Source of the DNA: Acidithiobacillus sp. AMEEHan
Lineage (GTDB): Bacteria > Pseudomonadota > Gammaproteobacteria > Acidithiobacillales > Acidithiobacillaceae
Direction of reading: 5' to 3'
Assembly: GCF_030996345.1 (NCBI RefSeq)
Contig: NZ_CP118747.1
Coordinates: forward strand, 1,052,001 to 1,116,000
DNA: 64,000 nt
The translations under genes were made by a program, and so were the position numbers. Positions 1 to 64,000 of this stretch are shown piece after piece (within the stretch, counting starts at the first letter, position 1; every line of letters starts with the position of its first letter). The notes beneath the pieces were generated by a model. It searched no databases. It saw only the letters and a list, made by a program, of their open reading frames with translations, and was not told the origin of the DNA.

Positions 1-424
1 CATAGCGTTCCGGTGCCATCGCTTCGGCAGCGGCTTGGATACAGATGCTTGCCGCCAGGTTGTAGGCCTCGATCCACGACTCCGCCATTTCCTGGGTCCA
101 GGCCGGCCCCAGAAAATGCTTCAGGGTCAGCAACAGGCTTTTCCCCACGATGGGATAGTGTTCTGGCCGAGTATCGTATTTTATATGGCCGATCCCCAGT
201 TCTTTCAGATAAGGAACCAGCATCTCCGTGTTATCGATATTGCTGGCGATCAGAATCACCGAGTTGAAGAGTCGCACCCGCTGCTCGCTCATATCCCCTG
301 GGAACATCTTCCGGACTTCGGGATAATGGCTGAACATGGTATCGTAAAAGTGCTGCGCAACCTGCACTCCCAAATCCTGTGCGGCCTTGCCGCTTTGCTT
401 GATCAAATCGATGTTGATGGTCAT
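1..424 (-). CDS. Single-domain globin (bacterial haemoglobin), 3' end beyond window
   Basis: The minus strand from the ATG at 424 reads a globin of at least 141 residues that runs off the window edge. It resembles Vitreoscilla haemoglobin and the globin domain of flavohaemoglobins. Visible landmarks are Tyr27 in the FYDTMF helix (B10), the FPGDM turn near 41-45, the probable proximal haem ligand His80, and a HYPIVGKSLL segment at 89-98 spaced from His80 exactly as in Vitreoscilla haemoglobin. Known members bind O2 or NO in the cytoplasm. It diverges from a Dnr/FNR-type regulator with an FNR-like box between them, which suggests O2- or NO-dependent expression (inference). Whether a reductase domain follows cannot be seen, so a flavohaemoglobin is not excluded. 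Confidence 0.82.
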   Translation of the reverse strand, partial: MTINIDLIKQSGKAAQDLGVQVAQHFYDTMFSHYPEVRKMFPGDMSEQRVRLFNSVILIASNIDNTEMLVPYLKELGIGHIKYDTRPEHYPIVGKSLLLTLKHFLGPAWTQEMAESWIEAYNLAASICIQAAAEAMAPERY

Positions 425-494
425 TTTGGAGTCTCCTGAATGCATCTTGCCCAATTGGCGACTGTGAGTATCTGGCTTCGGGGCGATGGCTTCC

Positions 495-508
495 TTGATC
501 TTGGTCAA
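495..508. promoter_or_regulatory. FNR/Dnr-like operator between globin and regulator genes
   Basis: The sequence TTGATCTTGGTCAA matches the FNR-family consensus TTGAT-N4-ATCAA with one mismatch. It lies about 70 bp upstream of the globin start and 60 bp upstream of the regulator start. The neighbouring regulator carries the FNR-type recognition residues E-x-x-S-R, so autoregulation and control of the globin are plausible. Confidence 0.55.
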
Positions 509-567
509 GATTTTTCGGCATATCTGCAGCTGCCCCGAGGTAGGTGCCGGGTGTCGGGAGCGGCAGC

Positions 568-1254
568 ATGACGGAAGACCTTTTGCCCTATGCTGCCCGA
601 CTGCGACAGCAGCCGCTTTTTGCAGTCTGGTCGCCGTCCCAGTTGGAGACGTTGCTCGGCGAATGTCGGCTCCATGCGTGCGAGAACGGAGATTTGCTGT
701 TCATCGAAAAGGATCCGGCAGAGCAGTTTTACTTTTTGGATGCCGGAGTTGTCGAGTTGCTGAGTACGAGCGCTGAGGGCAAGGAGAAGGTGGTCGAGAT
801 CATGCAAGCGGGCGACCTCTTTGCGGAAGCTGTAGCGTTCATGGGGGGAAGATACCCGGTCACGGCCAGATGCCAGGGAAAAACCAAAGTGTTACAGATC
901 CCTTTTTCGCCATTTGTTGGCATTCTTGAGGACGACCCACGTCTCATGCGACGCATCCTTGGGCAATTGAGCATGCGGCTGCATTTTCTGGTCAAAGAGA
1001 TTCGCATGCGCAGTATCGAGTCTGCCGATACAAGAATATGCAATTATTTGCTGGAATTATCGGATGCCTCGGAAGAAACCGAGCAGTTCCTGCTACCGGC
1101 CAAAAAAGTCAGTGTCGCTGCCCGATTGGGGGTAACTCCCGAAACCCTCTCTCGCGTTCTACGTAGACTAAAAGAAGCTGGAGCTATCGATATGCGAGAT
1201 AAAACCATCACTGTCCTAGACCGCCGTAAACTTCTGGAGGCAGGGTTAAGATAG
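568..1254 (+). CDS. Crp/Fnr-family transcriptional regulator, Dnr-like
   Basis: A 228-residue regulator with an N-terminal cNMP-fold sensor domain (about 10-125), a dimerisation helix (about 130-155) and a C-terminal winged helix. The recognition helix reads VTPETLSRVLRRL and has the Glu-x-x-Ser-Arg pattern that contacts TTGAT half-sites in FNR. The N-terminal FeS cysteine cluster of FNR is absent, which fits the Dnr/NnrR branch that senses NO through haem; haem binding itself is not visible. ATG 568 is preferred over an in-frame GTG at 544 because GGGAG lies seven bases upstream. The divergent globin gene and the FNR-like box at 495-508 support a role in O2/NO response. Confidence 0.82.
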   Translation: MTEDLLPYAARLRQQPLFAVWSPSQLETLLGECRLHACENGDLLFIEKDPAEQFYFLDAGVVELLSTSAEGKEKVVEIMQAGDLFAEAVAFMGGRYPVTARCQGKTKVLQIPFSPFVGILEDDPRLMRRILGQLSMRLHFLVKEIRMRSIESADTRICNYLLELSDASEETEQFLLPAKKVSVAARLGVTPETLSRVLRRLKEAGAIDMRDKTITVLDRRKLLEAGLR

Positions 1255-1534
1255 GAGGTAATTGACCACTTTGTCTTCGGTCGGAATTTGTGCTTCTTCG
1301 AAAATATGAACGACCACTTCCGCTGAATTGTGTTGAAAAAACCCTGGTTTTGGTGGCCCTTCCTGGCTGGTTGCCGTTATAAGGAATCTCTGAGCTGGCG
1401 CGAAAATTGTCATGATTTTGAGCGAGCTTGTTGCGCAGGATCGATTCGGCAACAAACGTCTTCTTTTTCCCTTCAAAAGCCAAAAAAGTGCCCAGCAGCC
1501 CCTGAACCGGTCGTGTTCCCGCTATGTAGGTGGA
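1255..1534. other. Non-coding stretch downstream of regulator, probable IS flank
   Basis: No convincing gene. The stretch is less GC-rich than its surroundings and lies 3' of the adjacent transposase, so part of it is probably the end of that insertion sequence. I searched for terminal inverted repeats matching the sequence beyond 2518 and could not identify them, so the element's boundary is left open. Confidence 0.4.
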
Positions 1535-2518
1535 TTACATCCGTAACCAACAGGGCTCTCGCCGCACCAGGTAGAGATTCGCCAAGGCGAACAACGTGGT
1601 CAATTGCACACCGTTCTTGGCCAAGCCCCGATAGCGAGTCTTGCGGTAGCCAAACGGACAATTCAGCACCCGGATGGCGTGCTCGCCGCGATCCCGGGTG
1701 CGTGCCACACTGCGGTTGAAACGCTGTAGCGCTTGCAGCCCCGTTTTCTGGCTGGGATACCGACACCGCGCTAAGGCGTTCTGAATCCCTCGCTGTTGCA
1801 AAAGTTCATGGACCTGCGGGTAGTCGTAGCCGCGATCGGCGAGCATCGTCTTTTCGTCTCCGGTGAGCAGCTCTTCTAGTACCTGATGATCGGAAACATG
1901 GGCCGCAGTGACTTCGACGCTCCGCACCAAGCCTTGGATGTCCGTCGCGACATGGGCCTTCATGCCAAAATATCATTGGTTCCCCTTCTTGGCTTTATGC
2001 ATCTCCGGATCCCGCTTCCGGTCCTGGTTCTTGGTCGAGCTGGGGGCATGAATCAGCGTGGCATCCACCATCCTCCCCTCCTGAAGAACTAAGTGGAAGA
2101 CTTCCAGTAGCACTTGCACAACGATCTGTTGTACTAACCTGTTGTGCTGCTCCAGCAGGCGGCGAAAGTGCAGGATCATGGACTCGTCGGGGATCAGATC
2201 GCGGCCCAGGTCAATGCCTGTGAAGGCCCGCAGCAAGGGGATTTCATACAAGGCTTCTTCCATGCCCGGGTCCGAATAGGCATACCATTGCTGCAGGAAA
2301 TGGATACGGAGCATCTGCTCCAGGGGCATGGGCTTGCGACCGCCGCGCGGCCCGGAATAATAGGGCACGATCAGATCCACCAGCGCCTGCCACGGCACCA
2401 CCTGATCCATCTCCCGGAGGAAACGCTCCCGCTTGGTTTCCTTGTGTCGACGCGATAACCCCGTAGCTTCAGCAAACGTCATCTGACTCGCCATAGCCGC
2501 CTCCTGTCTCAATCGCAT
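1535..2518 (-). pseudogene. IS5-family transposase interrupted by an in-frame TGA
   Basis: Two minus-strand pieces, 2518-1973 and 1972-1535, lie in the same frame and are separated only by TGA at 1973-1975. The stop falls in the conserved KKGNQ-W-YFGMKAH segment where the family has Trp, so a single TGG-to-TGA change explains it. Elsewhere the protein is IS5-like: an N-terminal DUF772-type region with PRGGRKP, first catalytic Asp in VDATLIH, second Asp in LADRGYD, and Glu in the RGEHAIRVLN segment. Total length is about 327 residues, normal for the family. Unless suppressed, the product is truncated before the second catalytic Asp, so the copy should be inactive. Confidence 0.85.
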
Positions 2519-2762
2519 CCTCGCATTCTACCAGATCAAGCGTGCAGAGCTTCCCTAGCTTTCCAGAGAGGGAACTCTTCCTCGTCGCACGGCTCGGCAG
2601 GATTACTGGCATTGCAGTCAGCGCTCTCGCTCGGATATGCAGGCATCCACTGGAGAGGCCGGCGGGCCACTATTTAGGATAAGAGGATTTTTTCAGTTTT
2701 TTAGTCGTTGTGTCGTTAGTGTAGCCAGGTGCGGTGACGAACGGGAAAAGAAGGAGTCGGCC

Positions 2763-3179
2763 TTGGGCCTTGAGAGTGTTGATCGAAATATTCGTATCCT
2801 GGTGGTCGACGATTTCGCCACCATGCGCAAGGTGGTGCGCAGCCTGCTGGCAAGCTTGGGATTCAGCCAGATCACAGAAGCAGAGGATGGAGTACAAGCC
2901 CTGCGCACCCTACAAAGTCAGCCCTTCGATTTTGTGGTCTCCGACTGGAACATGCCGAACATGCAGGGGATCGACCTGCTCCGCGCCATCCGAGCGGATC
3001 CCAGCTTGCGCACCTTACCGGTCTTGATGGTTACGGCAGAGGCCAAGCGCGAGAACATCCTCGAGGCCGCCCAGGCGGGCGTGAATGGCTACATCGTCAA
3101 GCCGTTTACCGCCGAAACCCTGCGCGAAAAGCTCGATGCCATTTTCACCCGACTGCAAAACGCCCAGAAGGAGAGCTGA
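2763..3179 (+). CDS. cheY: Chemotaxis response regulator CheY
   Basis: A single receiver domain of 138 residues. The acidic pair is Asp16/Asp17, the phosphoacceptor Asp61 (VVSDWNMP), the switch Thr91, Tyr110 (equivalent to CheY Tyr106) and Lys113 in the VKPF motif. In the family, phospho-CheY binds the flagellar switch FliM. Translation most likely starts at TTG 2763, because AAGGAG ends six bases upstream and the receiver fold begins directly after; an in-frame ATG at 2637 would add an unrelated leader of about 40 residues. It is the first gene of a chemosensory operon and lies seven bases before cheZ. Confidence 0.9.
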
Positions 3180-3186
3180 GGAAACC

Positions 3187-3672
3187 ATGCACAACGTATC
3201 GCCAGAAACCTTACGTCAGTTGAACGAAGCCGATCTCCTCCTGCGTGAAGGGCTACGACGAATTGCTGCCGTGCAATCCGATCTTCCTGACGCGCAAAAC
3301 CCCATCGAAGAGGCACTGCGTCTTTCGGAAGAGCAGACGATGGCCACGCTGGCTGCCGTCGAGCGGGGCCAAATTGCTGTTTCAGAAATCCTCGGCGCGC
3401 ATCGGCAGTACATCGATCAGCCGCTGGCAGTGATTCAGGAGGCCTTTGCCGAAATCCTCGCCAGCCAGCAGGCGCAGGACCTGGCAGGCCAGCGGCTCAA
3501 AAAGGCCTTGAACCTGATTCAAGCAGTGGAATCGCGCATTTCTGCAGTACTGGCGGAAGTCGGCGTTCCGGAAGCAGAGGCAGGCCACCCGGACGACCCC
3601 AGCGTGGCCGAAGCTGGGCAGACCTTCCAGCAAGCAGATGTAGATGCTTTACTCGCGGAGCTTGGCCTATGA
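3187..3672 (+). CDS. cheZ: Protein phosphatase CheZ (short form)
   Basis: A 161-residue, largely helical protein whose gene lies between cheY and cheA. The segment QAQDLAGQRL carries Asp98 and Gln102, corresponding to the catalytic Asp143/Gln147 pair of E. coli CheZ that promotes CheY-P hydrolysis. The extreme C-terminus, ADVDALLAELGL, matches the CheY-binding amphipathic helix. It is shorter than the enteric protein (about 214 residues), with a shortened N-terminal helical hairpin. ATG 3187 is preferred because upstream in-frame sequence overlaps cheY. The stop overlaps the cheA start by four bases (ATGA), pointing to translational coupling. Confidence 0.88.
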   Translation: MHNVSPETLRQLNEADLLLREGLRRIAAVQSDLPDAQNPIEEALRLSEEQTMATLAAVERGQIAVSEILGAHRQYIDQPLAVIQEAFAEILASQQAQDLAGQRLKKALNLIQAVESRISAVLAEVGVPEAEAGHPDDPSVAEAGQTFQQADVDALLAELGL

Positions 3673-5681
3673 GCATGGATCCCGAAATTCTCCAGGATTA
3701 TCTCCCCGAAGCCCGGGAGTTACTGGAGCAGGCCCAGAATGACGCCCTCGCCTTGGAGAGCGAGCCGGGGAATGACGCCCTTCTGGCTTCCTTATTCCGC
3801 GCCTTTCATACCCTCAAAGGTGGAGCCGGTTTTCTCGAAGCGCAGGCCCTGGTGGACTGGACCCATCACCTCGAAGACCTTCTCGACAAACTGCGTTCCC
3901 ATGCCTTGCCGGTCACGAGCCCGCGCATCGACGCCATTCTCCGGGGTATGGACGTGATCGACGGCATGCTGCAGGAAATGCAGCAAGGCATGCTGCCCTC
4001 TCCTGGTCCGGAAGACCTGGGCCGCCTGATTCAGTCCCTTGCCGATTCCACAGCAGCGGAGCCGGAAACGCCGGCCGCGCCCTCGCCAGAAGCTAGCAGA
4101 ACAACGCCCGCGGCGGAGTCCTCCTCACCCGATCCGTCGGCAACGGGGCGGATCTTGTTGACCCAAGAAGCAAACCCTGCGGGAGAGCAGAAGCTCTTCG
4201 TCGAGCAGGTCGAGTCTCCTACCCCGAAAGCCAAGCCCTGCGCGTCACCGACAGGTGGCGATGCCGACACGATCACCGAGACAGAATTTGAGCAATATCT
4301 CGATCAGCTCTACGCCGGGAAAGCGCCAGGGTATACCGAGCCTACCGCGCCCAGCTCCCGCGAAGAACACGACACCAGAGCTACCAGCTCCTCTTCCTCC
4401 GTCCCGAAACCTGCTGAGACAGCACAGAAAATTCCCAACCGCCAAGCTCCACAACCGAACTCGGCGCAAACGACTGCTGGTAGCGGCGGCACTGGCGCTG
4501 CCGAAAGCACCCTGCGCGTCGAGGCAGTACGCCTGGATGATGTCATGAATCAAGTGGGTGAGCTGGTATTGCTGCGCAACCGCTATGCCGCAGCCATCGC
4601 CGCATTGGGTACCGATGATGAGAACCTCACCCGCATTGCCCGGGAAATGGACCTGACCGTAAATGATTTGCAGACTTCCGTCATGCGCCTACGGATGCAG
4701 CCCTGCAAGCGTCTCTTTCAGCAGTTGCCCCGCGTGGTGCGCGACGCCTCCAAAAACCTGGCCAAGTCCGTTCGTCTGGAGCTTGTTGGGGAAGACGTGG
4801 AGATCGACAAGACAGTGGTGGATGCTCTCTCCGGTCCCATGACGCATCTGGTGCGCAATAGCCTGGATCATGGCATCGAGCCGCCCGAGGAACGGCAGGC
4901 CAGCGGCAAAGCTGCAGAGGCGGTGTTGCGTGTCGCCGCCATTCATCTGGGAGACCGGGTACGCATCGAAGTCTCCGACGACGGCCGCGGCATCGATCGG
5001 CAAAAAATCGTGCAAAAGGCCATCGAGAAAGGCGTCATCACCAGTAGCGAAGCCGCGCATCTGTCGGAGCAGGAGGCGTTGGAACTGATCTTTCGCCCCG
5101 GGTTCTCCACCAAAGAGGTGGCTACTGAGCTCTCGGGGCGGGGCGTGGGCATGGACGTGGTCCGCGAAACCGTACGCAGTCTGCGCGGTCGCCTGGAGAT
5201 CGATACCAAGGTGGGCCAGGGTACCCGTATTGCCATGGAGTTTCCCCTGACTTTGGCGGTGTTGCCGGTACTGTATGTCCGCCTGCGTCGTGACACCTAT
5301 GCAATGCCCATTTCCGCCATCGAAAATCTTCTCGACGTGAACCCGGCAAAAATTCATCGCTTGGGAAGTCGCGTCCTGTATCGAGTGGATGCAAAAACGG
5401 TGGTTCCCCTCATCGACCTGGGCGCGACCCTGCAAGATCGAGCTCTGCGGATCGGCACCGAACCCGTTGAGGGCGTGCTTACGTCCCGCGGCCTGCTGTT
5501 GCTCTCCGAGGTCTTGGGCAACGAAGACTCCGTAGTCAAGCCCGTCGATTTCCTGGGGGATCAGCATTGGTACCAGGGAGCAACGATCTCTGGGCAGGGA
5601 AAGGTCGTCCTCATTCTGGATCCGCAAAGCCTGATTCAGGATGGTCTGGATCGGCAGCTCCACGGAACGGAGGTGGCGTGA
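3669..5681 (+). CDS. cheA: Chemotaxis histidine kinase CheA
   Basis: A 670-residue kinase. The N-terminal HPt domain has phospho-acceptor His47 in AFHTLKGGAGF. A Pro/Ala/Ser-rich linker of about 120-275 follows, with no clear P2 CheY-binding domain. Then come the dimerisation helices (MNQVGELVLLRNR), the ATPase domain with the N box HLVRNSLDHGIE and the glycine boxes DDGRGID and GRGVGMDVV, and a CheW-like domain at about 535-665. It autophosphorylates under receptor control and passes phosphate to CheY and CheV. Since no free cheW is present here, coupling to receptors may rely on CheV or a CheW encoded elsewhere. The start overlaps cheZ. Confidence 0.93.
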   Translation: MSMDPEILQDYLPEARELLEQAQNDALALESEPGNDALLASLFRAFHTLKGGAGFLEAQALVDWTHHLEDLLDKLRSHALPVTSPRIDAILRGMDVIDGMLQEMQQGMLPSPGPEDLGRLIQSLADSTAAEPETPAAPSPEASRTTPAAESSSPDPSATGRILLTQEANPAGEQKLFVEQVESPTPKAKPCASPTGGDADTITETEFEQYLDQLYAGKAPGYTEPTAPSSREEHDTRATSSSSSVPKPAETAQKIPNRQAPQPNSAQTTAGSGGTGAAESTLRVEAVRLDDVMNQVGELVLLRNRYAAAIAALGTDDENLTRIAREMDLTVNDLQTSVMRLRMQPCKRLFQQLPRVVRDASKNLAKSVRLELVGEDVEIDKTVVDALSGPMTHLVRNSLDHGIEPPEERQASGKAAEAVLRVAAIHLGDRVRIEVSDDGRGIDRQKIVQKAIEKGVITSSEAAHLSEQEALELIFRPGFSTKEVATELSGRGVGMDVVRETVRSLRGRLEIDTKVGQGTRIAMEFPLTLAVLPVLYVRLRRDTYAMPISAIENLLDVNPAKIHRLGSRVLYRVDAKTVVPLIDLGATLQDRALRIGTEPVEGVLTSRGLLLLSEVLGNEDSVVKPVDFLGDQHWYQGATISGQGKVVLILDPQSLIQDGLDRQLHGTEVA

Positions 5682-6298
5682 TGGACCCGCAACGAATCAC
5701 TCAGCTGGTCGAAAATACCCACGAGATTCAGCGGCAGGTACGGCAGTCTCTGCACGAAATCGACCGCCGAGCGTTGAATGCCATGGTGCTGGTCAAACGC
5801 CACGGCGATGCCTTGGCGGGCTACGGCGTCATTGCCACGGCTTTTCGGGAACAGGCCGCCAAGCTGCAAGCCAAGGCCGAGGAACTGCAGCATTTCGTAG
5901 CCCCCCTCACCGAAGCCGCCATGCGCTTGTTGCAGATTCAGCAGTACGACCAGATGACGCAGCAAATGGTCACCCAGATGGGCCAGGGAAAAGACCTGGG
6001 GAGTCTCCCGGACACCAGGCGGGAATGGGGCGAAACCATTCAACAGGAGCAGGAAAAAATCCAGTCCATCCTGAAAAAGTTGCTCCTGCAGCTGGAGCGA
6101 TTCCAGGAAGGGATTGCGGAGCAGGAATACGTCGTCACCAATGGCCGCATCGAAGCGGCTCTCTCCGAGGGCAGTGGGGCCCCGCTGATGCGGGTTTCGC
6201 GAGATATGGGAGAAGCCGTCAGTGCCGTTCGGCAGGCCATTCAGCAATGGAAGCAGCAGCTAGAGGAGTTTACCCATGAAAGTGGCACCGGTTTTTGA
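5681..6298 (+). CDS. Unknown coiled-coil protein of the che operon
   Basis: A 205-residue protein starting at ATG 5681, which overlaps the cheA stop in TGATG. No membrane segment, signal peptide or enzymatic motif is visible. It is rich in Gln, Glu and Ala with long predicted amphipathic helices: VENTHEIQRQVRQSLHEI near the start, a central FREQAAKLQAKAEELQ helix, and a C-terminal helix ending in AIQQWKQQLEEF. This resembles the helical bundles of receptors or of CheZ, but I do not recognise a family. Tight coupling between cheA and the ODP gene (23-base overlap at its 3' end) implies a part in the same signalling complex, perhaps as an adaptor or scaffold; that is inference only. Confidence 0.72.
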   Translation: MDPQRITQLVENTHEIQRQVRQSLHEIDRRALNAMVLVKRHGDALAGYGVIATAFREQAAKLQAKAEELQHFVAPLTEAAMRLLQIQQYDQMTQQMVTQMGQGKDLGSLPDTRREWGETIQQEQEKIQSILKKLLLQLERFQEGIAEQEYVVTNGRIEAALSEGSGAPLMRVSRDMGEAVSAVRQAIQQWKQQLEEFTHESGTGF

Positions 6299-7040
6299 GG
6301 CCAGCGATCACCGCTGGTGGATTGTCTATGACCAAGACGAGCAGCGGGTCATCGATTCGAACGTCTATGTTATCGAATCGCGCGGCGAGGCCATGCTCCT
6401 CGACCCGGGCGGTTTCGAGATCTTCCCGCAGGTCTTTGCGGCGCTTTCGGAAATCGTTGCCCCCTCCAAGATCAAAGCGGCCTTCGTGTCGCACCAGGAC
6501 CCGGACATTGCCTCGAGCCTACCCTTGTGGAATGCCTGTAATCCCAAAATTCAATGGTATGTACCCAAGCTCTGGGAGGGATTCATTCGCCACTATGGGG
6601 CCCTGGATGCGACCCTCACCGATATTCCTGATGAAGGCATGGACATCGTCCTCGGCGGTCGCCGGCTGGACTTTGTGCCCGCCCACTACCTGCATTCCTC
6701 GGCCAATTTTCATGTCTACGATCCCGAAGCCAAGGTGTATTTTTCGGGGGACGTAGGGGCAGCCCTTTTGCCCCCCGGACATGGCGCCTGGGTAGAGCGG
6801 CGAGAAGACGCAACAGCCGCCGGAGACAAAGCCTTTGCGGAGCATATCGAGCACGGTGCGAAGTATTTCCATCAGCGTTGGATGCCGTCGGAGCGCGCCA
6901 AAAAGAACTGGATCGGGCGGGTGCGCAAGCTTTCCATCGACTATCTCTGCCCCCAGCACGGGGCCATCTACAGCCAGGAGCACGTCCAGCGCTTCCTGGA
7001 CTGGTTCGATGCCCTGCCCGTAGGCAGTGCTGCCGAGTGA
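6276..7040 (+). CDS. ODP-type diiron metallo-beta-lactamase-fold protein
   Basis: A 254-residue cytoplasmic protein with the metallo-beta-lactamase fold of flavodiiron proteins but without flavodoxin or rubredoxin domains. Candidate metal ligands are His73, Asp75 and Asp77 in SHQDPD, a His around 137-146, Asp159 in FSGDVG and His228 in CPQHGA. Such stand-alone oxygen-binding diiron proteins (ODP) are known from chemotaxis operons, for example in Treponema, where they signal O2 to a soluble MCP. Here the gene sits between cheA and a soluble MCP gene, which supports the same role. The start at ATG 6276 lies inside the previous gene and is preceded by AGAGGAG. Confidence 0.85.
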
Positions 7041-7078
7041 TTTTTTTGTTGACAACTAGAGACAGAGGAGGAACCACC

Positions 7079-8338
7079 GTGGATGCAGACACTCTCCATA
7101 TTCTGCAACAAGCGTTAGACCCTTTGGATAGCATGGAAATGCTCGCCGAGGCAGATGCCGCCTACGAGAACAAGATCTTTTACATGAACCCCAAGGCCCT
7201 CAAGGTAATGGATCATTACCACAGTGCGCTTGGGGAACAGTTACGCGGCACCGATGTGCGCACAGCGCTGAACCATTCGATTCACCAATTCCACAAGGAC
7301 CCCGAACGCATTCGGGCCATCTTGCGGGACATTGCTGCCACGCCCGGCAAGGAGCACGTGACCAAGCTGAGCCTTGGGTGTATAACTTTTCAATTGTCGT
7401 TCTCGGCAATACGAGACAGTAAAGATGAGCTGTTGGCCTTTCATGCCTCGTGGAGAGATTGCACTGCGGTAAAACAAACGGAAGAAATTCTCTCGCAGAT
7501 GATCGCGACGAATACGGCGACGACGGAGAACATGACTGCCGTGGAAGCCGCGGTGCGCTCCGGGGTACAACAGGCCAGTCAAGCCATGCAAGCCCTCGTC
7601 GGGCAGATCCAGTCCAACCGGGCGGGGGTAGAGGATCTCCAGGGCAAGGTGATTTCCATTGGGCGGATTGCCCAGAGCATTCGGGAAATTGCCTACCAGA
7701 CGAATTTGCTCGCCCTCAATGCCGCCATCGAGGCGGCACGCGCAGGAGAACATGGGCGGGGCTTTGCGGTGGTGGCGGATGAGGTGCGGAATCTCTCCAA
7801 ACGGGTGCAGGAAGCGACCGAAGAGGTACAGGGCAATATCCAGAGCATCGACGTGGCAACCCAGAAGATCGATGCCACCAGTCGCGAGGGTATTTCCGGA
7901 GCAGAAAAGGCCAGATCAGCCCTGGGGCTTTCCGAGCAAGCGATACACCAGTTGGAGAGTCTGTCAGTCATCATGAGTGTACGATCCGCCATCAGTGCCC
8001 ATGAAGTCTTCGTCAACGACATTGAGCGGGAGATCACGGCTAGCACCCGCACACGACATGCCTCGGATCTCCGGGATCAGCACCACTGTGCTTTTGGCCA
8101 GTGGTATGACGGTGTTGGTCAACAACTGGTGGGTACACTGCGCGAGTTCCAGGAGATCGCGGCTCCCCACGCCGCCGTCCATGAGGCAGCAAAAGCCGTC
8201 CTGAACGCCCTCGATCGCGGGGACCAGCTGGAGCTGGAACGGCAACTCGCATTGCTGTACCAGAACCGTGATGCGGTGATCCGCGCACTGCAGTCCCTGG
8301 AATCTGTTGCCCAGAAAATGTTAGGGGGGAGCCAATGA
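7079..8338 (+). CDS. Soluble methyl-accepting chemotaxis protein with C-terminal CZB domain
   Basis: A 419-residue receptor without transmembrane segments. An N-terminal PAS-like region (about 1-140, with MNPKALKVM and a helical [10 protein letters not shown] stretch) precedes the signalling helices; the conserved hairpin tip [23 protein letters not shown] is at about 208-230. The C-terminus, about 300-375, has CZB (chemoreceptor zinc-binding) hallmarks: an upstream AHEVF helix, [13 protein letters not shown] and PHAAVHEA, giving Cys and His ligands. GTG 7079 is chosen because GAGGAGG lies six bases upstream. It directly follows the ODP gene, so ODP is its likely partner (inference). It overlaps cheV by four bases. 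Confidence 0.9.
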
Positions 8339-9288
8339 GTACCTCGCTGCAAGATGTCGACGAGCGGACCCAGCTTGCGGGGACCAACCGCTTCGAGTTG
8401 CTGGTCTTCCGCCTGGGGAAAACCCAGGGGAGCGACACCCCGGAGTATTTTGGGATCAACGTATTCAAGGTCCGCGAGGCGCTGGTCATGCCGACCATCA
8501 CGCCCATGCCAGGTGCACCACAAAACGTCATGGGGGTAGCCAATATCCGTGGGCAGATCGTCCCCGTCATCGATCTCCCTGCGGTGGTGGGCTGCCAACC
8601 GGAAAAGCGGAACATTCTTCTGGTGACCGAATACGAGCGCTCCATCCAGGGCTTTGCAGTGGAGGATGTCGAGGAAATCGTCCGTCTCGACTGGAACCGC
8701 GTGCTCTCGGCGGAAGGCTCCGCTGTCGGCAGTTTGGTCACGAGCCTCGCACGCCTCGATGAAGATCCAGAGAATTCCCGCCTCGCCCTGGTGCTGGATG
8801 TCGAGGCCATTCTCCGGCAGACCCTGCCTTCGCGCTTCAAGGCGGGTGATGAGATGCGCGAGGCCCATCGGGTAGAGATCCCCGCGGGTTCCGTGGTGCT
8901 CTACGCTGATGACTCGGCAGTCGCGCGTGCACAAATCGAGAAGGCGCTGCGTGCCATCGGGGTGCCCTTTGTCGGTACCAAGACGGGTAAGGAAGCCTGG
9001 GAACGCTTGCAGGAGTTCGCGAAAGAGGCCAAGGCGGCGGGCATCCCGCTGAACCAGAAGGTGGCCCTCGTCCTGACCGATCTGGAAATGCCGGAAATGG
9101 ATGGCTTTACCCTGGCCCGAAAGATCAAGGAGACGGAATCCACCCAGGCTGTCCCAGTGGTGATCCACTCATCGCTCTCCGGCAGCGCCAATGAGGAGCA
9201 TGCGAAAAACGTGGGGGCCGATGGCTACGTGGCCAAATTTGTTCCAGATGAGTTAGCGCGCGCCGTGAGCCGGGTGCTGCATGCTTGA
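8335..9288 (+). CDS. cheV: Chemotaxis coupling protein CheV (CheW-receiver fusion)
   Basis: A 317-residue protein with an N-terminal CheW-like domain (about 18-165; [15 protein letters not shown] is the typical CheW core) and a C-terminal receiver domain (about 185-315). The receiver keeps the acidic pocket YADDSAVA, the phospho-Asp in [14 protein letters not shown] (about residue 249) and Lys in VAKF. CheV proteins couple MCPs to CheA and are phosphorylated for adaptation or as phosphate sinks. With no cheW, cheR or cheB nearby, it may be both the coupling protein and the adaptation element. It overlaps the upstream MCP stop (ATGA), and the next MCP starts 11 bases downstream. Confidence 0.92.
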
Positions 9289-9299
9289 GGAAGATTTCC

Positions 9300-10829
9300 A
9301 TGACCGAAAAGATCGTATCTCTGCCAGCAGGGGTTCTTCCTCCGGAGAACCTGGACCAGGATGTCGAAAACTCGATGACCTCACAGCCGCCGGATACCGT
9401 GTCGGCAGAGCCGGCGGCAAGGGCCCCGACGCCTGATCCAGCGCCTTCGCCCGTGCCCGATCCTCCCGCAGAGAATCCTTCGGGCGGCAATCTCTCGAAG
9501 TTTCTGGACGCATGCCTGAATGGAGATGCACAGGCGTGGAAACCCCTCCTGGAAGATGAGGAGTTCAGCAGTCTGTTGCCGATAGTGGAGGCCGACAGGG
9601 AACGTCTGGAGAGCTTCTGTGCGGTGCTCGATCAACAGATTCACGCCCTCGAAGAAGCCAACGCAGGGCACCTGGAATCCATCCGCTTTGCCCAGAACGT
9701 GCAACAGGCGCAGCAGGGTGCACAGTCGGTGCAGGAACGCCTCCAGCGAATCACCGAGGCCGCACAGGGTGGAAATGCGGTCATCGCGGAAGGATTGCGG
9801 CAAGCACAGGAAACCACACGAGAGATCGGCCTCGGCAACGAGCGGCTCTCGGAATTGATTGGCGAGATCGATTGCACCGAACAATCCATCAATGCAGCCG
9901 GATCGGTGGTGGGGGATTTTTTACGTCAGACGCAGGCGATCAACGCGTTGGCCTTGAAGGTCGAAGAAATCGCCAAGCAGACGAATCTCCTCGCCCTCAA
10001 TGCCGCCATTGAGGCGGCACGCGCAGGGGAGCACGGACGCGGCTTTGCCGTGGTGGCAGACGAGGTCAAGAAGCTGGCACAGAACTCCGCCAAAGCGGCG
10101 GCGGAGATTCGTTCGACCTCCTCGCAAATCCATGCCGGTGCCCAGAACGTCCACGATCGGGTACAAGAGAGTAAAGAGCATCTGGCGCGCGGTGCAGAAT
10201 CGCTGGAGACCGTGGCCACGGTCTTGGGCGAAGCCAATCATTCTGCCAACAAGAATCAGCAGGAGCTTTCGGGAATCGCCCATACCATCGACGCGCAGAC
10301 GCAGGCTGTGGCAGAAGCCATGGCCGAGCAAGAGCAGGTGCAAGCTGTCATATTCGGATCTGTGAAGAGTTTTGACGGGATCGGAAAACACCTCGATGCC
10401 GTGCGCTCGCAACTCGCCAACGCAGCAGAAGCCGCTTTTGGCGGCGGCAGCCCAACCACCCCACCACCGTTGGCGGCTGTGCAGATCACCATTGCCAAGA
10501 GCGATCATGTGCAATGGGTAGGAAAGGTTCTGGAGGCGGCGACGCTCGGGGATACCAGGCTGGGCGCGGACGAGCTCAAGGACGAGACCCAATGCCGGCT
10601 CGGGAAATGGATGGCATTGCTTCCCGAGCCGAGTTTGCTACAGAGCGAGGCGTTTTTGGCTTTACAGAAGATCCACCCGCAAGTACACCAGACGGGATTG
10701 CGGATGGTGCAGGCCATCCGCGAGAGAAACCTGGATTCCATCGCGCAGGATGCGGAACACCTGCAGCAATTGAGTCATGCTGTACAGGAGCAGCTGGACA
10801 TCTTACGCAAGCAGATAGTTGCGCGTTGA
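9300..10829 (+). CDS. Soluble methyl-accepting chemotaxis protein with CZB domain
   Basis: A 509-residue cytoplasmic receptor. The N-terminal 65 residues are Pro/Ala-rich and probably disordered, followed by helical segments, the signalling hairpin [23 protein letters not shown] at about 226-248, and a C-terminal CZB domain from about 400: [10 protein letters not shown], then TQCRLGKWM with the Cys ligand near 430, then IHPQVHQTG. No transmembrane helix is present. ATG 9300 is favoured over TTG 9285 because GAGGAAG lies just upstream. It is the last gene of the co-oriented che run. Known CZB receptors bind zinc and respond to hypochlorous acid or pH; the ligand here is unknown. Confidence 0.9.
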
Positions 10830-10883
10830 TCTGCCAGCACCGACTGCCGAGGTTGCCTGTGCAGCGAGGAGGGTGTCCTTGTC

Positions 10884-10899
10884 TTCAATATAAATTGAA
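10884..10899. promoter_or_regulatory. Inverted repeat upstream of the globin-GGDEF-EAL gene
   Basis: TTCAAT-ATAA-ATTGAA is a perfect 6-bp inverted repeat with a 4-bp spacer in the 262-bp gap before the gene at 11092. Its geometry is like an FNR-family site (N4 spacer), but the half-site differs from TTGAT. A regulatory role is a guess. The rest of the gap, 10830-11091, shows no gene. Confidence 0.3.
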
Positions 10900-11091
10900 A
10901 TCCGTTTTTATACGATTCATGAAGGCGGCAAGTCAATCGACAAAACTTGATGTTGAACCTTTTGGACAATTCAGGGCGGAGGAAGAAGAAATCTTGAGCA
11001 CAAAACCGAAACGTCTCTTGCACAAATCCCATGACGCTCGCACGGTAGAGCCTGCCGTCCAGCGCGATCTCCCTACAGGAGCTATCTTGCG

Positions 11092-13737
11092 ATGAAAACC
11101 ACCAGCACCCTCCCCAACTTCCTCGGTTTGCGAAATCTGGATTTCCAGATCATCGATCGCTACCGGGGTATTCTAGAGGCAGAAGCCCTTGCTCTTGCCC
11201 AGAGCTTTTACGACTATCTACTCTCTCACCCTGTTACCGCTGCCGTCTTCCGGGATTTCTCTCAAGCCCGTTTGAATGCCCTGATCCAGAAACAGGTAGA
11301 GCATGTCAGAGCACTTCTGGCCAGCCACCTGGAGAAATCCTGGCGGGAGTCCATACGCACACTCGGGGCGCTGCACCACCATTTCGGCATCGAGCCCTCC
11401 TGGATCGCCGGCGGTTATGTCCTCTACTGGCGCCATTGGCAAAAGGCGCTCCAGGAGCAGGTCCCTGCGGGCGACCGCAGTTTGCTACGCGACGCGCTGT
11501 TTCGCCTGTTGGTCGGCGATCTCATGATTCAACTCGAAGGTTACGCTCAGGCCTCCCGCGAGACCGATGCCGAAAGACTGGCCTTGTTTAACGTCCTACT
11601 GGAAGTGCTTGCCGTCCCCAGCACCAACGAGGCTCCGCGTATGGACGGGTTACTGCAGCAGATCTGTGAGGCCTTACCTCGCAAAAGCGCCAACGTACGC
11701 TTGGCTGGTTATGTGGTAACCAGCGCCATGGAGGAGACGCTGACCCTGGAATGCATGGCTGGGCTCCCGTTTCCGACCGTACAGATCCCAAAAAGTGCCG
11801 GGGATCCCTGCTGGAGGGCATTGGAAAGCGGTCACGTGGTCATTCAGCCCGTAGAGGATCCACAGGCACCGGAGTGGATCCACTCCTTGCGCCGCAGCGT
11901 CGAGGAAATTGGCTTCTTTCCTTTCGGGGCGGAAGATCTGCGCGGCGTGGGCGTGATCGGCGTGCGCGAAAAGGGATACTTCCGCCGGGTAGGATCGATT
12001 TACTTCGACGCTTTTACACACTTGGGCACGTTGGTGCTCCTGCTACGCAATCAGGCGTTGCGCGACCAACTCACTGCTTTGCCCAACCGCGCCCTCTTCC
12101 TGGACCGCCTGGAGATCGCCCGGGCGCAGTCGTTGCGAAACGAGCGACTGCTGGGGGTAGCGCTCCTCGATCTGGATGGGTTCAAGCAGGTCAATGACCG
12201 CCTGGGACATGCGGCTGGGGACCAGCTGCTGCAAGCCGTGGTGCAACGACTGCAGGCGCAGTTGCGAGCAGGAGATACCCTTGCGCGCATGGGAGGGGAT
12301 GAGTTCGGCCTATTGCTGCCCGGCCTGGAGCGCTTGGACGATCTCCATGCCCTGTGCGAGCGATTGCTTTCCACCATTCGCGAATCAGTAGACATCCAAG
12401 GAGAAGCAGTAAGCGTTTCGGGCAGCCTCGGCGTCACCCTCTATCCCCTGGACGACAACGATTCTGCCACCTTGATACGCCACGCAGATATGGCGCTCTA
12501 TGCGGCCAAGGACGCCGGTCGGGACCAATTTCATCTGCATACCCTGGCTCTCGATGACGCCGTGCTGGAAGAAGCGGAGATGCGCGTGCTGCTGGAGCAG
12601 GCGTTGCAGGAAGGCTATCTGGTTCTGCACTACCAACCGATCGTATCCCGTGCCGGCGCGGTTCTGGGTGTGGAAGCCCTCCTCCGGCTGCAACACCCGG
12701 AGAAAGGCCTGCTTTCCCCTGCAGCCTTTTTCCCCGTCCTGGATCACCCCCACCTGGCGCGCCCCATTGGTCGCTTTGCCTTGGATACAGCCTTGCGGCA
12801 AGGAGAAATCTGGCAGCGAGAGGGCTTGTCATTGCGGATCTCCGTGAACATCAGCGCCCGACACCTGCTCGATACCCGCTTCTTGAAGGATCTGCAAGAA
12901 GCGCTCGCCAGGCACCCCAGTCTGCCGCCGGAACAGTTCGAGATCGAAATCACCGAATCGGCACCATTGGCCGATCTAGCGGAAGCGCAAAGCCTCCTGG
13001 CCGCTTGTCATCGCCTGGGGGTGCGCATCGCTCTCGATGATTTCGGAACCGGTAACGCTTCCCTGAGCTATTTACAGAAATTGCCTATCCACACGATCAA
13101 AATCGATCAGGGTTTCGTGCGCGACATGATCCAGGATCCCAAGGACCTTGCCATTGTCGCGGGAGTGATTACTACTGCGCGCATGCTAGGTCTGGAAGTC
13201 ATTGCAGAGGGCGTGGAAACGCTAGAGTACGCCGCATTGCTGACGAAGATGGGCAGTGTCCGGCTACAGGGCTATCTCTTCTCCAAGCCGATCCCAGCCG
13301 AGAGAATTCCAGGCTGGATCAAGCAGTTTCGCCTCGCCATCTCCCCAATGGAGAACGCCTTAACCCCCATGAATGTCCTGCCGCCGGTTTTGGATGCACA
13401 ACTCCTGCGCGTTCAGGAGTTCCTCCGCGCCCTGCGTGGGGAAATTTCGTTCCCCGCCCAGGTTCTGGAAGACAATGCGGAGGAGTATTGCCATCTGGGA
13501 CGTTGGCTGCGGGGAGAGGGCGCGCTCCTCTTTGGGCAGGCGCCGGAGTTCGCGGATCTTCTCGACCGTCACGAACGACTGCACCAGATCGCTCGCAGGG
13601 CCAAGGCGTTCCTGGATGCAGGGGACACGGATGCTGCCTTGCAGCAGGGGCATCTGCTGGAACAAGAAAACCGAATATTATTGGAGAAAATGCAAGCTAT
13701 ATCGAGTCAACATGGTGATTCAATCGGATTAAAATAA
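11092..13737 (+). CDS. Globin-coupled GAF-GGDEF-EAL cyclic-di-GMP enzyme with CZB-like C-terminus
   Basis: An 881-residue soluble protein. Residues about 10-165 form a sensor globin with the globin-coupled-sensor pattern H-x3-G-x-x-P-x-W, making His95 the likely haem ligand. A GAF-like domain spans about 165-325. The GGDEF domain has an intact GGDEF at 401-405 and an RxxD inhibitory site at 392-395. The EAL domain has E528-A-L-L-R and intact later motifs (NISARHL, EITES, DDFGTG, KIDQGF, AEGVET). The last 115 residues resemble CZB, with Cys800 in CHLGRW and HERLHQIA. Both synthesis and breakdown of cyclic-di-GMP look possible. The sensor implies O2 or redox control of motility or biofilm. Confidence 0.92.
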   Translation: MKTTSTLPNFLGLRNLDFQIIDRYRGILEAEALALAQSFYDYLLSHPVTAAVFRDFSQARLNALIQKQVEHVRALLASHLEKSWRESIRTLGALHHHFGIEPSWIAGGYVLYWRHWQKALQEQVPAGDRSLLRDALFRLLVGDLMIQLEGYAQASRETDAERLALFNVLLEVLAVPSTNEAPRMDGLLQQICEALPRKSANVRLAGYVVTSAMEETLTLECMAGLPFPTVQIPKSAGDPCWRALESGHVVIQPVEDPQAPEWIHSLRRSVEEIGFFPFGAEDLRGVGVIGVREKGYFRRVGSIYFDAFTHLGTLVLLLRNQALRDQLTALPNRALFLDRLEIARAQSLRNERLLGVALLDLDGFKQVNDRLGHAAGDQLLQAVVQRLQAQLRAGDTLARMGGDEFGLLLPGLERLDDLHALCERLLSTIRESVDIQGEAVSVSGSLGVTLYPLDDNDSATLIRHADMALYAAKDAGRDQFHLHTLALDDAVLEEAEMRVLLEQALQEGYLVLHYQPIVSRAGAVLGVEALLRLQHPEKGLLSPAAFFPVLDHPHLARPIGRFALDTALRQGEIWQREGLSLRISVNISARHLLDTRFLKDLQEALARHPSLPPEQFEIEITESAPLADLAEAQSLLAACHRLGVRIALDDFGTGNASLSYLQKLPIHTIKIDQGFVRDMIQDPKDLAIVAGVITTARMLGLEVIAEGVETLEYAALLTKMGSVRLQGYLFSKPIPAERIPGWIKQFRLAISPMENALTPMNVLPPVLDAQLLRVQEFLRALRGEISFPAQVLEDNAEEYCHLGRWLRGEGALLFGQAPEFADLLDRHERLHQIARRAKAFLDAGDTDAALQQGHLLEQENRILLEKMQAISSQHGDSIGLK

Positions 13738-14047
13738 AGGTGGTAGCCAGTGGGACATGGCGGAGGTGGTGCTTGTGGAGTGCAGGTATTCCCCACTGGA
13801 CACGGCGGGGTATTTGCGAGTGGCACGCTGTATGCCGGTTACACCAGAGTATCGGTCCGTTGCCCATGCCCTGTCGCATACCTTGCGAATACACCACCAG
13901 CGGAATCTGTGGTCGTTCCGTTGCTCGCATAGCCAATGACGAACATGAAAAGGCTGGGTGGAAGCCATAGCCGCTCCAGTAGGAAATCCAAGCACGAAGC
14001 GACAGAAGGGATTATTTCAATCCCCTTCGATAACGGGGCAAGCAAAG
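13738..14047. other. Gene-poor stretch before the ISL3-type element
   Basis: No gene can be supported. On the minus strand one frame reads a weakly protein-like segment (about 13950-13850, then Pro/Cys-rich after one TAA), which could be debris of an older gene, but there is no clear start or family. This stretch was contiguous with 15368 onward before the ISL3-type insertion. Confidence 0.4.
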
Positions 14048-14055
14048 CAGTATCC
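14048..14055. repeat. 8-bp target-site duplication, left copy
   Basis: CAGTATCC directly abuts the left inverted repeat of the ISL3-type element; the identical copy lies at 15360-15367. Eight bases is the usual duplication length for the ISL3 family. Confidence 0.9.
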
Positions 14056-15359
14056 GGTTCTTCGATGTTTCATGTGGGTAGCCTGAGATCCAGTTTACCG
14101 AGGATCAGGTAGGCCATGTTGATAAAGTTCTTGTGGGTACGGTAGCCACGGGCTTTTGCCTTGGCGGACTGGAGGAGGCTATTGAAGCCTTCCAGAATCC
14201 CGTTGGTGATCTGGCTCTCGAACCAGCGGAGCACACCATCCCAGTGATTCATGACGGTGTAGGCGACCTTGACCATTGGCGGTAATCCGCTGTCCTTGAC
14301 GTTTTCCACCCAGGCCTTGAGCAGGGTGGCGCCCTGGTGGCGATTCTGGACGGTGAAGATTTCTTGGAAGGTCAGGCGAAGCTGATAAGCCTGTGCTGTC
14401 TTGAGGTTCTGGTTCTTGAGGATCTCCCGGAGCCTGGCGCTTTGCTTGGCGGAGAGCTTTCCCGGGTTCTTGAGCCAAAGCCAGCGGCTCTTTTTCAGGT
14501 CTGGTTGGGAGAGGGCTTCCCCCTTGCGTACGGCATCTACGGCCTCATTGACGAGCTTCATGAGGTGAAAGCGATCGAAGGTGACCTGGGCGTTGGGCAG
14601 GTGTTCTGCGGCCCCTTTTTGGAAGGCTGGCGAGAGGTCCATGCTGACCTCCGTAATGGCCTCGGCGCTGCCGCCATGGGCCTGCAGATCTTCGGCGAAC
14701 TGCGCAAAAGTCTCGGCATCCTTGCCGGGTGTGGCAAACAGCAGGCGCTTCGCCACGAGGTCCACAAACAGGGTGATGTAATCATGGCCGCGCCGGCTGC
14801 TCGTCTCATCGATACCGACGGAATGGACCTCTGACATGTCCGCGGCCTCGCGGGCCTTGGCGACGTAATGATCGAGCACCCGCCAGAGTCGCTGGTCCGT
14901 CTCCCGCACTAGGCGGGAGACCGTCAACACGGGCATCTCCCGGACCATGGCCATGACTAGAGCCTCAAAGAGCAGCGTGAATCCCGAGCCTTCCCGCGCC
15001 CAAGGGACGGATACCAAATGCACGCCGTGTTCCGGGCAATGGACCCGTGGTACGCGGGCATGGAGATAAGCCGCATGCTGGAAGAAGTCGAGGTGACGCC
15101 AGACCTTCTCCTGGGTGTCATAGACCGGGCAGTCCTGGCCGCAGACCGGACAGGGAAACTGACTACCCCTTGGGAAGTTCACATGCAGGTCCAGGCGCTT
15201 TTCCTCCACCGTGAACCGCACATCGTCCACCATCCACGGCGGAACCAACCCCAACGCCAGAGTGAACAGTTGATTACCTTGGTCCATCCTTATCCTCAGC
15301 TCGCTGCCCTTCCCATAAAGCAATCATACCGCCTTACCCACTCAATGTGTCGAGGAGCC
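14056..15359 (-). mobile_element. Complete ISL3-family insertion sequence (1304 bp)
   Basis: Both ends are defined. The left end begins GGTTCTTCGATG and the right end, read inward, begins GGCTCCTCGACA; the two share an imperfect inverted repeat of about 25 bp ending in GTGGGTA. An exact 8-bp direct repeat CAGTATCC flanks the element. It carries one transposase gene on the minus strand. Intact ends, an intact reading frame and a perfect duplication indicate a fairly recent insertion. Confidence 0.92.
14070..15323 (-). CDS. ISL3-family transposase
   Basis: A transposase of up to 417 residues occupying nearly the whole element. The N-terminus has a zinc-finger-like segment (CPVCGQDC, then HCPEHG), followed by a helix-turn-helix region. 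The DDE core includes GIDETSSRRGHDYITLFVD, then DLSPAFQKGAAEHLPNAQVTFDRFH, and a C-terminal segment NGILEGFNSLLQSAKAKARGYR with the probable catalytic Glu. No frameshift or stop is seen. The true start may be the internal Met at about residue 13 (MDQGNQLF). The family moves by cut-and-paste with 8-bp duplications, as found here. Confidence 0.93.
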   Translation of the reverse strand: MLYGKGSELRIRMDQGNQLFTLALGLVPPWMVDDVRFTVEEKRLDLHVNFPRGSQFPCPVCGQDCPVYDTQEKVWRHLDFFQHAAYLHARVPRVHCPEHGVHLVSVPWAREGSGFTLLFEALVMAMVREMPVLTVSRLVRETDQRLWRVLDHYVAKAREAADMSEVHSVGIDETSSRRGHDYITLFVDLVAKRLLFATPGKDAETFAQFAEDLQAHGGSAEAITEVSMDLSPAFQKGAAEHLPNAQVTFDRFHLMKLVNEAVDAVRKGEALSQPDLKKSRWLWLKNPGKLSAKQSARLREILKNQNLKTAQAYQLRLTFQEIFTVQNRHQGATLLKAWVENVKDSGLPPMVKVAYTVMNHWDGVLRWFESQITNGILEGFNSLLQSAKAKARGYRTHKNFINMAYLILGKLDLRLPT

Positions 15360-15367
15360 CAGTATCC
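15360..15367. repeat. 8-bp target-site duplication, right copy
   Basis: CAGTATCC immediately follows the right inverted repeat of the ISL3-type element and is identical to 14048-14055. Confidence 0.9.
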
Positions 15368-15422
15368 TCTGTAAGCTTGGATGCGAGCCGCCACGGACTT
15401 TTTCAGCTAGAGCGGAGACTCA

Positions 15423-15442
15423 TAGGATGACACTTTATTGTT
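15423..15442 (+). repeat. 20-bp direct repeat, copy 1
   Basis: TAGGATGACACTTTATTGTT occurs here and again, identical and in the same orientation, at 15544-15563, 121 bp away. Between them lies an 11-bp inverted repeat. No gene overlaps. The arrangement is like transposase-binding repeats at a transposon end, but no matching transposase is nearby. Confidence 0.75.
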
Positions 15443-15470
15443 AGAAATTTTGGTTATGTAACTGATATCG

Positions 15471-15519
15471 TTTCGTTCTGGGATGAAACATTAGCCTTAA
15501 CGGCAAATCCAGAACGAAA
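15471..15519. repeat. Inverted repeat between the two 20-bp direct repeats
   Basis: TTTCGTTCTGG (15471-15481) and CCAGAACGAAA (15509-15519) are perfect reverse complements separated by 27 bp. There is no T-tract, so this is not an ordinary terminator. Function unknown. Confidence 0.6.
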
Positions 15520-15543
15520 AGAATTAAATGGTTATAGCTGTTT

Positions 15544-15563
15544 TAGGATGACACTTTATTGTT
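15544..15563 (+). repeat. 20-bp direct repeat, copy 2
   Basis: Second identical copy of TAGGATGACACTTTATTGTT (see 15423-15442). It lies about 55 bp from the integron attC site at 15618. Confidence 0.75.
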
Positions 15564-15617
15564 GGTGAACACCGCCTTCGATTGGAAACGTACTAGCTAT
15601 CAAACTCTTCCCGGTAA

Positions 15618-15690
15618 ATCTAACGCCCGAGCCAAGCGGCCAAATCGATCGCGAAGCGATTGATTGGTCCGCTTGAGCGAACTGTTAGGG
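15618..15690 (-). repeat. Integron attC site of the csaA-like cassette
   Basis: Read on the minus strand, a 73-bp imperfect palindrome starts with the R'' box CCCTAAC (15690-15684) and ends with GTTAGAT (15624-15618), a perfect match to the core site GTTRRRY. The inner L boxes pair (TTCGCTCAAGCGG with CCGCTTGGCTCGG). It lies directly 3' of the csaA-like gene, as expected for a cassette recombination site. Confidence 0.85.
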
Positions 15691-15694
15691 GCGA

Positions 15695-16033
15695 TCATAG
15701 CAATCGAGTTCCCAGCGGCACCGGCTTGTCTGGAATGCACAACGCCACCTCGCCGAGCTCGTTGTGAAATCCCGTGACCAGACACTCCGACATGATTGGT
15801 CCGATCTGCTTTCGCGGGAAGTTAACAACCGCAACGACGAGCCGGCCGACAAGGTCCTCCGGTTTGTAGAGCGCGGTGATCTGAGCACTAGACTTTTTGA
15901 TGCCAAACTGCTCGCCGAAATCGACGTGAAGAATGTAGGCGGGCTTTCTGGCCCCCACAAATTCGACTGCCTCAATGATCTTGCCAACTCGAATCTCAAC
16001 CTTCAGGAAGTCATCAAAACTGATCGTATCCAT
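15695..16033 (-). CDS. csaA: CsaA-like tRNA-binding-fold protein (integron cassette)
   Basis: A 112-residue protein consisting of one OB-fold tRNA-binding domain of the CsaA / EMAP-II type. It has the family signature VEIRVGKI near the start, ARKPAYILHVDFGEQFGIKKSSAQIT in the middle and VVAVVNFPRKQIGPIMSE towards the end. CsaA from Bacillus is a dimeric protein-export chaperone and tRNA-binding protein; the role here is unproven. The gene fills the space between two attC sites with few bases to spare, so it is a mobile cassette. The start at 16033 lies 18 bases after the upstream attC site, with only a weak ribosome-binding sequence, which is common for cassettes. Confidence 0.85.
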   Translation of the reverse strand: MDTISFDDFLKVEIRVGKIIEAVEFVGARKPAYILHVDFGEQFGIKKSSAQITALYKPEDLVGRLVVAVVNFPRKQIGPIMSECLVTGFHNELGEVALCIPDKPVPLGTRLL

Positions 16034-16051
16034 GCGACTAACGTCCGATGC

Positions 16052-16111
16052 GCCTAACGCACAGCATCAGCAGGGGTGCGCAACGCCGCCAGCTGCATGC
16101 TATTGTTAGCC
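16052..16111 (-). repeat. Integron attC site of the MKNQYFGD cassette
   Basis: On the minus strand a 60-bp element starts with GGCTAAC (16111-16105) and ends with GTTAGGC (16058-16052), matching both attC core boxes. The arms AATAGCATGCAGC and GCTGATGCTGTGC pair with one extra G, the usual extrahelical base. The site overlaps the last codons of the upstream gene. Confidence 0.85.
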
Positions 16112-16812
16112 AGCCCCATAGGCCTTATTTCGCCGTTCCAATGGGCTGCAAGCAACGCAATCCTGTCCTCGTATCGCTGCGCATGCCGATCTTGAGCGGC
16201 GAGGAGAAACAAGACGTGAGGCGTTCGGAAAGCCTCCACGAAGCACGCCCCGGTGCAGGCACGTAGGTCTGCCGCAAGACGCTCCGCGAAAGGCTGGCGG
16301 GGTTTACGAGGAAAGTGCTGGTAGATGAGCACCGAACAACCGGCCTTCCAAAGACCCTCGACTTCGTTCCAAGTGACGTACTTTGAGGAGCCTTTTCGAC
16401 CGACGGGCTTTGACGGGACCTCGATGCCGTTGTCGGGATCGACGAACACGAGATCGACGCCGGAGGCGACGCGAAATAACTCCGTCCGCCACTGGTCACG
16501 TTCCGTCCGTCCATCTGGGACCACCGCCGAGAAGTAGGATGCTCTGGGCAGCAAGTCGGATGCTTCGATGAGTGACACCGAAGGCTGCTGCGCCGTGCAA
16601 AGGAGACCGGCCAGGCCCGCGAACAGAGCGGGGTCGTAGGCCGACCACCTGTCTGCTACATCGAGGTACGATCGGAATCCTCCGTCCCCGCCACCATCGT
16701 CCGACGTCAGCATCCAAGCGACCAGAAGACGGCCGCCGCCATCCGACTGCAAAGCACGCAGGAGACCGTACTTGCGGTAGTCGTTGACGTCACCGAAGTA
16801 CTGATTCTTCAT
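16054..16812 (-). CDS. Conserved protein of unknown function (MKNQYFGD family), integron cassette
   Basis: A 252-residue soluble protein starting MKNQYFGDVNDYRKYGLLRAL. A hydrophobic strand leads into VFVDPDNGIEVP, followed by GRKGSSKYVTWNEV and VLIYQHFPRK. I know this pattern from conserved hypothetical proteins of cassettes and mobile DNA but not its function. The order (a GD-x-x-D-x-x-K-x-x-LL start, a strand ending in D-P-D-N, then a further strand) is reminiscent of Rossmann-fold methyltransferases such as RlmJ, which is speculation. ATG 16812 is preferred because AAGGACGG precedes it. The last 19 codons lie inside the attC site, so the C-terminus is cassette-derived. Confidence 0.8.
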   Translation of the reverse strand: MKNQYFGDVNDYRKYGLLRALQSDGGGRLLVAWMLTSDDGGGDGGFRSYLDVADRWSAYDPALFAGLAGLLCTAQQPSVSLIEASDLLPRASYFSAVVPDGRTERDQWRTELFRVASGVDLVFVDPDNGIEVPSKPVGRKGSSKYVTWNEVEGLWKAGCSVLIYQHFPRKPRQPFAERLAADLRACTGACFVEAFRTPHVLFLLAAQDRHAQRYEDRIALLAAHWNGEIRPMGLANNSMQLAALRTPADAVR

Positions 16813-16865
16813 CGTTTGCCGTCCTTGTCTGACGCACATAAATTAGGCCGAACCACGGGAGTATT

Positions 16866-16951
16866 ATGTTACCACCGGTGCAAAATGACCCACTAGCGCC
16901 GGGGGAAAATTGCCCCACCTTAGGCGAGAATGGCGGCTTTGAGCTGCCGAC
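16866..16951. mobile_element. Left terminal region of an IS21-family element (remnant)
   Basis: Short repeats typical of IS21 ends, GCAAAATGACCCAC and GAAAATTGCCCCAC, precede the istA start. The matching right end and istB are missing in the window. Confidence 0.6.
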
Positions 16952-17561
16952 ATGTTGACCCCGGAGCAAGCAGTGGAGATCAAAATATTGGCCCGACAGG
17001 GCATGGGTATCCGATCCATCGCGCGGGAGTTGGGGATATCACGCAACACGGTGCGTCGCTACCTGCAGGAGAACCCGGAGCCTGGCCGTTATCGCAGGCG
17101 GGCGGCAGCGCCAACCAAGCTGGATCCCTTTAAAGCCTATTTGCAGGGTCACGTGGAAGCGGCCCGGCCGCATTGGATACCTGCCACGATGCTGTTGCGG
17201 GAGATTCAGGCTCAGGGCTATGGCGGTGGGATACACGCAACTCAAAGCGTATTTGGTACCCTTTCGGAAGCCCACCTCGGAGCCTTTGTTCCGTTTCGAG
17301 ACGGCGCCAGGGCAGCAGATGCAAGCGGATTTCACTACCATCCGGCTGGGCCGAAATCCCCTCAAGGCCTTTGTGGCCACCTTGGGGTACAGTCGGGCCA
17401 GTTTCGTGCGTTTCTGCAGCCACGAAGACGGCGAATCTTGGCTGGAGGGGTTACGCTTGGCCTTCGCCCACTTTGGCGGAGTCCCCCGGCAGGTCCTCTT
17501 CGACAATGCCCGCAGCGTCATTCTGGAGCGGGATGCCTATGGGGAGGGCAAGCATCGCTGG
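16952..17561 (+). pseudogene. istA: IS21-family transposase istA, frameshifted and truncated
   Basis: The reading frame from ATG 16952 gives a clear IstA N-terminus: MLTPEQAVEIKIL, a helix-turn-helix IARELGISRNTVRRYL, then REIQAQGYGGG. Homology then jumps by one base at about 17231 (an extra A in GGTGGGATACACG) and continues in the other frame as YTQLKAYLVPFRK, the first catalytic Asp in QMQADFTTI, and the second in VLFDNARSVIL. It stops matching after YGEGKHRW at about 17561, before the catalytic Glu. No istB follows. This is a decayed remnant, not an active element. Confidence 0.85.
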
Positions 17562-17579
17562 TCACCATGTCAGAGTTTA

Positions 17580-17598
17580 TGTACAATAAAATTGTACA
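17580..17598. promoter_or_regulatory. YefM-type operator palindrome
   Basis: TGTACAAT-AAA-ATTGTACA is a perfect 8-bp inverted repeat 18 bp before the antitoxin gene. The two TGTACA cores are the motif recognised by YefM and YefM-YoeB in E. coli, so autoregulation is likely. Confidence 0.75.
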
Positions 17599-17615
17599 AG
17601 TAATCGGAGACGACC

Positions 17616-17891
17616 ATGGCCATTGAAACCTCTTACAGTCAGGCGCGAGCCGAGTTGGCGAGCCTGTTGGACCGCGTAACCCAAGATCGGGAGACTGTAA
17701 TCATCAAGAGTAAAAGCCGACCGCCGGTTGCAATGATCGATGCAGAAGAGCTCTCTTCCTTGGAAGAAACTGCGTATCTCTTGCGTTCACCTGCGAATGC
17801 CGAACGACTATTGGCGGCGCTGGAGAGGTCCAGGAACGGTCAAGGAGACCGGATGAGCATGGAAGAATTGCGCCAACGAATGGGTTTGTAA
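17616..17891 (+). CDS. yefM: Antitoxin, Phd/YefM family
   Basis: A 91-residue antitoxin. The N-terminal half (MAIETSYSQARAELASLLDRV, then ETVIIKSKSRPPVAMIDAEEL) is the Phd/YefM DNA-binding fold; the C-terminal part (LEETAYLLRSPANAERLLAALERS) is the helical region that wraps the toxin. Family members neutralise YoeB-type RNases and repress their own operon. The stop overlaps the toxin start by one base (TAATG), so the two are translationally coupled. A TGTACA palindrome upstream fits YefM binding. The pair sits at the truncated end of an IS21 remnant, consistent with a mobile history. Confidence 0.92.
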   Translation: MAIETSYSQARAELASLLDRVTQDRETVIIKSKSRPPVAMIDAEELSSLEETAYLLRSPANAERLLAALERSRNGQGDRMSMEELRQRMGL

Positions 17892-18163
17892 TGGCCCAAC
17901 AGCGGTTGGCCGTTTTCGATCCGCACTTTCTGGAAGATTTGCGGCACTGGATAGAAACCGATCGGAAGATTGCAAAGAGGGTCTTGTTGCTGGTCGAGGC
18001 GATTCTGCAGGATCCTTTGTCCGGTATCGGGAAGCCGGAGCCGTTGCGGTATCTGGGCTCTGATGTATGGTCTCGTCGAATCACGCAAGAGCATAGGTGT
18101 GTCTACGTCGTCAAGGTGGACAGGGTTGATTTTTTGCAGGCGCGATATCACTACGAAAAATAG
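17891..18163 (+). CDS. yoeB: Toxin, Txe/YoeB family mRNA endonuclease
   Basis: A 90-residue toxin of the RelE superfamily. Catalytic residues of E. coli YoeB have clear counterparts: Glu50 in GKPEPLRY, Arg69 in EHRCVY and His87 in YHYEK. The family cleaves mRNA in the ribosomal A site. The protein is two residues longer at the C-terminus than the usual ...YHY ending, which may matter because the terminal Tyr is functionally important in YoeB. The gene starts inside the antitoxin stop codon. All key residues are present, so the toxin is probably active. Confidence 0.92.
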   Translation: MAQQRLAVFDPHFLEDLRHWIETDRKIAKRVLLLVEAILQDPLSGIGKPEPLRYLGSDVWSRRITQEHRCVYVVKVDRVDFLQARYHYEK

Positions 18164-18326
18164 GAGCGCCGAACTGACGGCGTTGCCAGCGACGAGTACG
18201 GCCAACAGCACCCCGTCCCGCCACGTTTTCTGGACCGAGATAGTTGACGGCTTTTTGGACAAGAAACGACCCCCGCGAGGGGGGGGCGAACCTGTCCAGA
18301 AACCTTCATGTTCAGGAAAGGATGGT

Positions 18327-19148
18327 TTAAAACTGGTATCCTATCCCTGCATCCATGCTGAAAAGATTCGTTTGGCTGGATGGCTCAAAGAAACCATACT
18401 TCAACTCTCCGCCAGTATAATTGAAGTGAGTGAAGCTTAATCCTCCATAAATATGCCATGGACCAGAGATTTTGTAATCAGCATCAACCCCTATTTTTTC
18501 CTGCCCTGAAGTCTTAAAAGAGGCGCTCCCAAGGTCAGGAAGACCAGCTAGATGAGGCGTCATGCCTGCGCCGACCATGGCAAGCCCCTCTAAATTTGCA
18601 GATAGGACGAGATCCGATGTCGCTGCGTATTGGAATAGTGCCCCAGCTCCAACAAGGCCAGAACTATAATCTTCCGTCTCGATTGCGCTAAGATGGCGAT
18701 TCCAGTCCTGGTAACCCCCAGCGATATATGGGGTTAGCATAACTGACCTTGCAATAGTAAAGCCTTTACCTATTCTTGCTAAAACTCTATTTGTTGTTGC
18801 ATCATCGGTTGTTTGAACGGGCTTGTGAGTTGCTAAATTGGCTCCATCATAGTGGATTCCGCCAGAATTAAACTGGTAGTTAACGGCAAAATAAATATTT
18901 GATGGGAGACTGCTGAAGTAGTTTCCCATCAAGCTATATTTGAACTCGAACCCAGGCATCCATCCAGATTCTGTGTCGGATGGGCTTGGAAGATTTTCTT
19001 GATAGTTCATTAACGTTCCGACAGCGGCAATGCCAACTTCATTATTAGCCGCCACTATGGAACTTTCCGCTCCTGAGGCAAAAGCTATTGCAGAGAAAGA
19101 ACAGACTGCCAAACCAACCGCTGCGGCTACTGCTAATTTTTGCTTCAT
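18327..19148 (-). CDS. Outer-membrane beta-barrel protein, function unknown
   Basis: A 273-residue exported protein. A signal peptide (MKQKLAVAAAVGLAVCSFSAIAFA, about 1-24) is followed by alternating amphipathic strands such as WMPGFEFKYSLMGNY, NIYFAVNYQF and IYGGLSFTHFNY, and it ends in the C-terminal aromatic GYQF expected for barrel assembly. I do not recognise a specific family; an OmpW- or Opa-like small barrel is possible. The gene is visibly AT-richer than its neighbours, with many A/T third positions, and lies in the accessory island beside a toxin-antitoxin pair, which suggests acquisition by transfer. No operon partner is apparent. Confidence 0.78.
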   Translation of the reverse strand: MKQKLAVAAAVGLAVCSFSAIAFASGAESSIVAANNEVGIAAVGTLMNYQENLPSPSDTESGWMPGFEFKYSLMGNYFSSLPSNIYFAVNYQFNSGGIHYDGANLATHKPVQTTDDATTNRVLARIGKGFTIARSVMLTPYIAGGYQDWNRHLSAIETEDYSSGLVGAGALFQYAATSDLVLSANLEGLAMVGAGMTPHLAGLPDLGSASFKTSGQEKIGVDADYKISGPWHIYGGLSFTHFNYTGGELKYGFFEPSSQTNLFSMDAGIGYQF

Positions 19149-19276
19149 GTTTACCCCTCTGATTGACGGTCACGAAAGGGGAATTAGCATATCACAGGGT
19201 TCTGTCAAGCTTGTCCAAGTTCTACCACCCGCGACACCCGACACCCTGCCGGATTCCTTGGCGTTGCGGTGTCGCG
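19149..19276. other. Gap without recognisable gene
   Basis: Contains the upstream region of the outer-membrane protein gene (minus strand). No RNA gene or clear promoter was identified. Confidence 0.4.
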
Positions 19277-19486
19277 CTAGTCGTCCATGCAGTCGATGCC
19301 ATCCGCGCCAAGATACGCGAGCAGCCGAAACCAACGCAAATCCTCTGGGCAAAGGTCCGCTTGTTTGGCGAGCCGGCCCCGCATCTGACCATAACGGGCA
19401 ACCGAACCCCGCGAATGAGCGATGCCGAGCGCGGAAACCAGCCCCGAAACATGGTGAGATGCACTTTCCGTAGGGAAGGCAAAGTC
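19277..19486 (-). pseudogene. Orphan coding-like tail downstream of the NlpE/META gene
   Basis: Directly after the TGA of the lipoprotein gene, the same minus-strand frame stays open for 69 codons to a TAG at 19277-19279. It has protein-like composition, including LAKQADLCPEDLRWFRLLAYLGADGIDC. The only in-frame ATG would give a 33-residue peptide. I do not recognise the sequence. It is either the tail of a destroyed gene or chance; readthrough of the lipoprotein stop is less likely. Confidence 0.3.
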
Positions 19487-20311
19487 TCAGTGCGCGGCTG
19501 ATTCGGGCTCGGCAATCTCGGTGAACTGGGCGAGTAAGTTCCCGTTCTCCCCTTGCAGATCGAGCAAGTTACCATGCCAGGAGAATGAGCGCGTTTGGTG
19601 TAGGGCAGAGGAAAAGGCCCTCTGCAGGCCTGCGTTGCTATCCAGACAGGCCATGCGCGTCGCTATCAGGGCAGGGAAACGCAAGGTATTCTCTGCGCCG
19701 AGTTTGACCTGCCCGGCAATCCGATTACAGCCATCCCAGCCGGACACGGAGCGTCCCGCGGGATCGAAGACCAGATAAGGGTTCTTGTCATTGGCATTTG
19801 CAACGATCTGGTAGCCTGGGAGCTTGCTCAGTACCCAGCGGTAACTGGCGTAGAGCGCTTGCGCGGAAGCCCGGTCGCTGACCTTGTCCAGCACCCAGCG
19901 CTTGCCCCCGATTTGCAGCGCTTTGCCCTCGCCGGTGAGCGGTACCAGCTTATTCTCCACGACCTGAAACTTTTCCCCGGTGCCGTTCGCCCCGGACAGC
20001 GCGATCTCGGACGCTCCTGGCAGCCAATGAAAACTTCCTTGACTGCGGAAGATGCCCCGCGCCTTGTTGCTTGCGTATTGGCGCGTCAACAGATAATGAT
20101 CATCGCTGCGCAGACTGATGGTCATGCGGATGCCCGAACAGTCGGCGCAGGGCAGATTCCCTGCATAGCTGCCGGACCAGTCGAGGGCAGCTTTTGCAGT
20201 GCTCTCATCCGCGCGCTGGGGATGACTGCCCTGACCAGACTGCGCCACAGCAGCGCAACCTGCCAGCGTCAGGGGGAGCAGTAGGAAAAGGACGGTGGCG
20301 GAAAGCTTCAT
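19487..20311 (-). CDS. Lipoprotein with NlpE-like and META (HslJ-like) domains
   Basis: A 274-residue lipoprotein. The signal peptide ends in the lipobox LTLAGC with Cys19. Residues about 44-145 match the NlpE N-terminal domain (WSGSYAGNLPCADCSGI with the CxxC pair Cys55/Cys58). Residues about 155-268 match the META/HslJ domain, with YLVFDPAGRSVSGWDGCNRIAG and LRFPALIATRMAC. NlpE activates the Cpx envelope-stress pathway on copper or adhesion; META proteins are linked to heat-shock and novobiocin tolerance. The fused protein probably has an envelope-stress or metal-related role. It is transcribed away from a decayed hydrolase gene. Confidence 0.85.
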   Translation of the reverse strand: MKLSATVLFLLLPLTLAGCAAVAQSGQGSHPQRADESTAKAALDWSGSYAGNLPCADCSGIRMTISLRSDDHYLLTRQYASNKARGIFRSQGSFHWLPGASEIALSGANGTGEKFQVVENKLVPLTGEGKALQIGGKRWVLDKVSDRASAQALYASYRWVLSKLPGYQIVANANDKNPYLVFDPAGRSVSGWDGCNRIAGQVKLGAENTLRFPALIATRMACLDSNAGLQRAFSSALHQTRSFSWHGNLLDLQGENGNLLAQFTEIAEPESAAH

Positions 20312-20344
20312 GGATGGTTCCTTGTCAGCAAAAAGTGAGCGTCG

Positions 20345-20949
20345 TCAGCGGTACGCCGCCAACCCTTCCGGCGGCGCCGGTGCAAACTGGAAGGGCCAGT
20401 AACTCGCAACGGCGAGTGGCTGCGAATATTCCGGATCATTGGTCAGTACCTGATATTGACGACCCACGTAGATGACCAATTTACCGTCGATATATTCCAA
20501 GACGGCACTGTTGCCACTGCTATCCGACAAGGACAGGTGCAAAGTGGTGAAGCGATCGGTGCCGGGGATGGGTGCCGAAAGCAAACAGACGGGATGCGTC
20601 TGCAGAGAGTGAAGGGCGTCCTGCACCGTCGCAAAGTTGTCGAGGAAATACTGTGCCCAGGCACTGATCGCCAGACGCTTTTCGTCGGCCGCGTTGAGCG
20701 AAGTGACGACGACGCTGCCGTAGCGTGAAGTCCATTCCGCTGAATTCTTGCCTGCTTACCCATTTTCTTTCAGGCCCGCGGGGGAGAGCCAGAAACGGGT
20801 GTTCATGGGATCTTTCCAGTGCATGCTGCGGCCTGTGATGGTCAGCCCATCCTCACCGTGGTGCAGCACCCGGGTACCGGCCTGTGCATCAGCTGTGGCG
20901 TGGCAAGCGAGAAACCGAGAAATAGGGCAAAACTCCTCCGCAAGGGCAT
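20345..20949 (-). pseudogene. Decayed choloylglycine hydrolase / penicillin V acylase-family gene
   Basis: The minus strand reads a leader MPLRRSFALFLGFSLA, then after a frame change the family N-terminus TRVLHHGEDGLTITGRSMHWKDPMNTRFWLSPAGLKENG. The nucleophile position before TRV is Gly instead of the catalytic Cys. A TAA (about 20758-20760) interrupts the same frame, which then resumes as AGKNSAEWTSRYGSVVVTSLN. An internal segment is missing, and the frame continues with AISAWAQYFLDNFATVQDAL and TNDPEYSQPLAVASYW before ending early. Loss of the catalytic Cys, a frameshift, a stop, an internal deletion and a short C-terminus together make this a pseudogene. Confidence 0.82.
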
Positions 20950-21148
20950 GAAACTCTCCTTTTTGAAGTGCTCTTTTGAGGATACGCAAGAATCGGCAGA
21001 AGCAAAATCCTTTTTGTCGAGATCGCCGCGGGTTGTGCATCTGTCCTGAAAGCCTTCCTTGCGTTTCCCGTCTGGGAATTGTCGCGGGTCCGGTTTCATG
21101 GTGGAATGGCGCAAATTGCCGAAACACGCGCTACTGGATCTTCCGGAA

Positions 21149-21817
21149 ATGAAAGTTCTCAAGTTCGGTTTGCTCGCACTGGCCTGCTGCATCGCTCCGA
21201 CCGCCTGGGCGGATGCCCAGAATTCCCTGCCACAGGTGGAATTGCGGCTTGTGCAGAAATATACGGTTCCCAACAGCGAACTGATCGCGCAACTGCGGGC
21301 CACTGCTGAACAGCCGCAGGCGAGTAGTGCCGCCAGTGTGGTAAACGAAGACCTGCGCTGGGCAGAACGGCAATTAGCCGCCTACCCGCAGATCCACTGG
21401 CAGCTTGCGGGTTACAGTAGTAGTCGCCAGAGCGACAAAGACTGGCAGGTGGCGGGTGATCTGTCGCTGCGCGCCGATCCCCAAGTTCTGCTGCCGGTTC
21501 TGGCCACGCTGCAGTCCCGTCTGCAGCTGCACTCTCTGCAGTCGGAGGCCGCGGCTTCGGCCATTGCCACAGCGCAGCGGCAGGCCAGCACCGCGGTGCT
21601 GCATCGCTTTGTGGAGGACGCCCGCAATGCCTGCACGGCCTTGGGTTTGTCTTGGTCTGGCGTGGAGCGGGTCAGTATCCAGAGTGCTGTGCCGGTGCAG
21701 CCCATTGCCCCCGTCTTCTTGGCAGCAGAGCGAGCCGTACCGGCACCCGTGGAGATGGGGCACAGCGAAAGTCACGGCCAAATCGATTTGACGGGAACGG
21801 CATTTTGCAAAAAATAG
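21149..21817 (+). CDS. Periplasmic protein, SIMPL-like (DUF541-like)
   Basis: A 222-residue exported protein starting at ATG 21149 with signal peptide MKVLKFGLLALACCIAPTAWA. The mature part alternates strands and helices: QVELRLVQKYTVPNSEL, WQLAGYSSSRQSDKDWQVAGDLSLRA, a long Ala/Gln helix AAASAIATAQRQASTAVLHRFVEDARNAC, and GLSWSGVERVSIQ. This order resembles SIMPL-domain proteins, which are periplasmic and of uncertain function, but the match is by pattern only. In-frame starts further upstream would place residues before the signal peptide and are rejected. It lies 44 bases upstream of the HDOD-GGDEF gene on the same strand. Confidence 0.7.
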   Translation: MKVLKFGLLALACCIAPTAWADAQNSLPQVELRLVQKYTVPNSELIAQLRATAEQPQASSAASVVNEDLRWAERQLAAYPQIHWQLAGYSSSRQSDKDWQVAGDLSLRADPQVLLPVLATLQSRLQLHSLQSEAAASAIATAQRQASTAVLHRFVEDARNACTALGLSWSGVERVSIQSAVPVQPIAPVFLAAERAVPAPVEMGHSESHGQIDLTGTAFCKK

Positions 21818-21861
21818 TCTAGTATACGGACTTGGGACCGGTATTGGGTGGGCTTGGAAAA

Positions 21862-23733
21862 GTGATTACGCGGAATATCGACTGGCTGTCCCAATATCGT
21901 CAGGGTGGCAAGCTCCCTTCACCGAAAGGTGTATACCTGGAAGCATTGCGACTGCTGGAACAAGAGGAAGTCGACAATCGCGAACTGGTGCGGGTGCTGC
22001 AATCCGATCCAGCGACAAATGCTCGGCTGCTACAGCTCGCCAATGTCTCTATTCGCACGCGCTCTCGGCCCGTAGTTGCAGTCGCGGACGCAATTCTGGT
22101 GCTCGGGCAGGCGCAGATCAAACGTCTCATCTTGGCTTTGGCGCTGATTCAGTCAGCCACTCCGCGGGTAAGCGGCTTTGATTACGCGAGATTCTGGACC
22201 GTTTCGCTGCTTTCGGCGCTCGCCGTACAAGCACTGTCTGAGCAACTGGGTCAGGTCAATGCAGACGAAGTATTTGTCGTGGCGCTCTTGGCCAATGTGG
22301 GCGAGCTGGCCTTGGTGAGCCTGTTTTCCGAAAGCTATATGGAATTGCGTGGCAGGGTGCCACCACCCGAAGGTAACGCGCTGCTGCAAATGGAGCGCCA
22401 GCAGTATGGCATCGATCATGATGAATTGTCTTCCCTGCTGGTGGAAGAGTGGGGATTGCCGATGGTCTTCGTGGAAGCCATATTTCATCAGGCGCAGCCG
22501 GAGGAGTTGAGCTCTTTTCCCGACGCGGGTCGGTCGCTGTTACTGGCGCGGCTGCTGCGTTTTGGGGTGGGCATGGCGGAATTCTGCCTGCGTGATAACG
22601 CGCGCCGATCCGCTAGCGCAGTGCAAATGGCCGAGGAGATGATCAAGCTTGGTCTCGACACCGCGTCCGTCCGCGAGCAAGTGTCCCGCATCCTTTTGGC
22701 TTGGCCGCAGTGGCAGGGCCTGTTGCAAGAGGCGGCACCGGTGCTTGCAGAGCCGCTGGACTGGGAGCTCCTGATGGATCGAGAGCGAACTCCGGCGAGC
22801 GACTCCTCCCCGCTGCGGATCGCTTACCTGGCGATGGACGGCACTATGTCCGAGGAGTGCACGGAAAGTTTCTCGCGTCTTGGGCTGTCGCCACTGAAGG
22901 CAGATGTCAGTGATAGCGCAACTCTCGATTTGCTGGTCGTCGCCTACCAGCAAAATGAAGGGGAGTGGATCGCGACCCATTTACGCGGCCTGGACCCGGT
23001 CCTCGGGCCGTACATCCTGCTCGTTGGGGACAAGCTGGACGGGCAGAGTGAAAGTGAGCTGTTTCGCCTTGGAATTGATGCCTACGAACCCCAGTCTTTG
23101 TGCTCCGAAAATCTGCGAAAGCATTTGCAGTTGGCCCAGCGTCGCCGGGAGGCAAGGCAAAAATACCTGCATCGGCAGGAGCGCATGCGCAAATTCACCG
23201 GATCTTTGGCGGATGTCAATCGGGATCTGCGACAAGCGGCGCTCACCGACCCGCTTACCCACCTGCGGAATCGCCGTTACGCCGACGAGAGGCTGGCACA
23301 AGAGTGGTCGATAGCAGAACGCCACGATAAAAATCTCGCCCTGATGCTCTTGGATTTGGATAACTTCAAGCTGATCAACGATACCCAGGGCCACGACGTG
23401 GGCGACGAAGTATTGCAAAGGGTCTCGAGTATTCTCGACGCTTTTGCTCGCCACCAAGATATTCCCTGCCGAGTGGGGGGCGATGAGTTCCTGATCATTT
23501 GTCCAGACACCGACGCGCAAGGCGTCCAGGTGTTGGCGCGACGCATTTGCGCGCAGCTGGCCACGGCAGATGCTTGGACTGACTTGCAAGCGGATGTCTC
23601 AGTCAGTATCGGAGCGGCCAGCAGAGATACGCAGATGCGCTCTGCAAAGGACTTGCTCCAGGCCGCCGACCATGCACTTTTCGAGGCCAAACGGCTCGGG
23701 CGCAATCAAGCGGTACTTTTTGTGCGCTCCTGA
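21862..23733 (+). CDS. HDOD-domain diguanylate cyclase (GGDEF)
   Basis: About 623 residues. The N-terminal 220 residues form an HDOD domain (KLPSPKGVYLEALRLLEQEEVDNRELVRVLQSDPATNARLLQLANV). A middle region of about 230-430 includes a degenerate receiver-like stretch (LDLLVVAYQQ, LLVGDKLDGQSE). A GGDEF domain follows, with DPLTHLRNRRYAD, LDLDNFKLINDTQGHDVGD and an intact GGDEF in RVGGDEFLII. HDOD proteins act as signalling scaffolds; the intact GGDEF implies cyclic-di-GMP synthesis. The start is uncertain: GTG 21862 has a purine-rich GGAAAA just before it, while TTG 21832 lacks a ribosome-binding site. Confidence 0.88.
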   Translation: MITRNIDWLSQYRQGGKLPSPKGVYLEALRLLEQEEVDNRELVRVLQSDPATNARLLQLANVSIRTRSRPVVAVADAILVLGQAQIKRLILALALIQSATPRVSGFDYARFWTVSLLSALAVQALSEQLGQVNADEVFVVALLANVGELALVSLFSESYMELRGRVPPPEGNALLQMERQQYGIDHDELSSLLVEEWGLPMVFVEAIFHQAQPEELSSFPDAGRSLLLARLLRFGVGMAEFCLRDNARRSASAVQMAEEMIKLGLDTASVREQVSRILLAWPQWQGLLQEAAPVLAEPLDWELLMDRERTPASDSSPLRIAYLAMDGTMSEECTESFSRLGLSPLKADVSDSATLDLLVVAYQQNEGEWIATHLRGLDPVLGPYILLVGDKLDGQSESELFRLGIDAYEPQSLCSENLRKHLQLAQRRREARQKYLHRQERMRKFTGSLADVNRDLRQAALTDPLTHLRNRRYADERLAQEWSIAERHDKNLALMLLDLDNFKLINDTQGHDVGDEVLQRVSSILDAFARHQDIPCRVGGDEFLIICPDTDAQGVQVLARRICAQLATADAWTDLQADVSVSIGAASRDTQMRSAKDLLQAADHALFEAKRLGRNQAVLFVRS

Positions 23734-23736
23734 GCG

Positions 23737-24678
23737 TCAGTCAGGCCGCGGCTGAAAACGACTTTCTGCCGCGAGCTTTTCCCATAGCTCCTTCTCTGCT
23801 GCACGGAGCTCTTTGGGGACAACAATCTGCAAAACCGCGTAGAGATCCCCGGCCTTGCCGCCCTTGCTGTCTGGTAATCCCTTGCCTGCGAGTCGCAGTT
23901 TCTGGCCACTGCTGCTACCGGCCGGGATCTTTACCCGCAGCTGCCCGTCCAGGGTAGGCACCGATACCGAGGCACCGAGTACCGCTTCCCAAGGGCTAAT
24001 AGCAAGCTCTTGGTAGAGATCCTTTCCCTCGGCACGAAATCGCGGATGGGCTGCGTAGCGCACGCGCAGGTAGAGATCGCCGTTGGGTCCGCCGCCCTGT
24101 CCGGGCTGTCCCTGTCCGGCAATCCGCAGGCGCTGTCCCTCAGCGATGCCGACTGGGATCTTGACGCTGAGTTGACGGCGCTCGCGGTGCATGCGTCCAT
24201 CCGGGCCGAGTATCGGTACCTCCAAAGAAATCTCTCGCTTTGCGCCGCGAAAGACGTCCTCTAGGGGAATCTGGATCTCCGCTTCGCTGTCTTCCCCACG
24301 CATGCGAAAGGGGGAGGCACCGTGTGAGCTCCGTCGCCCCCGCTGGGCGAAGAGCTCCTCGAAGAAGTCACTGAAGCCGCCCATGTTGGGGTTCGCACCG
24401 CCGCCAAAGCCGCCGGCAAAATGTTCCCAGCCGGGCGGCGGACGAAAATCCTGCCCAGCTTGCCAATTGCTGCCCAGTTGATCGTAGGCACGGCGCTTTT
24501 CCGGATCCTTCAGCACCTCGTAGGCCTCTTGCAGGTCCTTGAAGCGGTCCTCGGCATTGGCCTCCTTGCTTACGTCCGGGTGGTATTTGCGCGCCATCTT
24601 CCGATACGCGGATTTGATCGCGTCGGCGTCGGCGTCACGTGCTACCCCCAGGATCTGGTAGTAGTCTTTGTATTCCAA
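23737..24678 (-). CDS. cbpA: Curved-DNA-binding protein / DnaJ-class co-chaperone CbpA
   Basis: A 313-residue class II J-protein. The J domain (residues 2-70) contains the HPD motif in KYHPDVS. A Gly/Phe-rich linker with FGGGANPNMGGF follows, then two beta-sandwich substrate-binding domains (for example GDLYLRVRYAAHPRF and GQKLRLAGKGLPD). The Cys-rich zinc finger of DnaJ is absent, which defines the CbpA type. It stimulates DnaK ATPase. TTG 24678 is chosen because the family starts M-x-Y-KDYY and GGGGGG lies five bases upstream; an ATG at 24696 would add six residues. It diverges from uvrD and converges with the HDOD-GGDEF gene. Confidence 0.92.
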   Translation of the reverse strand: MEYKDYYQILGVARDADADAIKSAYRKMARKYHPDVSKEANAEDRFKDLQEAYEVLKDPEKRRAYDQLGSNWQAGQDFRPPPGWEHFAGGFGGGANPNMGGFSDFFEELFAQRGRRSSHGASPFRMRGEDSEAEIQIPLEDVFRGAKREISLEVPILGPDGRMHRERRQLSVKIPVGIAEGQRLRIAGQGQPGQGGGPNGDLYLRVRYAAHPRFRAEGKDLYQELAISPWEAVLGASVSVPTLDGQLRVKIPAGSSSGQKLRLAGKGLPDSKGGKAGDLYAVLQIVVPKELRAAEKELWEKLAAESRFQPRPD

Positions 24679-24778
24679 GGGAACCCCCCGTATCATGCCG
24701 CGATGGCATCTGATGAACCTGATGCGACTGTGGGGGCGCAGAGGTGTTTTTTCAAGTCACCGGTACGGTAAGGCAGGT

Positions 24779-26905
24779 ATGGAACTAAACGAGCGGCAGC
24801 GGGAGGCGGTGCTGCTGGCACCGGGGCCGGCACTGGTTTTGGCGGGTGCCGGTTCGGGAAAGACGCGCGTACTCACCAGCCGTATCGCCCATTTGCTGGA
24901 AGAGGGCCTGCATCCGGGGCAGATCCTCGCGGTGACCTTCACCAACAAGGCGGCGCGGGCCATGCGCGAGCGTCTCGCGGCCATGCTCGATATGGATCTG
25001 CGTGGCTTGTGGATGGGAACCTTTCACGGTATCGCGCATCGCCTGTTGCGTATGCACCACGAGCTGGTCGATTTGCCAGAGCAGTTTGTTGTTCTCGACG
25101 CGGACGATTGCCAGCGTCTGGTGCGGCGTGCCGTGCGGGAGCTGCAGCTCGACGAGAAACACTGGCCTGCACGCCAGATCGCTGGGCGTATCAGCCGCTG
25201 GAAGGACAGTGGGCTGGGGCCGCAGGAACTCGCGGGCGAGCGTTCCGTGCCGCCGCAGCTAGTGGAGATCTATCAGCGCTACGAATTGCTGCGCGAGCGC
25301 GCTGGAGCCCTGGATTTTGCCGACCTGCTGCTCTATGCCTTGCGTCTCTGGCACGATGCCCCGCTCCTCGCCCAGTATCAGGAGCGTTTTCAACAGGTTC
25401 TGGTGGATGAGTTTCAGGACACCAATGCCGTGCAATACCAGTGGCTGCGACGGCTAGCCGAGGCGCATCAGAATCTCTTCGTGGTGGGCGATGATGACCA
25501 GTCGATCTATGCCTGGCGTGGTGCCGAAGTCGAAAATCTCTTTCGCTTCCAGCGCGATTTTCCAGGTGCCCGGTTGATCCGCCTGGAACAGAACTATCGC
25601 TCCACGGCGCCCATTCTAGCGGCTGCCAATGCGGTCATTGCGCAAAACAGCGATCGTCTTGGCAAGACCTTGTGGACGGAACGCCGCGACGGCGCCCCGG
25701 TGCAGCTCTACCGCGCCTATAACGAGGAGGATGAGGCCCGCTTCGTGGTTGGTCGCATCGAGCAGTGGGTGGCGGCGGGCGGCAAGCGCGAGGACTGTGC
25801 CATTCTCTATCGCTCCAACGCCCAGTCCCGTCCTTTTGAAGAACATCTCCTGCGTGCCGGCATGCCGTACCGAGTCTATGGTGGCCTGCGGTTTTTTGAA
25901 CGCGCCGAGGTCAAGGACGTCCTCGCCTATTTACGTCTGGTCTTGCAGCGCCACGATGACGCCGCCTTCGAGCGGGTGGTCAACGTGCCGGCGCGCGGAA
26001 TCGGCGCCGTTACCCTCGAACGTTTGCGCACGCTCGCGCGCGAGCGCGGCATTTCGCTCTGGCAGGCCGCCGGCGAGCTGGCGCAGCCGAAGCTCAATAC
26101 CTTTCTCACCCTCATCGATCGCTTGGCGCAAGCCTGCACCAACCAGGAGCTCGACGAGCAGGTGCGCCTGGTCCTTGAGCAGGTCCCCCTGCGCGATTGG
26201 CATGCGCGGGATGGCGATCGCGGTGAGGGACGTATGGAAAACCTGGAAGAACTGATCAATGCAGCGCGCAGTTTTGCTCTGCAGGATGGCTCCGAAGGCC
26301 TGCGCGAGTTGAGCCCGGTGCCAGGCGACCTGCTCAGCGAATTCCTCACCCATGCTGCCCTTGAGGCAGGAGAGGGCGGGGCCGAAGCGTGGGAAGATGC
26401 CGTGCAGTTGATGAGTCTGCATAGTGCCAAGGGCTTGGAATTTGCCCAGGTTTTTTTGGTTGGACTAGAGGAGGGGCTTTTTCCGCACCAACGTAGTCTG
26501 GAAGACCCTGCCGGTCTGGCCGAGGAACGGCGCCTCTGCTATGTAGGCATGACCCGCGCCATGCAGCAGCTCATTCTCTGTCACGCCGAGAGCCGGCGAC
26601 TGCACGGCACAGAGCGTCTGGCGCTGGCGTCGCGCTTTTTGCGCGAGCTGCCGGCCGAGGAAATCGAGGAATTGCGCCCGCGCGCGCGCATCAGCCGGCC
26701 GCTGGCGCCCGCGGTAGCCGCTATGAGCAGCGGGCGCAGCGATTGCCCCTACCCGTTGGGTGGACGCATTCGTCACCCGGTTTTTGGTGAAGGGACGGTG
26801 TTGGACTACGAGGCCGGCGGACGCCAGGGGCGGGTGCAGATTCAGTTCAGTTCCGGCACCAAGTGGCTGGCACTGGGCATCGTGAGTCTGGAGAGACTAT
26901 GCTGA
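24779..26905 (+). CDS. uvrD: DNA helicase II, UvrD/PcrA type
   Basis: A 708-residue superfamily 1A 3'-5' helicase. Motifs appear in order: Q motif LNERQREAV, Walker A GAGSGKTR (about 25-32), motif Ia VTFTNKAA, motif II VDEFQDTN, motif III GDDDQSIYAWRGA, motif IV LEQNYRS, motif V LMSLHSAKGLEF and motif VI VGMTRAMQ. The C-terminal Tudor-like segment (RHPVFGEGTVLDYE...GRVQIQF) is the UvrD/PcrA RNA-polymerase-interacting domain. It acts in nucleotide-excision and mismatch repair. Start at ATG 24779 gives MELNERQREAV, as usual; the upstream in-frame extension is not conserved-looking. Confidence 0.95.
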   Translation: MELNERQREAVLLAPGPALVLAGAGSGKTRVLTSRIAHLLEEGLHPGQILAVTFTNKAARAMRERLAAMLDMDLRGLWMGTFHGIAHRLLRMHHELVDLPEQFVVLDADDCQRLVRRAVRELQLDEKHWPARQIAGRISRWKDSGLGPQELAGERSVPPQLVEIYQRYELLRERAGALDFADLLLYALRLWHDAPLLAQYQERFQQVLVDEFQDTNAVQYQWLRRLAEAHQNLFVVGDDDQSIYAWRGAEVENLFRFQRDFPGARLIRLEQNYRSTAPILAAANAVIAQNSDRLGKTLWTERRDGAPVQLYRAYNEEDEARFVVGRIEQWVAAGGKREDCAILYRSNAQSRPFEEHLLRAGMPYRVYGGLRFFERAEVKDVLAYLRLVLQRHDDAAFERVVNVPARGIGAVTLERLRTLARERGISLWQAAGELAQPKLNTFLTLIDRLAQACTNQELDEQVRLVLEQVPLRDWHARDGDRGEGRMENLEELINAARSFALQDGSEGLRELSPVPGDLLSEFLTHAALEAGEGGAEAWEDAVQLMSLHSAKGLEFAQVFLVGLEEGLFPHQRSLEDPAGLAEERRLCYVGMTRAMQQLILCHAESRRLHGTERLALASRFLRELPAEEIEELRPRARISRPLAPAVAAMSSGRSDCPYPLGGRIRHPVFGEGTVLDYEAGGRQGRVQIQFSSGTKWLALGIVSLERLC

Positions 26906-26925
26906 TGGGGAACATGGGGGTGTAG

Positions 26926-27276
26926 ATGAGCACGGACGCAAACAGCAAGGCATCGTGGATGGCGGTGATCATCGTGATTCTCGCCCTCATTGTCTTGGTG
27001 GGATTTTTCTTTCTGTGGCTGCATCCGGCCGGTCCTGGGGTCGCGCCTGTCGCCAGCACCGCCAGTTCGGCGACGGCGCTGCAGTCGGTAAGCCCTGCCG
27101 GTAGCGCGGTTTCGGTACCCGATTTTGTCGTCGCTCCCGGCATCTCCCAGCAGGGTACCATCGAGGGGCCGATTGAAGGCCGCTGTGGCAACATTGCCTG
27201 GCAGAAACTTGATCCCAAGGAGCTGCAGGAGTTGCGCAAACTCTGTCCGCGGCAGGCAGCCTCAGCGCAAAGGTAA
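26926..27276 (+). CDS. Small membrane-anchored protein of unknown function
   Basis: A 116-residue protein with one N-terminal transmembrane helix (WMAVIIVILALIVLVGFFFLWL, about 11-32), then an Ala/Ser/Pro-rich periplasmic linker and a short C-terminal segment with two Cys (GRCGNIAWQ and LRKLCPRQ). I do not recognise the family. It starts 20 bases after uvrD, probably on the same transcript, and its last 15 bases overlap the convergent sensor-kinase gene. Confidence 0.65.
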   Translation: MSTDANSKASWMAVIIVILALIVLVGFFFLWLHPAGPGVAPVASTASSATALQSVSPAGSAVSVPDFVVAPGISQQGTIEGPIEGRCGNIAWQKLDPKELQELRKLCPRQAASAQR

Positions 27277-28527
27277 GGTCAGGCGCACCCGTAAGCCGCC
27301 TTCGGTGGCGTTGCAGAAGTCGATCTTGCCGCCAAGACGTTGCAGGATGCGCTGCACGATGGCGATGCCCAGTCCTGTGCCGCCGCCCCGCCCGGCCAGC
27401 GCGAACGGCTTGCCGAGCTGAGCCCGTTTTTCCGCCGAGATGCCGTCACCATGATCGCGGACCTCGATGCTTGCGGAACCCGCCTCCTGCGCAACGCGGA
27501 TCTCGATGGGAGGCCGCCCATGCCGGCGGGCATTCTCCACCAGATTCTGCAGGACGCGGCGCAACGCTACCGGCGTGATGGAAAGGTAGAGGTTTTCGTT
27601 TTCCGGCTCCTGGAGTCGCACATCGTCCCCCTGCGATTCGACAAAATGGCGTAGGAAAGCGATCAGGTCGATCTCTTCGGCCAGTTCCTCGCGTCCACTG
27701 CGGGCGTAATCGAGAAACTGGTGCAGGATTTCGTCCATTTCCCACAGATTGTCGACCAGATCTTTTTGCAGATCTGCCGCCTCCTTGGGGAGAAACTCGG
27801 CAAGCATGCGCATCCGCGTCAAGGGTGTGCGCAGATCGTGAGATACCCCCAGCAGGACCATCTCGCGCTCTTCCGCCAGTTCATGGCGTTCGCGCAGAGC
27901 ACTGTTCAGCTCTCCGGCCAGATGTTTCACGTCCTCCGGTCCCTCCACCGGCAATACCACGGGCCCCTCGCGACCGCGACTGGCGTTGAGGCCTTGCACC
28001 AGGCGGCGCAAAGGGCCGGTAATCTGATGTACGATGAGGTAGGCGCCCAGCAACGAAAGTAGGAGGATGGCGCTGAGTTTGAACCACTGCGGTGACGGCC
28101 CCGGTGGGGGCTTGGGAATGGGCATGGCGACGGCGACATGGCTGTGCGGGTCGGGGTCGATCCACAACAGATGGTGCCGATCATCGACCTGCACCTGAGC
28201 ATCGGGCCAACCCATCCCATGCAGCAGGCGCTCGGCATTACGCATGATCGGGTTGCGGGGAGGATGGCCCTCCATCTCGTCGACCGGAAAGAAGGCGATG
28301 CCGATCTTGGCCAGGCGTGGGGCCAGCCACTCTGCCTCGCCGACATCCAGGACGCTACTGAGCGTCAGTATCTGCGCCCAGCTCTGCGCCAAGTGGCGCG
28401 CCTGGGGATTGCCGAGATAGATGTTGAAGTACCAGTAGACGGCAAACTGACTGGCCAGCAGCAGCGCACCAATCAGCAAAAAGATCCGTCCGAAGAGGGT
28501 GTCGGACCACAGACGCCGGAATTTCAC
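27262..28527 (-). CDS. Two-component sensor histidine kinase, EnvZ-like
   Basis: A 421-residue membrane kinase. A first transmembrane helix (about 14-35, IFLLIGALLLASQFAVYWYF) is followed by a periplasmic loop of about 150 residues and a second helix at about 187-206. Then come a HAMP domain, a dimerisation domain with the phospho-His in GVSHDLRTPLTRM (about residue 229), and an ATPase domain with the N box NLVENARRHG, DHGDGIS and GTGLGIAIV. It overlaps the response-regulator gene by four bases. The gene order spy-like, regulator, kinase and the divergent RND operon point to envelope-stress sensing that controls efflux (inference). Confidence 0.92.
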   Translation of the reverse strand: MKFRRLWSDTLFGRIFLLIGALLLASQFAVYWYFNIYLGNPQARHLAQSWAQILTLSSVLDVGEAEWLAPRLAKIGIAFFPVDEMEGHPPRNPIMRNAERLLHGMGWPDAQVQVDDRHHLLWIDPDPHSHVAVAMPIPKPPPGPSPQWFKLSAILLLSLLGAYLIVHQITGPLRRLVQGLNASRGREGPVVLPVEGPEDVKHLAGELNSALRERHELAEEREMVLLGVSHDLRTPLTRMRMLAEFLPKEAADLQKDLVDNLWEMDEILHQFLDYARSGREELAEEIDLIAFLRHFVESQGDDVRLQEPENENLYLSITPVALRRVLQNLVENARRHGRPPIEIRVAQEAGSASIEVRDHGDGISAEKRAQLGKPFALAGRGGGTGLGIAIVQRILQRLGGKIDFCNATEGGLRVRLTLPLR

Positions 28528-29252
28528 GCCGGTTTGTCCGCGCTCCCCGCGTCGGGAACAAAGACATAGCCACGCCCCCAGACCGTCTGCAGGTAACGGG
28601 GTTTGCTCGAGTCGTCTTCGATCAGCCGGCGGAGGCGGGAGACAAAGACATCGATGCCGCGGGGACCGGGGATGTCCTCGCTATGGCCGTGGATCATGCC
28701 CAGGAGCTTGTCACGCGACAGGGTTTGCCAGGGATGCTCGGCGAGGGCGCGAAGCAGGGCGAACTCGGTTTCGGTGATGGTGATTTCCTGCTTGCCCCGG
28801 TACAGGCGCCGATAATCGAGGGCGAGGTGAAAGGGACCGAAGTCGATGGCACCGGGGCTGGGCTCGACCGTACCGCTGTCCTGGCTACGCCGCAGCACGG
28901 CGCCAATCCGGGCCAGCAACTCTTCCGGCTCAAAGGGCTTGGCGACGTAATCATCGGCGCCGATGGAAAGACCCTGGACGCGATCATCGAGATCGCCGCG
29001 GGCCGTGAGCATGATGATCGGCAGGACGGATTCCTGCTGGCGCAGCCGCTGACAGATCTGAAAGCCATCTTCGCCAGGCATCATTACATCGAGGAGCAGG
29101 AGATCATAGTGCTCCCGCTCCAGCAAACGGTCCATTTGCGCCGCCGAAGCGGCGCCATGGACCGTGTAGCCCTGCGACTCCAGGTATCGCGTCAGAATGG
29201 CGCGCAGCTTGGCGTCGTCATCCACCAACAAGATGCGGGCATTGCTACTCAC
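28524..29252 (-). CDS. OmpR-family response regulator
   Basis: A 242-residue regulator with a receiver domain (phospho-Asp55 in LLLLDVMMPG, acidic pocket DDD at 11-13, Lys in AKPFEPEEL) and a C-terminal winged-helix DNA-binding domain (TETEFALLRALAEHPWQTLSRDKLL, SEDIPGPRGIDVFVSRLRRLIEDD, TVWGRGYVF), close to OmpR. GTG 29252 is chosen because it overlaps the preceding stop as GTGA, implying translational coupling, with GGAGGG upstream. It probably controls its own operon and the divergent efflux genes; two TTACA repeats in the shared promoter region are candidate sites. Confidence 0.92.
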   Translation of the reverse strand: MSSNARILLVDDDAKLRAILTRYLESQGYTVHGAASAAQMDRLLEREHYDLLLLDVMMPGEDGFQICQRLRQQESVLPIIMLTARGDLDDRVQGLSIGADDYVAKPFEPEELLARIGAVLRRSQDSGTVEPSPGAIDFGPFHLALDYRRLYRGKQEITITETEFALLRALAEHPWQTLSRDKLLGMIHGHSEDIPGPRGIDVFVSRLRRLIEDDSSKPRYLQTVWGRGYVFVPDAGSADKPA

Positions 29253-29755
29253 GGTTTGTGCCACCCTCCCCACTTTGGACCTCTTTCCATCTTCGCATAG
29301 ATTGCCGTCACTTTCTGCCATTGTTCGGCGTTCAGCAACTTATGGACGAAGGCAACCTGGGCGATGCCGCGTTGCAGCATGGCCTGATGGTCGGCCAGCA
29401 CTGCGTCTTCCAGTGGCTTCAGGGCGCTGCCCGTTTCGCCGCGCAGGAGGGCAGTCTGCAGTGCGTGGTTGTGGCTCTCCATGGCCTGCCGCTGCGTTCC
29501 CCACTGCTCCCTCTGGTCCTTGCGCCAGGTCTCGAGCTGCGATTCCTGCTGCGGGGTGAGTTTGAGTTCGATGGCGTGACGCCAGACGATGGGCATGAGC
29601 ATGGGAACTGGAGCATTTCTCATCCACTCGGCGCGAGGACCGCCGTGCATCGGGCGCTGCATGGGCCCGTGCACTGGCGGTGGCATGTCCGCCGCCATGC
29701 TGGCCATTGGGGCCAACGCCGCCAGGATAAGAAGTGAATAGGTGATTTTGCGCAT
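29249..29755 (-). CDS. Spy/CpxP-like periplasmic stress protein
   Basis: A 168-residue exported protein with signal peptide MRKITYSLLILAALAPMASMA. The mature N-terminus is rich in His, Pro and Met (PPPVHGPMQRPMHGGP), which could bind metals. The core is helical with two LTxxQ-type signatures: LTPQQESQLETW and LNAEQWQKVT. Spy and CpxP are ATP-independent periplasmic chaperones; CpxP also inhibits the CpxA kinase. Being first in an operon with an OmpR/EnvZ-type pair, it may similarly feed back on the kinase (inference). Confidence 0.82.
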   Translation of the reverse strand: MRKITYSLLILAALAPMASMAADMPPPVHGPMQRPMHGGPRAEWMRNAPVPMLMPIVWRHAIELKLTPQQESQLETWRKDQREQWGTQRQAMESHNHALQTALLRGETGSALKPLEDAVLADHQAMLQRGIAQVAFVHKLLNAEQWQKVTAIYAKMERGPKWGGWHKP

Positions 29756-29837
29756 AATCGGGTACCTCCGAAAAAAGAGCTCTATCGCTCGGTTAACAGC
29801 CTACGCGCGCCGCCGCCCCCAAAGCCAGTGAAAAATT

Positions 29838-29865
29838 CTTACAAAAATCAACGTACATCCTTACA
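29838..29865. promoter_or_regulatory. Candidate response-regulator site in the divergent promoter
   Basis: Two CTTACA direct repeats begin 22 bp apart (29838 and 29860), two helical turns, in the AT-rich 195-bp region between the spy-like gene and the tolC-like gene. Such spaced direct repeats are typical of OmpR-family binding. No binding data are implied. Confidence 0.35.
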
Positions 29866-29950
29866 GTCGTACACAATTTGCCCCGGGTAGGAGGGCTGCG
29901 TTACCAACAAATATCGTCGATACTATGGCAAATTTTCAGCTAGAGATGAC

Positions 29951-31378
29951 ATGGCGATGCGTTGGCAGTGGATATTCTCCGGCCTCTTTTTGCTGAGTGG
30001 CGCTGCGCAGGCGGGGATCGGCGTGGTCTTTGACGATCCTTTCTCCACCGACAGTGGCTTGCCGCAGCACCCGGGACAGACCTGGAAAGGGGTGGCGCAG
30101 CAGCTCCCGGCCCTGCCGACATCGCCGACGTGGCCAGCGGCGCTGGCGGCCAAAACCTGGACGCTCCCGGAACTCACGGCCTGGGCTCTGGCCCACAATC
30201 CGCAAACCGCCTCTGCCTGGGAAGCGCTGCGCGCCCAGGCGGCCGCCCTAGGGGTGGCGGAGAGTGCCTGGCTGCCGACGGTCACTTTTAGCACCAGTGC
30301 CGCGCGTCGCCAGGCTGTATCCACCGCCGGTTTCAGCGTGCCGGCCCGCAATAGCACCATGCCCAGTCTGAGTCTGAGCTATACCCTATGGGATTTCGGT
30401 CTGCGGGCGGCCAAGACCGATGCTGCCCGCGCACAGGAGTGGGTAGCGGGGTATACGCAAAATCAGACCTTGCAGACGGTGATCTTCGATGTCACTCAGG
30501 CCTACTATCAACTGCTGGGTGGTCAAGCTTTGCTCGCGGCAGACGCCAAGACGGTGGCGGAAAATCAAAAAGCCCTGGAGGCTGCCGAGGTATTGCATCA
30601 GGCGGGACAGGCCACCATTGGCGATCTCTATCAGGCGCGCGCATCCCTGGCGACCGCCCAGTCGACTTATGCGGCGCAGGAGCAGACCGTGCGCAGTGCG
30701 GAGGGTAGCTTAGCCAGTAGTCTGGGTCTCCCTCCCGACAGTGTCATTCAAATCAGCCCTCTCAGCCCGGATAGTCCGCCGCCCAGCGCTCTAAGCGCCG
30801 GCGTCGAGGCCTTGATGCACGCAGCGGAAACGGCAAACCCCGCTCTGCAGCAGGCGCGTGCCCAGGTGGCAGTCGCCCGGGCCAACGTGCGCTCGGCCCA
30901 GGCGCAAGGGTTGCCTAGCCTTGGAGTGACCGGTTCCTACGGCTATCAATTTCAGGGAGGGTTTCAGCCGGGCGACACCTGGAGTGTGGGCCTGACCCTG
31001 ACTGTCCCGCTCTTTACTGGCTTCAACAACCATTATGCCGTGCGCGAAGCCGAGGCCACCGCGCGGCAGGATGCAGATACCCTGGCGGCAACACGCAACA
31101 GCACCATGGCCAGTATCTGGCAGGACTACCATGGCTTTCAGGGCGATCTGGCAGCATATCCGGGTGCGTCCAGCAGCCTTGCCAACGCCCGCAAGGCCCT
31201 CGAAGTGGTCCTGGCGCAATACAAGGTAGGGCAGGCGACCATCCAGGATGTGCTGCAGGCCGAATCCACCCTGGCCCAGTCCCGCTATACCCTCATCGCC
31301 AATCTCGTCAATAGCTATGTGGCGCTGGCGCAGTTGAGTCAGGCCGTGGGCATGCCCGTAGGAGCAACACAACCGTGA
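29951..31378 (+). CDS. TolC-like outer-membrane efflux protein
   Basis: A 475-residue protein with signal peptide MAMRWQWIFSGLFLLSGAAQA and two tandem OEP repeats characteristic of TolC: coiled-coil helices such as LTAWALAHNPQTASAWEALRAQAAAL and TANPALQQARAQVAVARANVRSA, with barrel strands including GVTGSYGYQF and TWSVGLTLTVPLF. It forms the trimeric outer-membrane channel of a tripartite pump. It lacks a lipobox, unlike many NodT-type relatives. Its stop overlaps the start of the adaptor gene (GTGA), so the efflux operon is translationally coupled. It is transcribed divergently from the Spy-like/two-component operon. Confidence 0.92.
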   Translation: MAMRWQWIFSGLFLLSGAAQAGIGVVFDDPFSTDSGLPQHPGQTWKGVAQQLPALPTSPTWPAALAAKTWTLPELTAWALAHNPQTASAWEALRAQAAALGVAESAWLPTVTFSTSAARRQAVSTAGFSVPARNSTMPSLSLSYTLWDFGLRAAKTDAARAQEWVAGYTQNQTLQTVIFDVTQAYYQLLGGQALLAADAKTVAENQKALEAAEVLHQAGQATIGDLYQARASLATAQSTYAAQEQTVRSAEGSLASSLGLPPDSVIQISPLSPDSPPPSALSAGVEALMHAAETANPALQQARAQVAVARANVRSAQAQGLPSLGVTGSYGYQFQGGFQPGDTWSVGLTLTVPLFTGFNNHYAVREAEATARQDADTLAATRNSTMASIWQDYHGFQGDLAAYPGASSSLANARKALEVVLAQYKVGQATIQDVLQAESTLAQSRYTLIANLVNSYVALAQLSQAVGMPVGATQP

Positions 31379-32508
31379 AAGCACATCGCTGGGGCGCCGC
31401 CGCCCTGATCCTGTTCTTGCCAGTTATCCTGACCGGCTGCCAAAAGGCCGAGCGGGGCGGGCCGCCGCCGGTGCAGGTGACGCTGGTCCGGCCCAAGCTG
31501 CAGGACATGGTCCATTACGAGAGTTTTCTGGGCACGGTAACGCCCCTGCAGATGGTGACCATCATTCCGCAGACCTCGGGCCAGCTTGCCAGCCTGTCCT
31601 TTACGCAGGGAGGGATGGTGCAGCGGGGCCAGACGCTCTTCACCATCAATCCCGCCCAGGCGGCTGCCACCTTGGCGCAGGCGCGGGCCAATCTCGCCGC
31701 GGCGCAGGCCACTGCGCGCTATGACCAAACCCTGGTAGAGCAGGATAGACCGTTGGTGGAAAAGGATTTCATCACCAAGCAAAGCTATGCGCAGGCGGTA
31801 TCCCAGGCGCAAGCGAGTCGAGCACAGGTGGCCGCCGATGTGGCGGCTGTGCAGCAGGCCGCGATCACCCTGGGGTATACGCGCATCACCGCGCCCATCA
31901 CTGGACGCATCGGTATGGCATTGGTCAAGCCGGGCAATCTGGTGGTGGCGAATCAGACGCAACTGGCCACCATCAACCAGATCAGCCCCATTGGCATCAA
32001 TTTTCAGATTCCGCAGAGTTTGCTGGGGGCGGCACGCCAGGCCAAGGATCAGGCCTGGAAGCTGCTCATCCAGGATGAAAAGCAAGGCAAGACCCTGGCT
32101 GCCGCTACGCTCCAGGTTATCGACAACAGCGTAGCCGCGACCTCAGCGACCTTGAGTGTGCAGGCGCAGGCGGACAATGCCAGTGCGGTGCTCTGGCCCG
32201 GGGAGTACGTGGAGGTCCGTCTGCCCGTGCAACGGGTCGCGCAGGCCATGACCCTGCCGGTGGCGGCCGTGCAGCAGGGCAGCAGTGGGAACTTCGTCTA
32301 CCAGGCACCCAAGGGCATAGTCGAGGCAACACCGGTGCAGGTACTTTGGGAGGATGGCCAGACCGCCGTGATTTCTGGTCTGCCAGCGAGTGCCCGGGTC
32401 ATCGATCCAGTGCCGGCCCGGGTCTATGCCGGGGTTCACGTTTTGCTGCCTGGGCAAAAGGCTGCAGCGGTTACGGGTCATGGTCATCATGCCTGGGGTG
32501 GTAGATGA
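31375..32508 (+). CDS. RND efflux periplasmic adaptor (membrane fusion) lipoprotein
   Basis: A 377-residue protein with a lipobox LPVILTGC (Cys22). It has the adaptor order: a beta-barrel/lipoyl half-motif (TIIPQTSGQLASLSFTQGGMVQRGQTLFTI), a helical hairpin (AATLAQARANLAAAQATARYDQTLV), the second lipoyl half (ITLGYTRITAPITGRIGMALVKPGNLV), then barrel and membrane-proximal domains. It links the RND pump to the TolC-like channel. The gene starts with GTG overlapping the upstream stop and overlaps the pump gene by four bases (ATGA). The C-terminal HGHHAWG could bind metals but is short. Confidence 0.92.
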   Translation: MKAHRWGAAALILFLPVILTGCQKAERGGPPPVQVTLVRPKLQDMVHYESFLGTVTPLQMVTIIPQTSGQLASLSFTQGGMVQRGQTLFTINPAQAAATLAQARANLAAAQATARYDQTLVEQDRPLVEKDFITKQSYAQAVSQAQASRAQVAADVAAVQQAAITLGYTRITAPITGRIGMALVKPGNLVVANQTQLATINQISPIGINFQIPQSLLGAARQAKDQAWKLLIQDEKQGKTLAAATLQVIDNSVAATSATLSVQAQADNASAVLWPGEYVEVRLPVQRVAQAMTLPVAAVQQGSSGNFVYQAPKGIVEATPVQVLWEDGQTAVISGLPASARVIDPVPARVYAGVHVLLPGQKAAAVTGHGHHAWGGR

Positions 32509-35500
32509 ACATTTCGGCGCTGTTCATCCGCCGCCGGGTGATGACCATCATCCTTAGTCTTGCCTTGGTCATCTACGGCATCTTCGCTTTTCAGAGCCTG
32601 CCCGTGGCCCTGCTGCCCAGTGTGGATTTTCCCACGGTGCTGGTCTCCGCCAGTCTGCCCGGTGCCAGTCCACAGACCATGGCGAGCAGTGTGGCAACGC
32701 CGCTGGAGAAGCAGTTTTCCAGTATTCCGGGCTTGTCCTCCATGAGCTCGACCAGCAGCCTTGGGTCGACGCGTATCATCCTGCAATTCGATCTCAGCCA
32801 GAATATCGACGTCGCTACCCAGAATGTGGAGAACGCCGTCACCCAGGCACAGCATCTTCTTCCTCCGGGTATGCCCAGCCTGCCCTTTGTGAAGCAGATG
32901 AATCCGTCGGCTGCACCCATCGAGTTTATTGCATTGACCGCGCCGGATATGCCGATCTACAAGCTCAACGCGTACGCGGTCGACAAGGTGGTGCCGGCAA
33001 TTTCCGGGATTCCCGGCGTGGCGCAGGTGGAGATTTTTGGCGAGCAGAATTATGCCGTGCGCATCCACGCCAATCCCTTTTCTCTGCAGGCCCACGGCTT
33101 GTCGCTGCAGGCCTTGAGTTCGGCGATTACCAGCCACAACGTCAATCTGCCCCAGGGCACCCTGCTCGGTACGGCGCGCAATTATGCCGTCAATGTGCAT
33201 GGCCAGTTGCATGATGCCGAGGCCTTCAGCCAGATGCCCGTGCAGCAGAACGGCGGTGCGGTGGTGCCCCTGGCCGATGTAGCCACCGTTGTAAATGGTG
33301 TCGACAATGACCAGATCGCCAGTTGGCTGGGTGGCCAGCGGGCCCTGATCCTGGCTGTGGTGCGGCAGCCTAATGCCGACACGGTTGCCATCTCCGACGC
33401 CATCCAGAAGCGCCTGCCCAGTTTTACTTCCGGCTTACCCGGTGGCGCAAAGTTGCAAATCATCTACGACAAGGCCGACTATATCCGCGCCGCCGTGCAG
33501 GAGGTGGAGTACACCCTGCTTCTGGCATCGCTCCTGGTGACGGGGGTGCTGTGGCTCTTTTTGCGCCGCGGCAGTCCTACTCTGATCGGTGCCCTGGCAA
33601 TTCCTACCTCCATCTTCGGCACTTTTGCTGTCATCTCGTACCTGGGTTATTCCCTGAACACCCTGACCCTGCTGGCCCTGACGTTGTCCGTCGGCTTTGT
33701 GGTGGATGATGCGGTCGTGATGTTGGAGAACATCGCCCGCCACGAGGAGCAAGGGGAAGAGCCGGAGCAGGCGGCCTACGCCGGCAGTTCCGAGATCGGC
33801 TTCACGGTATTGTCGATGACGATTTCCCTGGCGGTGGTGTTTTTACCGTTCCTCGTCATGGGTGGCATCATCGGCCGCCTGTTCCGGGAATTTGGTGTCA
33901 CCATCGCGGTAGTGATTCTGCTGTCCGGGCTGGTTTCGCTGACCCTCACCCCCATGCTTTGTGCCCGCTATCTGCAGGTCAAACACGCTGCGCCATCGGG
34001 CTTCGAACGCTGGTTTGTGCGACTGCGTGCCTGGTACGGGCGCAGCCTGCGGGCGAGTCTGGAGCATCGTGGCTGGATTTATCTGGGCGCGGGTTTGAGT
34101 CTGCTGGCCATGATCGGCCTTTTCTTTCTGCTTCCCAAAGGGTTCATTCCTCGAGAAGACAGTGGGATGATCATGGGCAACCTGCAATATCCACAAGGCA
34201 TTTCCTTCAGCCAACTGGAGGCCGAGCAGGAGCAGGTAGCGGCAGCGGTCGGAAAGAATCCCGCCGTCGAATCGGTCATGTCCAGTGCCGGCCAGGGGGC
34301 GGGCGCCTTCGGCTCGTCCAATACCGGGCGTCTCATCATTCGCCTCAGGCCCTTGGGCCAGCGCGCCAGTGGGGATACGGTGATTGCCCAGTTGCGGCGC
34401 ACGGCACAGCGCTTTCCGGGGGTAGAGGCCAGTTTCCTGCTGCCCCCCGCAATCCAGATGGGTCCCGTCTCTTCCCAGTCCAACTACCAGTATACCTTGC
34501 AGAGCGAAGATCAGGATGCGCTCGATGTGGCCGTCCCCAAACTGGTGGCAGCCCTGCGTAAGGTTCCTGGCTTAGAGGCCGTCAACAGCGATTTGCAGGT
34601 AGCCAATCCGCAAATCGACGTGCATGTGCTGCATCGCCGGGCCCAGGCCCTGGGGGTGACGCCGCAAGCCATCGAACAGGCGCTAAATTTTGCCTTTGGT
34701 GGAACCCAGGTCGGGACGATCTATGCCTCTACCAACCAGTATGAGGTCATCCTTGATCTGGCGCGACGTTTTCAGCAGAACATCGGCGCTCTGGGGGCGA
34801 TCAGCTTGCCGGGGACCGCTGGTCTGGTGCCGCTCTCGGCGGTGGCGAACTTCGGCTACGGTGTCGGCCCCCTGAGCATCAGCCACTATGATGGTATCCC
34901 CAGCGTGACGGTCTCTTTCAATCTGGCGCAGGGAACCTCGATTGGGCAGGCGACGCAGGCAGTACAGAAGGTGGCCGCCGAGGTTCTGCCGACGGGAGTG
35001 GAGGGCAGTTTCAGTGGCTCGGCACAGGCCTTCCAGCAGTCCAGTTCGTCCCTGCCACTGTTGTTGCTGGCCACCATTGCTTTGATCTACGCCATCCTCG
35101 CCATCCTCTATGAGGACTTCATTCATCCGCTCACCATCCTGACGGCACTGCCACTGGCGGGCTTTGGCGCGCTGCTGGCGCTGTGGATTTTTCACCAGGA
35201 ACTCGATCTGTTCAGCTTCGTGGGGATCATCATGCTGGTGGGGCTGGTGAAGAAAAATGGGATCATCATGGTGGATTTTGCCATCCATCGGCGCCGGGAA
35301 GGGGCTTCGGCGGTGGAGGCCATGGTCGATGCCTGTGTCACCCGCTTCCGCCCGATCATGATGACCAATCTGGCGGCAGTGCTGGGTATCCTGCCGATCG
35401 CCATCGGCATTGGTGCCGGCGCAGAATCGCGAGTGCCGCTGGGAGTGGCAGTGGCGGGTGGTATTATCGTCTCCCAGTTCCTCACCCTGTTTGTGACGCC

Positions 35501-35597
35501 GGCCTTCTATGTCTTCTTCGAGGGACTGAAGGAGCGATTTTCGCGGCGTTTCGCGCGACATCGCAGTTCTTCGGCGGTGAAGGACGCAAGCGCATAA
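32505..35597 (+). CDS. RND-family multidrug efflux transporter (HAE1 type)
   Basis: A 1030-residue inner-membrane pump with the usual 12 transmembrane helices and two large periplasmic loops. The proton-relay Asp pair lies in helix 4 (GFVVDDAVVMLENI) and the essential Lys in helix 10 (VGLVKKNGIIMVDFA). HAE1-type features include PVALLPSVDFPTV near the start and LTPMLCARYL at the end of the first half. The combined presence of DD and KN indicates drug or lipophile export rather than heavy-metal (HME) export. The tolC-like, adaptor and pump genes form one coupled operon. Substrates cannot be told from sequence. Confidence 0.94.
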   Translation: MNISALFIRRRVMTIILSLALVIYGIFAFQSLPVALLPSVDFPTVLVSASLPGASPQTMASSVATPLEKQFSSIPGLSSMSSTSSLGSTRIILQFDLSQNIDVATQNVENAVTQAQHLLPPGMPSLPFVKQMNPSAAPIEFIALTAPDMPIYKLNAYAVDKVVPAISGIPGVAQVEIFGEQNYAVRIHANPFSLQAHGLSLQALSSAITSHNVNLPQGTLLGTARNYAVNVHGQLHDAEAFSQMPVQQNGGAVVPLADVATVVNGVDNDQIASWLGGQRALILAVVRQPNADTVAISDAIQKRLPSFTSGLPGGAKLQIIYDKADYIRAAVQEVEYTLLLASLLVTGVLWLFLRRGSPTLIGALAIPTSIFGTFAVISYLGYSLNTLTLLALTLSVGFVVDDAVVMLENIARHEEQGEEPEQAAYAGSSEIGFTVLSMTISLAVVFLPFLVMGGIIGRLFREFGVTIAVVILLSGLVSLTLTPMLCARYLQVKHAAPSGFERWFVRLRAWYGRSLRASLEHRGWIYLGAGLSLLAMIGLFFLLPKGFIPREDSGMIMGNLQYPQGISFSQLEAEQEQVAAAVGKNPAVESVMSSAGQGAGAFGSSNTGRLIIRLRPLGQRASGDTVIAQLRRTAQRFPGVEASFLLPPAIQMGPVSSQSNYQYTLQSEDQDALDVAVPKLVAALRKVPGLEAVNSDLQVANPQIDVHVLHRRAQALGVTPQAIEQALNFAFGGTQVGTIYASTNQYEVILDLARRFQQNIGALGAISLPGTAGLVPLSAVANFGYGVGPLSISHYDGIPSVTVSFNLAQGTSIGQATQAVQKVAAEVLPTGVEGSFSGSAQAFQQSSSSLPLLLLATIALIYAILAILYEDFIHPLTILTALPLAGFGALLALWIFHQELDLFSFVGIIMLVGLVKKNGIIMVDFAIHRRREGASAVEAMVDACVTRFRPIMMTNLAAVLGILPIAIGIGAGAESRVPLGVAVAGGIIVSQFLTLFVTPAFYVFFEGLKERFSRRFARHRSSSAVKDASA

Positions 35598-35643
35598 AAA
35601 CTATGCTATAAAGGCGGCGCTAACGAAAGGATGAGGAACTTTC

Positions 35644-36177
35644 ATGCGCAAATTACAAGTACCGCTATTTCTTCTTGCTACAGGCCTGCTGGGGGCCTGC
35701 GCACAAATCCCGGCACCCGTGCCCAACCACGCAGCGTTGGCGCAGTCGCGTGCATCGCAGGCCGATCAGGCAGCACGGTTGGCCGAGGAGAGGCTCGCGG
35801 CGGTAACGGCGCAGCGTAGGGCTGCCGAGAAGCAATTTTGTTCCTCTTGGCAACGTTCCCTCGATCTTGTCCGCCGTGATGCCATTGGCTGTGTCCATGC
35901 AACGTCGGAACAGCAAGGAGCCTGTTGGGATGCTGTCGCCAACTGGGCGGGAGCGAAAGGCGAGTATTATGCCGCTCTGCAACGCCTGTTCGTCGGGCAT
36001 GCCTATGCCGAGCCGGCGCAGGCGGCGGGAAACTTCTTTCAACAAACCCAGGTCTGGGCACAAAATTGCCGTAGCAACATTCAAGGTTGTCTGCAGGAGG
36101 CCAGCCAATCGTCGATGCAGGCGCAAAAGGCCGTGGTCAACCGCTTTTGTGCAGCACGATCCGGCGCCCACGGCTAG
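35644..36177 (+). CDS. Lipoprotein of unknown function
   Basis: A 177-residue protein with lipobox LLGAC (Cys19). The mature part has an Ala/Gln-rich helical segment (ALAQSRASQADQAARLAEERLAAVTAQRRAAEKQF), followed by a domain with six well-spaced Cys, which may form disulfides. I do not recognise a family. A TATAAA sequence preceded by a short GCATA/TATGC dyad (35593-35612) may be its promoter, and a GAAAGGATGAGG stretch supplies the ribosome-binding site. It follows the efflux pump by 46 bases but probably has its own promoter. Confidence 0.72.
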   Translation: MRKLQVPLFLLATGLLGACAQIPAPVPNHAALAQSRASQADQAARLAEERLAAVTAQRRAAEKQFCSSWQRSLDLVRRDAIGCVHATSEQQGACWDAVANWAGAKGEYYAALQRLFVGHAYAEPAQAAGNFFQQTQVWAQNCRSNIQGCLQEASQSSMQAQKAVVNRFCAARSGAHG

Positions 36178-36264
36178 GGCAGTGGAGAAGTTCTTTGTCG
36201 TTGTTTTCCCTCTGCTATCTTGCTACTGTCAGGTTGCATTGAAAAAGATTCCAAGGGAGGAAAC

Positions 36265-36717
36265 ATGCGTCAGTTTTTCAAGGATTTCAAAATCTTCTTG
36301 CAGCGCGGCAATGTCATCGATCTTGCCGTGGCCTTTGTCGTCGGCAGTGCGTTTTCGGCGATTGTCACTTCGCTAGTAAAAAACATCGTGATGCCGCCCA
36401 TCGGGCTCGTGCTGGGAAAAGTAGACTTCAGCAACCTCTTTCTCGTGCTCCACGAGGGCAAGACGCCGGGACCGTACCTCACGCTGGCGGCTGCCGAGAA
36501 AGCCGGTGCGGTGACCTGGAACTATGGCCTGTTCATCATGTCCATCATCAGCTTCCTGATCATCGCTTTCGTGATTTTCCTCTTGGTTCATACCATCAAT
36601 CGCCTCTATCCGAAACCGGCTGCACCAGTCACGACCAAGGATTGCCCCTTTTGTGCAACTGCCATACCCCTGACTGCCAGCCGTTGCCCCAACTGCACCT
36701 CGCAGTTGAGCTCCTGA
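36265..36717 (+). CDS. mscL: Large-conductance mechanosensitive channel MscL with C-terminal zinc ribbon
   Basis: A 150-residue channel with the MscL N-terminal helix (FFKDFKIFLQRGNVIDLAVAFVVGSAF), transmembrane helix 1 at about 19-42, a periplasmic loop, and helix 2 at about 88-110 (LFIMSIISFLIIAFVIFLLVH). Unlike E. coli MscL, it ends in a small zinc-ribbon motif: Cys127-x2-Cys130 and Cys141-x2-Cys144. It opens under hypo-osmotic stress to release solutes. ATG 36265 follows AGGGAGG at a good distance; an in-frame ATG at 36220 would add a lipoprotein-like leader and is rejected. Confidence 0.92.
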   Translation: MRQFFKDFKIFLQRGNVIDLAVAFVVGSAFSAIVTSLVKNIVMPPIGLVLGKVDFSNLFLVLHEGKTPGPYLTLAAAEKAGAVTWNYGLFIMSIISFLIIAFVIFLLVHTINRLYPKPAAPVTTKDCPFCATAIPLTASRCPNCTSQLSS

Positions 36718-36732
36718 GGAGGTCTCTAGCTC

Positions 36733-38282
36733 GTGTCTTTCTTGGCATGGATCGTCGCTGCCATCGGCAGCGGCGCCCTGCTGGGCGCGCTGGCGCTTTG
36801 GCTTTGGTGGCGGGGCGAGAAGCGGCTCTATCAGTCTAAGCTCAGTGAGGCAGAGCAACGCCTTGCCGAACAGCGGGAAATCCAGTTGCAGGCGGAAGAT
36901 ACGCTACGACAGACGCGCGAAGAAATCCGAACGCTTTCCATTCAGCTACAGGAAAGCCGGATTGCCTTGGCTTCGGCTGAGGCGAGCGTCGTGCAGCTGC
37001 AGCCGCTGCGCGAGGAACAGGCGCGGCTGCAGCAGGAGCTCAACCGGCAAAACGGGCGCCTGGCTGAACTACAGGAACGTCTGCTACAAGAACGTCAGCA
37101 CGCCGAGGAAAAACAGCAGTTACTCAGCCAGGCCGAGGAGCGTCTGCGCGAGTCTTTTGCGGCCCTTTCCGGCGCCGCCCTGCGCCGCAACAATGAAGAC
37201 TTCCTGCGCTTGGCGCAAGAGAACCTTGCCCGCTTCCAAGAGCAAGCCCGACAGGATTGGGAGGGGCGACAAACTGCCTTCAGCCAGTTCGTCACCCCGC
37301 TCCGTGAGTCTTTGGGAAAAATGAATGAGCGCCTGGATGGGCTCGAGCAGGTACGCGCCGCCGCCTACAGTGCTCTGAGCGAGCAGTTGCGTGGCCTAGT
37401 GCAAGATCATCTGCCGCGTTTACACCGCGAAACGGCGGCGTTGGTCAAGGCGCTGCGTCAACCTGCTGCGCGCGGCCGATGGGGCGAGCTGCAACTGCGG
37501 CGAGTGGTGGAAATGGCCGGGATGCTCGATCACTGTGATTTTGTTGAACAGGCCAGCATGCAGACCGAGCAGGGACAGCAACGTCCGGACTTATTGGTCC
37601 ATTTGCCGGGGGCAAAGAGATCGTGGTCGATGCCAAGGCGCCTCTCAATGGCTATTTGCAGGCCGTCGAGGCAGAGTCCGAGGAGGAACGCCAGCAGTTT
37701 CTGCGCAAGCACGCGAATGAGCTGCGTACCCATCTCCAACAATTGGGACGAAAATCGTATTGGGAGGAATTATCGAGCCCGGAGTTCGTGGTGCTTTTCC
37801 TGCCGGGGGAAGATTTCTTCAGTGCGGCTTTGCAGGTGGACCCAGCGCTCATCGAATATGGGGTGGAACAGAAGGTCTTGGTTGCCACGCCGACGACCTT
37901 GATCGCCCTGCTGCGGGCGGCCGCCTATGGCTGGCGGCAGGAGACGGTGGCGGCCAATGCCCAGGCCATCAGTGCCTTGGGCCGTGAGCTGCATGATCGT
38001 TTGCTCACCATGGCAGATCATTGGGGGAAGGTGGGGAAGCAATTGCAAAGTGCGGTACAGTCCTACAACAGGGCCACCGCTTCGCTGGAAACCCGGGTAC
38101 TGGTTTCGGCGCGAAGATTTCCGGACCTGGGCGCCACGGGGGGCGAGCGGGAGATCCCGCCGCCGGAACCCATAGACTCGCAGGTGCGTGAATTGCAGCT
38201 ACGCGAGCTGCAAACGCGGGATAGTGAGCCGATCGGTTCTATGCGCGATGAGTCGCCTGCGCCAGGGCCAGAGGAAGACTGA
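36733..38282 (+). pseudogene. rmuC: RmuC-family protein with a frameshift in a G run
   Basis: The frame from GTG 36733 encodes an N-terminal membrane helix, a long coiled coil (about 30-150) and the start of the RmuC core (FVTPLRESLGKMNERLDGLE, RGRWGELQLRRVVEMAGM, RPDLLVHLPG). At the GGGGG run 37608-37612 the frame breaks; one more G would restore GGKEIVVDAKAPLNGYL, and the rest continues in the other frame to 38282 (FVVLFLPGEDFFSAAL, VLVATPTTLIALLRAAAYGW). RmuC is a predicted nuclease-fold protein limiting recombination. Either a true inactivation, a phase-variable run, or a one-base sequence error. Confidence 0.85.
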
Positions 38283-39180
38283 AGGTTACCTTTTCTTCGA
38301 CGCCAGGTAGCTCCTGCGGTTGCTGCGCGCCCCAGGAGGCCAGCGTGTTGATGATCTCCTGCACCAAGGATTCGGGCGCCGAGGCCCCGGCACTGATACC
38401 AATGCTCGGGTTACCGGTAAACCACTCCCGCCGCAGCTGGCTGGCATCTTCGATCAGATGGGTGGCGGTGCCGAGGCGTTGTCCCAGTTCGGCAAGGCGA
38501 CTGGAGTTGGAACTGTTCGGTGCCCCGACGACCAGCAAGATATCGACCTCGGGTACGAGTTTTTTCACTGCATCCTGACGGTTCTGGGTGGCATAGCAGA
38601 TGTCATCCTTCTTTGGACCCTGAATCGCGGGGAAGCGCTCCCGCAATGCCTGGATCACTTCCGCGGTGTCATCCATGCTCAAGGTGGTCTGGGTGATGTA
38701 CGCCAAACGCTCGGGATTGCGTGGCTGCAGACGCTGTACATCGGCCACGCCGGAAACCAGGTACATCATGCCAGATTCGACCTGACCCATGGTGCCTTCC
38801 ACCTCCGGGTGACCAGCGTGGCCGATCAATACCATCTCCATGCCCTCCCGACTGTATTTCTTGACCTCCATGTGCACTTTGGTCACCAGTGGGCAGGTGG
38901 CATCGAAGACGGTCAAGCCGCGCTCTTCGGCCCGTTGCCGCACGGCCAGGGGGACGCCGTGGGCACTGAAGATGACCGTTGCGCCGTCCGGGATCTCGTC
39001 GAGCTCTTCGACGAAAATTGCCCCCCGATTGCGCAGGTCGTCCACTACGTGACGGTTGTGCACCACCTCGTGACGCACGTAGATCGGGGCGCCGAAGAGC
39101 TCCAATGCCCGTTCGACGATTTGGATGGCACGATTGACGCCGGCACAAAAACCACGCGGATTGGCTAAGAGGATATCCAT
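38239..39180 (-). CDS. ispH: 4-hydroxy-3-methylbut-2-enyl diphosphate reductase IspH
   Basis: A 313-residue iron-sulfur enzyme, the last step of the MEP isoprenoid pathway, making IPP and DMAPP. The three cluster cysteines are present: Cys12 in PRGFCAGV, one in FDATCPLV (about 96) and one in [11 protein letters not shown] (about 193). Other signatures are [31 protein letters not shown] and [14 protein letters not shown] 39180 gives the usual [12 protein letters not shown] start; upstream in-frame sequence does not resemble the family. Its 3' end overlaps the end of the rmuC frame on the opposite strand by 44 bases. rsmE lies just upstream on the same strand. Confidence 0.96.
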
Positions 39181-39232
39181 CGAGTTCGGCTCCAGACAAT
39201 TTTCTGCATGGTCCAGCGCCAGGGCCACGCTG

Positions 39233-39964
39233 TCAACCGAGATCGCCCCAGCGCGCCTGCAAAATCGCCAGGGCGGCGATGGGAGCGGTTTCGGCACGCA
39301 AGATTCGTGGCCCGCAGCGCCGCAACAGAAACCCTCGATCTCTGGCTGCCTGGAGTTCCTCTGGTGCCAGGCCGCCCTCCGGACCCGTCAATAGCTCTAC
39401 CTCGGTCGCATGTGGCCCAGACATTGAGTTCAGACCCTCCTGCGCGGTGCTATCAAGAACCAAGCAGGTGGGTGCATGAGACTGTTGCAGATAGTCAGCC
39501 AGGGACAGTGCCGGGGCGAGGGCAGGCAGGCGGGTGGCCTGACTTTGTTCGGCTGCAGCGATGAGGATCTCCTGCCAACGCTTCCGTCTTTTTTCCCCTT
39601 GCGTCTCCACCAGAGGAACCTGGCAATATCGGCTGTGTAGCGGCTGGATCCGCGCCACGCCGAGTTCGGTAGCCTTCTGCAACAGCCAGTCCCAGCGCTC
39701 GCCACGCAACACGGGCACCGCCAGAGTTACTGCCAGGGGGCTGGCGGTGTCGCGCAAGATGCCTTCCTCCACCGCCAGGAGCGCGGCTTTCCCTGCGACG
39801 CCGGTCAGGGTGGCGCGGTATTCATGCCCATCGCCAGTAAACAGTGTGAGTTCCTGCCCGCGACGGGCACGCAGCACGCGCAGCAGGTGATGGCTGGGCG
39901 CTTCGGCCAGCGCAAATTCGCCCGCCCGGGGCGTGATGTCGCTGTAAAGATGGATACGAGGCAT
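39233..39964 (-). CDS. rsmE: 16S rRNA (uracil1498-N3)-methyltransferase RsmE
   Basis: A 243-residue SPOUT-family methyltransferase. An N-terminal PUA-like domain ([36 protein letters not shown]) precedes the knotted SAM-binding domain. Conserved segments include [44 protein letters not shown] and the C-terminal [11 protein letters not shown]-type motif (here [16 protein letters not shown]). It methylates U1498 of 16S rRNA in assembled 30S subunits. The Met at 39964 matches the family start; a longer frame from 40024 runs into the divergent gene's promoter region. Confidence 0.94.
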
Positions 39965-40041
39965 AGACCTATTGTGGGCGATCTGTCCGTTCCCGCAAAG
40001 ATCGGGATGACCGGCGCGGCACACTGCTCTATCCTTGCCGC

Positions 40042-40872
40042 ATGAAAGACTTGCTGAGAATCGACGGGGACTGGATCGGGCAACAGCTGCGACGCTGTGC
40101 CGAGAGCATCATCTTGCCCGGCTATCAACGGGTGGCCAGTTCGCGCAAGCCGGATGGCAGTATCGTCACCAGCGCCGACATCGACAGCCAGAACTTCCTG
40201 CAGGAAGCCCTGCTCCGTCGTTACTCCGAAATCCCTCTGCTGGGGGAAGAGATGAGTCAGGTGGAACAGGCCGAGCTGCTGCGCAGCGCAGAACTTCTCT
40301 GGTGTCTCGATCCCCTGGATGGGACCAGCAATTTTGCCGCTGGTGTGCCGGTATTTGGCATCAGTCTGGCGCTTCTGGACGCCGCTGGGCCCTTACAGGC
40401 CTGGATTTACGATCCCATGCGCGAAACCCTGTTTACGGCACGGCGCGGCGGCGGGGCCTACGTGAATGGCACGCCTCTCCACACGCGCCAGGCCCCGAAT
40501 CTGCGTGCCACGGTTGGCGTGGTGGACTACAAACGCCTGACGCGGGAGCTGGCGCTGCGCTTGCTGACGCAACAGCCGTTCCATAGCCAGCGCAATTTTG
40601 GCAGCTGCGTGCTGGAGTGGAGCTGGCTGGCGGCAGGCTACTATCACTTCTACCTGCACGGAGCACAGCAGCTCTGGGACCGCGCCGCGGGTTCCCTGAT
40701 TTTGCAGGAGGCGGGCGGCCAAATGAGTACCCTCGACGGCGCGGCCCTGCCATTGCGGGGCTTGCAGAAGACTTCCGTGCTGGCCACCCTGGACCCGCAG
40801 TTACACGCCGCCTGGCGAGAATACCTTGCCAAGATCGACACGGAATCGATCTTTCATCCTCCTGTGGAGTAG
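40042..40872 (+). CDS. Inositol monophosphatase family protein (SuhB/CysQ-like)
   Basis: A 276-residue Mg-dependent phosphatase. Metal-binding motifs are GEE (68-70), DPLDGTSNF (90-98) and the later WDRAAGSLILQEAGG (about 213-227). Family members hydrolyse inositol phosphates, PAP (CysQ) or fructose-1,6-bisphosphate; the Pro-Leu-Asp-Gly-Thr motif alone does not separate these. Position immediately before the Calvin-cycle operon is known in Acidithiobacillus, where the gene is called suhB, and suggests a link to sugar-phosphate or sulfur (PAP) metabolism. It diverges from rsmE. No signal peptide. Confidence 0.88.
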   Translation: MKDLLRIDGDWIGQQLRRCAESIILPGYQRVASSRKPDGSIVTSADIDSQNFLQEALLRRYSEIPLLGEEMSQVEQAELLRSAELLWCLDPLDGTSNFAAGVPVFGISLALLDAAGPLQAWIYDPMRETLFTARRGGGAYVNGTPLHTRQAPNLRATVGVVDYKRLTRELALRLLTQQPFHSQRNFGSCVLEWSWLAAGYYHFYLHGAQQLWDRAAGSLILQEAGGQMSTLDGAALPLRGLQKTSVLATLDPQLHAAWREYLAKIDTESIFHPPVE

Positions 40873-40892
40873 GTGGCGCTGGGTGGGTTCCC

Positions 40893-41063
40893 ATGGAAAT
40901 GCGCAAACTCCAGCGGTACACCGTCAACCCCCGCTGCAGTGGCGTGTTGGTCCGGCCTCCCGCGCCTGCACATCACCCGCGAGGAGATACTCGCCTTATG
41001 AGGCGGCTGCTGCGCGATCTGTCCGGAGCGGACCTTAGTAAACGGTTGGAGCGGTTGGGCTAA
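40893..41063 (+). CDS. Possible small protein (56 aa), unknown
   Basis: A short frame from ATG 40893 ends at TAA 41063. It is basic (MEMRKLQRYTVNPRCSGVLVRPP, then RRLLRDLSGADLSKRLERLG) and lies between the phosphatase gene and glpX. A GGTGGGT upstream could serve as ribosome-binding site. There is no recognisable domain; it may not be a real gene. Confidence 0.35.
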   Translation: MEMRKLQRYTVNPRCSGVLVRPPAPAHHPRGDTRLMRRLLRDLSGADLSKRLERLG

Positions 41064-41129
41064 CAGGGTCACCGGACAAGGTGGCAGTCCCCTGCGGCTG
41101 ACCAGCATTGCGCAGGACGAGCGGCATTG

Positions 41130-41144
41130 AACCGCCCGGCGGTT
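41130..41144. promoter_or_regulatory. Palindrome upstream of the Calvin-cycle operon
   Basis: AACCGCC-C-GGCGGTT is a perfect 7-bp inverted repeat about 78 bp before glpX. No T-run follows, so it may be an operator rather than a terminator. It is not an obvious TNA-type CbbR site. The 158-bp region 41064-41221 holds no gene and probably the operon promoter. Confidence 0.35.
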
Positions 41145-41221
41145 CCGCTCTCGAGTTCCCAAATAGTCCCGCTTGATTTATCCTTGAACCTATTTCTATC
41201 GCCACCTGAAGGACGTCCCCT

Positions 41222-42169
41222 ATGGCCACCATCCGCAACCTGGCTCTGAGCCTCCTCCCTGTTACCGAAACGGCAGCGCGCGCTGCCAGCAGCTGGATTG
41301 GTCGGGGCGAAAAGGAGCAGGGGGACGGTGCGGCGGTCGACGCCATGCGGGCGGCTCTGGCGCAAGTGCCCATGCGCGGTACGGTGGTCATCGGAGAAGG
41401 CGAGAAAGATGAAGCCCCGATGCTCTACAATGGTGAGACCGTTGGCTGCGGTACGGGTCCCGAAGTTGATATCGCCGTCGATCCGGTAGAGGGAACCACA
41501 TTCATGTCTTACGGCATGCCCGGCTCCATCTGTGTGCTGGCTGCCGCTCCCAAGGGCAGCATGTTCCGCCCTGGCCCGGCCTTCTACATGGACAAGCTGG
41601 TGGTTCCGGCGCCGGCGCGCGGCAAGATCGACCCGGCGGCCCCCATGAAGGACAAGTTGCATGCGCTGGCCAAGGCGCTCGGCAAGGATGTCAAGGAGCT
41701 ACGCATCTTCTTGCTGAAAAAGCCGCGTCATGATGGCATGATCAAGGAAATTCAAGCGGCTGGCGCCACGGTGCGCCTGCAGACGGATGGTGACGTGAGT
41801 GGTGGGATCATGGCTGCCCTGGGCACCAAGGTGGATGCGATGATGGGCATTGGCGGCACCCCTGAGGGCGTGATCACCGCCTGCGCCGCGCGTGCCATGG
41901 GAGCCGACATGTTTGGCGCGTTGGCGCCGCAGAAGCCTGGTGAGGCAGAAGCCATCGCCGAGGCCGGGCTCAAGGTCGGCGCATGGATTGGCCGCGATGA
42001 GCTGGTGGCCAGTGATGACGTTCTCTTTGTTGCTACCGGGCTGACCAGCGGTGATATTCTGGATGGTGTATCCCGCTCACATTTCTTCGTCGAGAGCGAA
42101 AGTCTGGTGATTTCCGGTCACGACGGCATTCTGCGCCGGGTGCGTACCCACCAGCGGGCCGACGACTGA
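41222..42169 (+). CDS. glpX: Class II fructose-1,6-bisphosphatase (GlpX-type)
   Basis: A 315-residue class II FBPase/SBPase. Signatures are GRGEKEQGDGAAVDAMR, VVIGEGEKDEAPML, the metal-binding DIAVDPVEGTTF, and the C-terminal IGGTPEGVITACAARAMG. In the Calvin cycle it dephosphorylates fructose-1,6- and sedoheptulose-1,7-bisphosphate; it would be called cbbF in this context. It leads a run of carbon-fixation genes all on the plus strand. The start at ATG 41222 follows GAAGGACG. Confidence 0.94.
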   Translation: MATIRNLALSLLPVTETAARAASSWIGRGEKEQGDGAAVDAMRAALAQVPMRGTVVIGEGEKDEAPMLYNGETVGCGTGPEVDIAVDPVEGTTFMSYGMPGSICVLAAAPKGSMFRPGPAFYMDKLVVPAPARGKIDPAAPMKDKLHALAKALGKDVKELRIFLLKKPRHDGMIKEIQAAGATVRLQTDGDVSGGIMAALGTKVDAMMGIGGTPEGVITACAARAMGADMFGALAPQKPGEAEAIAEAGLKVGAWIGRDELVASDDVLFVATGLTSGDILDGVSRSHFFVESESLVISGHDGILRRVRTHQRADD

Positions 42170-42228
42170 TTTTTTGAAACTAGCTGCGGCGCCCGGCCTC
42201 ATGCCGGTCGCCTCTCTGAGGAGCCTAT

Positions 42229-44226
42229 ATGACCGTATCTCGTACCGAACTCGCCAATGCCATCCGCATCCTTGCCATCGACGCCGTGCAGAAGGCCAAC
42301 AGTGGCCATCCGGGTATGCCCATGGGTATGGCCGACATTGCCGAAGTGCTGTGGAACGATTTTCTCGTTCATAATCCCGCCAATCCGCATTGGGCGGGGC
42401 GTGATCGCTTCCTGCTGTCCAACGGTCACGGTTCGATGTTGCAGTACGCTCTGCTGCACCTGAGCGGCTACGACCTCTCTCTGGACGACATCAAGGCCTT
42501 CCGTCAGTGGCACAGCAAGACCCCGGGCCACCCCGAATATCGCGATACCCCTGGCGTCGAGACCACGACCGGCCCTCTTGGACAGGGTTTGGCTAATGGT
42601 GTCGGTATGGCCCTGGCAGAGAATCTGCTGGCCAAGCAGTTCAATCGTCCCGGTCATGAGATCGTCGATAACTACACCTATGTCTTCCTGGGTGATGGCT
42701 GCCTCATGGAAGGGGTCTCTCACGAGGCCTGCTCCCTCGCCGGAGTGTGGGGCCTGCACAAGCTCATCTGTTTTTACGACGACAACAATATCTCCATTGA
42801 TGGCCACGTCGATAACTGGTTTGCCGACGATACCCCGGCGCGTTTCGAGGCCTATGGCTGGCATGTGATCCGCAATATCAATGGCCATGATCCCGAGGCG
42901 GTCAAGAAGGCCATCATCGCGGCACGGGCACAGAGCAGCAAGCCAGTGCTCATCTGCTGCAAGACGGTGATTGGCGAAGGCTCACCCAACAAGGCCGGCA
43001 CCCACGATGTCCACGGCGCCGCCTTGGGTGTCGAGGAAGTCGCCGCCACCCGCAAGCACCTGGGTTGGCCTTCCAACGAGCCCTTCTTTGTGCCCCAAGA
43101 GATCTATCAGGGTTGGGACGCCCGTGCCAAGGGCAAGGCCGCGGAAGCGAACTGGCAGGAGAAGTTTGCTGCCTACAAGACGGCTTTCCCCAAGGAGGCG
43201 GCGGAATTCGAGCGCCGGCTGCAGGGCAAACCGAGTGCAGAGTTTGACGCAGCCATTGCCAAGGTCATTGCCGATTTCCGTGCCGAAGCGCCGAAGATCG
43301 CCACCCGCGTCGCCTCCGGCAAGACCATTCAGGGCATCGCCGCGGCAATGCCGGAATTCCTGGGCGGTTCTGCCGACTTGAGCCCTTCCAATAACACCCG
43401 TTGGAAAGAGGCGGCAGATCTCGGTAAAGATAAGGTGGACGGCAATTACATTCACTACGGCGTGCGCGAGTTCGGCATGTCGGCGATCATGAATGGCGTG
43501 ACCCTCTATGGTGGCTTCCTCCCCTTTGGTGGCACCTTCCTGATCTTCTCGGATTACAGCCGTAACGCCATCCGCATGTCGGCCCTCATGGGGCTGCGCG
43601 TCGTCTATGTCATGACCCACGATTCCATTGGTCTCGGCGAAGACGGGCCGACCCACCAGCCCATCGAGCAGGTCAACAGCCTGCGTTTGATCCCTAACCT
43701 GCATGTTTGGCGCCCTGCTGATGCGGTGGAAACCGCCATTGCCTGGGAGTCTTCGGTCAAGCAGGAACGCACGCCAAGCCTCCTCGCCCTCAGCCGCCAG
43801 AATCTGCCCGCCCTGCCGCACAGCGACGCCAGTATCGAAGGCGCGCGCCGCGGGGCTTACGTAGTCAAGGCGGCGGCAGGCAAGGAAGATGGCATCCTTA
43901 TGGCGAGCGGCTCCGAGGTCGAACTTGCCCTGGCTGCGCAGGCGGAGCTGGCCAATGCCGGCGTGCACGTGCGGGTGGTATCCATGCCCTGTTTGGAAAT
44001 TTTTGATGCCCAGGACGCCGCCTACCGCGAGAGTGTACTGCCCGCGGCCCTGAGCAAGCGCTTGGCGGTGGAAGCTGGCAGCACCGGGCTCTGGTACAAA
44101 TATGTCGGGCTGCAGGGTGGGGTGGTCGGCATCGATCACTTCGGCGCGTCTGCCCCCGCACCAGTGCTCTTCGAGAAGTTCGGCTTCACCGTTGCGCATG
44201 TGGTCGAGCGCTTTCGGGCACTCTAA
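42229..44226 (+). CDS. tkt: Transketolase
   Basis: A 665-residue thiamine-diphosphate enzyme of full normal length. The N-terminal domain has [38 protein letters not shown] and the ThDP-binding [13 protein letters not shown]...DDNNISIDG. The middle domain has the catalytic Glu in the [13 protein letters not shown] segment and [15 protein letters not shown]. It moves two-carbon units to regenerate ribulose-5-phosphate in the Calvin cycle (cbbT). It is 59 bases after glpX and 31 before gap, in the same operon. Confidence 0.97.
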
Positions 44227-44254
44227 GAATTCATCAGAAACTTTGAGGAGTTAG

Positions 44255-45265
<1,011 letters not shown>

Positions 45266-45275
45266 GGGTCTCGTC

Positions 45276-46472
45276 ATGCACATTTTGACCTTTGCCGAAG
45301 TCTGTCAGCGCGGTGAGGCACGGGGGAATCGCGTCTTTATCCGTGCCGATCTCAATGTTCCCCTCAACGATCAAGGCCAGATCACCGAGGATACCCGGGT
45401 CCGGGCCTCGGTTCCGGCAGTGCAGATGGCCCTGGATGCCGGCGCAGCGGTGATGATCACCTCGCATTTGGGGCGCCCCACGGAGGGTGAGTTCAAACCC
45501 GAGGACTCCTTGGCTCCAGTGGCCAAGCGGTTGGCAGAGCTGCTCGGTAAGCCCGTACGCCTGCAGCAGAATTGGGTAGATGGCGGCTTCGAGCTGCATC
45601 CTGGCGAAGTGGTGATGCTGGAAAACTGCCGCCTCAACAAAGGCGAGAAGAAGAATGACGATGCCTTGGCACAAAAGTACGCCAAGCTCTGCGATATCTT
45701 CGTGCATGACGCCTTTGGCACTGCCCATCGCGCCGAAGCCAGCACTTACGGAATCGCCAAGTACGCGCCCATTGCTTGTGCCGGCCCGTTGCTCGCGGCC
45801 GAGATCGATGCCATCCAGAGGGCCCTGGCCAACCCCAAACGCCCGCTGATCGCCATTGTCGCAGGCTCCAAAGTTTCCACTAAATTGACCATCCTGCAGG
45901 CCCTGGCCGACAAGGTGGACGGACTCATCGTCGGTGGTGGTATCGCTAACACCTTCTTGTTGGCTGCCGGTCATGCCATCGGCAAGAGTCTAGCGGAGCC
46001 CGATTTGATCGAAGAGGCACGCAAGGTCATTGACAAGATGAAGGCCCGCGGTGCGGAAGTCCCGATTCCTGTTGATGTCGTGGTGGCCGATCGCTTTGCC
46101 GCCGATGCCAAAGCCACGGTCAAGACTGTTGATCAGGTTGGCCCCGAGGATATGATTCTCGATATCGGCCCGAAGACGGCGCAACAGCTTGCCGACAAGC
46201 TCAAGGCTGCCGGTACCATCGTTTGGAATGGACCGGTCGGGGTCTTTGAGTTCGATGCTTTTGCCAACGGTACCAAGACCTTGGCCATGGCCATCGCTGC
46301 AAGTCCGGCCTTCTCCATTGCTGGTGGTGGCGATACCCTGGCGGCAATTGCCAAATATGATATTGCTGACAAGGTAGGATATATCTCTACGGGTGGTGGG
46401 GCCTTCCTCGAGGTGCTCGAGGGTAAGACCCTGCCGGCTTTTGAGATTCTAGAGGCTCGTGCCCGGGGGTAG
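45276..46472 (+). CDS. pgk: Phosphoglycerate kinase
   Basis: A 398-residue kinase of normal length. Signatures are [13 protein letters not shown] near the N-terminus, the substrate-binding [49 protein letters not shown] and the C-terminal nucleotide-binding GGGDTLAAI with [13 protein letters not shown]. In the Calvin cycle it phosphorylates 3-phosphoglycerate (cbbK). The gene starts 10 bases after gap and ends six before pyk, so all three are surely co-transcribed. Confidence 0.97.
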
Positions 46473-46478
46473 GCCCAT

Positions 46479-47915
46479 ATGATTCGCCGCACCAAGATTG
46501 TTGCGACGCTAGGACCGGCGAGCAGCTCCGCCGAGGTCATCGACCGATTGATCGAGGCAGGCCTGGATGTTGTGCGCCTCAATTTCTCCCACGGAACGGC
46601 CGAGGGCCACCTGCGCACGGCGGAACTGGTGCGGGAACGTGCACGGGCGCATGGCCGCGCCATCGGCGTCCTTGCCGACCTGCAAGGACCGAAGATCCGC
46701 ATCGGCAAATTTGCCGAGGGTAAGATCCAGTTGCGGGAGGGAGACCCCTTCATCCTTGATATCCACTGCGAACTGGGTGACCAGACGCGGGTGGGGGTGA
46801 CCTATCCGCAACTCATCAAGGATGTGGAACGGGGCGCGACCTTACTGCTCAATGACGGCATGATCGTGCTCTGGGTGGACAAGGTGCAGGGCAACGAGAT
46901 CCATACCCGCGTGGTGCAGGGTGGCGAGTTGTCCAACAACAAGGGGATCAACCGGGCGGGCGGAGGACTGACCGCGCCCGCGCTGACCGACAAGGATCGG
47001 CAGGACATCGTTACTGCGGCGCAGTTGGAAGCGGATTATCTTGCGGTCTCCTTTCCGCGCAGTGGTGCAGACATGGACGAGGCGCGGCGGCTGTTTCGTG
47101 AAGCCGGTGGTCATGGGGCCTTGGTGGCCAAGATCGAGCGTGCTGAGGCGGTAGAGGCCATCGAGGATATCCTGAAGGCTTCTGAGGCGGTGATGGTTGC
47201 CCGCGGTGATCTGGGCGTCGAAATCGGTGATGCTGCCGTGCCACCGGTACAAAAGCGTATCATCGCTATGGCGCATCGCTACCATCGTCTTACCATTACC
47301 GCGACGCAGATGATGGAGTCGATGATCCATCAGCCGATTCCGACGCGAGCAGAGGTCTCCGATGTTGCCAATGCCGTGCTCGACGGCACCGACGCCGTCA
47401 TGCTCTCCGCCGAGACGGCCTCCGGCCAGTATCCGGTGGAGGCCGTCGCGGCCATGGCGCGGACCTGTCTCGAAGTCGAGCGGCAGATGCCCTGTGATGT
47501 CGATGAACCGTTCTTCGATCGGACCTTGGAGCGGGTGGATGAAACCATTGCCGCTGCCGCCATCCTCGCCACCCAGCGTGCGCCGATTGCCGCTATTGCC
47601 GCCTTTACCGAGAGTGGTTCGACGGCACTGTGGCTGTCGCGAGCGGATTCCCGGGTGCCGATCTACGCTCTCACTCCGCAAGTCTATACGCGGCGTAAGG
47701 TCACCCTGTATCGTGGGGTACACCCGGTCAATTTCCCGCAGAGTCGTCACGACGATCCCTTGCAGGTGATGCGCTCGGCAGAAGACGAACTGCGCCGCCG
47801 CGGTGTCGTGCGGGATGGCGACTTAATCCTAATCACCATCGGAGAGCCGATTGGTGCGCCGGGGGGTACGAATACCCTGAAGCTGGTGCGTGTGGGCGCG
47901 GCCAGCCGGATTTGA
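46479..47915 (+). CDS. pyk: Pyruvate kinase
   Basis: A 478-residue enzyme with RRTKIVATLGPASSS, VRLNFSHGT, the catalytic-site VAKIERAEAVEAIEDIL, VMVARGDLGVEIG and MTATQMMESMI, VMLSAETASGQYPVEAV, and a C-terminal allosteric domain. It makes pyruvate and ATP from phosphoenolpyruvate, drawing fixed carbon from the cycle intermediates to biosynthesis. Its place inside a Calvin-cycle operon, between pgk and fba, is typical of Acidithiobacillus. Confidence 0.96.
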   Translation: MIRRTKIVATLGPASSSAEVIDRLIEAGLDVVRLNFSHGTAEGHLRTAELVRERARAHGRAIGVLADLQGPKIRIGKFAEGKIQLREGDPFILDIHCELGDQTRVGVTYPQLIKDVERGATLLLNDGMIVLWVDKVQGNEIHTRVVQGGELSNNKGINRAGGGLTAPALTDKDRQDIVTAAQLEADYLAVSFPRSGADMDEARRLFREAGGHGALVAKIERAEAVEAIEDILKASEAVMVARGDLGVEIGDAAVPPVQKRIIAMAHRYHRLTITATQMMESMIHQPIPTRAEVSDVANAVLDGTDAVMLSAETASGQYPVEAVAAMARTCLEVERQMPCDVDEPFFDRTLERVDETIAAAAILATQRAPIAAIAAFTESGSTALWLSRADSRVPIYALTPQVYTRRKVTLYRGVHPVNFPQSRHDDPLQVMRSAEDELRRRGVVRDGDLILITIGEPIGAPGGTNTLKLVRVGAASRI

Positions 47916-47954
47916 ACCGTAACTGTTTTTTCTACTGCTAGTGAGGTAACAGCG

Positions 47955-49025
47955 ATGGCAATGGTATCTATGCGGCAACTGCTCGATCACGCCGCCGAGC
48001 ACGGATATGGAATTCCCGCCTTTAACGTCAACAACTTGGAGCAGGTGCGGGCGATCATGGAGGCCGCGGCCGCCGTCGACGCTCCGGTCATTCTGCAGGC
48101 CTCGGCTGGTGCCCGCAAGTACGCCGGTGAGCCTTTTCTTCGTCACCTGATTCTGGCAGCGGTGGAGGAGTATCCAGACATCCCCGTGGTACTGCATCAG
48201 GATCATGGCGCCAGCCCCGCCGTCTGCATCCAGGCCATCCGTTCTGGCTTCACCAGCGTGATGATGGACGGTTCCCTGCTGGAAGATGCCAAAACTCCGG
48301 CCAGCTATGACTACAATGTCGCAGTGACCGCCAAGGTGGTCGAGATGGCGCACGCCGTGGGTGTGACTGTCGAGGGCGAACTGGGTTGTCTGGGCTCGCT
48401 CGAAACCGGCATGGCTGGTGAAGAGGATGGTGTCGGTGCCGAGGGCTGCCTGAGCCACGACCAGCTCCTTACCGATCCGGAAGAGGCCGCGCAGTTCGTC
48501 AAGGCGACCAAGCTCGACGCCCTGGCCATCGCCATTGGTACCAGCCACGGCGCCTACAAGTTCACCCAGCCGCCGACCGGCAAGATCCTGCGCATCGACC
48601 GCGTCAAGGAGATCCACGAGCGCATCCCCGACACTCACCTGGTCATGCATGGTTCCAGCTCCGTGCCCCAGGATTGGCTCAAAATCATCCACGAATTCGG
48701 TGGTGACATCGGCGAGACCTATGGTGTGCCGGTGGAAGAAATTCAGGAAGGCATCAAGCATGGTGTGCGCAAGGTCAACATCGACACCGATCTGCGCCTG
48801 GCAGCCACCGGTGCGGTGCGGCAGAGCCTGTACAAGAACCCCAAGAACTTCGATCCGCGCAAGTTCTTGCAGGCTTCCCTCGACGCCATGCGCGACATCT
48901 GCAAGGCGCGCTACGAGGCCTTTGGTTCTGCCGGTCAGGCCAGCAAGATCAAGGCGATCCCCATGGATACCATGGTCAAGAAGTACAAGGCCGGTGATCT
49001 CGATCCGCGGGTCAAGGGCGCCTAA
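47955..49025 (+). CDS. fba: Class II fructose-bisphosphate aldolase
   Basis: A 356-residue zinc aldolase of the class IIB type. It has [13 protein letters not shown], zinc-ligand His in [10 protein letters not shown], the acid segment [15 protein letters not shown], the His in GTSHGAYKF and the third in [12 protein letters not shown], and NIDTDLRLA. It condenses triose phosphates to fructose- and sedoheptulose-bisphosphates (cbbA). It follows pyk by 39 bases with GTGAGGTAACAG ahead of the ATG. Two strong hairpins separate it from rpe. Confidence 0.96.
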
Positions 49026-49040
49026 GCCTTTTCGCCCCTC

Positions 49041-49095
49041 TGCCACCCGCGGGTGGCATGCTGTGCTGGGGCGCCTCCGGGCGCTCCAGCCGTTT
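49041..49095. promoter_or_regulatory. Two adjacent hairpins between fba and rpe
   Basis: TGCCACCC-GC-GGGTGGCA (49041-49058) is a perfect 18-bp palindrome, immediately followed by a second dyad of the form CTGG-GGCGCC-TCC-GGGCGC-TCCAG (to about 49091). No T-tract follows, so full termination is unlikely. An RNA-processing or stability element that sets the fba:rpe ratio is possible. Confidence 0.45.
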
Positions 49096-49111
49096 TGCAA
49101 GGAGCCATGTT

Positions 49112-49774
49112 ATGCCTCAGTACAAGATTTCTCCCTCCATACTGTCGGCCGACTTCGCCCGTCTGGGTGAGGAAGTGCGCGCGGTGGACGAGGCCGGCGC
49201 CGATTACATCCACGTCGATGTGATGGATAACCACTTCGTTCCCAACCTCACCATCGGCCCGCTGGTGGCGGCGGCGATCAAGCCGCATACCCAGAAGCCG
49301 CTGGATGTGCACCTGATGATCAGCCCGGTGGATGCCATCATCCCCGAATTTGCCAAGGCCGGTGCCGACATCATCACCGTGCATCCGGAAGGTACCATCC
49401 ATCTCGATCGCACCATCCAGCTCATCCATAGCGTTGGGTGCAAGGCCGGTGTCTCGTTGAACCCGGCGACGCCCCTGGAAGTGCTCGATTACGTCCTCGA
49501 AAGCATCGATCTGGTGCTAGTGATGAGTGTCAACCCGGGTTTTGGCGGGCAGAGCTTCATCGATTACAGCCTGCGCAAGATCGAAGCCATCCGCAAACGG
49601 ATCGACGCGACCGGCAAGGCCATCGAGCTGGAAGTGGATGGTGGCGTGAAGGTGAGCAACGTGCGTCAAGTGGCCGATGCCGGAGCCGATGTCTTTGTCG
49701 CTGGCAGTGCCATCTATAATACCCCGGATTACAAGGCTACCATCGCCGCCTTCCGGGCTGCCCTGGCAGGCTGA
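49112..49774 (+). CDS. rpe: Ribulose-phosphate 3-epimerase
   Basis: A 220-residue TIM-barrel enzyme with [17 protein letters not shown], the metal site [55 protein letters not shown] and [12 protein letters not shown]. It interconverts ribulose- and xylulose-5-phosphate in the Calvin and pentose-phosphate pathways (cbbE). ATG 49112 is preceded by AAGGAG; another ATG five bases earlier is out of frame. gph follows after nine bases. Confidence 0.96.
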
Positions 49775-49783
49775 GTTCTCTAG

Positions 49784-50455
49784 ATGCGCCAGGCAAGCTT
49801 CGCCGCAGATATCGTGCTGATCGATCTCGATGGCACCCTCATCGACACCGCCCCGGACCTTGCCGGGGCAGCCAACCATGTCCTGCAAACCTTGGGGCGG
49901 GAGCCGGCACCCATGCCCGTCATCCGTGGCTTCATTGGCAATGGCGTGCGGGAGCTGATGCGTCGCGCCCTGGCCATCCAGGCGGAGCCCAGTGAGGCCG
50001 AGCTCGACGCCGCCATGCCGGAGTTTTCTGCGTATTACGGCGCGCATCTGACCACCCATAGTGCTGCTTACGCGGGGGTCGAGGAGGCGTTACAGGAGCT
50101 GCAGGGGCAGGGGCGTAAACTGGTCTGCATCACCAACAAGGCGGAGCAGTTTACGTTGCCGTTGCTGGAGCGTCTGGGACTGCGCGGCTATTTCGATCTG
50201 GTTTTGTCGGGCGACAGTCTGCCGCGCAAAAAGCCGGATCCCTTGCCGCTCCTGCATGCGGCAGAGCATTTTGGTGTAGGCCCAAAAAGCGGCCTGCTGG
50301 TCGGTGACTCGATCAACGACGCCCAGGCTGCGCGAGCCGCCGGGATGCCGGTGGTGGCGGTCAGTTATGGCTACCGCGGCGATATGCCTCTGGCAGACTT
50401 GGCAGCCGATGCCGTTATCGATACACTGCCGCAACTGCTGCCTTTATTGCGGTAG
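49784..50455 (+). CDS. gph: Phosphoglycolate phosphatase
   Basis: A 223-residue HAD-superfamily phosphatase. The nucleophile motif is LIDLDGTLIDTAPDL (Asp residues at 14 and 16), motif II is VCITNKA, and motifs III/IV are KPDPLPLLHA and GLLVGDSINDAQAARAAG. It removes 2-phosphoglycolate produced by RuBisCO oxygenation (cbbZ in this context). It is the last Calvin-related gene before trpE; a 120-bp gap, 50456-50575, with no recognisable attenuator follows. Confidence 0.94.
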   Translation: MRQASFAADIVLIDLDGTLIDTAPDLAGAANHVLQTLGREPAPMPVIRGFIGNGVRELMRRALAIQAEPSEAELDAAMPEFSAYYGAHLTTHSAAYAGVEEALQELQGQGRKLVCITNKAEQFTLPLLERLGLRGYFDLVLSGDSLPRKKPDPLPLLHAAEHFGVGPKSGLLVGDSINDAQAARAAGMPVVAVSYGYRGDMPLADLAADAVIDTLPQLLPLLR

Positions 50456-50575
50456 CTACGGTTTGGGATTTCGGGTGATATGACAAATCTCGGGTGGACG
50501 ACGAAAGGTTGGCGATGGCGCGGCTGCTGATTGCAGGCAGTCTGTGATTTCTATTGCCAATTTTCGAGGTGACCC

Positions 50576-52072
50576 GTGCTGATTGCCGAGCGTTTTCAGT
50601 CCCTGGCCCGTGAGGGCTACAATCGTATTCCCCTGAGTCGTGAGATCCCCGCCGATCTCGATACCCCCCTCTCTGCCTTTCTCAAAGTCGTCGACGGTCC
50701 CTATGCCTATCTCTTCGAGTCGGTGCAGGGCGGCGAGAAGTGGGGGCGTTACTCCATTATCGGTCTGCCGGCGCGGGAGCGCATCGAGATTCGCGGGCAG
50801 CAGATCCAGCGCTTCGTCGATGGCGTGTTGCAGGAGCAATGTCAGGTTGCCGATCCCCTCGCCTGGGTCAGCGAGTTCCGTCAGCGTTTCCGCGCGGCGC
50901 CCTCGGACGATCTTGCGGATCGCTTTACTGGCGGGCTGGTGGGCTATTTCGGCTACGATATCGTCCGCTACATCGAGCCGCGTCTGGCGCGGGTCGAGCC
51001 CCTGCCCGATCCCCTCGACCTGCCGGAGATCCAGTTGCTGGTGGCGGATGAGATCCTGCTCTTCGACAATCTGCGCGGCACCCTGCGTCTGCTTTTGCAG
51101 GTCGATCCCCAGCGCCCCGATGCCTACAGCGCAGGGCAGGCCCGCCTCGCCGAGCTGGAGGAACGACTGCGCGGTCCACTGCCGCCAGCGAGCCAGACGG
51201 AGCGGCGTGGGCGGGTAGATGAAGAAGACTTCCAGGCAAGCTTCAGCCGTGCGGGCTATATGGCTGCCGTGCAGCGGATTCGCGAATACATTGCCGCCGG
51301 CGATGTCATGCAGGTCGTGCCCTCGCAGCGCCTGTCGATCCCCTTCGCCGCGCCGCCCCTGGATCTGTACCGCGCCCTGCGCCGCATCAATCCTTCGCCC
51401 TACCTGTTCTATGTGGATCTGGGACGCACCCAGTTGGTGGGTTCCTCGCCGGAGATCTTGGTGCGTGTGGAAGATGGTGAGGTGACGGTGCGGCCCATTG
51501 CCGGCACACGACCGCGCGGCAAAACGGCGGAGGCCGACCGGGCTTTGGAAGAAGAGCTGCTGGCGGACCCCAAGGAACGCGCCGAGCACTTGATGCTTAT
51601 CGATCTTGCCCGCAATGACGTCGGTCGCATTGCCGAAACGGGTTCGGTACGCCTCACGGAATCCTTTGCCGTCGAGCGCTACTCCCACGTCATGCACATC
51701 GTCTCTCAGGTCACTGGCCGTCTGCGCCCCGGCCTCGATGCCATGGATGCCCTGCGCGCCACCTTTCCGGCCGGGACGGTCTCCGGTGCCCCCAAGATTC
51801 GTGCCATGGAGATCATCCGCGAGCTGGAGCCGGTGGCGCGCGGGGTCTATGCCGGCGCCGTCGGTTACTGGGGCTGGAATGGCAACATGGACACCTGCAT
51901 TGCCATTCGCACGGCAGTGGTACAGGACGGGCAACTGCATATCCAGGCGGGCGGTGGCATTGTCGCCGATTCCCAGCCGGCAGCGGAGTGGGAAGAGACC
52001 TTGAACAAGCGCCGCGCCATGTTTCGTGCGGTGGATATGGCCGAGAATGGCCTCGATCCCGAGGGGAGATAA
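50576..52072 (+). CDS. trpE: Anthranilate synthase component I
   Basis: A 498-residue chorismate-utilising enzyme. The N-terminal regulatory part has [22 protein letters not shown]; the catalytic part has [62 protein letters not shown]-like [14 protein letters not shown], and [18 protein letters not shown]. With TrpG it makes anthranilate from chorismate. It starts at GTG 50576 with GAGGTGA upstream. No leader peptide with Trp codons is visible. It follows gph, so Trp and carbon-fixation genes are physically linked. Confidence 0.96.
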
Positions 52073-52076
52073 GCCG

Positions 52077-52646
52077 ATGCTGCTCATGATCGATAATTAC
52101 GACAGCTTTACTTACAACCTGGTACAGTATTTCGGTGAGCTCGGCGCCGAGGTGCGGGTGGAACGCAACGATGCGATCGATCTGGCGGCCATCGCCGCCC
52201 TGGCACCCGAGCGCATCTGTATCTCACCGGGGCCGTGCACGCCCAACGAGGCGGGTGTGTCCCTCGCTACCATCCGTACATTTGCCGGCAAGATTCCCAT
52301 TCTTGGGGTTTGTCTGGGTCATCAGGCGATCGGCCAGGCCTTTGGTGGCGAGGTCGTGCGCGCGCAGCAAGTGATGCACGGCAAGACCTCTCCCATTCAC
52401 CATCGCGGCCAGGGCGTATTTGCCGGTTTGCCCGATCCGTTTACGGCAACCCGCTATCATTCCCTGATCGTTGCCCGCGACACCTTGCCCGACTGCCTGG
52501 AGGTGACGGCGTGGACCGCCGAGGGCGAGATCATGGGCTTGCGCCATCGCCAGCTGCCGGTGGAAGGGGTGCAATTTCATCCCGAGTCCATCCTCAGCAG
52601 CTACGGCAAGGAGCTTCTGCGCAATTTCCTGGAGGAGGGACGATGA
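52077..52646 (+). CDS. trpG: Anthranilate synthase component II (glutamine amidotransferase)
   Basis: A 189-residue class I amidotransferase. [19 protein letters not shown] is the standard start; the catalytic triad is the Cys in [13 protein letters not shown] and the His/Glu in VQFHPESIL. It supplies ammonia to TrpE and may double as PabA. ATG 52077 lies five bases after trpE, preceded by GGGGAGA. Its stop overlaps the trpD start (ATGA). Confidence 0.96.
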
Positions 52647-53662
52647 GAGCGATCCGGGAAATCCTGGAAGGTATCGTTGCGGGCCAAGACCTTTCGGCCC
52701 GGGAGGCGGAAGGGGTCTTCGCGGCGATCATGCGCGGCGACTGGACTCCCGCGCAGCTAGGCGCCCTCCTCATGGGCCTGCGAATGAAGGGGCAGCGAGT
52801 GGAGGAGCTGGTGGGCGCCACCCGCGCGCTGCGGGCCTTCATGACCCGCGTCGAGGTCGATGGCAGCCACCTGGTGGATACCTGCGGCACCGGTGGCGAT
52901 GCCTGCGGCACCTTCAATATCTCCACGGCCGCCGCGGTGGTGGCAGCGGCGGCCGGGGCGCGGGTGGCCAAACATGGCAACCGCGCGGTATCGGGGCGCA
53001 GTGGCAGCGCCGATGTGCTAGAGGCCGTTGGTTTGAACCTGGATCTTCGCCCCGAGCAGGTGGCGGCCTGTATCGATAGCGTCGGCATCGGTTTCTTGTT
53101 TGCCCCCGCCCATCATGGCGCCATGCGGCATGCGGTCGGTCCGCGCAAGGAGCTGGGAATCCGCTCCCTCTTCAATCTCATGGGCCCTCTGAGTAATCCG
53201 GCTGGTGCCCCGCATCAGGTCCTCGGGGTCTACAGCGAGGCTTGGCTGACGCCCTTGGCGGAGGCCGCGCGGGAGCTGGGCGCGCGCCACGTGCTGGTAG
53301 TGCATGGGCACGACGGGCTCGACGAAATCAGTTTGGGTGGGCCCACAGAAGTGGCGGAATTACGCGCCGGAGAGGTGCATCGCTACCGGCTGCAGCCGGC
53401 AGACTTCGGGCTGCAGCCGGCGCCGCTGGCGGCGTTGCAGATTGCCGATGTGAGCGAGGCGGCGGCGGTATTTCTGGCAGTTCTGCGCAACGAGCCCGGG
53501 CCGCGTCGCGACATCGTTCTGCTCAATGCTGGGGCGGCTCTGTACGCCGCTGATGTGGCCCCCGATCTGGCGACGGGGGTGCAGCGCGCGCGCGCGGCAA
53601 TGGATAGTGGAGCCGCCTGGGCGAAATGGGAAGCGCTTTTGCAATGCGCCCGCGAGATCTGA
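52643..53662 (+). CDS. trpD: Anthranilate phosphoribosyltransferase
   Basis: A 339-residue enzyme with the signatures [42 protein letters not shown]-like stretch, [37 protein letters not shown] and [13 protein letters not shown]. It adds phosphoribose from PRPP to anthranilate. It starts at ATG 52643, overlapping trpG, and ends six bases before trpC. Confidence 0.96.
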
Positions 53663-53668
53663 GGAACC

Positions 53669-54460
53669 ATGGAAGACATTCTGCAAAAAATTCTGGCGGA
53701 AAAACGAAGCGAGCTGGCGCGGCGGCAAAAACGCCTACCGCTCGCTGATCTCGCGTCGACGGCGCGTCTCGCCTCGCCGCCACGGCCCTTTGCCCAATCC
53801 CTGCTCGATCGGGCCGCGGCGGGCAAGGCGGCGGTCATTGCCGAAATCAAGAAGGCTTCGCCCTCGGCAGGTATCATTTGCGAGGATTTCAACCCGGTGG
53901 AAATCGCCCGCGACTATGCTGCGCATGGTGCCACTTGCCTCTCGGTGCTGACCGATGAGTCCTTCTTTCAGGGCAGCGACAGTTACCTGACGGCGGCACG
54001 CGAGGCCTGTTCGCTGCCGGTGCTGCGCAAGGATTTCATCATCGATCCCTACCAGGTCTGGGAGGCGCGGGCCATCGGTGCGGATGCGATCCTGCTCATC
54101 GTTGCCGCCCTTGCCGATGCCCAGATGGCGGAGCTGGAGGCCTGTGCCCTGGAGTTGGGGATGGACGTGCTGGTCGAGTCGCATGACGCTGCAGAGCTGG
54201 ACCGTGCCCTGCGCCTGCAAAGCTCCCTGATGGGTATCAACAACCGCGACTTGCGTACTTTCGTCACCGATATCCAGCGCAGTATCGAGCTCCTGCCACA
54301 AATTCCGCCGGGGCGGTTGTTGATCAGCGAAAGCGGTATCCGCCAGCGAGCGGACGTGCAAACCCTGCGCAGCGCAGGAATTCATGCCTTCCTCGTGGGG
54401 GAAGGACTGATGCGCACGCCGAACCCGGGCCAGGCACTGCAGGAGCTTTTTGCCGACTGA
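53669..54460 (+). CDS. trpC: Indole-3-glycerol-phosphate synthase
   Basis: A 263-residue TIM-barrel enzyme, single-function (no TrpF fusion). Signatures are [86 protein letters not shown] and [14 protein letters not shown]. It is the last trp gene here; trpF, trpB and trpA are not in the window. A 9-bp inverted repeat lies downstream, before the osmC-like gene. Confidence 0.96.
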
Positions 54461-54477
54461 CTCCATGTTCCGCGATT

Positions 54478-54514
54478 GCATCTTGCCCGTAGCGGTAGTG
54501 TAATCGCAAGATGC
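54478..54514. promoter_or_regulatory. Inverted repeat between trpC and osmC
   Basis: GCATCTTGC (54478-54486) and GCAAGATGC (54506-54514) are perfect reverse complements with a 19-base loop. No T-run follows. It lies 20 bp before the osmC-like gene and could be the operator of the downstream Rrf2-type regulator or a weak transcript-end hairpin. Confidence 0.4.
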
Positions 54515-54533
54515 GGTATCTAGGGAGAAATCT

Positions 54534-54959
54534 ATGCAGGCGACGGTAGAATGGACGGGGTCGGGAGGGATGGCCTTCGTGGCCCATGCCGACAGCGGCC
54601 ATGGCGTGGTGATGGACGCTTCGCCGGACATCGGCGGACACAATTTGGGCGCGCGGCCCATGGAAATGGTCCTCATGGGTCTGGGCGGTTGTTCCAGTAT
54701 CGATGTGCTGATGATTCTGCAGAAATCGCGCCAGGACGTGCGCGCCTGCCGAGTGGAGATCAGCGCCGAACGCGCCGAGCAAGATCCCAAGGTCTTTACC
54801 GTGATCCATCTACAGTTTTTCGTGACCGGCAAAGAACTCGATCCACGCCGCGTTGCCCATGCCATCCAGCTTTCCGCAGACAAATACTGCTCGGTGAGCA
54901 TCATGCTGGGTAAGACCGCGAAAATCACCCACGACTATACCATTTTGGGGATAGACTGA
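54534..54959 (+). CDS. OsmC/YhfA-family protein
   Basis: A 141-residue OsmC-fold protein. It has the family GHNLGARPMEMVLMGLGGCSSIDVLMIL with the first active-site Cys, and KYCSVSIMLGKTAKI with the second. OsmC and Ohr members reduce organic peroxides through the Cys pair; the YhfA branch, which this resembles, has unproven function. It is coupled to the following regulator gene, which starts at the next base after its stop, so the two are co-transcribed and the regulator probably controls it. Confidence 0.9.
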   Translation: MQATVEWTGSGGMAFVAHADSGHGVVMDASPDIGGHNLGARPMEMVLMGLGGCSSIDVLMILQKSRQDVRACRVEISAERAEQDPKVFTVIHLQFFVTGKELDPRRVAHAIQLSADKYCSVSIMLGKTAKITHDYTILGID

Positions 54960-55448
54960 ATGTTACTCAGCAAGACCAGCGAATATGCCTTGCAGGCTCT
55001 GATTTATCTGGCAACCCAGCCGCCGGGAGAGTTGGTGCTGAGCGGCGAAATCTGGGAATATCTCAAAGACCCTGAGGACCCCCGCGTGCCACCGCGCCAG
55101 TACCTGGCAAAAATCCTACAGGACCTCAGCAAGGCCGGCATTCTCGAATCCCGCAAGGGGCGTGGCGGTGGTTTTGTATTGGCGCCGGGTGCGGAAGAGA
55201 AAAATATTCTGGATGTGGTAGAGATCGTCGAGCGCAAGCCCTTGGGACAGGGCTGTGTTTTGGGTCTGAAAAAATGCGAAGACGCCACCGCCTGCCCAGT
55301 GCACTATGCCTGGAAGCCCCTCAAGGCCGAGGTCATCGAGCTGCTCAGCCAGCAGACCATTGGCAGCATGGCGGAGGCTGTGCGTGCGGGCAAGTATCGC
55401 ATCCACCTCCCCGGCGGCAGCACCTTGCGGGTCAAGGCTTCCGCCTAG
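54960..55448 (+). CDS. Rrf2-family transcriptional regulator with three-Cys cluster site
   Basis: A 162-residue regulator. The N-terminal winged helix is MLLSKTSEYALQALIYLA...PPRQYLAKILQDLSKAGILESRKGRGGGFVLA. Cys99, Cys106 and Cys112 (GCVLGLKKCEDATACPVH) match the cluster-binding triplet of IscR/NsrR/RsrR-type proteins, so an Fe-S cofactor sensing redox, NO or iron state is likely. No isc genes adjoin it. The start is the base after the osmC-like stop, and the coq7 gene converges on it with a 16-bp gap. Confidence 0.9.
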   Translation: MLLSKTSEYALQALIYLATQPPGELVLSGEIWEYLKDPEDPRVPPRQYLAKILQDLSKAGILESRKGRGGGFVLAPGAEEKNILDVVEIVERKPLGQGCVLGLKKCEDATACPVHYAWKPLKAEVIELLSQQTIGSMAEAVRAGKYRIHLPGGSTLRVKASA

Positions 55449-55464
55449 CTTCGCCGAGATTTGC

Positions 55465-56094
55465 CTAAATCCAGAGGGCGCCGCGGGTCACCACGCGAGA
55501 CAGGCTCTGCATGGCCATGCGCAGGGGGCGGGGCAGTTTCGCAGCGCCCATTTCCTCGGCTTTTTCGGCGTGCCCCACTTCGTCGCACTCCATCTGTTCC
55601 AGGATGCGGCGGCTGCGTTCGTCTTCCAGGGGCAGATCCTGCAGATGCTCCTTGAGATGTTCCTCGACCAGATTCTCCACGGCTACCACCAGGCCCAGGT
55701 TGGCCCCGTGACCGCGGCGTGCGGCGGCATAGCCCATGCCCCAGGCGGTGGCGTACCAGAGCGGCCCAAGCAGGCTGGGGCGGCTGTGGAGTTCGCGCAG
55801 GCGCTCCTCGCACCAACGCAGATGATCTTCTTCCTCGCTGCGCGCTTTGCGTAACACGGCACGCAATTCCGGGTCGCTGCTGCCGGCTTCCTGTCCGGTG
55901 TAGAGCGCCTGGGCCATGACCTCGCCGGCGTGGTTGACGCGCATCATGCGCCCGGCACGGCGACGCTCCCAAGGGCGTAAGAGCTTATCGGGCGCCCCGG
56001 CAGCGGGATTGGCGCGGCCGCTACCACGGCTTTGCCCGCTGAGGGTGCGCAAGGCATTATCGACGGAGAGGATTGCCTGATCGAGGAAGTTCAT
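55465..56094 (-). CDS. coq7: Demethoxyubiquinone hydroxylase Coq7
   Basis: A 209-residue diiron-carboxylate enzyme of ubiquinone biosynthesis. Ligand motifs are RVNHAGEVMAQALY (first Glu and His), EEEDHLRWCEERL, AVENLVEEHLKEHL and MECDEVGHAEKAEE, giving the two E-x-x-H repeats of the family. It hydroxylates demethoxyubiquinone at C6, using O2. It diverges from the ferredoxin gene at 56158 and converges with the Rrf2 gene. The start MNFLDQAILSVDNALRTL is typical of the gammaproteobacterial form. Confidence 0.94.
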   Translation of the reverse strand: MNFLDQAILSVDNALRTLSGQSRGSGRANPAAGAPDKLLRPWERRRAGRMMRVNHAGEVMAQALYTGQEAGSSDPELRAVLRKARSEEEDHLRWCEERLRELHSRPSLLGPLWYATAWGMGYAAARRGHGANLGLVVAVENLVEEHLKEHLQDLPLEDERSRRILEQMECDEVGHAEKAEEMGAAKLPRPLRMAMQSLSRVVTRGALWI

Positions 56095-56157
56095 ACGCTA
56101 TCTGACCCGCGCTGCCATTTCGGGTTATCATGGCGCCATGCCAGTGGAGGGTCAAAC

Positions 56158-56469
56158 ATGAGTTTTTACCAGCGCCATCTGTTCCTCTGTCTGAACCAGC
56201 GCGAGAATGGTGAGCAGGCCTGCAACAACGGTGGCCTCGCGGAAGAGGTCTTTCATCAGGCCAAGAAACACGCCAAGAAGCTGGGCATCCATGGCGAAGG
56301 GCAGGTGCGCGTCAACCGCGCTGGTTGTCTCGGCCGTTGCAGCGAGGGCCCAGTGGCGGTCGTCTATCCAGACGCGGTCTGGTATACCTACATCGATGCC
56401 GAGGATGTGAAAGAGATCGTCGAATCGCACCTGCGCGATGGCAAGCCGGTGGAGCGGCTACGCATCTGA
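56158..56469 (+). CDS. Thioredoxin-like [2Fe-2S] ferredoxin
   Basis: A 103-residue protein of the Shethna / NuoE-like thioredoxin-fold ferredoxin family. Four cysteines are spaced as in such proteins: Cys11 (HLFLCLNQR), Cys22 (QACNNGG), Cys57 and Cys61 (AGCLGRCSEGP). It probably carries electrons in the cytoplasm; the partner is unknown. It starts at ATG 56158, and its stop overlaps the hydrolase start (TGATG), so the two are coupled. Confidence 0.92.
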   Translation: MSFYQRHLFLCLNQRENGEQACNNGGLAEEVFHQAKKHAKKLGIHGEGQVRVNRAGCLGRCSEGPVAVVYPDAVWYTYIDAEDVKEIVESHLRDGKPVERLRI

Positions 56470-57197
56470 TGCTACCCATTGATCGCAGCCACCTCTATGA
56501 CGGCCAGGAACTCGCCCTCGAATGTGTGGGCGAGGCGGTGGAGATTCCCGGTCCGGCCGGGATTCTGGAGGGTCTGACCGCTTGTCCGGAAAAAGAGACG
56601 CGCGGTATCGTGGCGGTGATCCTGCACCCGCATCCCCTCTATGGGGGCACTCTCAACAACAAGGTCGTGCATTATCTCAGCCGTACCTGCAATCTCCTCG
56701 GCATTCCCTCCCTGCGCTTCAATTTTCGTGGGGTGGGCAAAAGTGCCGGGCGCTATGATGCCGGACGTGGCGAGGTGGAGGATTGCCTGGCCGTTCTCGA
56801 CTGGGTGACGGAGCGTCGCCCCGGCTTTCCCATCTGGCTCGCGGGCTTTTCCTTCGGTGCCTTCGTTGCCTATCAGGCGGCCAGCCGCGATGCCCGTGTC
56901 GAGCGCCTGTTGACGGTCGCCCCCCCGATCAATCTTTTCGATTTTTCGGTGGCGCCGGTTCCCCGCTGTCCCTGGACCGTGGTGCAGGGACAGGAGGACG
57001 AACTGGTCCCGGCCAAGGAGGTTAGCGCCTGGTTGGAGAGCCTCTCGGTCCAGCCGGCGCGGATCGACCTGCCTGCCGATCATTTCTTCCATGGTAAGCT
57101 GACGCTGCTGCAGAACGCTCTGCTCGATCGATTCCAGGCGCAGTTGGGGGAGGAAAATCAACACGCCAAGCCCTGCCGTGCCTTTTCCCCGGCTTGA
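56469..57197 (+). CDS. Alpha/beta-hydrolase (YheT/dienelactone-like)
   Basis: A 242-residue hydrolase. Strand motif VAVILHPHPLYGGTLNNKVV, FNFRGVGKSAGRYD, the nucleophile elbow GFSFGAF (Ser in G-x-S-x-G), an Asp in QGQEDELVP and a His in PADHFFHGKL complete the triad. Proteins of this pattern are common but the substrate is unknown. It is coupled to the ferredoxin gene upstream and overlaps the ABC transporter gene by 20 bases downstream. Confidence 0.88.
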   Translation: MLPIDRSHLYDGQELALECVGEAVEIPGPAGILEGLTACPEKETRGIVAVILHPHPLYGGTLNNKVVHYLSRTCNLLGIPSLRFNFRGVGKSAGRYDAGRGEVEDCLAVLDWVTERRPGFPIWLAGFSFGAFVAYQAASRDARVERLLTVAPPINLFDFSVAPVPRCPWTVVQGQEDELVPAKEVSAWLESLSVQPARIDLPADHFFHGKLTLLQNALLDRFQAQLGEENQHAKPCRAFSPA

Positions 57198-58107
57198 ACT
57201 CCAGGCCGTCGCCAAGGCCTATGCCGGGCGTCCTGTCTTGCGGGGACTGTCTTTTGCCGTGGGCGTTGGCGAGTGTTACGCCCTGCTTGGCCCCAATGGT
57301 GCCGGCAAGAGCACTTCAGTACGCTGCATTCAGGGCCTGACGCCCTTTGACTCGGGTGAGATCCGTCTCGATGGCCGTCCGCTGACGCAGTGGCCGGCGG
57401 GGGGGCACGAACGGATTGGCGTGGTGCCGCAGAGCGATCAGCTCGATCCCGACTTCACCGTCGAGGAAAATCTCTGGACCTACGGGCGCTATTTCCGTTT
57501 GCCGGCGGCGCTGATCCGCAGTCGCAGCCGCGAACTCCTGGCCTTCATGAGCCTGGAGGAATTTGCCCAGCGTCCGATTCAGGCGCTGTCTGGGGAAATG
57601 CGACGGCGGCTTTCCGTAGCCCGCGCCCTGATCCATCAGCCGCAGCTCCTTCTCCTCGATGAGCCCACCACCGGCCTCGATCCCCAGGCCCGCCACCTGC
57701 TCTGGCAACGCTTGCGGACCCTGCAGCGCGAGGGGGTCACGCTCCTGCTCACGACCCACTATCTCGACGAGGCGGAACGCCTAGCGGATCGAGTCGGTAT
57801 CCTCCAGCAGGGGAGCATTCTCGCCGAGGATGCGCCCGTAGCGATGATCCAGAAACATATCCCAGGAGAAGTCTTGGAGCTGCGTCGGCACGATGGCGCC
57901 CTGCCCGACGCCGAGAATTGGCACCAAGGGCGGGTGGCGGCGGCAGAGCGTAGTGGCGACACCCTGTTTCTTTTCGATCCGCAGCTGGATGCCGTCCGCG
58001 CCCATTTTGCCGTCGATCCGCAGTACCAGTTATTGCAGCGTCCGGCAACGCTGGAGGATGTGTTTCTACGCCTGACCGGGCGCGAGCTGCGCGAGGAAGA
58101 AGGCTGA
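57178..58107 (+). CDS. ABC transporter ATP-binding protein (NodI/DRA-type)
   Basis: A 309-residue ATPase: Walker A GPNGAGKST (about 39-47), Q loop VVPQSDQLD, signature LSGEMRRRLSVARAL, Walker B LLLLDEPTTGLD, and H-loop TTHYLDEAERLADRV. It resembles NodI and the DrrA drug-resistance subfamily, which pair with an ABC-2 permease, here the next gene (one-base overlap). The signature motif starts LSGEM instead of the usual LSGGM or LSGGQ, an uncommon but seen variant. It starts at GTG 57178 inside the preceding gene. Confidence 0.92.
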   Translation: MPFPRLELQAVAKAYAGRPVLRGLSFAVGVGECYALLGPNGAGKSTSVRCIQGLTPFDSGEIRLDGRPLTQWPAGGHERIGVVPQSDQLDPDFTVEENLWTYGRYFRLPAALIRSRSRELLAFMSLEEFAQRPIQALSGEMRRRLSVARALIHQPQLLLLDEPTTGLDPQARHLLWQRLRTLQREGVTLLLTTHYLDEAERLADRVGILQQGSILAEDAPVAMIQKHIPGEVLELRRHDGALPDAENWHQGRVAAAERSGDTLFLFDPQLDAVRAHFAVDPQYQLLQRPATLEDVFLRLTGRELREEEG

Positions 58108-58880
58108 TGGCTTGGTTTCTGCCCAGCTGGGGTGCGTTGGCGGTACTGCGGCGCAATTTTCTGGTCTGGCGCAAGTTGCTCTTGCCCAGCCTGCTCGGCA
58201 ATTTTGTCGATCCCTTGCTCTACCTGCTCGCATTGGGCTATGGCTTGGGGCATTTCGTTGGCAAGATGGAGGGGATGCCGTACATCACCTTCATTGCCTC
58301 GGGGATCGTCGCCAGCTCGGCGATGAACACCGCAACCTTTGAGGGACTCTACTCGGCCTATACGCGCATGGCGGTACAGAATACGTATCTGTCGATTCTC
58401 GCCACGCCTCTGCAAATTGGTGATATTGTCACTGGCGAGCTGCTTTGGTGTGCGGTGAAGGGGGCTATCAGTGCCCTGGCGATCATCATCGTGGCGGGCC
58501 TTTTAGGTGCCATCGACTGGCAATGGCAGGTCATTCTGGCCCTGCCGGTCATCCTGCTGACGGGCTTCAGCTTTGGGGCCATCGCCCTGGCCTTCACCGC
58601 CCTGTCGCGTAGTTACGATTTTTTCATGTATTACTTCACCCTGGCGGTGACCCCGATGTTCCTTTTCTGCGGGGTCTTCTACCCGCTGCATACCCTGCCG
58701 GTCTTTGCCCAAAACATCGCAGCAGTCCTCCCCCTCACCCACGCCGTTCTCCTCCTGCGGCCCCTCCTTACCGGACACGCGCCAGCGCAGGTGGGGCTGC
58801 ATCTTGCCATCCTGCTGGCCTACGCCCTGGGCGCCTATGTCCTCGCCGCCTTCCTCTTGCGGCGGCGCCTATTGCGTTGA
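58107..58880 (+). CDS. ABC-2 type transporter permease (NodJ-like)
   Basis: A 257-residue membrane protein with about six transmembrane helices. It has the ABC-2 pattern FVDPLLYLLALGYGLG, FIASGIVASSAMNTATFEGLYSAYTRM, ILATPLQIGDIVTGE, FSFGAIALAFTALSRSYDFFMYYFTLAVTPMFLFCGVFYPLHTLP and LPLTHAVLLLRPLLTG. With the preceding ATPase it forms an exporter, in relatives for lipo-oligosaccharide or drugs. Substrate unknown. Confidence 0.92.
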   Translation: MAWFLPSWGALAVLRRNFLVWRKLLLPSLLGNFVDPLLYLLALGYGLGHFVGKMEGMPYITFIASGIVASSAMNTATFEGLYSAYTRMAVQNTYLSILATPLQIGDIVTGELLWCAVKGAISALAIIIVAGLLGAIDWQWQVILALPVILLTGFSFGAIALAFTALSRSYDFFMYYFTLAVTPMFLFCGVFYPLHTLPVFAQNIAAVLPLTHAVLLLRPLLTGHAPAQVGLHLAILLAYALGAYVLAAFLLRRRLLR

Positions 58881-59008
58881 TAAGTCGAATGAAATCGTCG
58901 CATTGCCGTGCCAGCCTCCGAAAGGATTGCTAAGTACGTTGCCGCGACGTTGATCTACAGGCGGCTGGTCCCGCGACCAGCAGGGACGGGGAGTTTTGGA
59001 GAAAGATC

Positions 59009-59230
59009 ATGAGCGCAGAAACAATCGGGCTTGGCAGCGGAAAGCGTATTCAGGATTATATTGGTGAGACCCCGAGCTGGCCCGAGGGAACCCGGCTGCA
59101 GCGGGTGCCGATGACCGCCGTGCAGTGGTGCATCTGGGCCCTGGCGGTGGCGAGTAAATTTTTGAGGGGCTGATCATCCTGGTAGGTACGTCCCTACCGC
59201 GGAATTTTCTATTGACAGTCTTTCCTCTAG
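59009..59230 (+). pseudogene. N-terminal remnant of an MFS transporter
   Basis: ATG 59009 with GGAGAAAG upstream opens a frame that ends at TGA 59171-59173 after 54 codons. It starts like sugar-type MFS proteins (RLQRVPMTAVQWCIWALAVASKF). Adding one T to the run at about 59159-59163 would restore FFEGLIILVGT, the first-helix continuation. The reading then loses similarity within about 20 codons. So the gene is frameshifted and truncated ahead of the tRNA gene. Confidence 0.6.
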
Positions 59231-59240
59231 CGGCTTAAAT
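59212..59240 (+). promoter_or_regulatory. Sigma-70-type promoter of tRNA-Met
   Basis: TTGACA (59212-59217) and TTAAAT (59235-59240) are separated by exactly 17 bp. The downstream GCGGGCC resembles a stringent discriminator. The tRNA starts 14 bp after the -10 box. Confidence 0.75.
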
Positions 59241-59254
59241 AGCGGGCCTGCAAT

Positions 59255-59331
59255 GGCGCTTTAGCTCAGTCGGTTAGAGCAGCGGAATCATAATCCGCGT
59301 GTCCGGGGTTCGAGTCCCTGAAGCGCCACCA
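59255..59331 (+). tRNA. tRNA-Met (anticodon CAT)
   Basis: A 77-nt cloverleaf with acceptor stem GGCGCTT / AAGCGCC, D-arm GCTCAGTCGGTTAGAGC, anticodon stem GCGGA/TCCGC with loop ATCATAA (anticodon CAT), T-arm CCGGGGTTCGAGTCCCTG and encoded CCA. The D-stem and the paired acceptor base fit an elongator tRNA-Met; a tRNA-Ile2 (lysidine-modified CAT) is less likely but not excluded from sequence alone. Confidence 0.93.
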
Positions 59332-59339
59332 AAAAACGA

Positions 59340-59369
59340 GGCTCTGGCGTAACCACCAGAGCCTTTTTT
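59340..59369 (+). terminator. Rho-independent terminator of the tRNA gene
   Basis: GGCTCTGG and CCAGAGCC pair around an 8-base loop, followed directly by TTTTTT, nine bases after the tRNA. Confidence 0.9.
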
Positions 59370-59480
59370 CCAGTGCGGTGTAACGAATGGGTGCGATTCC
59401 ATGCCTCTGCTCGCCGATACCATGGCAACAGGGGGCAACACGGGCCGGACGGCAGAAGGCTTCGTTCGCCCAGTCAATTG

Positions 59481-60407
59481 TCAGGTAACAATTTGCGTCA
59501 GCTCATTCGTAGTGCGCACATATTGGTGCTGCAAGAGATAAGATTTGAAACTATTTGGCGCCGGTGCGAGTTTCTTCCCTTTGCGGTGCACCAGGTGCCA
59601 CATTCTCTGCAACGGAAATCCTTCGACATTGAGCTCGCGCAAGTAACCAGACTCGATTTTCGTGAGCACGCTATGGCGGGAGACCACGGCAACGCCCATA
59701 CCCACCTTTACCGCCTGTTTAATCGATTCATTGTTATTCATGATCACGCGATCGTCGATGCTCAAGCCGTGATCGGCGAAATAGCGTAAAATTGCTTCTC
59801 TCGTGCCCGAACCAGGTTCGCGGAGCACAAATGGCTCCTTGGCAATACGCTCGAGAGGGATTTTTCGGTATCTGGTCAGAGGATAATTGGCCGATGAAAT
59901 GACCACCAAATCGTTGCGATGAAACGGTAAGGCGACCAGATCCAGAATCTGTGGGGGCTCGCCCATGATCGCCATATCGATGTCATTCCGCTCCAGACTT
60001 TTCAGCACGTCCTTGCGATTGGCAATGTCTAGGCGGATCTGGATATGGCCGTGCAATTGGCGAAACCGCGCCAGGAGGTCCACCGCAAAAGCATTCGCCG
60101 CCGAAGTCACCGCAATGCGAATTTGTCCGTCATCCACATTGCGCAGGTGCTCCAGGGATCTGGACAGTTCGTTCAACTGCCCCTCGATCTGGGCGCTGGT
60201 GCGCAGGACTTCGGCTCCTGCGTCGGTCAAGAATACCTTTTTCCCTACCTGCTCGGTCAGAGGCAAGCCGATTTCTTGCTCGAGCTTCCGCACCTGCACG
60301 TAGACCGCCGACTGCGTGAGGTGTAGTTGCTGTGCCGCTTTGGTGTAGGAACCCGTGGCACCCAAGGTTTTCAAGATATCCAGCTGTCGCAGCGTGATGT
60401 TTTTCAT
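59481..60407 (-). CDS. cbbR: LysR-type regulator CbbR
   Basis: A 308-residue LysR protein. The winged helix is MKNITLRQLDILKTLGATGSYTKAAQQLHLTQSAVYVQVRKLEQEIGLPL. The effector domain has NDIDMAIMGEPP, RKIPLERIAKEPFVLREPGSGTREAI and NNNESIKQAVKVGMGVAVVS, all typical of CbbR. It activates Calvin-cycle genes in response to metabolites such as PEP or NADPH. It diverges from cbbM with a 154-bp AT-rich promoter region between, the classic arrangement. Confidence 0.95.
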   Translation of the reverse strand: MKNITLRQLDILKTLGATGSYTKAAQQLHLTQSAVYVQVRKLEQEIGLPLTEQVGKKVFLTDAGAEVLRTSAQIEGQLNELSRSLEHLRNVDDGQIRIAVTSAANAFAVDLLARFRQLHGHIQIRLDIANRKDVLKSLERNDIDMAIMGEPPQILDLVALPFHRNDLVVISSANYPLTRYRKIPLERIAKEPFVLREPGSGTREAILRYFADHGLSIDDRVIMNNNESIKQAVKVGMGVAVVSRHSVLTKIESGYLRELNVEGFPLQRMWHLVHRKGKKLAPAPNSFKSYLLQHQYVRTTNELTQIVT

Positions 60408-60561
60408 GTCATGATCTTACCCACTCTCGGCTACGAAGAAAAACCCTATTTACCTAGATAATCATGATTTTATTTAATTTTTTCTATAATAAATAATCGT
60501 TTTTATTGATGATTGCACAGCGCTACAGTGATCGCTCCCGACAAACTGAGGAGTGTGTACC
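60408..60561. promoter_or_regulatory. cbbR-cbbM divergent promoter region
   Basis: An unusually AT-rich region compared with its surroundings, rich in T-N11-A sequences and with a palindrome AATCATGATT at 60460-60469 and a second TGATGATTG stretch near 60505. LysR-type CbbR boxes are expected here, but I cannot fix them or the -35/-10 boxes with confidence. Confidence 0.6.
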
Positions 60562-61941
60562 ATGGATCAATCTGCACGCTATGCCGATCTCTCCCTCAAA
60601 GAAGAGGAGCTGATCAAAGCCTGCCAGCACATACTGGTGGCCTACAAGATGAAGCCCAAAGCCGGTCACGGCTATCTGGAGGCTGCGGCCCACTTTGCCG
60701 CCGAGTCCTCCACCGGGACCAATGTCGAAGTCTCCACCACGGACGACTTCACCAAAGGCGTCGATGCTCTCGTCTATCACATCGACGAGGCCACCGAGGA
60801 TATGCGCATCGCTTACCCGCTGGATCTCTTTGACCGTAACGTCACCGATGGGCGGATGATGATCGTCTCCTTCCTCACGCTTGCCATCGGCAACAACCAG
60901 GGCATGGGCGACATCGCCCACGCCAAGATGATCGACTTCTGGGTACCACCCCGCGCGATACAGCTTTTTGACGGACCGAGCCGGGATATTTCCGACCTCT
61001 GGCGCATCCTCGGTCGACCCCTGAAAGACGGCGGCTATATCGCTGGCACCATCATCAAGCCCAAGCTCGGCCTGCGCCCCGAGCCCTTTGCCCAGGCCGC
61101 GTATCAGTTTTGGCTCGGCGGCGATTTCATCAAGAACGATGAGCCCCAGGGCAACCAGGTGTTTTCGCCACTCAAGAAGACCATCCCGTTGGTCGCCGAC
61201 GCGATGAAGCGGGCGATGGACGAAACCGGGCAAGCGAAGATCTTCTCAGCCAACATCACCGCCGACGACCACTACGAAATGTGCGCCCGCGCCGATTTCA
61301 TCCTCGAGACCTTCGGGCCTGACGCCGACAAGGTGGCCTTCCTGGTCGATGGCTTCGTCGGCGGCCCCGGCATGATCACCACTGCCCGCCGGCAATATCC
61401 CGCGCAGTACCTGCACTACCACCGCGCCGGCCACGGTATGATCACCTCTCCCAGCGCCAAGCGCGGTTATACCGCCTTCGTACTGGCGAAGATCTCGCGT
61501 TTGCAGGGGGCCTCGGGCATCCATGTCGGCACCATGGGCTATGGCAAGATGGAAGGCGAACACGACGACCGTAATATCGCCTACATGATCGAGCGCGATG
61601 AGTGCCAGGGGCCGGTGTACTACCAGAAGTGGTACGGCATGAAGCCCACCACGCCGATCATCTCCGGTGGCATGAACGCCCTGCGCCTGCCTGGCTTCTT
61701 CGAAAACCTCGGCCACGGCAACGTCATCAATACCGCCGGTGGTGGCTCTTACGGTCATATCGACAGCCCCGCGGCAGGTGCGCTTTCGCTGCGCCAGGCT
61801 TACGAGTGCTGGAAGTCCGGCGCCGATCCGATCGAGTTTGCCAAGAGCCATAAGGAGTTCGCCCGCGCCTTCGCGTCCTTCCCCCACGATGCCGACAAGC
61901 TTTATCCCGGCTGGCGCGACAAGATTGGTGCGCACCGCTGA
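60562..61941 (+). CDS. cbbM: Ribulose-bisphosphate carboxylase, form II (CbbM)
   Basis: A 459-residue form II RuBisCO. Active-site residues keep the Rhodospirillum rubrum numbering: Lys166 in IIKPKLG, carbamylated Lys191 and metal ligands Asp193 and Glu194 in [10 protein letters not shown]. The loop-6 segment is [13 protein letters not shown]. Form II enzymes work without small subunits and at high CO2/low O2. ATG 60562 is preferred over an in-frame codon at 60553 because TGAGGAG lies eight bases upstream and it gives the [12 protein letters not shown] start. It is followed by cbbQ and cbbO, which are RuBisCO activase partners. Confidence 0.97.
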
Positions 61942-62049
61942 TTGGTGTCACCCCGGTCTCCCGGCAATGCTGGCCGGGAGACAAGTTCGGCCCCGCGCCT
62001 GCGGGGCTCCCCATTCCGCTGTACTGCGCCTCGCGAGGGAAAATCCGAA

Positions 62050-62868
62050 ATGAGTGACCCCATTCTTCCTTCCTCCACGAGTTACCTGATCACCCAGGAG
62101 CCCTACTACCAAGCCCAGGGCAACGAGGTGGAACTCTTTGCCGCTGCGTACCGCAAGCGCCTCCCCGTCATGGTCAAAGGGCCGACGGGCTGCGGCAAAT
62201 CGCGCTTCATCGAGTACATGGCCTGGAAGCTGGGTAAATCTCTCATTACCGTGGCCTGCAACGAGGACATGACCGCCAGTGACCTAGTTGGCCGTTACCT
62301 GCTCGAGGCCAATGGTACCCGCTGGATCGATGGACCGTTGACGACTGCCGCCCGGATGGGCGCCATTTGCTACCTCGATGAAGTGGTCGAGGCGCGGCAG
62401 GACACCACCGTCGTCATTCACCCCCTTACCGATCATCGGCGTGTCTTGCCCCTGGACAAAAAGGGCGAACTCGTGCACGCACATTCCGATTTTCAGTTGG
62501 TCATTTCCTACAATCCCGGCTATCAAAGCCTGATGAAAGACCTCAAGCCTTCCACCAAGCAACGTTTTGCCGCTTTTGATTTTGACTATCCGGACGCCGA
62601 ATTGGAGGCCAAGATCCTCGAGCGTGAGGGCGGAATTGCAGCCGATATTGCCGAACGACTGGTCAAGATCGGTAGTGTTGCCCGGCGTCTCAAAGGGCAT
62701 GGACTCGACGAAGGCATCTCCACTCGACTGTTGGTCTATGCCGCTTCCCTGATCGAAGACGGTGTTGCTCCGCAAGATGCCTGCCGCATGGCCCTGGCCG
62801 CACCGATCACCGACGATGCCGATATCCGTGCCACCCTCGAGCATGCCATCGTCGCTACTTTCGCCTGA
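62050..62868 (+). CDS. cbbQ: RuBisCO activase subunit CbbQ (MoxR AAA+ ATPase)
   Basis: A 272-residue AAA+ protein of the MoxR/NorQ group. Walker A is GPTGCGKS (44-51), Walker B is [10 protein letters not shown], sensor 1 is VISYNPGYQ, and the arginine finger region is KPSTKQRF. CbbQ with CbbO remodels inhibited RuBisCO to release tight-binding sugar phosphates. ATG 62050 gives the usual CbbQ length; the in-frame start at 61942 would add a non-conserved leader. cbbO follows after 13 bases. Confidence 0.95.
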
Positions 62869-62881
62869 TGGGGTCCAGCGC

Positions 62882-64000
62882 GTGTCAGCCGGGATAGACG
62901 ACTCGCTGTCGCAGGCGGACGCCTGGGCGCAATTGGATACCCGTTTTGCGGAAGTGGAACGGGTTTTCCCCGATGTATGGAAAGCTGCAACGGCCGAGCT
63001 CAGCCCTCAGGGCCAGGTGGACTACCTGGAAGCGGCGCGGCGGATCGGAAAACTCGGTCGTGGCGTGGAACCCTTGCTGGCCTTCCTGGAGGAGTGGCCG
63101 GCCGTGGCGGGGGCAGCGGGAGAAAAGGCCCTGCCGGCGCTGATGCAGTTCATCGATCGCCTGCAGAAATCTCCCAATGGCCGGGCGATCACTCCCTTGT
63201 TACAAAGCCTGGCCGCGGTGGCGGCACGCCTGGGATCGGCGGCGCAGCTGCAAACATATCTGGACATCGCCCTGCGCCTGATGGAGCAGAGCACAGGCTC
63301 CATTCATGGCCGCGAGGCCACTATTCCCAGCACGGGACTGCCGGAATTCTTCGTTCAGGCTCCGGCACTGCTTCAGCAGCTCAGCCTGGAAGGGCTCGCC
63401 AACTGGGTCGAGTACGGTATTCGCAACCACGCCAGCCATCCCGAACGCCAGAAGGACTACTTCGGCCTACAGTCCGCCGACAGTCGCGCCGTCTTGCAGC
63501 GCGAACGGCACGGTACCCTCCTGGCCGATTGCGAACGCAGCCTAGACGCTTACCTGCGCGGCTTGTGGGCGGAAACTGCCATCCTCATCCCTTACTCCAG
63601 CGCCTTTCATCAGCTACGCCAGCCCATTCCCTACTTCGATTCCCTGGGCTATCGCCTACCCGACGCCTACGATGCCGCCCGCGGGGTATCCGGCTTGGAT
63701 CGTTACCGCATCGCCCTTGCCCATATGCTCGGACATCGGCGCTGGAGCAGCCCCCTGATCGCCGACAACTGGAGCCCTTTCCAGCGCCTGGCGGTGGAAA
63801 TCCTGGAAGATTGCCGGATCGATACCCTGCTCATCCGCGAGTACCCAGGGCTGCGCCGTTTTTTCCTCAGTTTGCACCCCCAGCCGGGCGAAGGCGACTG
63901 CGATCCGCAAACGACTTCCTGCCTGCTTCACCGTCTGGCCATGCTCTCCCGTGCCCTCCTCAATCCGGGGCATGGCTACCGGCATCCGGTAATCTTGGAG
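62882..64000 (+). CDS. cbbO: RuBisCO activase subunit CbbO, 3' end beyond window
   Basis: An open frame of 373 codons runs off the window. It matches the N-terminal part of CbbO/NorD: YLEAARRIGKLGRGVEPLLAFL, SSAFHQLRQPIPYFDSLGYRLPD, LDRYRIALAHMLGHRRWS and FQRLAVEILEDCRIDTLLI. The C-terminal von Willebrand (VWA) domain that contacts RuBisCO lies beyond the edge. GTG 62882 is the first usable start; an ATG at 62868 is out of frame. Confidence 0.93.
   Translation, partial: MSAGIDDSLSQADAWAQLDTRFAEVERVFPDVWKAATAELSPQGQVDYLEAARRIGKLGRGVEPLLAFLEEWPAVAGAAGEKALPALMQFIDRLQKSPNGRAITPLLQSLAAVAARLGSAAQLQTYLDIALRLMEQSTGSIHGREATIPSTGLPEFFVQAPALLQQLSLEGLANWVEYGIRNHASHPERQKDYFGLQSADSRAVLQRERHGTLLADCERSLDAYLRGLWAETAILIPYSSAFHQLRQPIPYFDSLGYRLPDAYDAARGVSGLDRYRIALAHMLGHRRWSSPLIADNWSPFQRLAVEILEDCRIDTLLIREYPGLRRFFLSLHPQPGEGDCDPQTTSCLLHRLAMLSRALLNPGHGYRHPVILE

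Follow-up and report, generated by a model that had tools for sequence, protein, structure and literature searches.

Integrons are gene-capture devices: their integrase acts on the bottom strand of an attC site, in its folded form, and recombines it with attI; without an integrase the cassettes are fixed in place. How, then, did two gene cassettes come to lie in a 64,000-nucleotide stretch of the Acidithiobacillus sp. AMEEHan genome (the window, below) in which no integrase is in view? A preliminary description of the window, made from its letters alone, reported two attC-type sites of 60 and 73 bp with core boxes, each following a minus-strand gene, and suggested that the array had been stranded by the activity of insertion sequences. 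Unprefixed positions below are those of the window, and C1 marks genome coordinates; L and G numbers denote the loci and genomes that were compared.

Both sites are present. The site attC1 (15618-15690, minus strand, 73 nt) is the last of the array, and attC2 (16052-16111, minus strand, 60 nt) is separated from it by 361 nt. The R' boxes, GTTAGAT in attC1 and GTTAGGC in attC2, fit GTTRRRY, and the R'' boxes, CCCTAAC and GGCTAAC respectively, agree with RYYYAAC at six of seven positions in each case. A strict scan, which requires TAAC...GTTA cores and a symmetric hairpin, returns these two sites and no third in the 64-kb window; a looser first scan gave additional hairpins, for example at 42984-43070 and 62650-62736. 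Because 200 dinucleotide shuffles yield a mean of 0.35 sites per 64 kb under the strict scan (maximum 3, at a hairpin score of at least 20), that scan is weak by itself, and we therefore built an independent test. This test, R1, is a home-made covariance model derived from 17 attC sites of the family, four of them from another locus of the same genome, 13 from five relatives, and none from the window. Its structure of 19 pairs was set by hand after a column check; RNAalifold finds 15 pairs in the 17 aligned sites, seven of which show changes on both sides. Applied to the window up to E 10, R1 produces exactly two matches, attC1 (34.7 bits, E 1.8e-5) and attC2 (32.7 bits, E 5.2e-5), and each has the orientation of the genes. 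The preliminary description had proposed such a covariance-model search as its check, and had named a failure to fold or score as attC as the outcome that would count against it. Both sites score; when folded as single-stranded DNA, attC1 does well (z -4.0, with 0 of 200 shuffles equally good) and attC2 only modestly (z -1.5, 14 of 200). Rfam, at its gathering cut-offs, gives a tRNA as its sole match. Judged by their letters, the attC sites look still usable in trans.

Read on the minus strand from 16866 downwards, the array consists of an attI-like tail, a gene for a 252-aa protein, attC2, csaA and attC1. The succession of gene, attC, gene, attC, all in one orientation, is thus as first reported, and at the level of sequence we confirm the observation of cassettes with attC sites. 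One detail requires amendment, namely that a site follows each gene. The csaA stop codon does fall 4 nt before attC1, but the frame of the 252-aa protein passes through attC2 and ends at a TAG (16054-16056) within the R' core (CGT TAG). Since the frame continues in this way, the last 18 or so residues of the protein are encoded by attC2 (16054-16111).

The second cassette carries csaA (15695-16033, minus strand), which encodes a CsaA-type tRNA-binding protein of 112 aa (NF007493, 194.5 bits against a cut-off of 160; PF01588). We considered whether csaA is a cassette gene elsewhere and rejected the idea: R1, applied to ten of the 80 csaA loci compared, has no match at E 0.1, and a relaxed scan finds no attC around the gene in the four closest loci (L012-L015, 70-80% identity), a looser scan of L012 giving hairpins that lack true attC cores. 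By DNA search, the window cassettes occur in none of 28 other genomes, so no ancestral arrangement is seen. Two of these genomes, G006 and G017, have a csaA match of 112-117 bp only, or about 40 residues, and the G006 contig contains two weak R1 matches (19.6 and 16.6 bits).

The gene of the first cassette (16057-16812, minus strand) belongs to no Pfam, NCBIfam or PADLOC family. Its product has one PHROG match, of unknown function, at E 0.18, and matches no phage record; two plasmid records match at about 30% identity, two viral contigs carry relatives, and relatives are found in 4 of 397 other genomes in a sample of the phylum. A sequence search for solved relatives gave an unconvincing best E of 0.13. 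The predicted structure, modelled from a seven-sequence alignment, has a pLDDT of 78, with the last 21 residues below 50. When this model is compared by VIA-align, the ten top rows are all RlmJ/DUF519 homologues (Z 10.4-11.1, 3.9-4.4 A over 196-207 residues, the best being RlmJ at Z 11.1 and 3.9 A over 197 residues), and the next row has Z 8.1. Foldseek returns nothing at E <0.001 and no RlmJ among 50 rows, which hold mixed methyltransferases and other proteins; no member of the 252-aa family matches the Pfam RlmJ families. RlmJ, a 23S rRNA methyltransferase, has a DPPY-type catalytic motif, and the motif DPDNG is invariant in all seven aligned members of the 252-aa family. On the basis of the model, the protein likely has a methyltransferase-like fold. 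As for its relatives, L240 follows a McrBC-type gene and L241 follows UvrD-type and GmrSD_N genes, so that two of six relatives, those covered by the family search of neighbours, have defence-type genes beside them; the gene upstream of L143 has, by eye, the look of a translation factor.

We turn now to the missing integrase. A tblastn search of the window with five family intI proteins, two of them partial, finds no intI fragment at E up to 1, in agreement with the initial reading that no integrase is in view. Looking for intI and for more cassettes elsewhere, as had also been advised, yields both. The best IntI match in the genome is a broken gene at C1:1408089-1408567, at the head of a cassette array (cluster A) 340 kb from that of the window; in this region (C1:1408014-1408645; L009 10015-10646) the integrase gene has an internal stop, a missing middle part and a broken frame. 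At a further array, cluster B, fewer than 60 N-terminal codons of intI are left, and no match in the genome exceeds the curated intI cut-off. Applied to the genome up to E 1, R1 gives 11 matches among the best 150 of 2,009 candidates, and all of them fall within four clusters. Cluster A (C1:1402733-1407411; L009 4734-9412) has four attC sites, with the broken intI and an attI at its head; cluster B (C1:1696009-1697539) has three, with the N-terminal intI fragment and an attI; cluster C is the window itself, with attC1 and attC2; and cluster D (C1:1025121-1026140) has two. R1 has no match at E 0.1 in 24 other loci (20 from relatives), which together make up 344 kb.

Two of these clusters have neighbours that we record in passing. 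In the region of cluster B (L145 4653-8114; C1:1694652-1698113), the last attC is followed by two small genes with, by eye, a Phd/YoeB-type toxin-antitoxin look. In that of cluster D (L146 4426-6141; C1:1024425-1026140), the two attC sites surround a TIR-domain gene, and a DUF2813/AAA gene comes next, running into two tandem ISL3 copies.

The preliminary description considered an integron noteworthy in such an organism. This view is not borne out, given the three additional clusters in the same genome and the situation in the family. Counting the genome under study, 8 of 29 family genomes have an intI match above cut-off, and 14 of 29 have one at 1e-25 or better. Matches of R1 at E ≤0.01 are found in 22 of the 29, some of these having a single match that is possibly due to chance, and are lacking in the other seven, three of which are less than 75% complete. 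Each genome offered between 811 and 3,072 candidates in these runs, of which the best 150 were scored, so attC sites may have been missed. Since intI and attC matches are widespread, we regard integrons as usual in the family. One relative, G017, shows at L121 1608-6830 an intI fragment (5390-5728) flanked on both sides by attC matches, two of the four being weak; this array, too, appears rearranged.

What remains at the head of the window array bears on how the array came to lack an integrase. The first cassette is preceded by a probable attI tail (16837-16865, minus strand), whose core, CTAATTTATGT, lies at 16836-16846. This 11-mer occurs exactly twice in the 2.63-Mb genome, at the head of the window array and in the attI of cluster A; its reversed control occurs not at all. 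Over its 29 nt, the tail is identical to the cluster A attI at 19 positions, a level reached by 1 of the 127,942 29-mers of the window, namely the tail itself. Against the attI sites of cluster B, G021 and G003, it matches at 17, 16 and 17 of 29 positions, levels equalled by 10, 23 and 7 of the 127,942 29-mers, respectively. The attI site is conserved in the family: ATCTAA(A/T)TTATGTT precedes the array in eight loci, and L113, L114 and cluster B carry variants of this motif. We also constructed a 31-nt sequence profile, R2, of nine attI sites. With filters, R2 does not match the tail, in the window or in the genome; without filters, no window sequence scores higher than the tail (10.1 bits, E 0.082), the runner-up having 5.8 bits. 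The first cassette begins with TGCGTC, as against the TTRRRY expected after attI. Taken together, the sequence at the array head is probably a worn attI tail. Three relatives (L112 7433-7650, L113 2100-2475 and L117 1-290) have a sequence in common after attI; it begins with TTCGCGGGCG and departs from the TTRRRY with which cassettes usually start. A sigma-70 scan of 15300-17200 finds no promoter before the array.

Directly abutting the attI-like tail is a truncated IS21-family element (16867-17561, plus strand). It is 97% identical to C1:140421-141115, where the sequence continues as a longer IstA frame; NF033546 gives below-cut-off matches to both pieces. Beyond this remnant lie genes for a Phd/YefM-type antitoxin and a YoeB-type toxin (17616-18163, plus strand), with no adjoining attC. 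The earlier suggestion that the array was stranded by IS activity is therefore partly upheld: the truncated IS21 element occupies the very place at which one would look for intI and the remainder of attI. A second insertion sequence, of the ISL3 family (14056-15359, minus strand), went in independently, by simple insertion, and has an 8-bp target duplication of its own, CAGTATCC; and on its tail side the array is bounded not by an IS but by a Tn7-like transposon.

This transposon (C1:1000901-1067571, 66.7 kb) is inserted 24 bp after the stop codon of glmS. Window positions 1-15571 are its left-end part, the left end finishing at 15571. A perfect 5-bp target-site duplication, CCGCC, follows at 15572-15576, and its other copy lies directly before C1:1000901. 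The outer TnsB-site-like repeat of the left end is at 15544-15563 (minus strand), with a second copy at 15423-15442, and variants of these repeats, 20 bp long and arranged in rows, recur at C1:1000909 and C1:10352. From the right end at C1:1000901 there follow tnsA, a TnsB-sized frame, a TniB-type tnsC and tnsD/tniQ. Pfam recognizes the TnsA, TniB-type TnsC and TnsD/TniQ domains as well as glmS; the 721-aa TnsB candidate, with no Pfam match at 1e-4, is named by position and size only, and NCBIfam at 1e-4 matches none of the four tns proteins. The element has the inverted ends with repeated sites, the 5-bp duplication and the position after glmS of a Tn7-like transposon. A second right end of this kind is found at C1:4502-10417 (L190 4502-10417), next to what by eye are flagellar-type genes instead of glmS; its tns frames are of equal lengths except for a split tnsA, it has an ISL3 copy at the same place, and its left end was not found.

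Because the transposon ends and the CCGCC duplication flank them, 66.7 kb of transposon, including window positions 1-15571 and cluster D, lie between glmS and the array. The transposon end is 46 bp from attC1, and without the transposon some 65 bp would separate attC1 from the stop codon of glmS. On the question of a third cassette, the 47 nt at 15577-15623 have no match beyond their own locus among the loci compared.

The ISL3 element lies inside this transposon. It is one of 21 copies in the genome at ≥97% identity, one of them partial; other copies sit in the cluster A array, with the duplication GGAGATCA, and beside cluster D. All nine plasmid-record matches to it are from Acidithiobacillus. 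We considered whether ISL3 had split the array and rejected the idea, since the window and cluster A copies each have a perfect 8-bp duplication of their own.

Given these observations, the array is, we think, quite probably what remains of an integron of the family's resident type: its front end, cut short and now lacking the integrase. An integrase would once have inserted both cassettes by recombination of folded, single-stranded attC sites with attI. The integrase gene and most of attI would later have been lost at the place where the truncated IS21-family element now sits, possibly through that element, and the Tn7-like transposon would have inserted between the array and glmS, either earlier or later than this loss. 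The outcome would be a two-attC CALIN on the minus strand, pointing toward glmS. The preliminary description had indeed raised the term CALIN, and it is apt: the two attC sites are close together, the tblastn search finds no intI near them, and no match in the genome passes the cut-off. An intact intI beside attI, as a complete integron would have, is not found. Since no intI exceeds the cut-off in this genome, we expect both cassettes to be immobile unless an external source supplies an integrase. According to excerpts of PMC8618304, CALINs can arise by off-target insertion, by the loss of intI or by rearrangement; because a probable attI tail stands at the array head, we favour loss of intI over the others.

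It is important, therefore, to weigh this reading against the others. An older Tn7-like element may have brought the integron to glmS as cargo and then lost its ends, the present transposon inserting later at the same site. The class 2 integron lies in Tn7, and the two-attC cluster D sits inside the present transposon. The site after glmS is, moreover, a hotspot for Tn7-like elements in the family: under one strict pattern, end repeats of the same type follow glmS in 6 of 16 other genomes (these being the genomes, of 25 others with a glmS match, whose downstream stretch was covered, in some cases over just 1-2 kb). In those same 16 genomes, however, R1 finds no attC after glmS, and no further set of end repeats appears, at up to two mismatches, beyond the array as seen from the transposon. 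We consider this history unlikely; it is a possible course of events within the truncation that we prefer, and so our odds for the two are not exclusive.

Alternatively, an integrase elsewhere in the genome could have put the cassettes one by one beside glmS, in which case attI was never here. This route is among those listed for CALINs (PMC8618304, in excerpt), an integrase remnant does exist 340 kb away, and the attI-like tail is weak under R2. It fails to account, however, for the 11-nt attI-like tail at the head junction, found elsewhere in the genome only at the cluster A attI, and we regard off-target insertion as quite improbable.

We see only a slim chance that an IS-mediated rearrangement duplicated part of one of the integrons A and B and moved it to the window, a course that would be compatible with truncation, so that here too the odds are not exclusive. 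The 20 further ISL3 matches at ≥97% in the genome, and the copies within cluster A and next to cluster D, count in its favour. Because clusters A and B retain their own attI, though, the window piece would have to be a duplicate. When 13501-19000 is compared with the cluster A region, the two turn out to have no cassettes in common, matching in ISL3 and beyond it in short, weak stretches only; and the separate 8-bp duplications of the two ISL3 copies speak against such a movement as well. Finally, that the sites are chance hairpins and there are no cassettes is virtually excluded, since, for all the modest fold of attC2 and the background of 0.35 sites per 64 kb in the simple scan, R1, built without either site, finds them and nothing else in 64 kb, in an order and orientation of gene, attC, gene, attC.

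With truncation as the preferred reading, the array looks like a genuine and fairly ordinary integron fossil, a remnant of a known type, which leaves the overall picture of integrons unchanged. It does display the decay of an integron, with the integrase and attI lost on one side, a site-specific Tn7-like transposon on the other, and attC sites in good shape. In addition, the four clusters in one genome constitute a set of remnants in which to ask whether frozen cassettes are retained on account of the genes they carry. A more ambitious account would hold that the integrons of this lineage have been shut down repeatedly, leaving four integrase-less clusters, that frozen cassettes persist at transposon hotspots (by glmS and in the Tn7-like element) in the manner of ordinary genes, and that the 252-aa gene represents a new RlmJ-fold family with a role in defence and a C-terminal tail written by attC; as a whole, we think this account decidedly unlikely.

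How does the array compare with known systems? A limited literature search found no paper on a cassette array flanking a Tn7-like element at glmS, and none on cassettes in the family beyond PMC6736930, excerpts of which mention integron integrases for A. ferrooxidans IO-2C. The closest relative of the transposon's situation is Tn5468 at glmUS of Acidithiobacillus ferrooxidans, which is likewise Tn7-like, with tnsABCD next to glmS (PMC2621215, in part); the present element differs in being 66.7 kb long and flanked by a cassette array. Loss of integrases is nothing unusual, nearly one third of intI genes being already pseudogenes in a 2008 survey (excerpts of PMC2426708). The integrons and CALINs of Xanthomonas offer a similar picture of resident integrons, repeated intI loss and two-cassette leftovers, for example in pv. 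citri, but their intI lies at ilvD, whereas the window array lies at glmS beside a Tn7-like element (PMC12444791, in excerpt). The CALIN of Shewanella prophage M16-3 is also an integrase-less array headed by attI; that attI is a clear 28-nt site in a prophage, whereas the window array has a short attI tail and a chromosomal location (PMC9892861, in excerpt). With CALINs in general the array shares two attC sites 361 nt apart, two being the default threshold of IntegronFinder (excerpts of PMC12444791), together with co-oriented cassette genes and no intI nearby. It differs in its position between an IS21 remnant and the end of a Tn7-like transposon, and because the last bases of attI are probably kept, truncated integron front may be a better name for it than CALIN.
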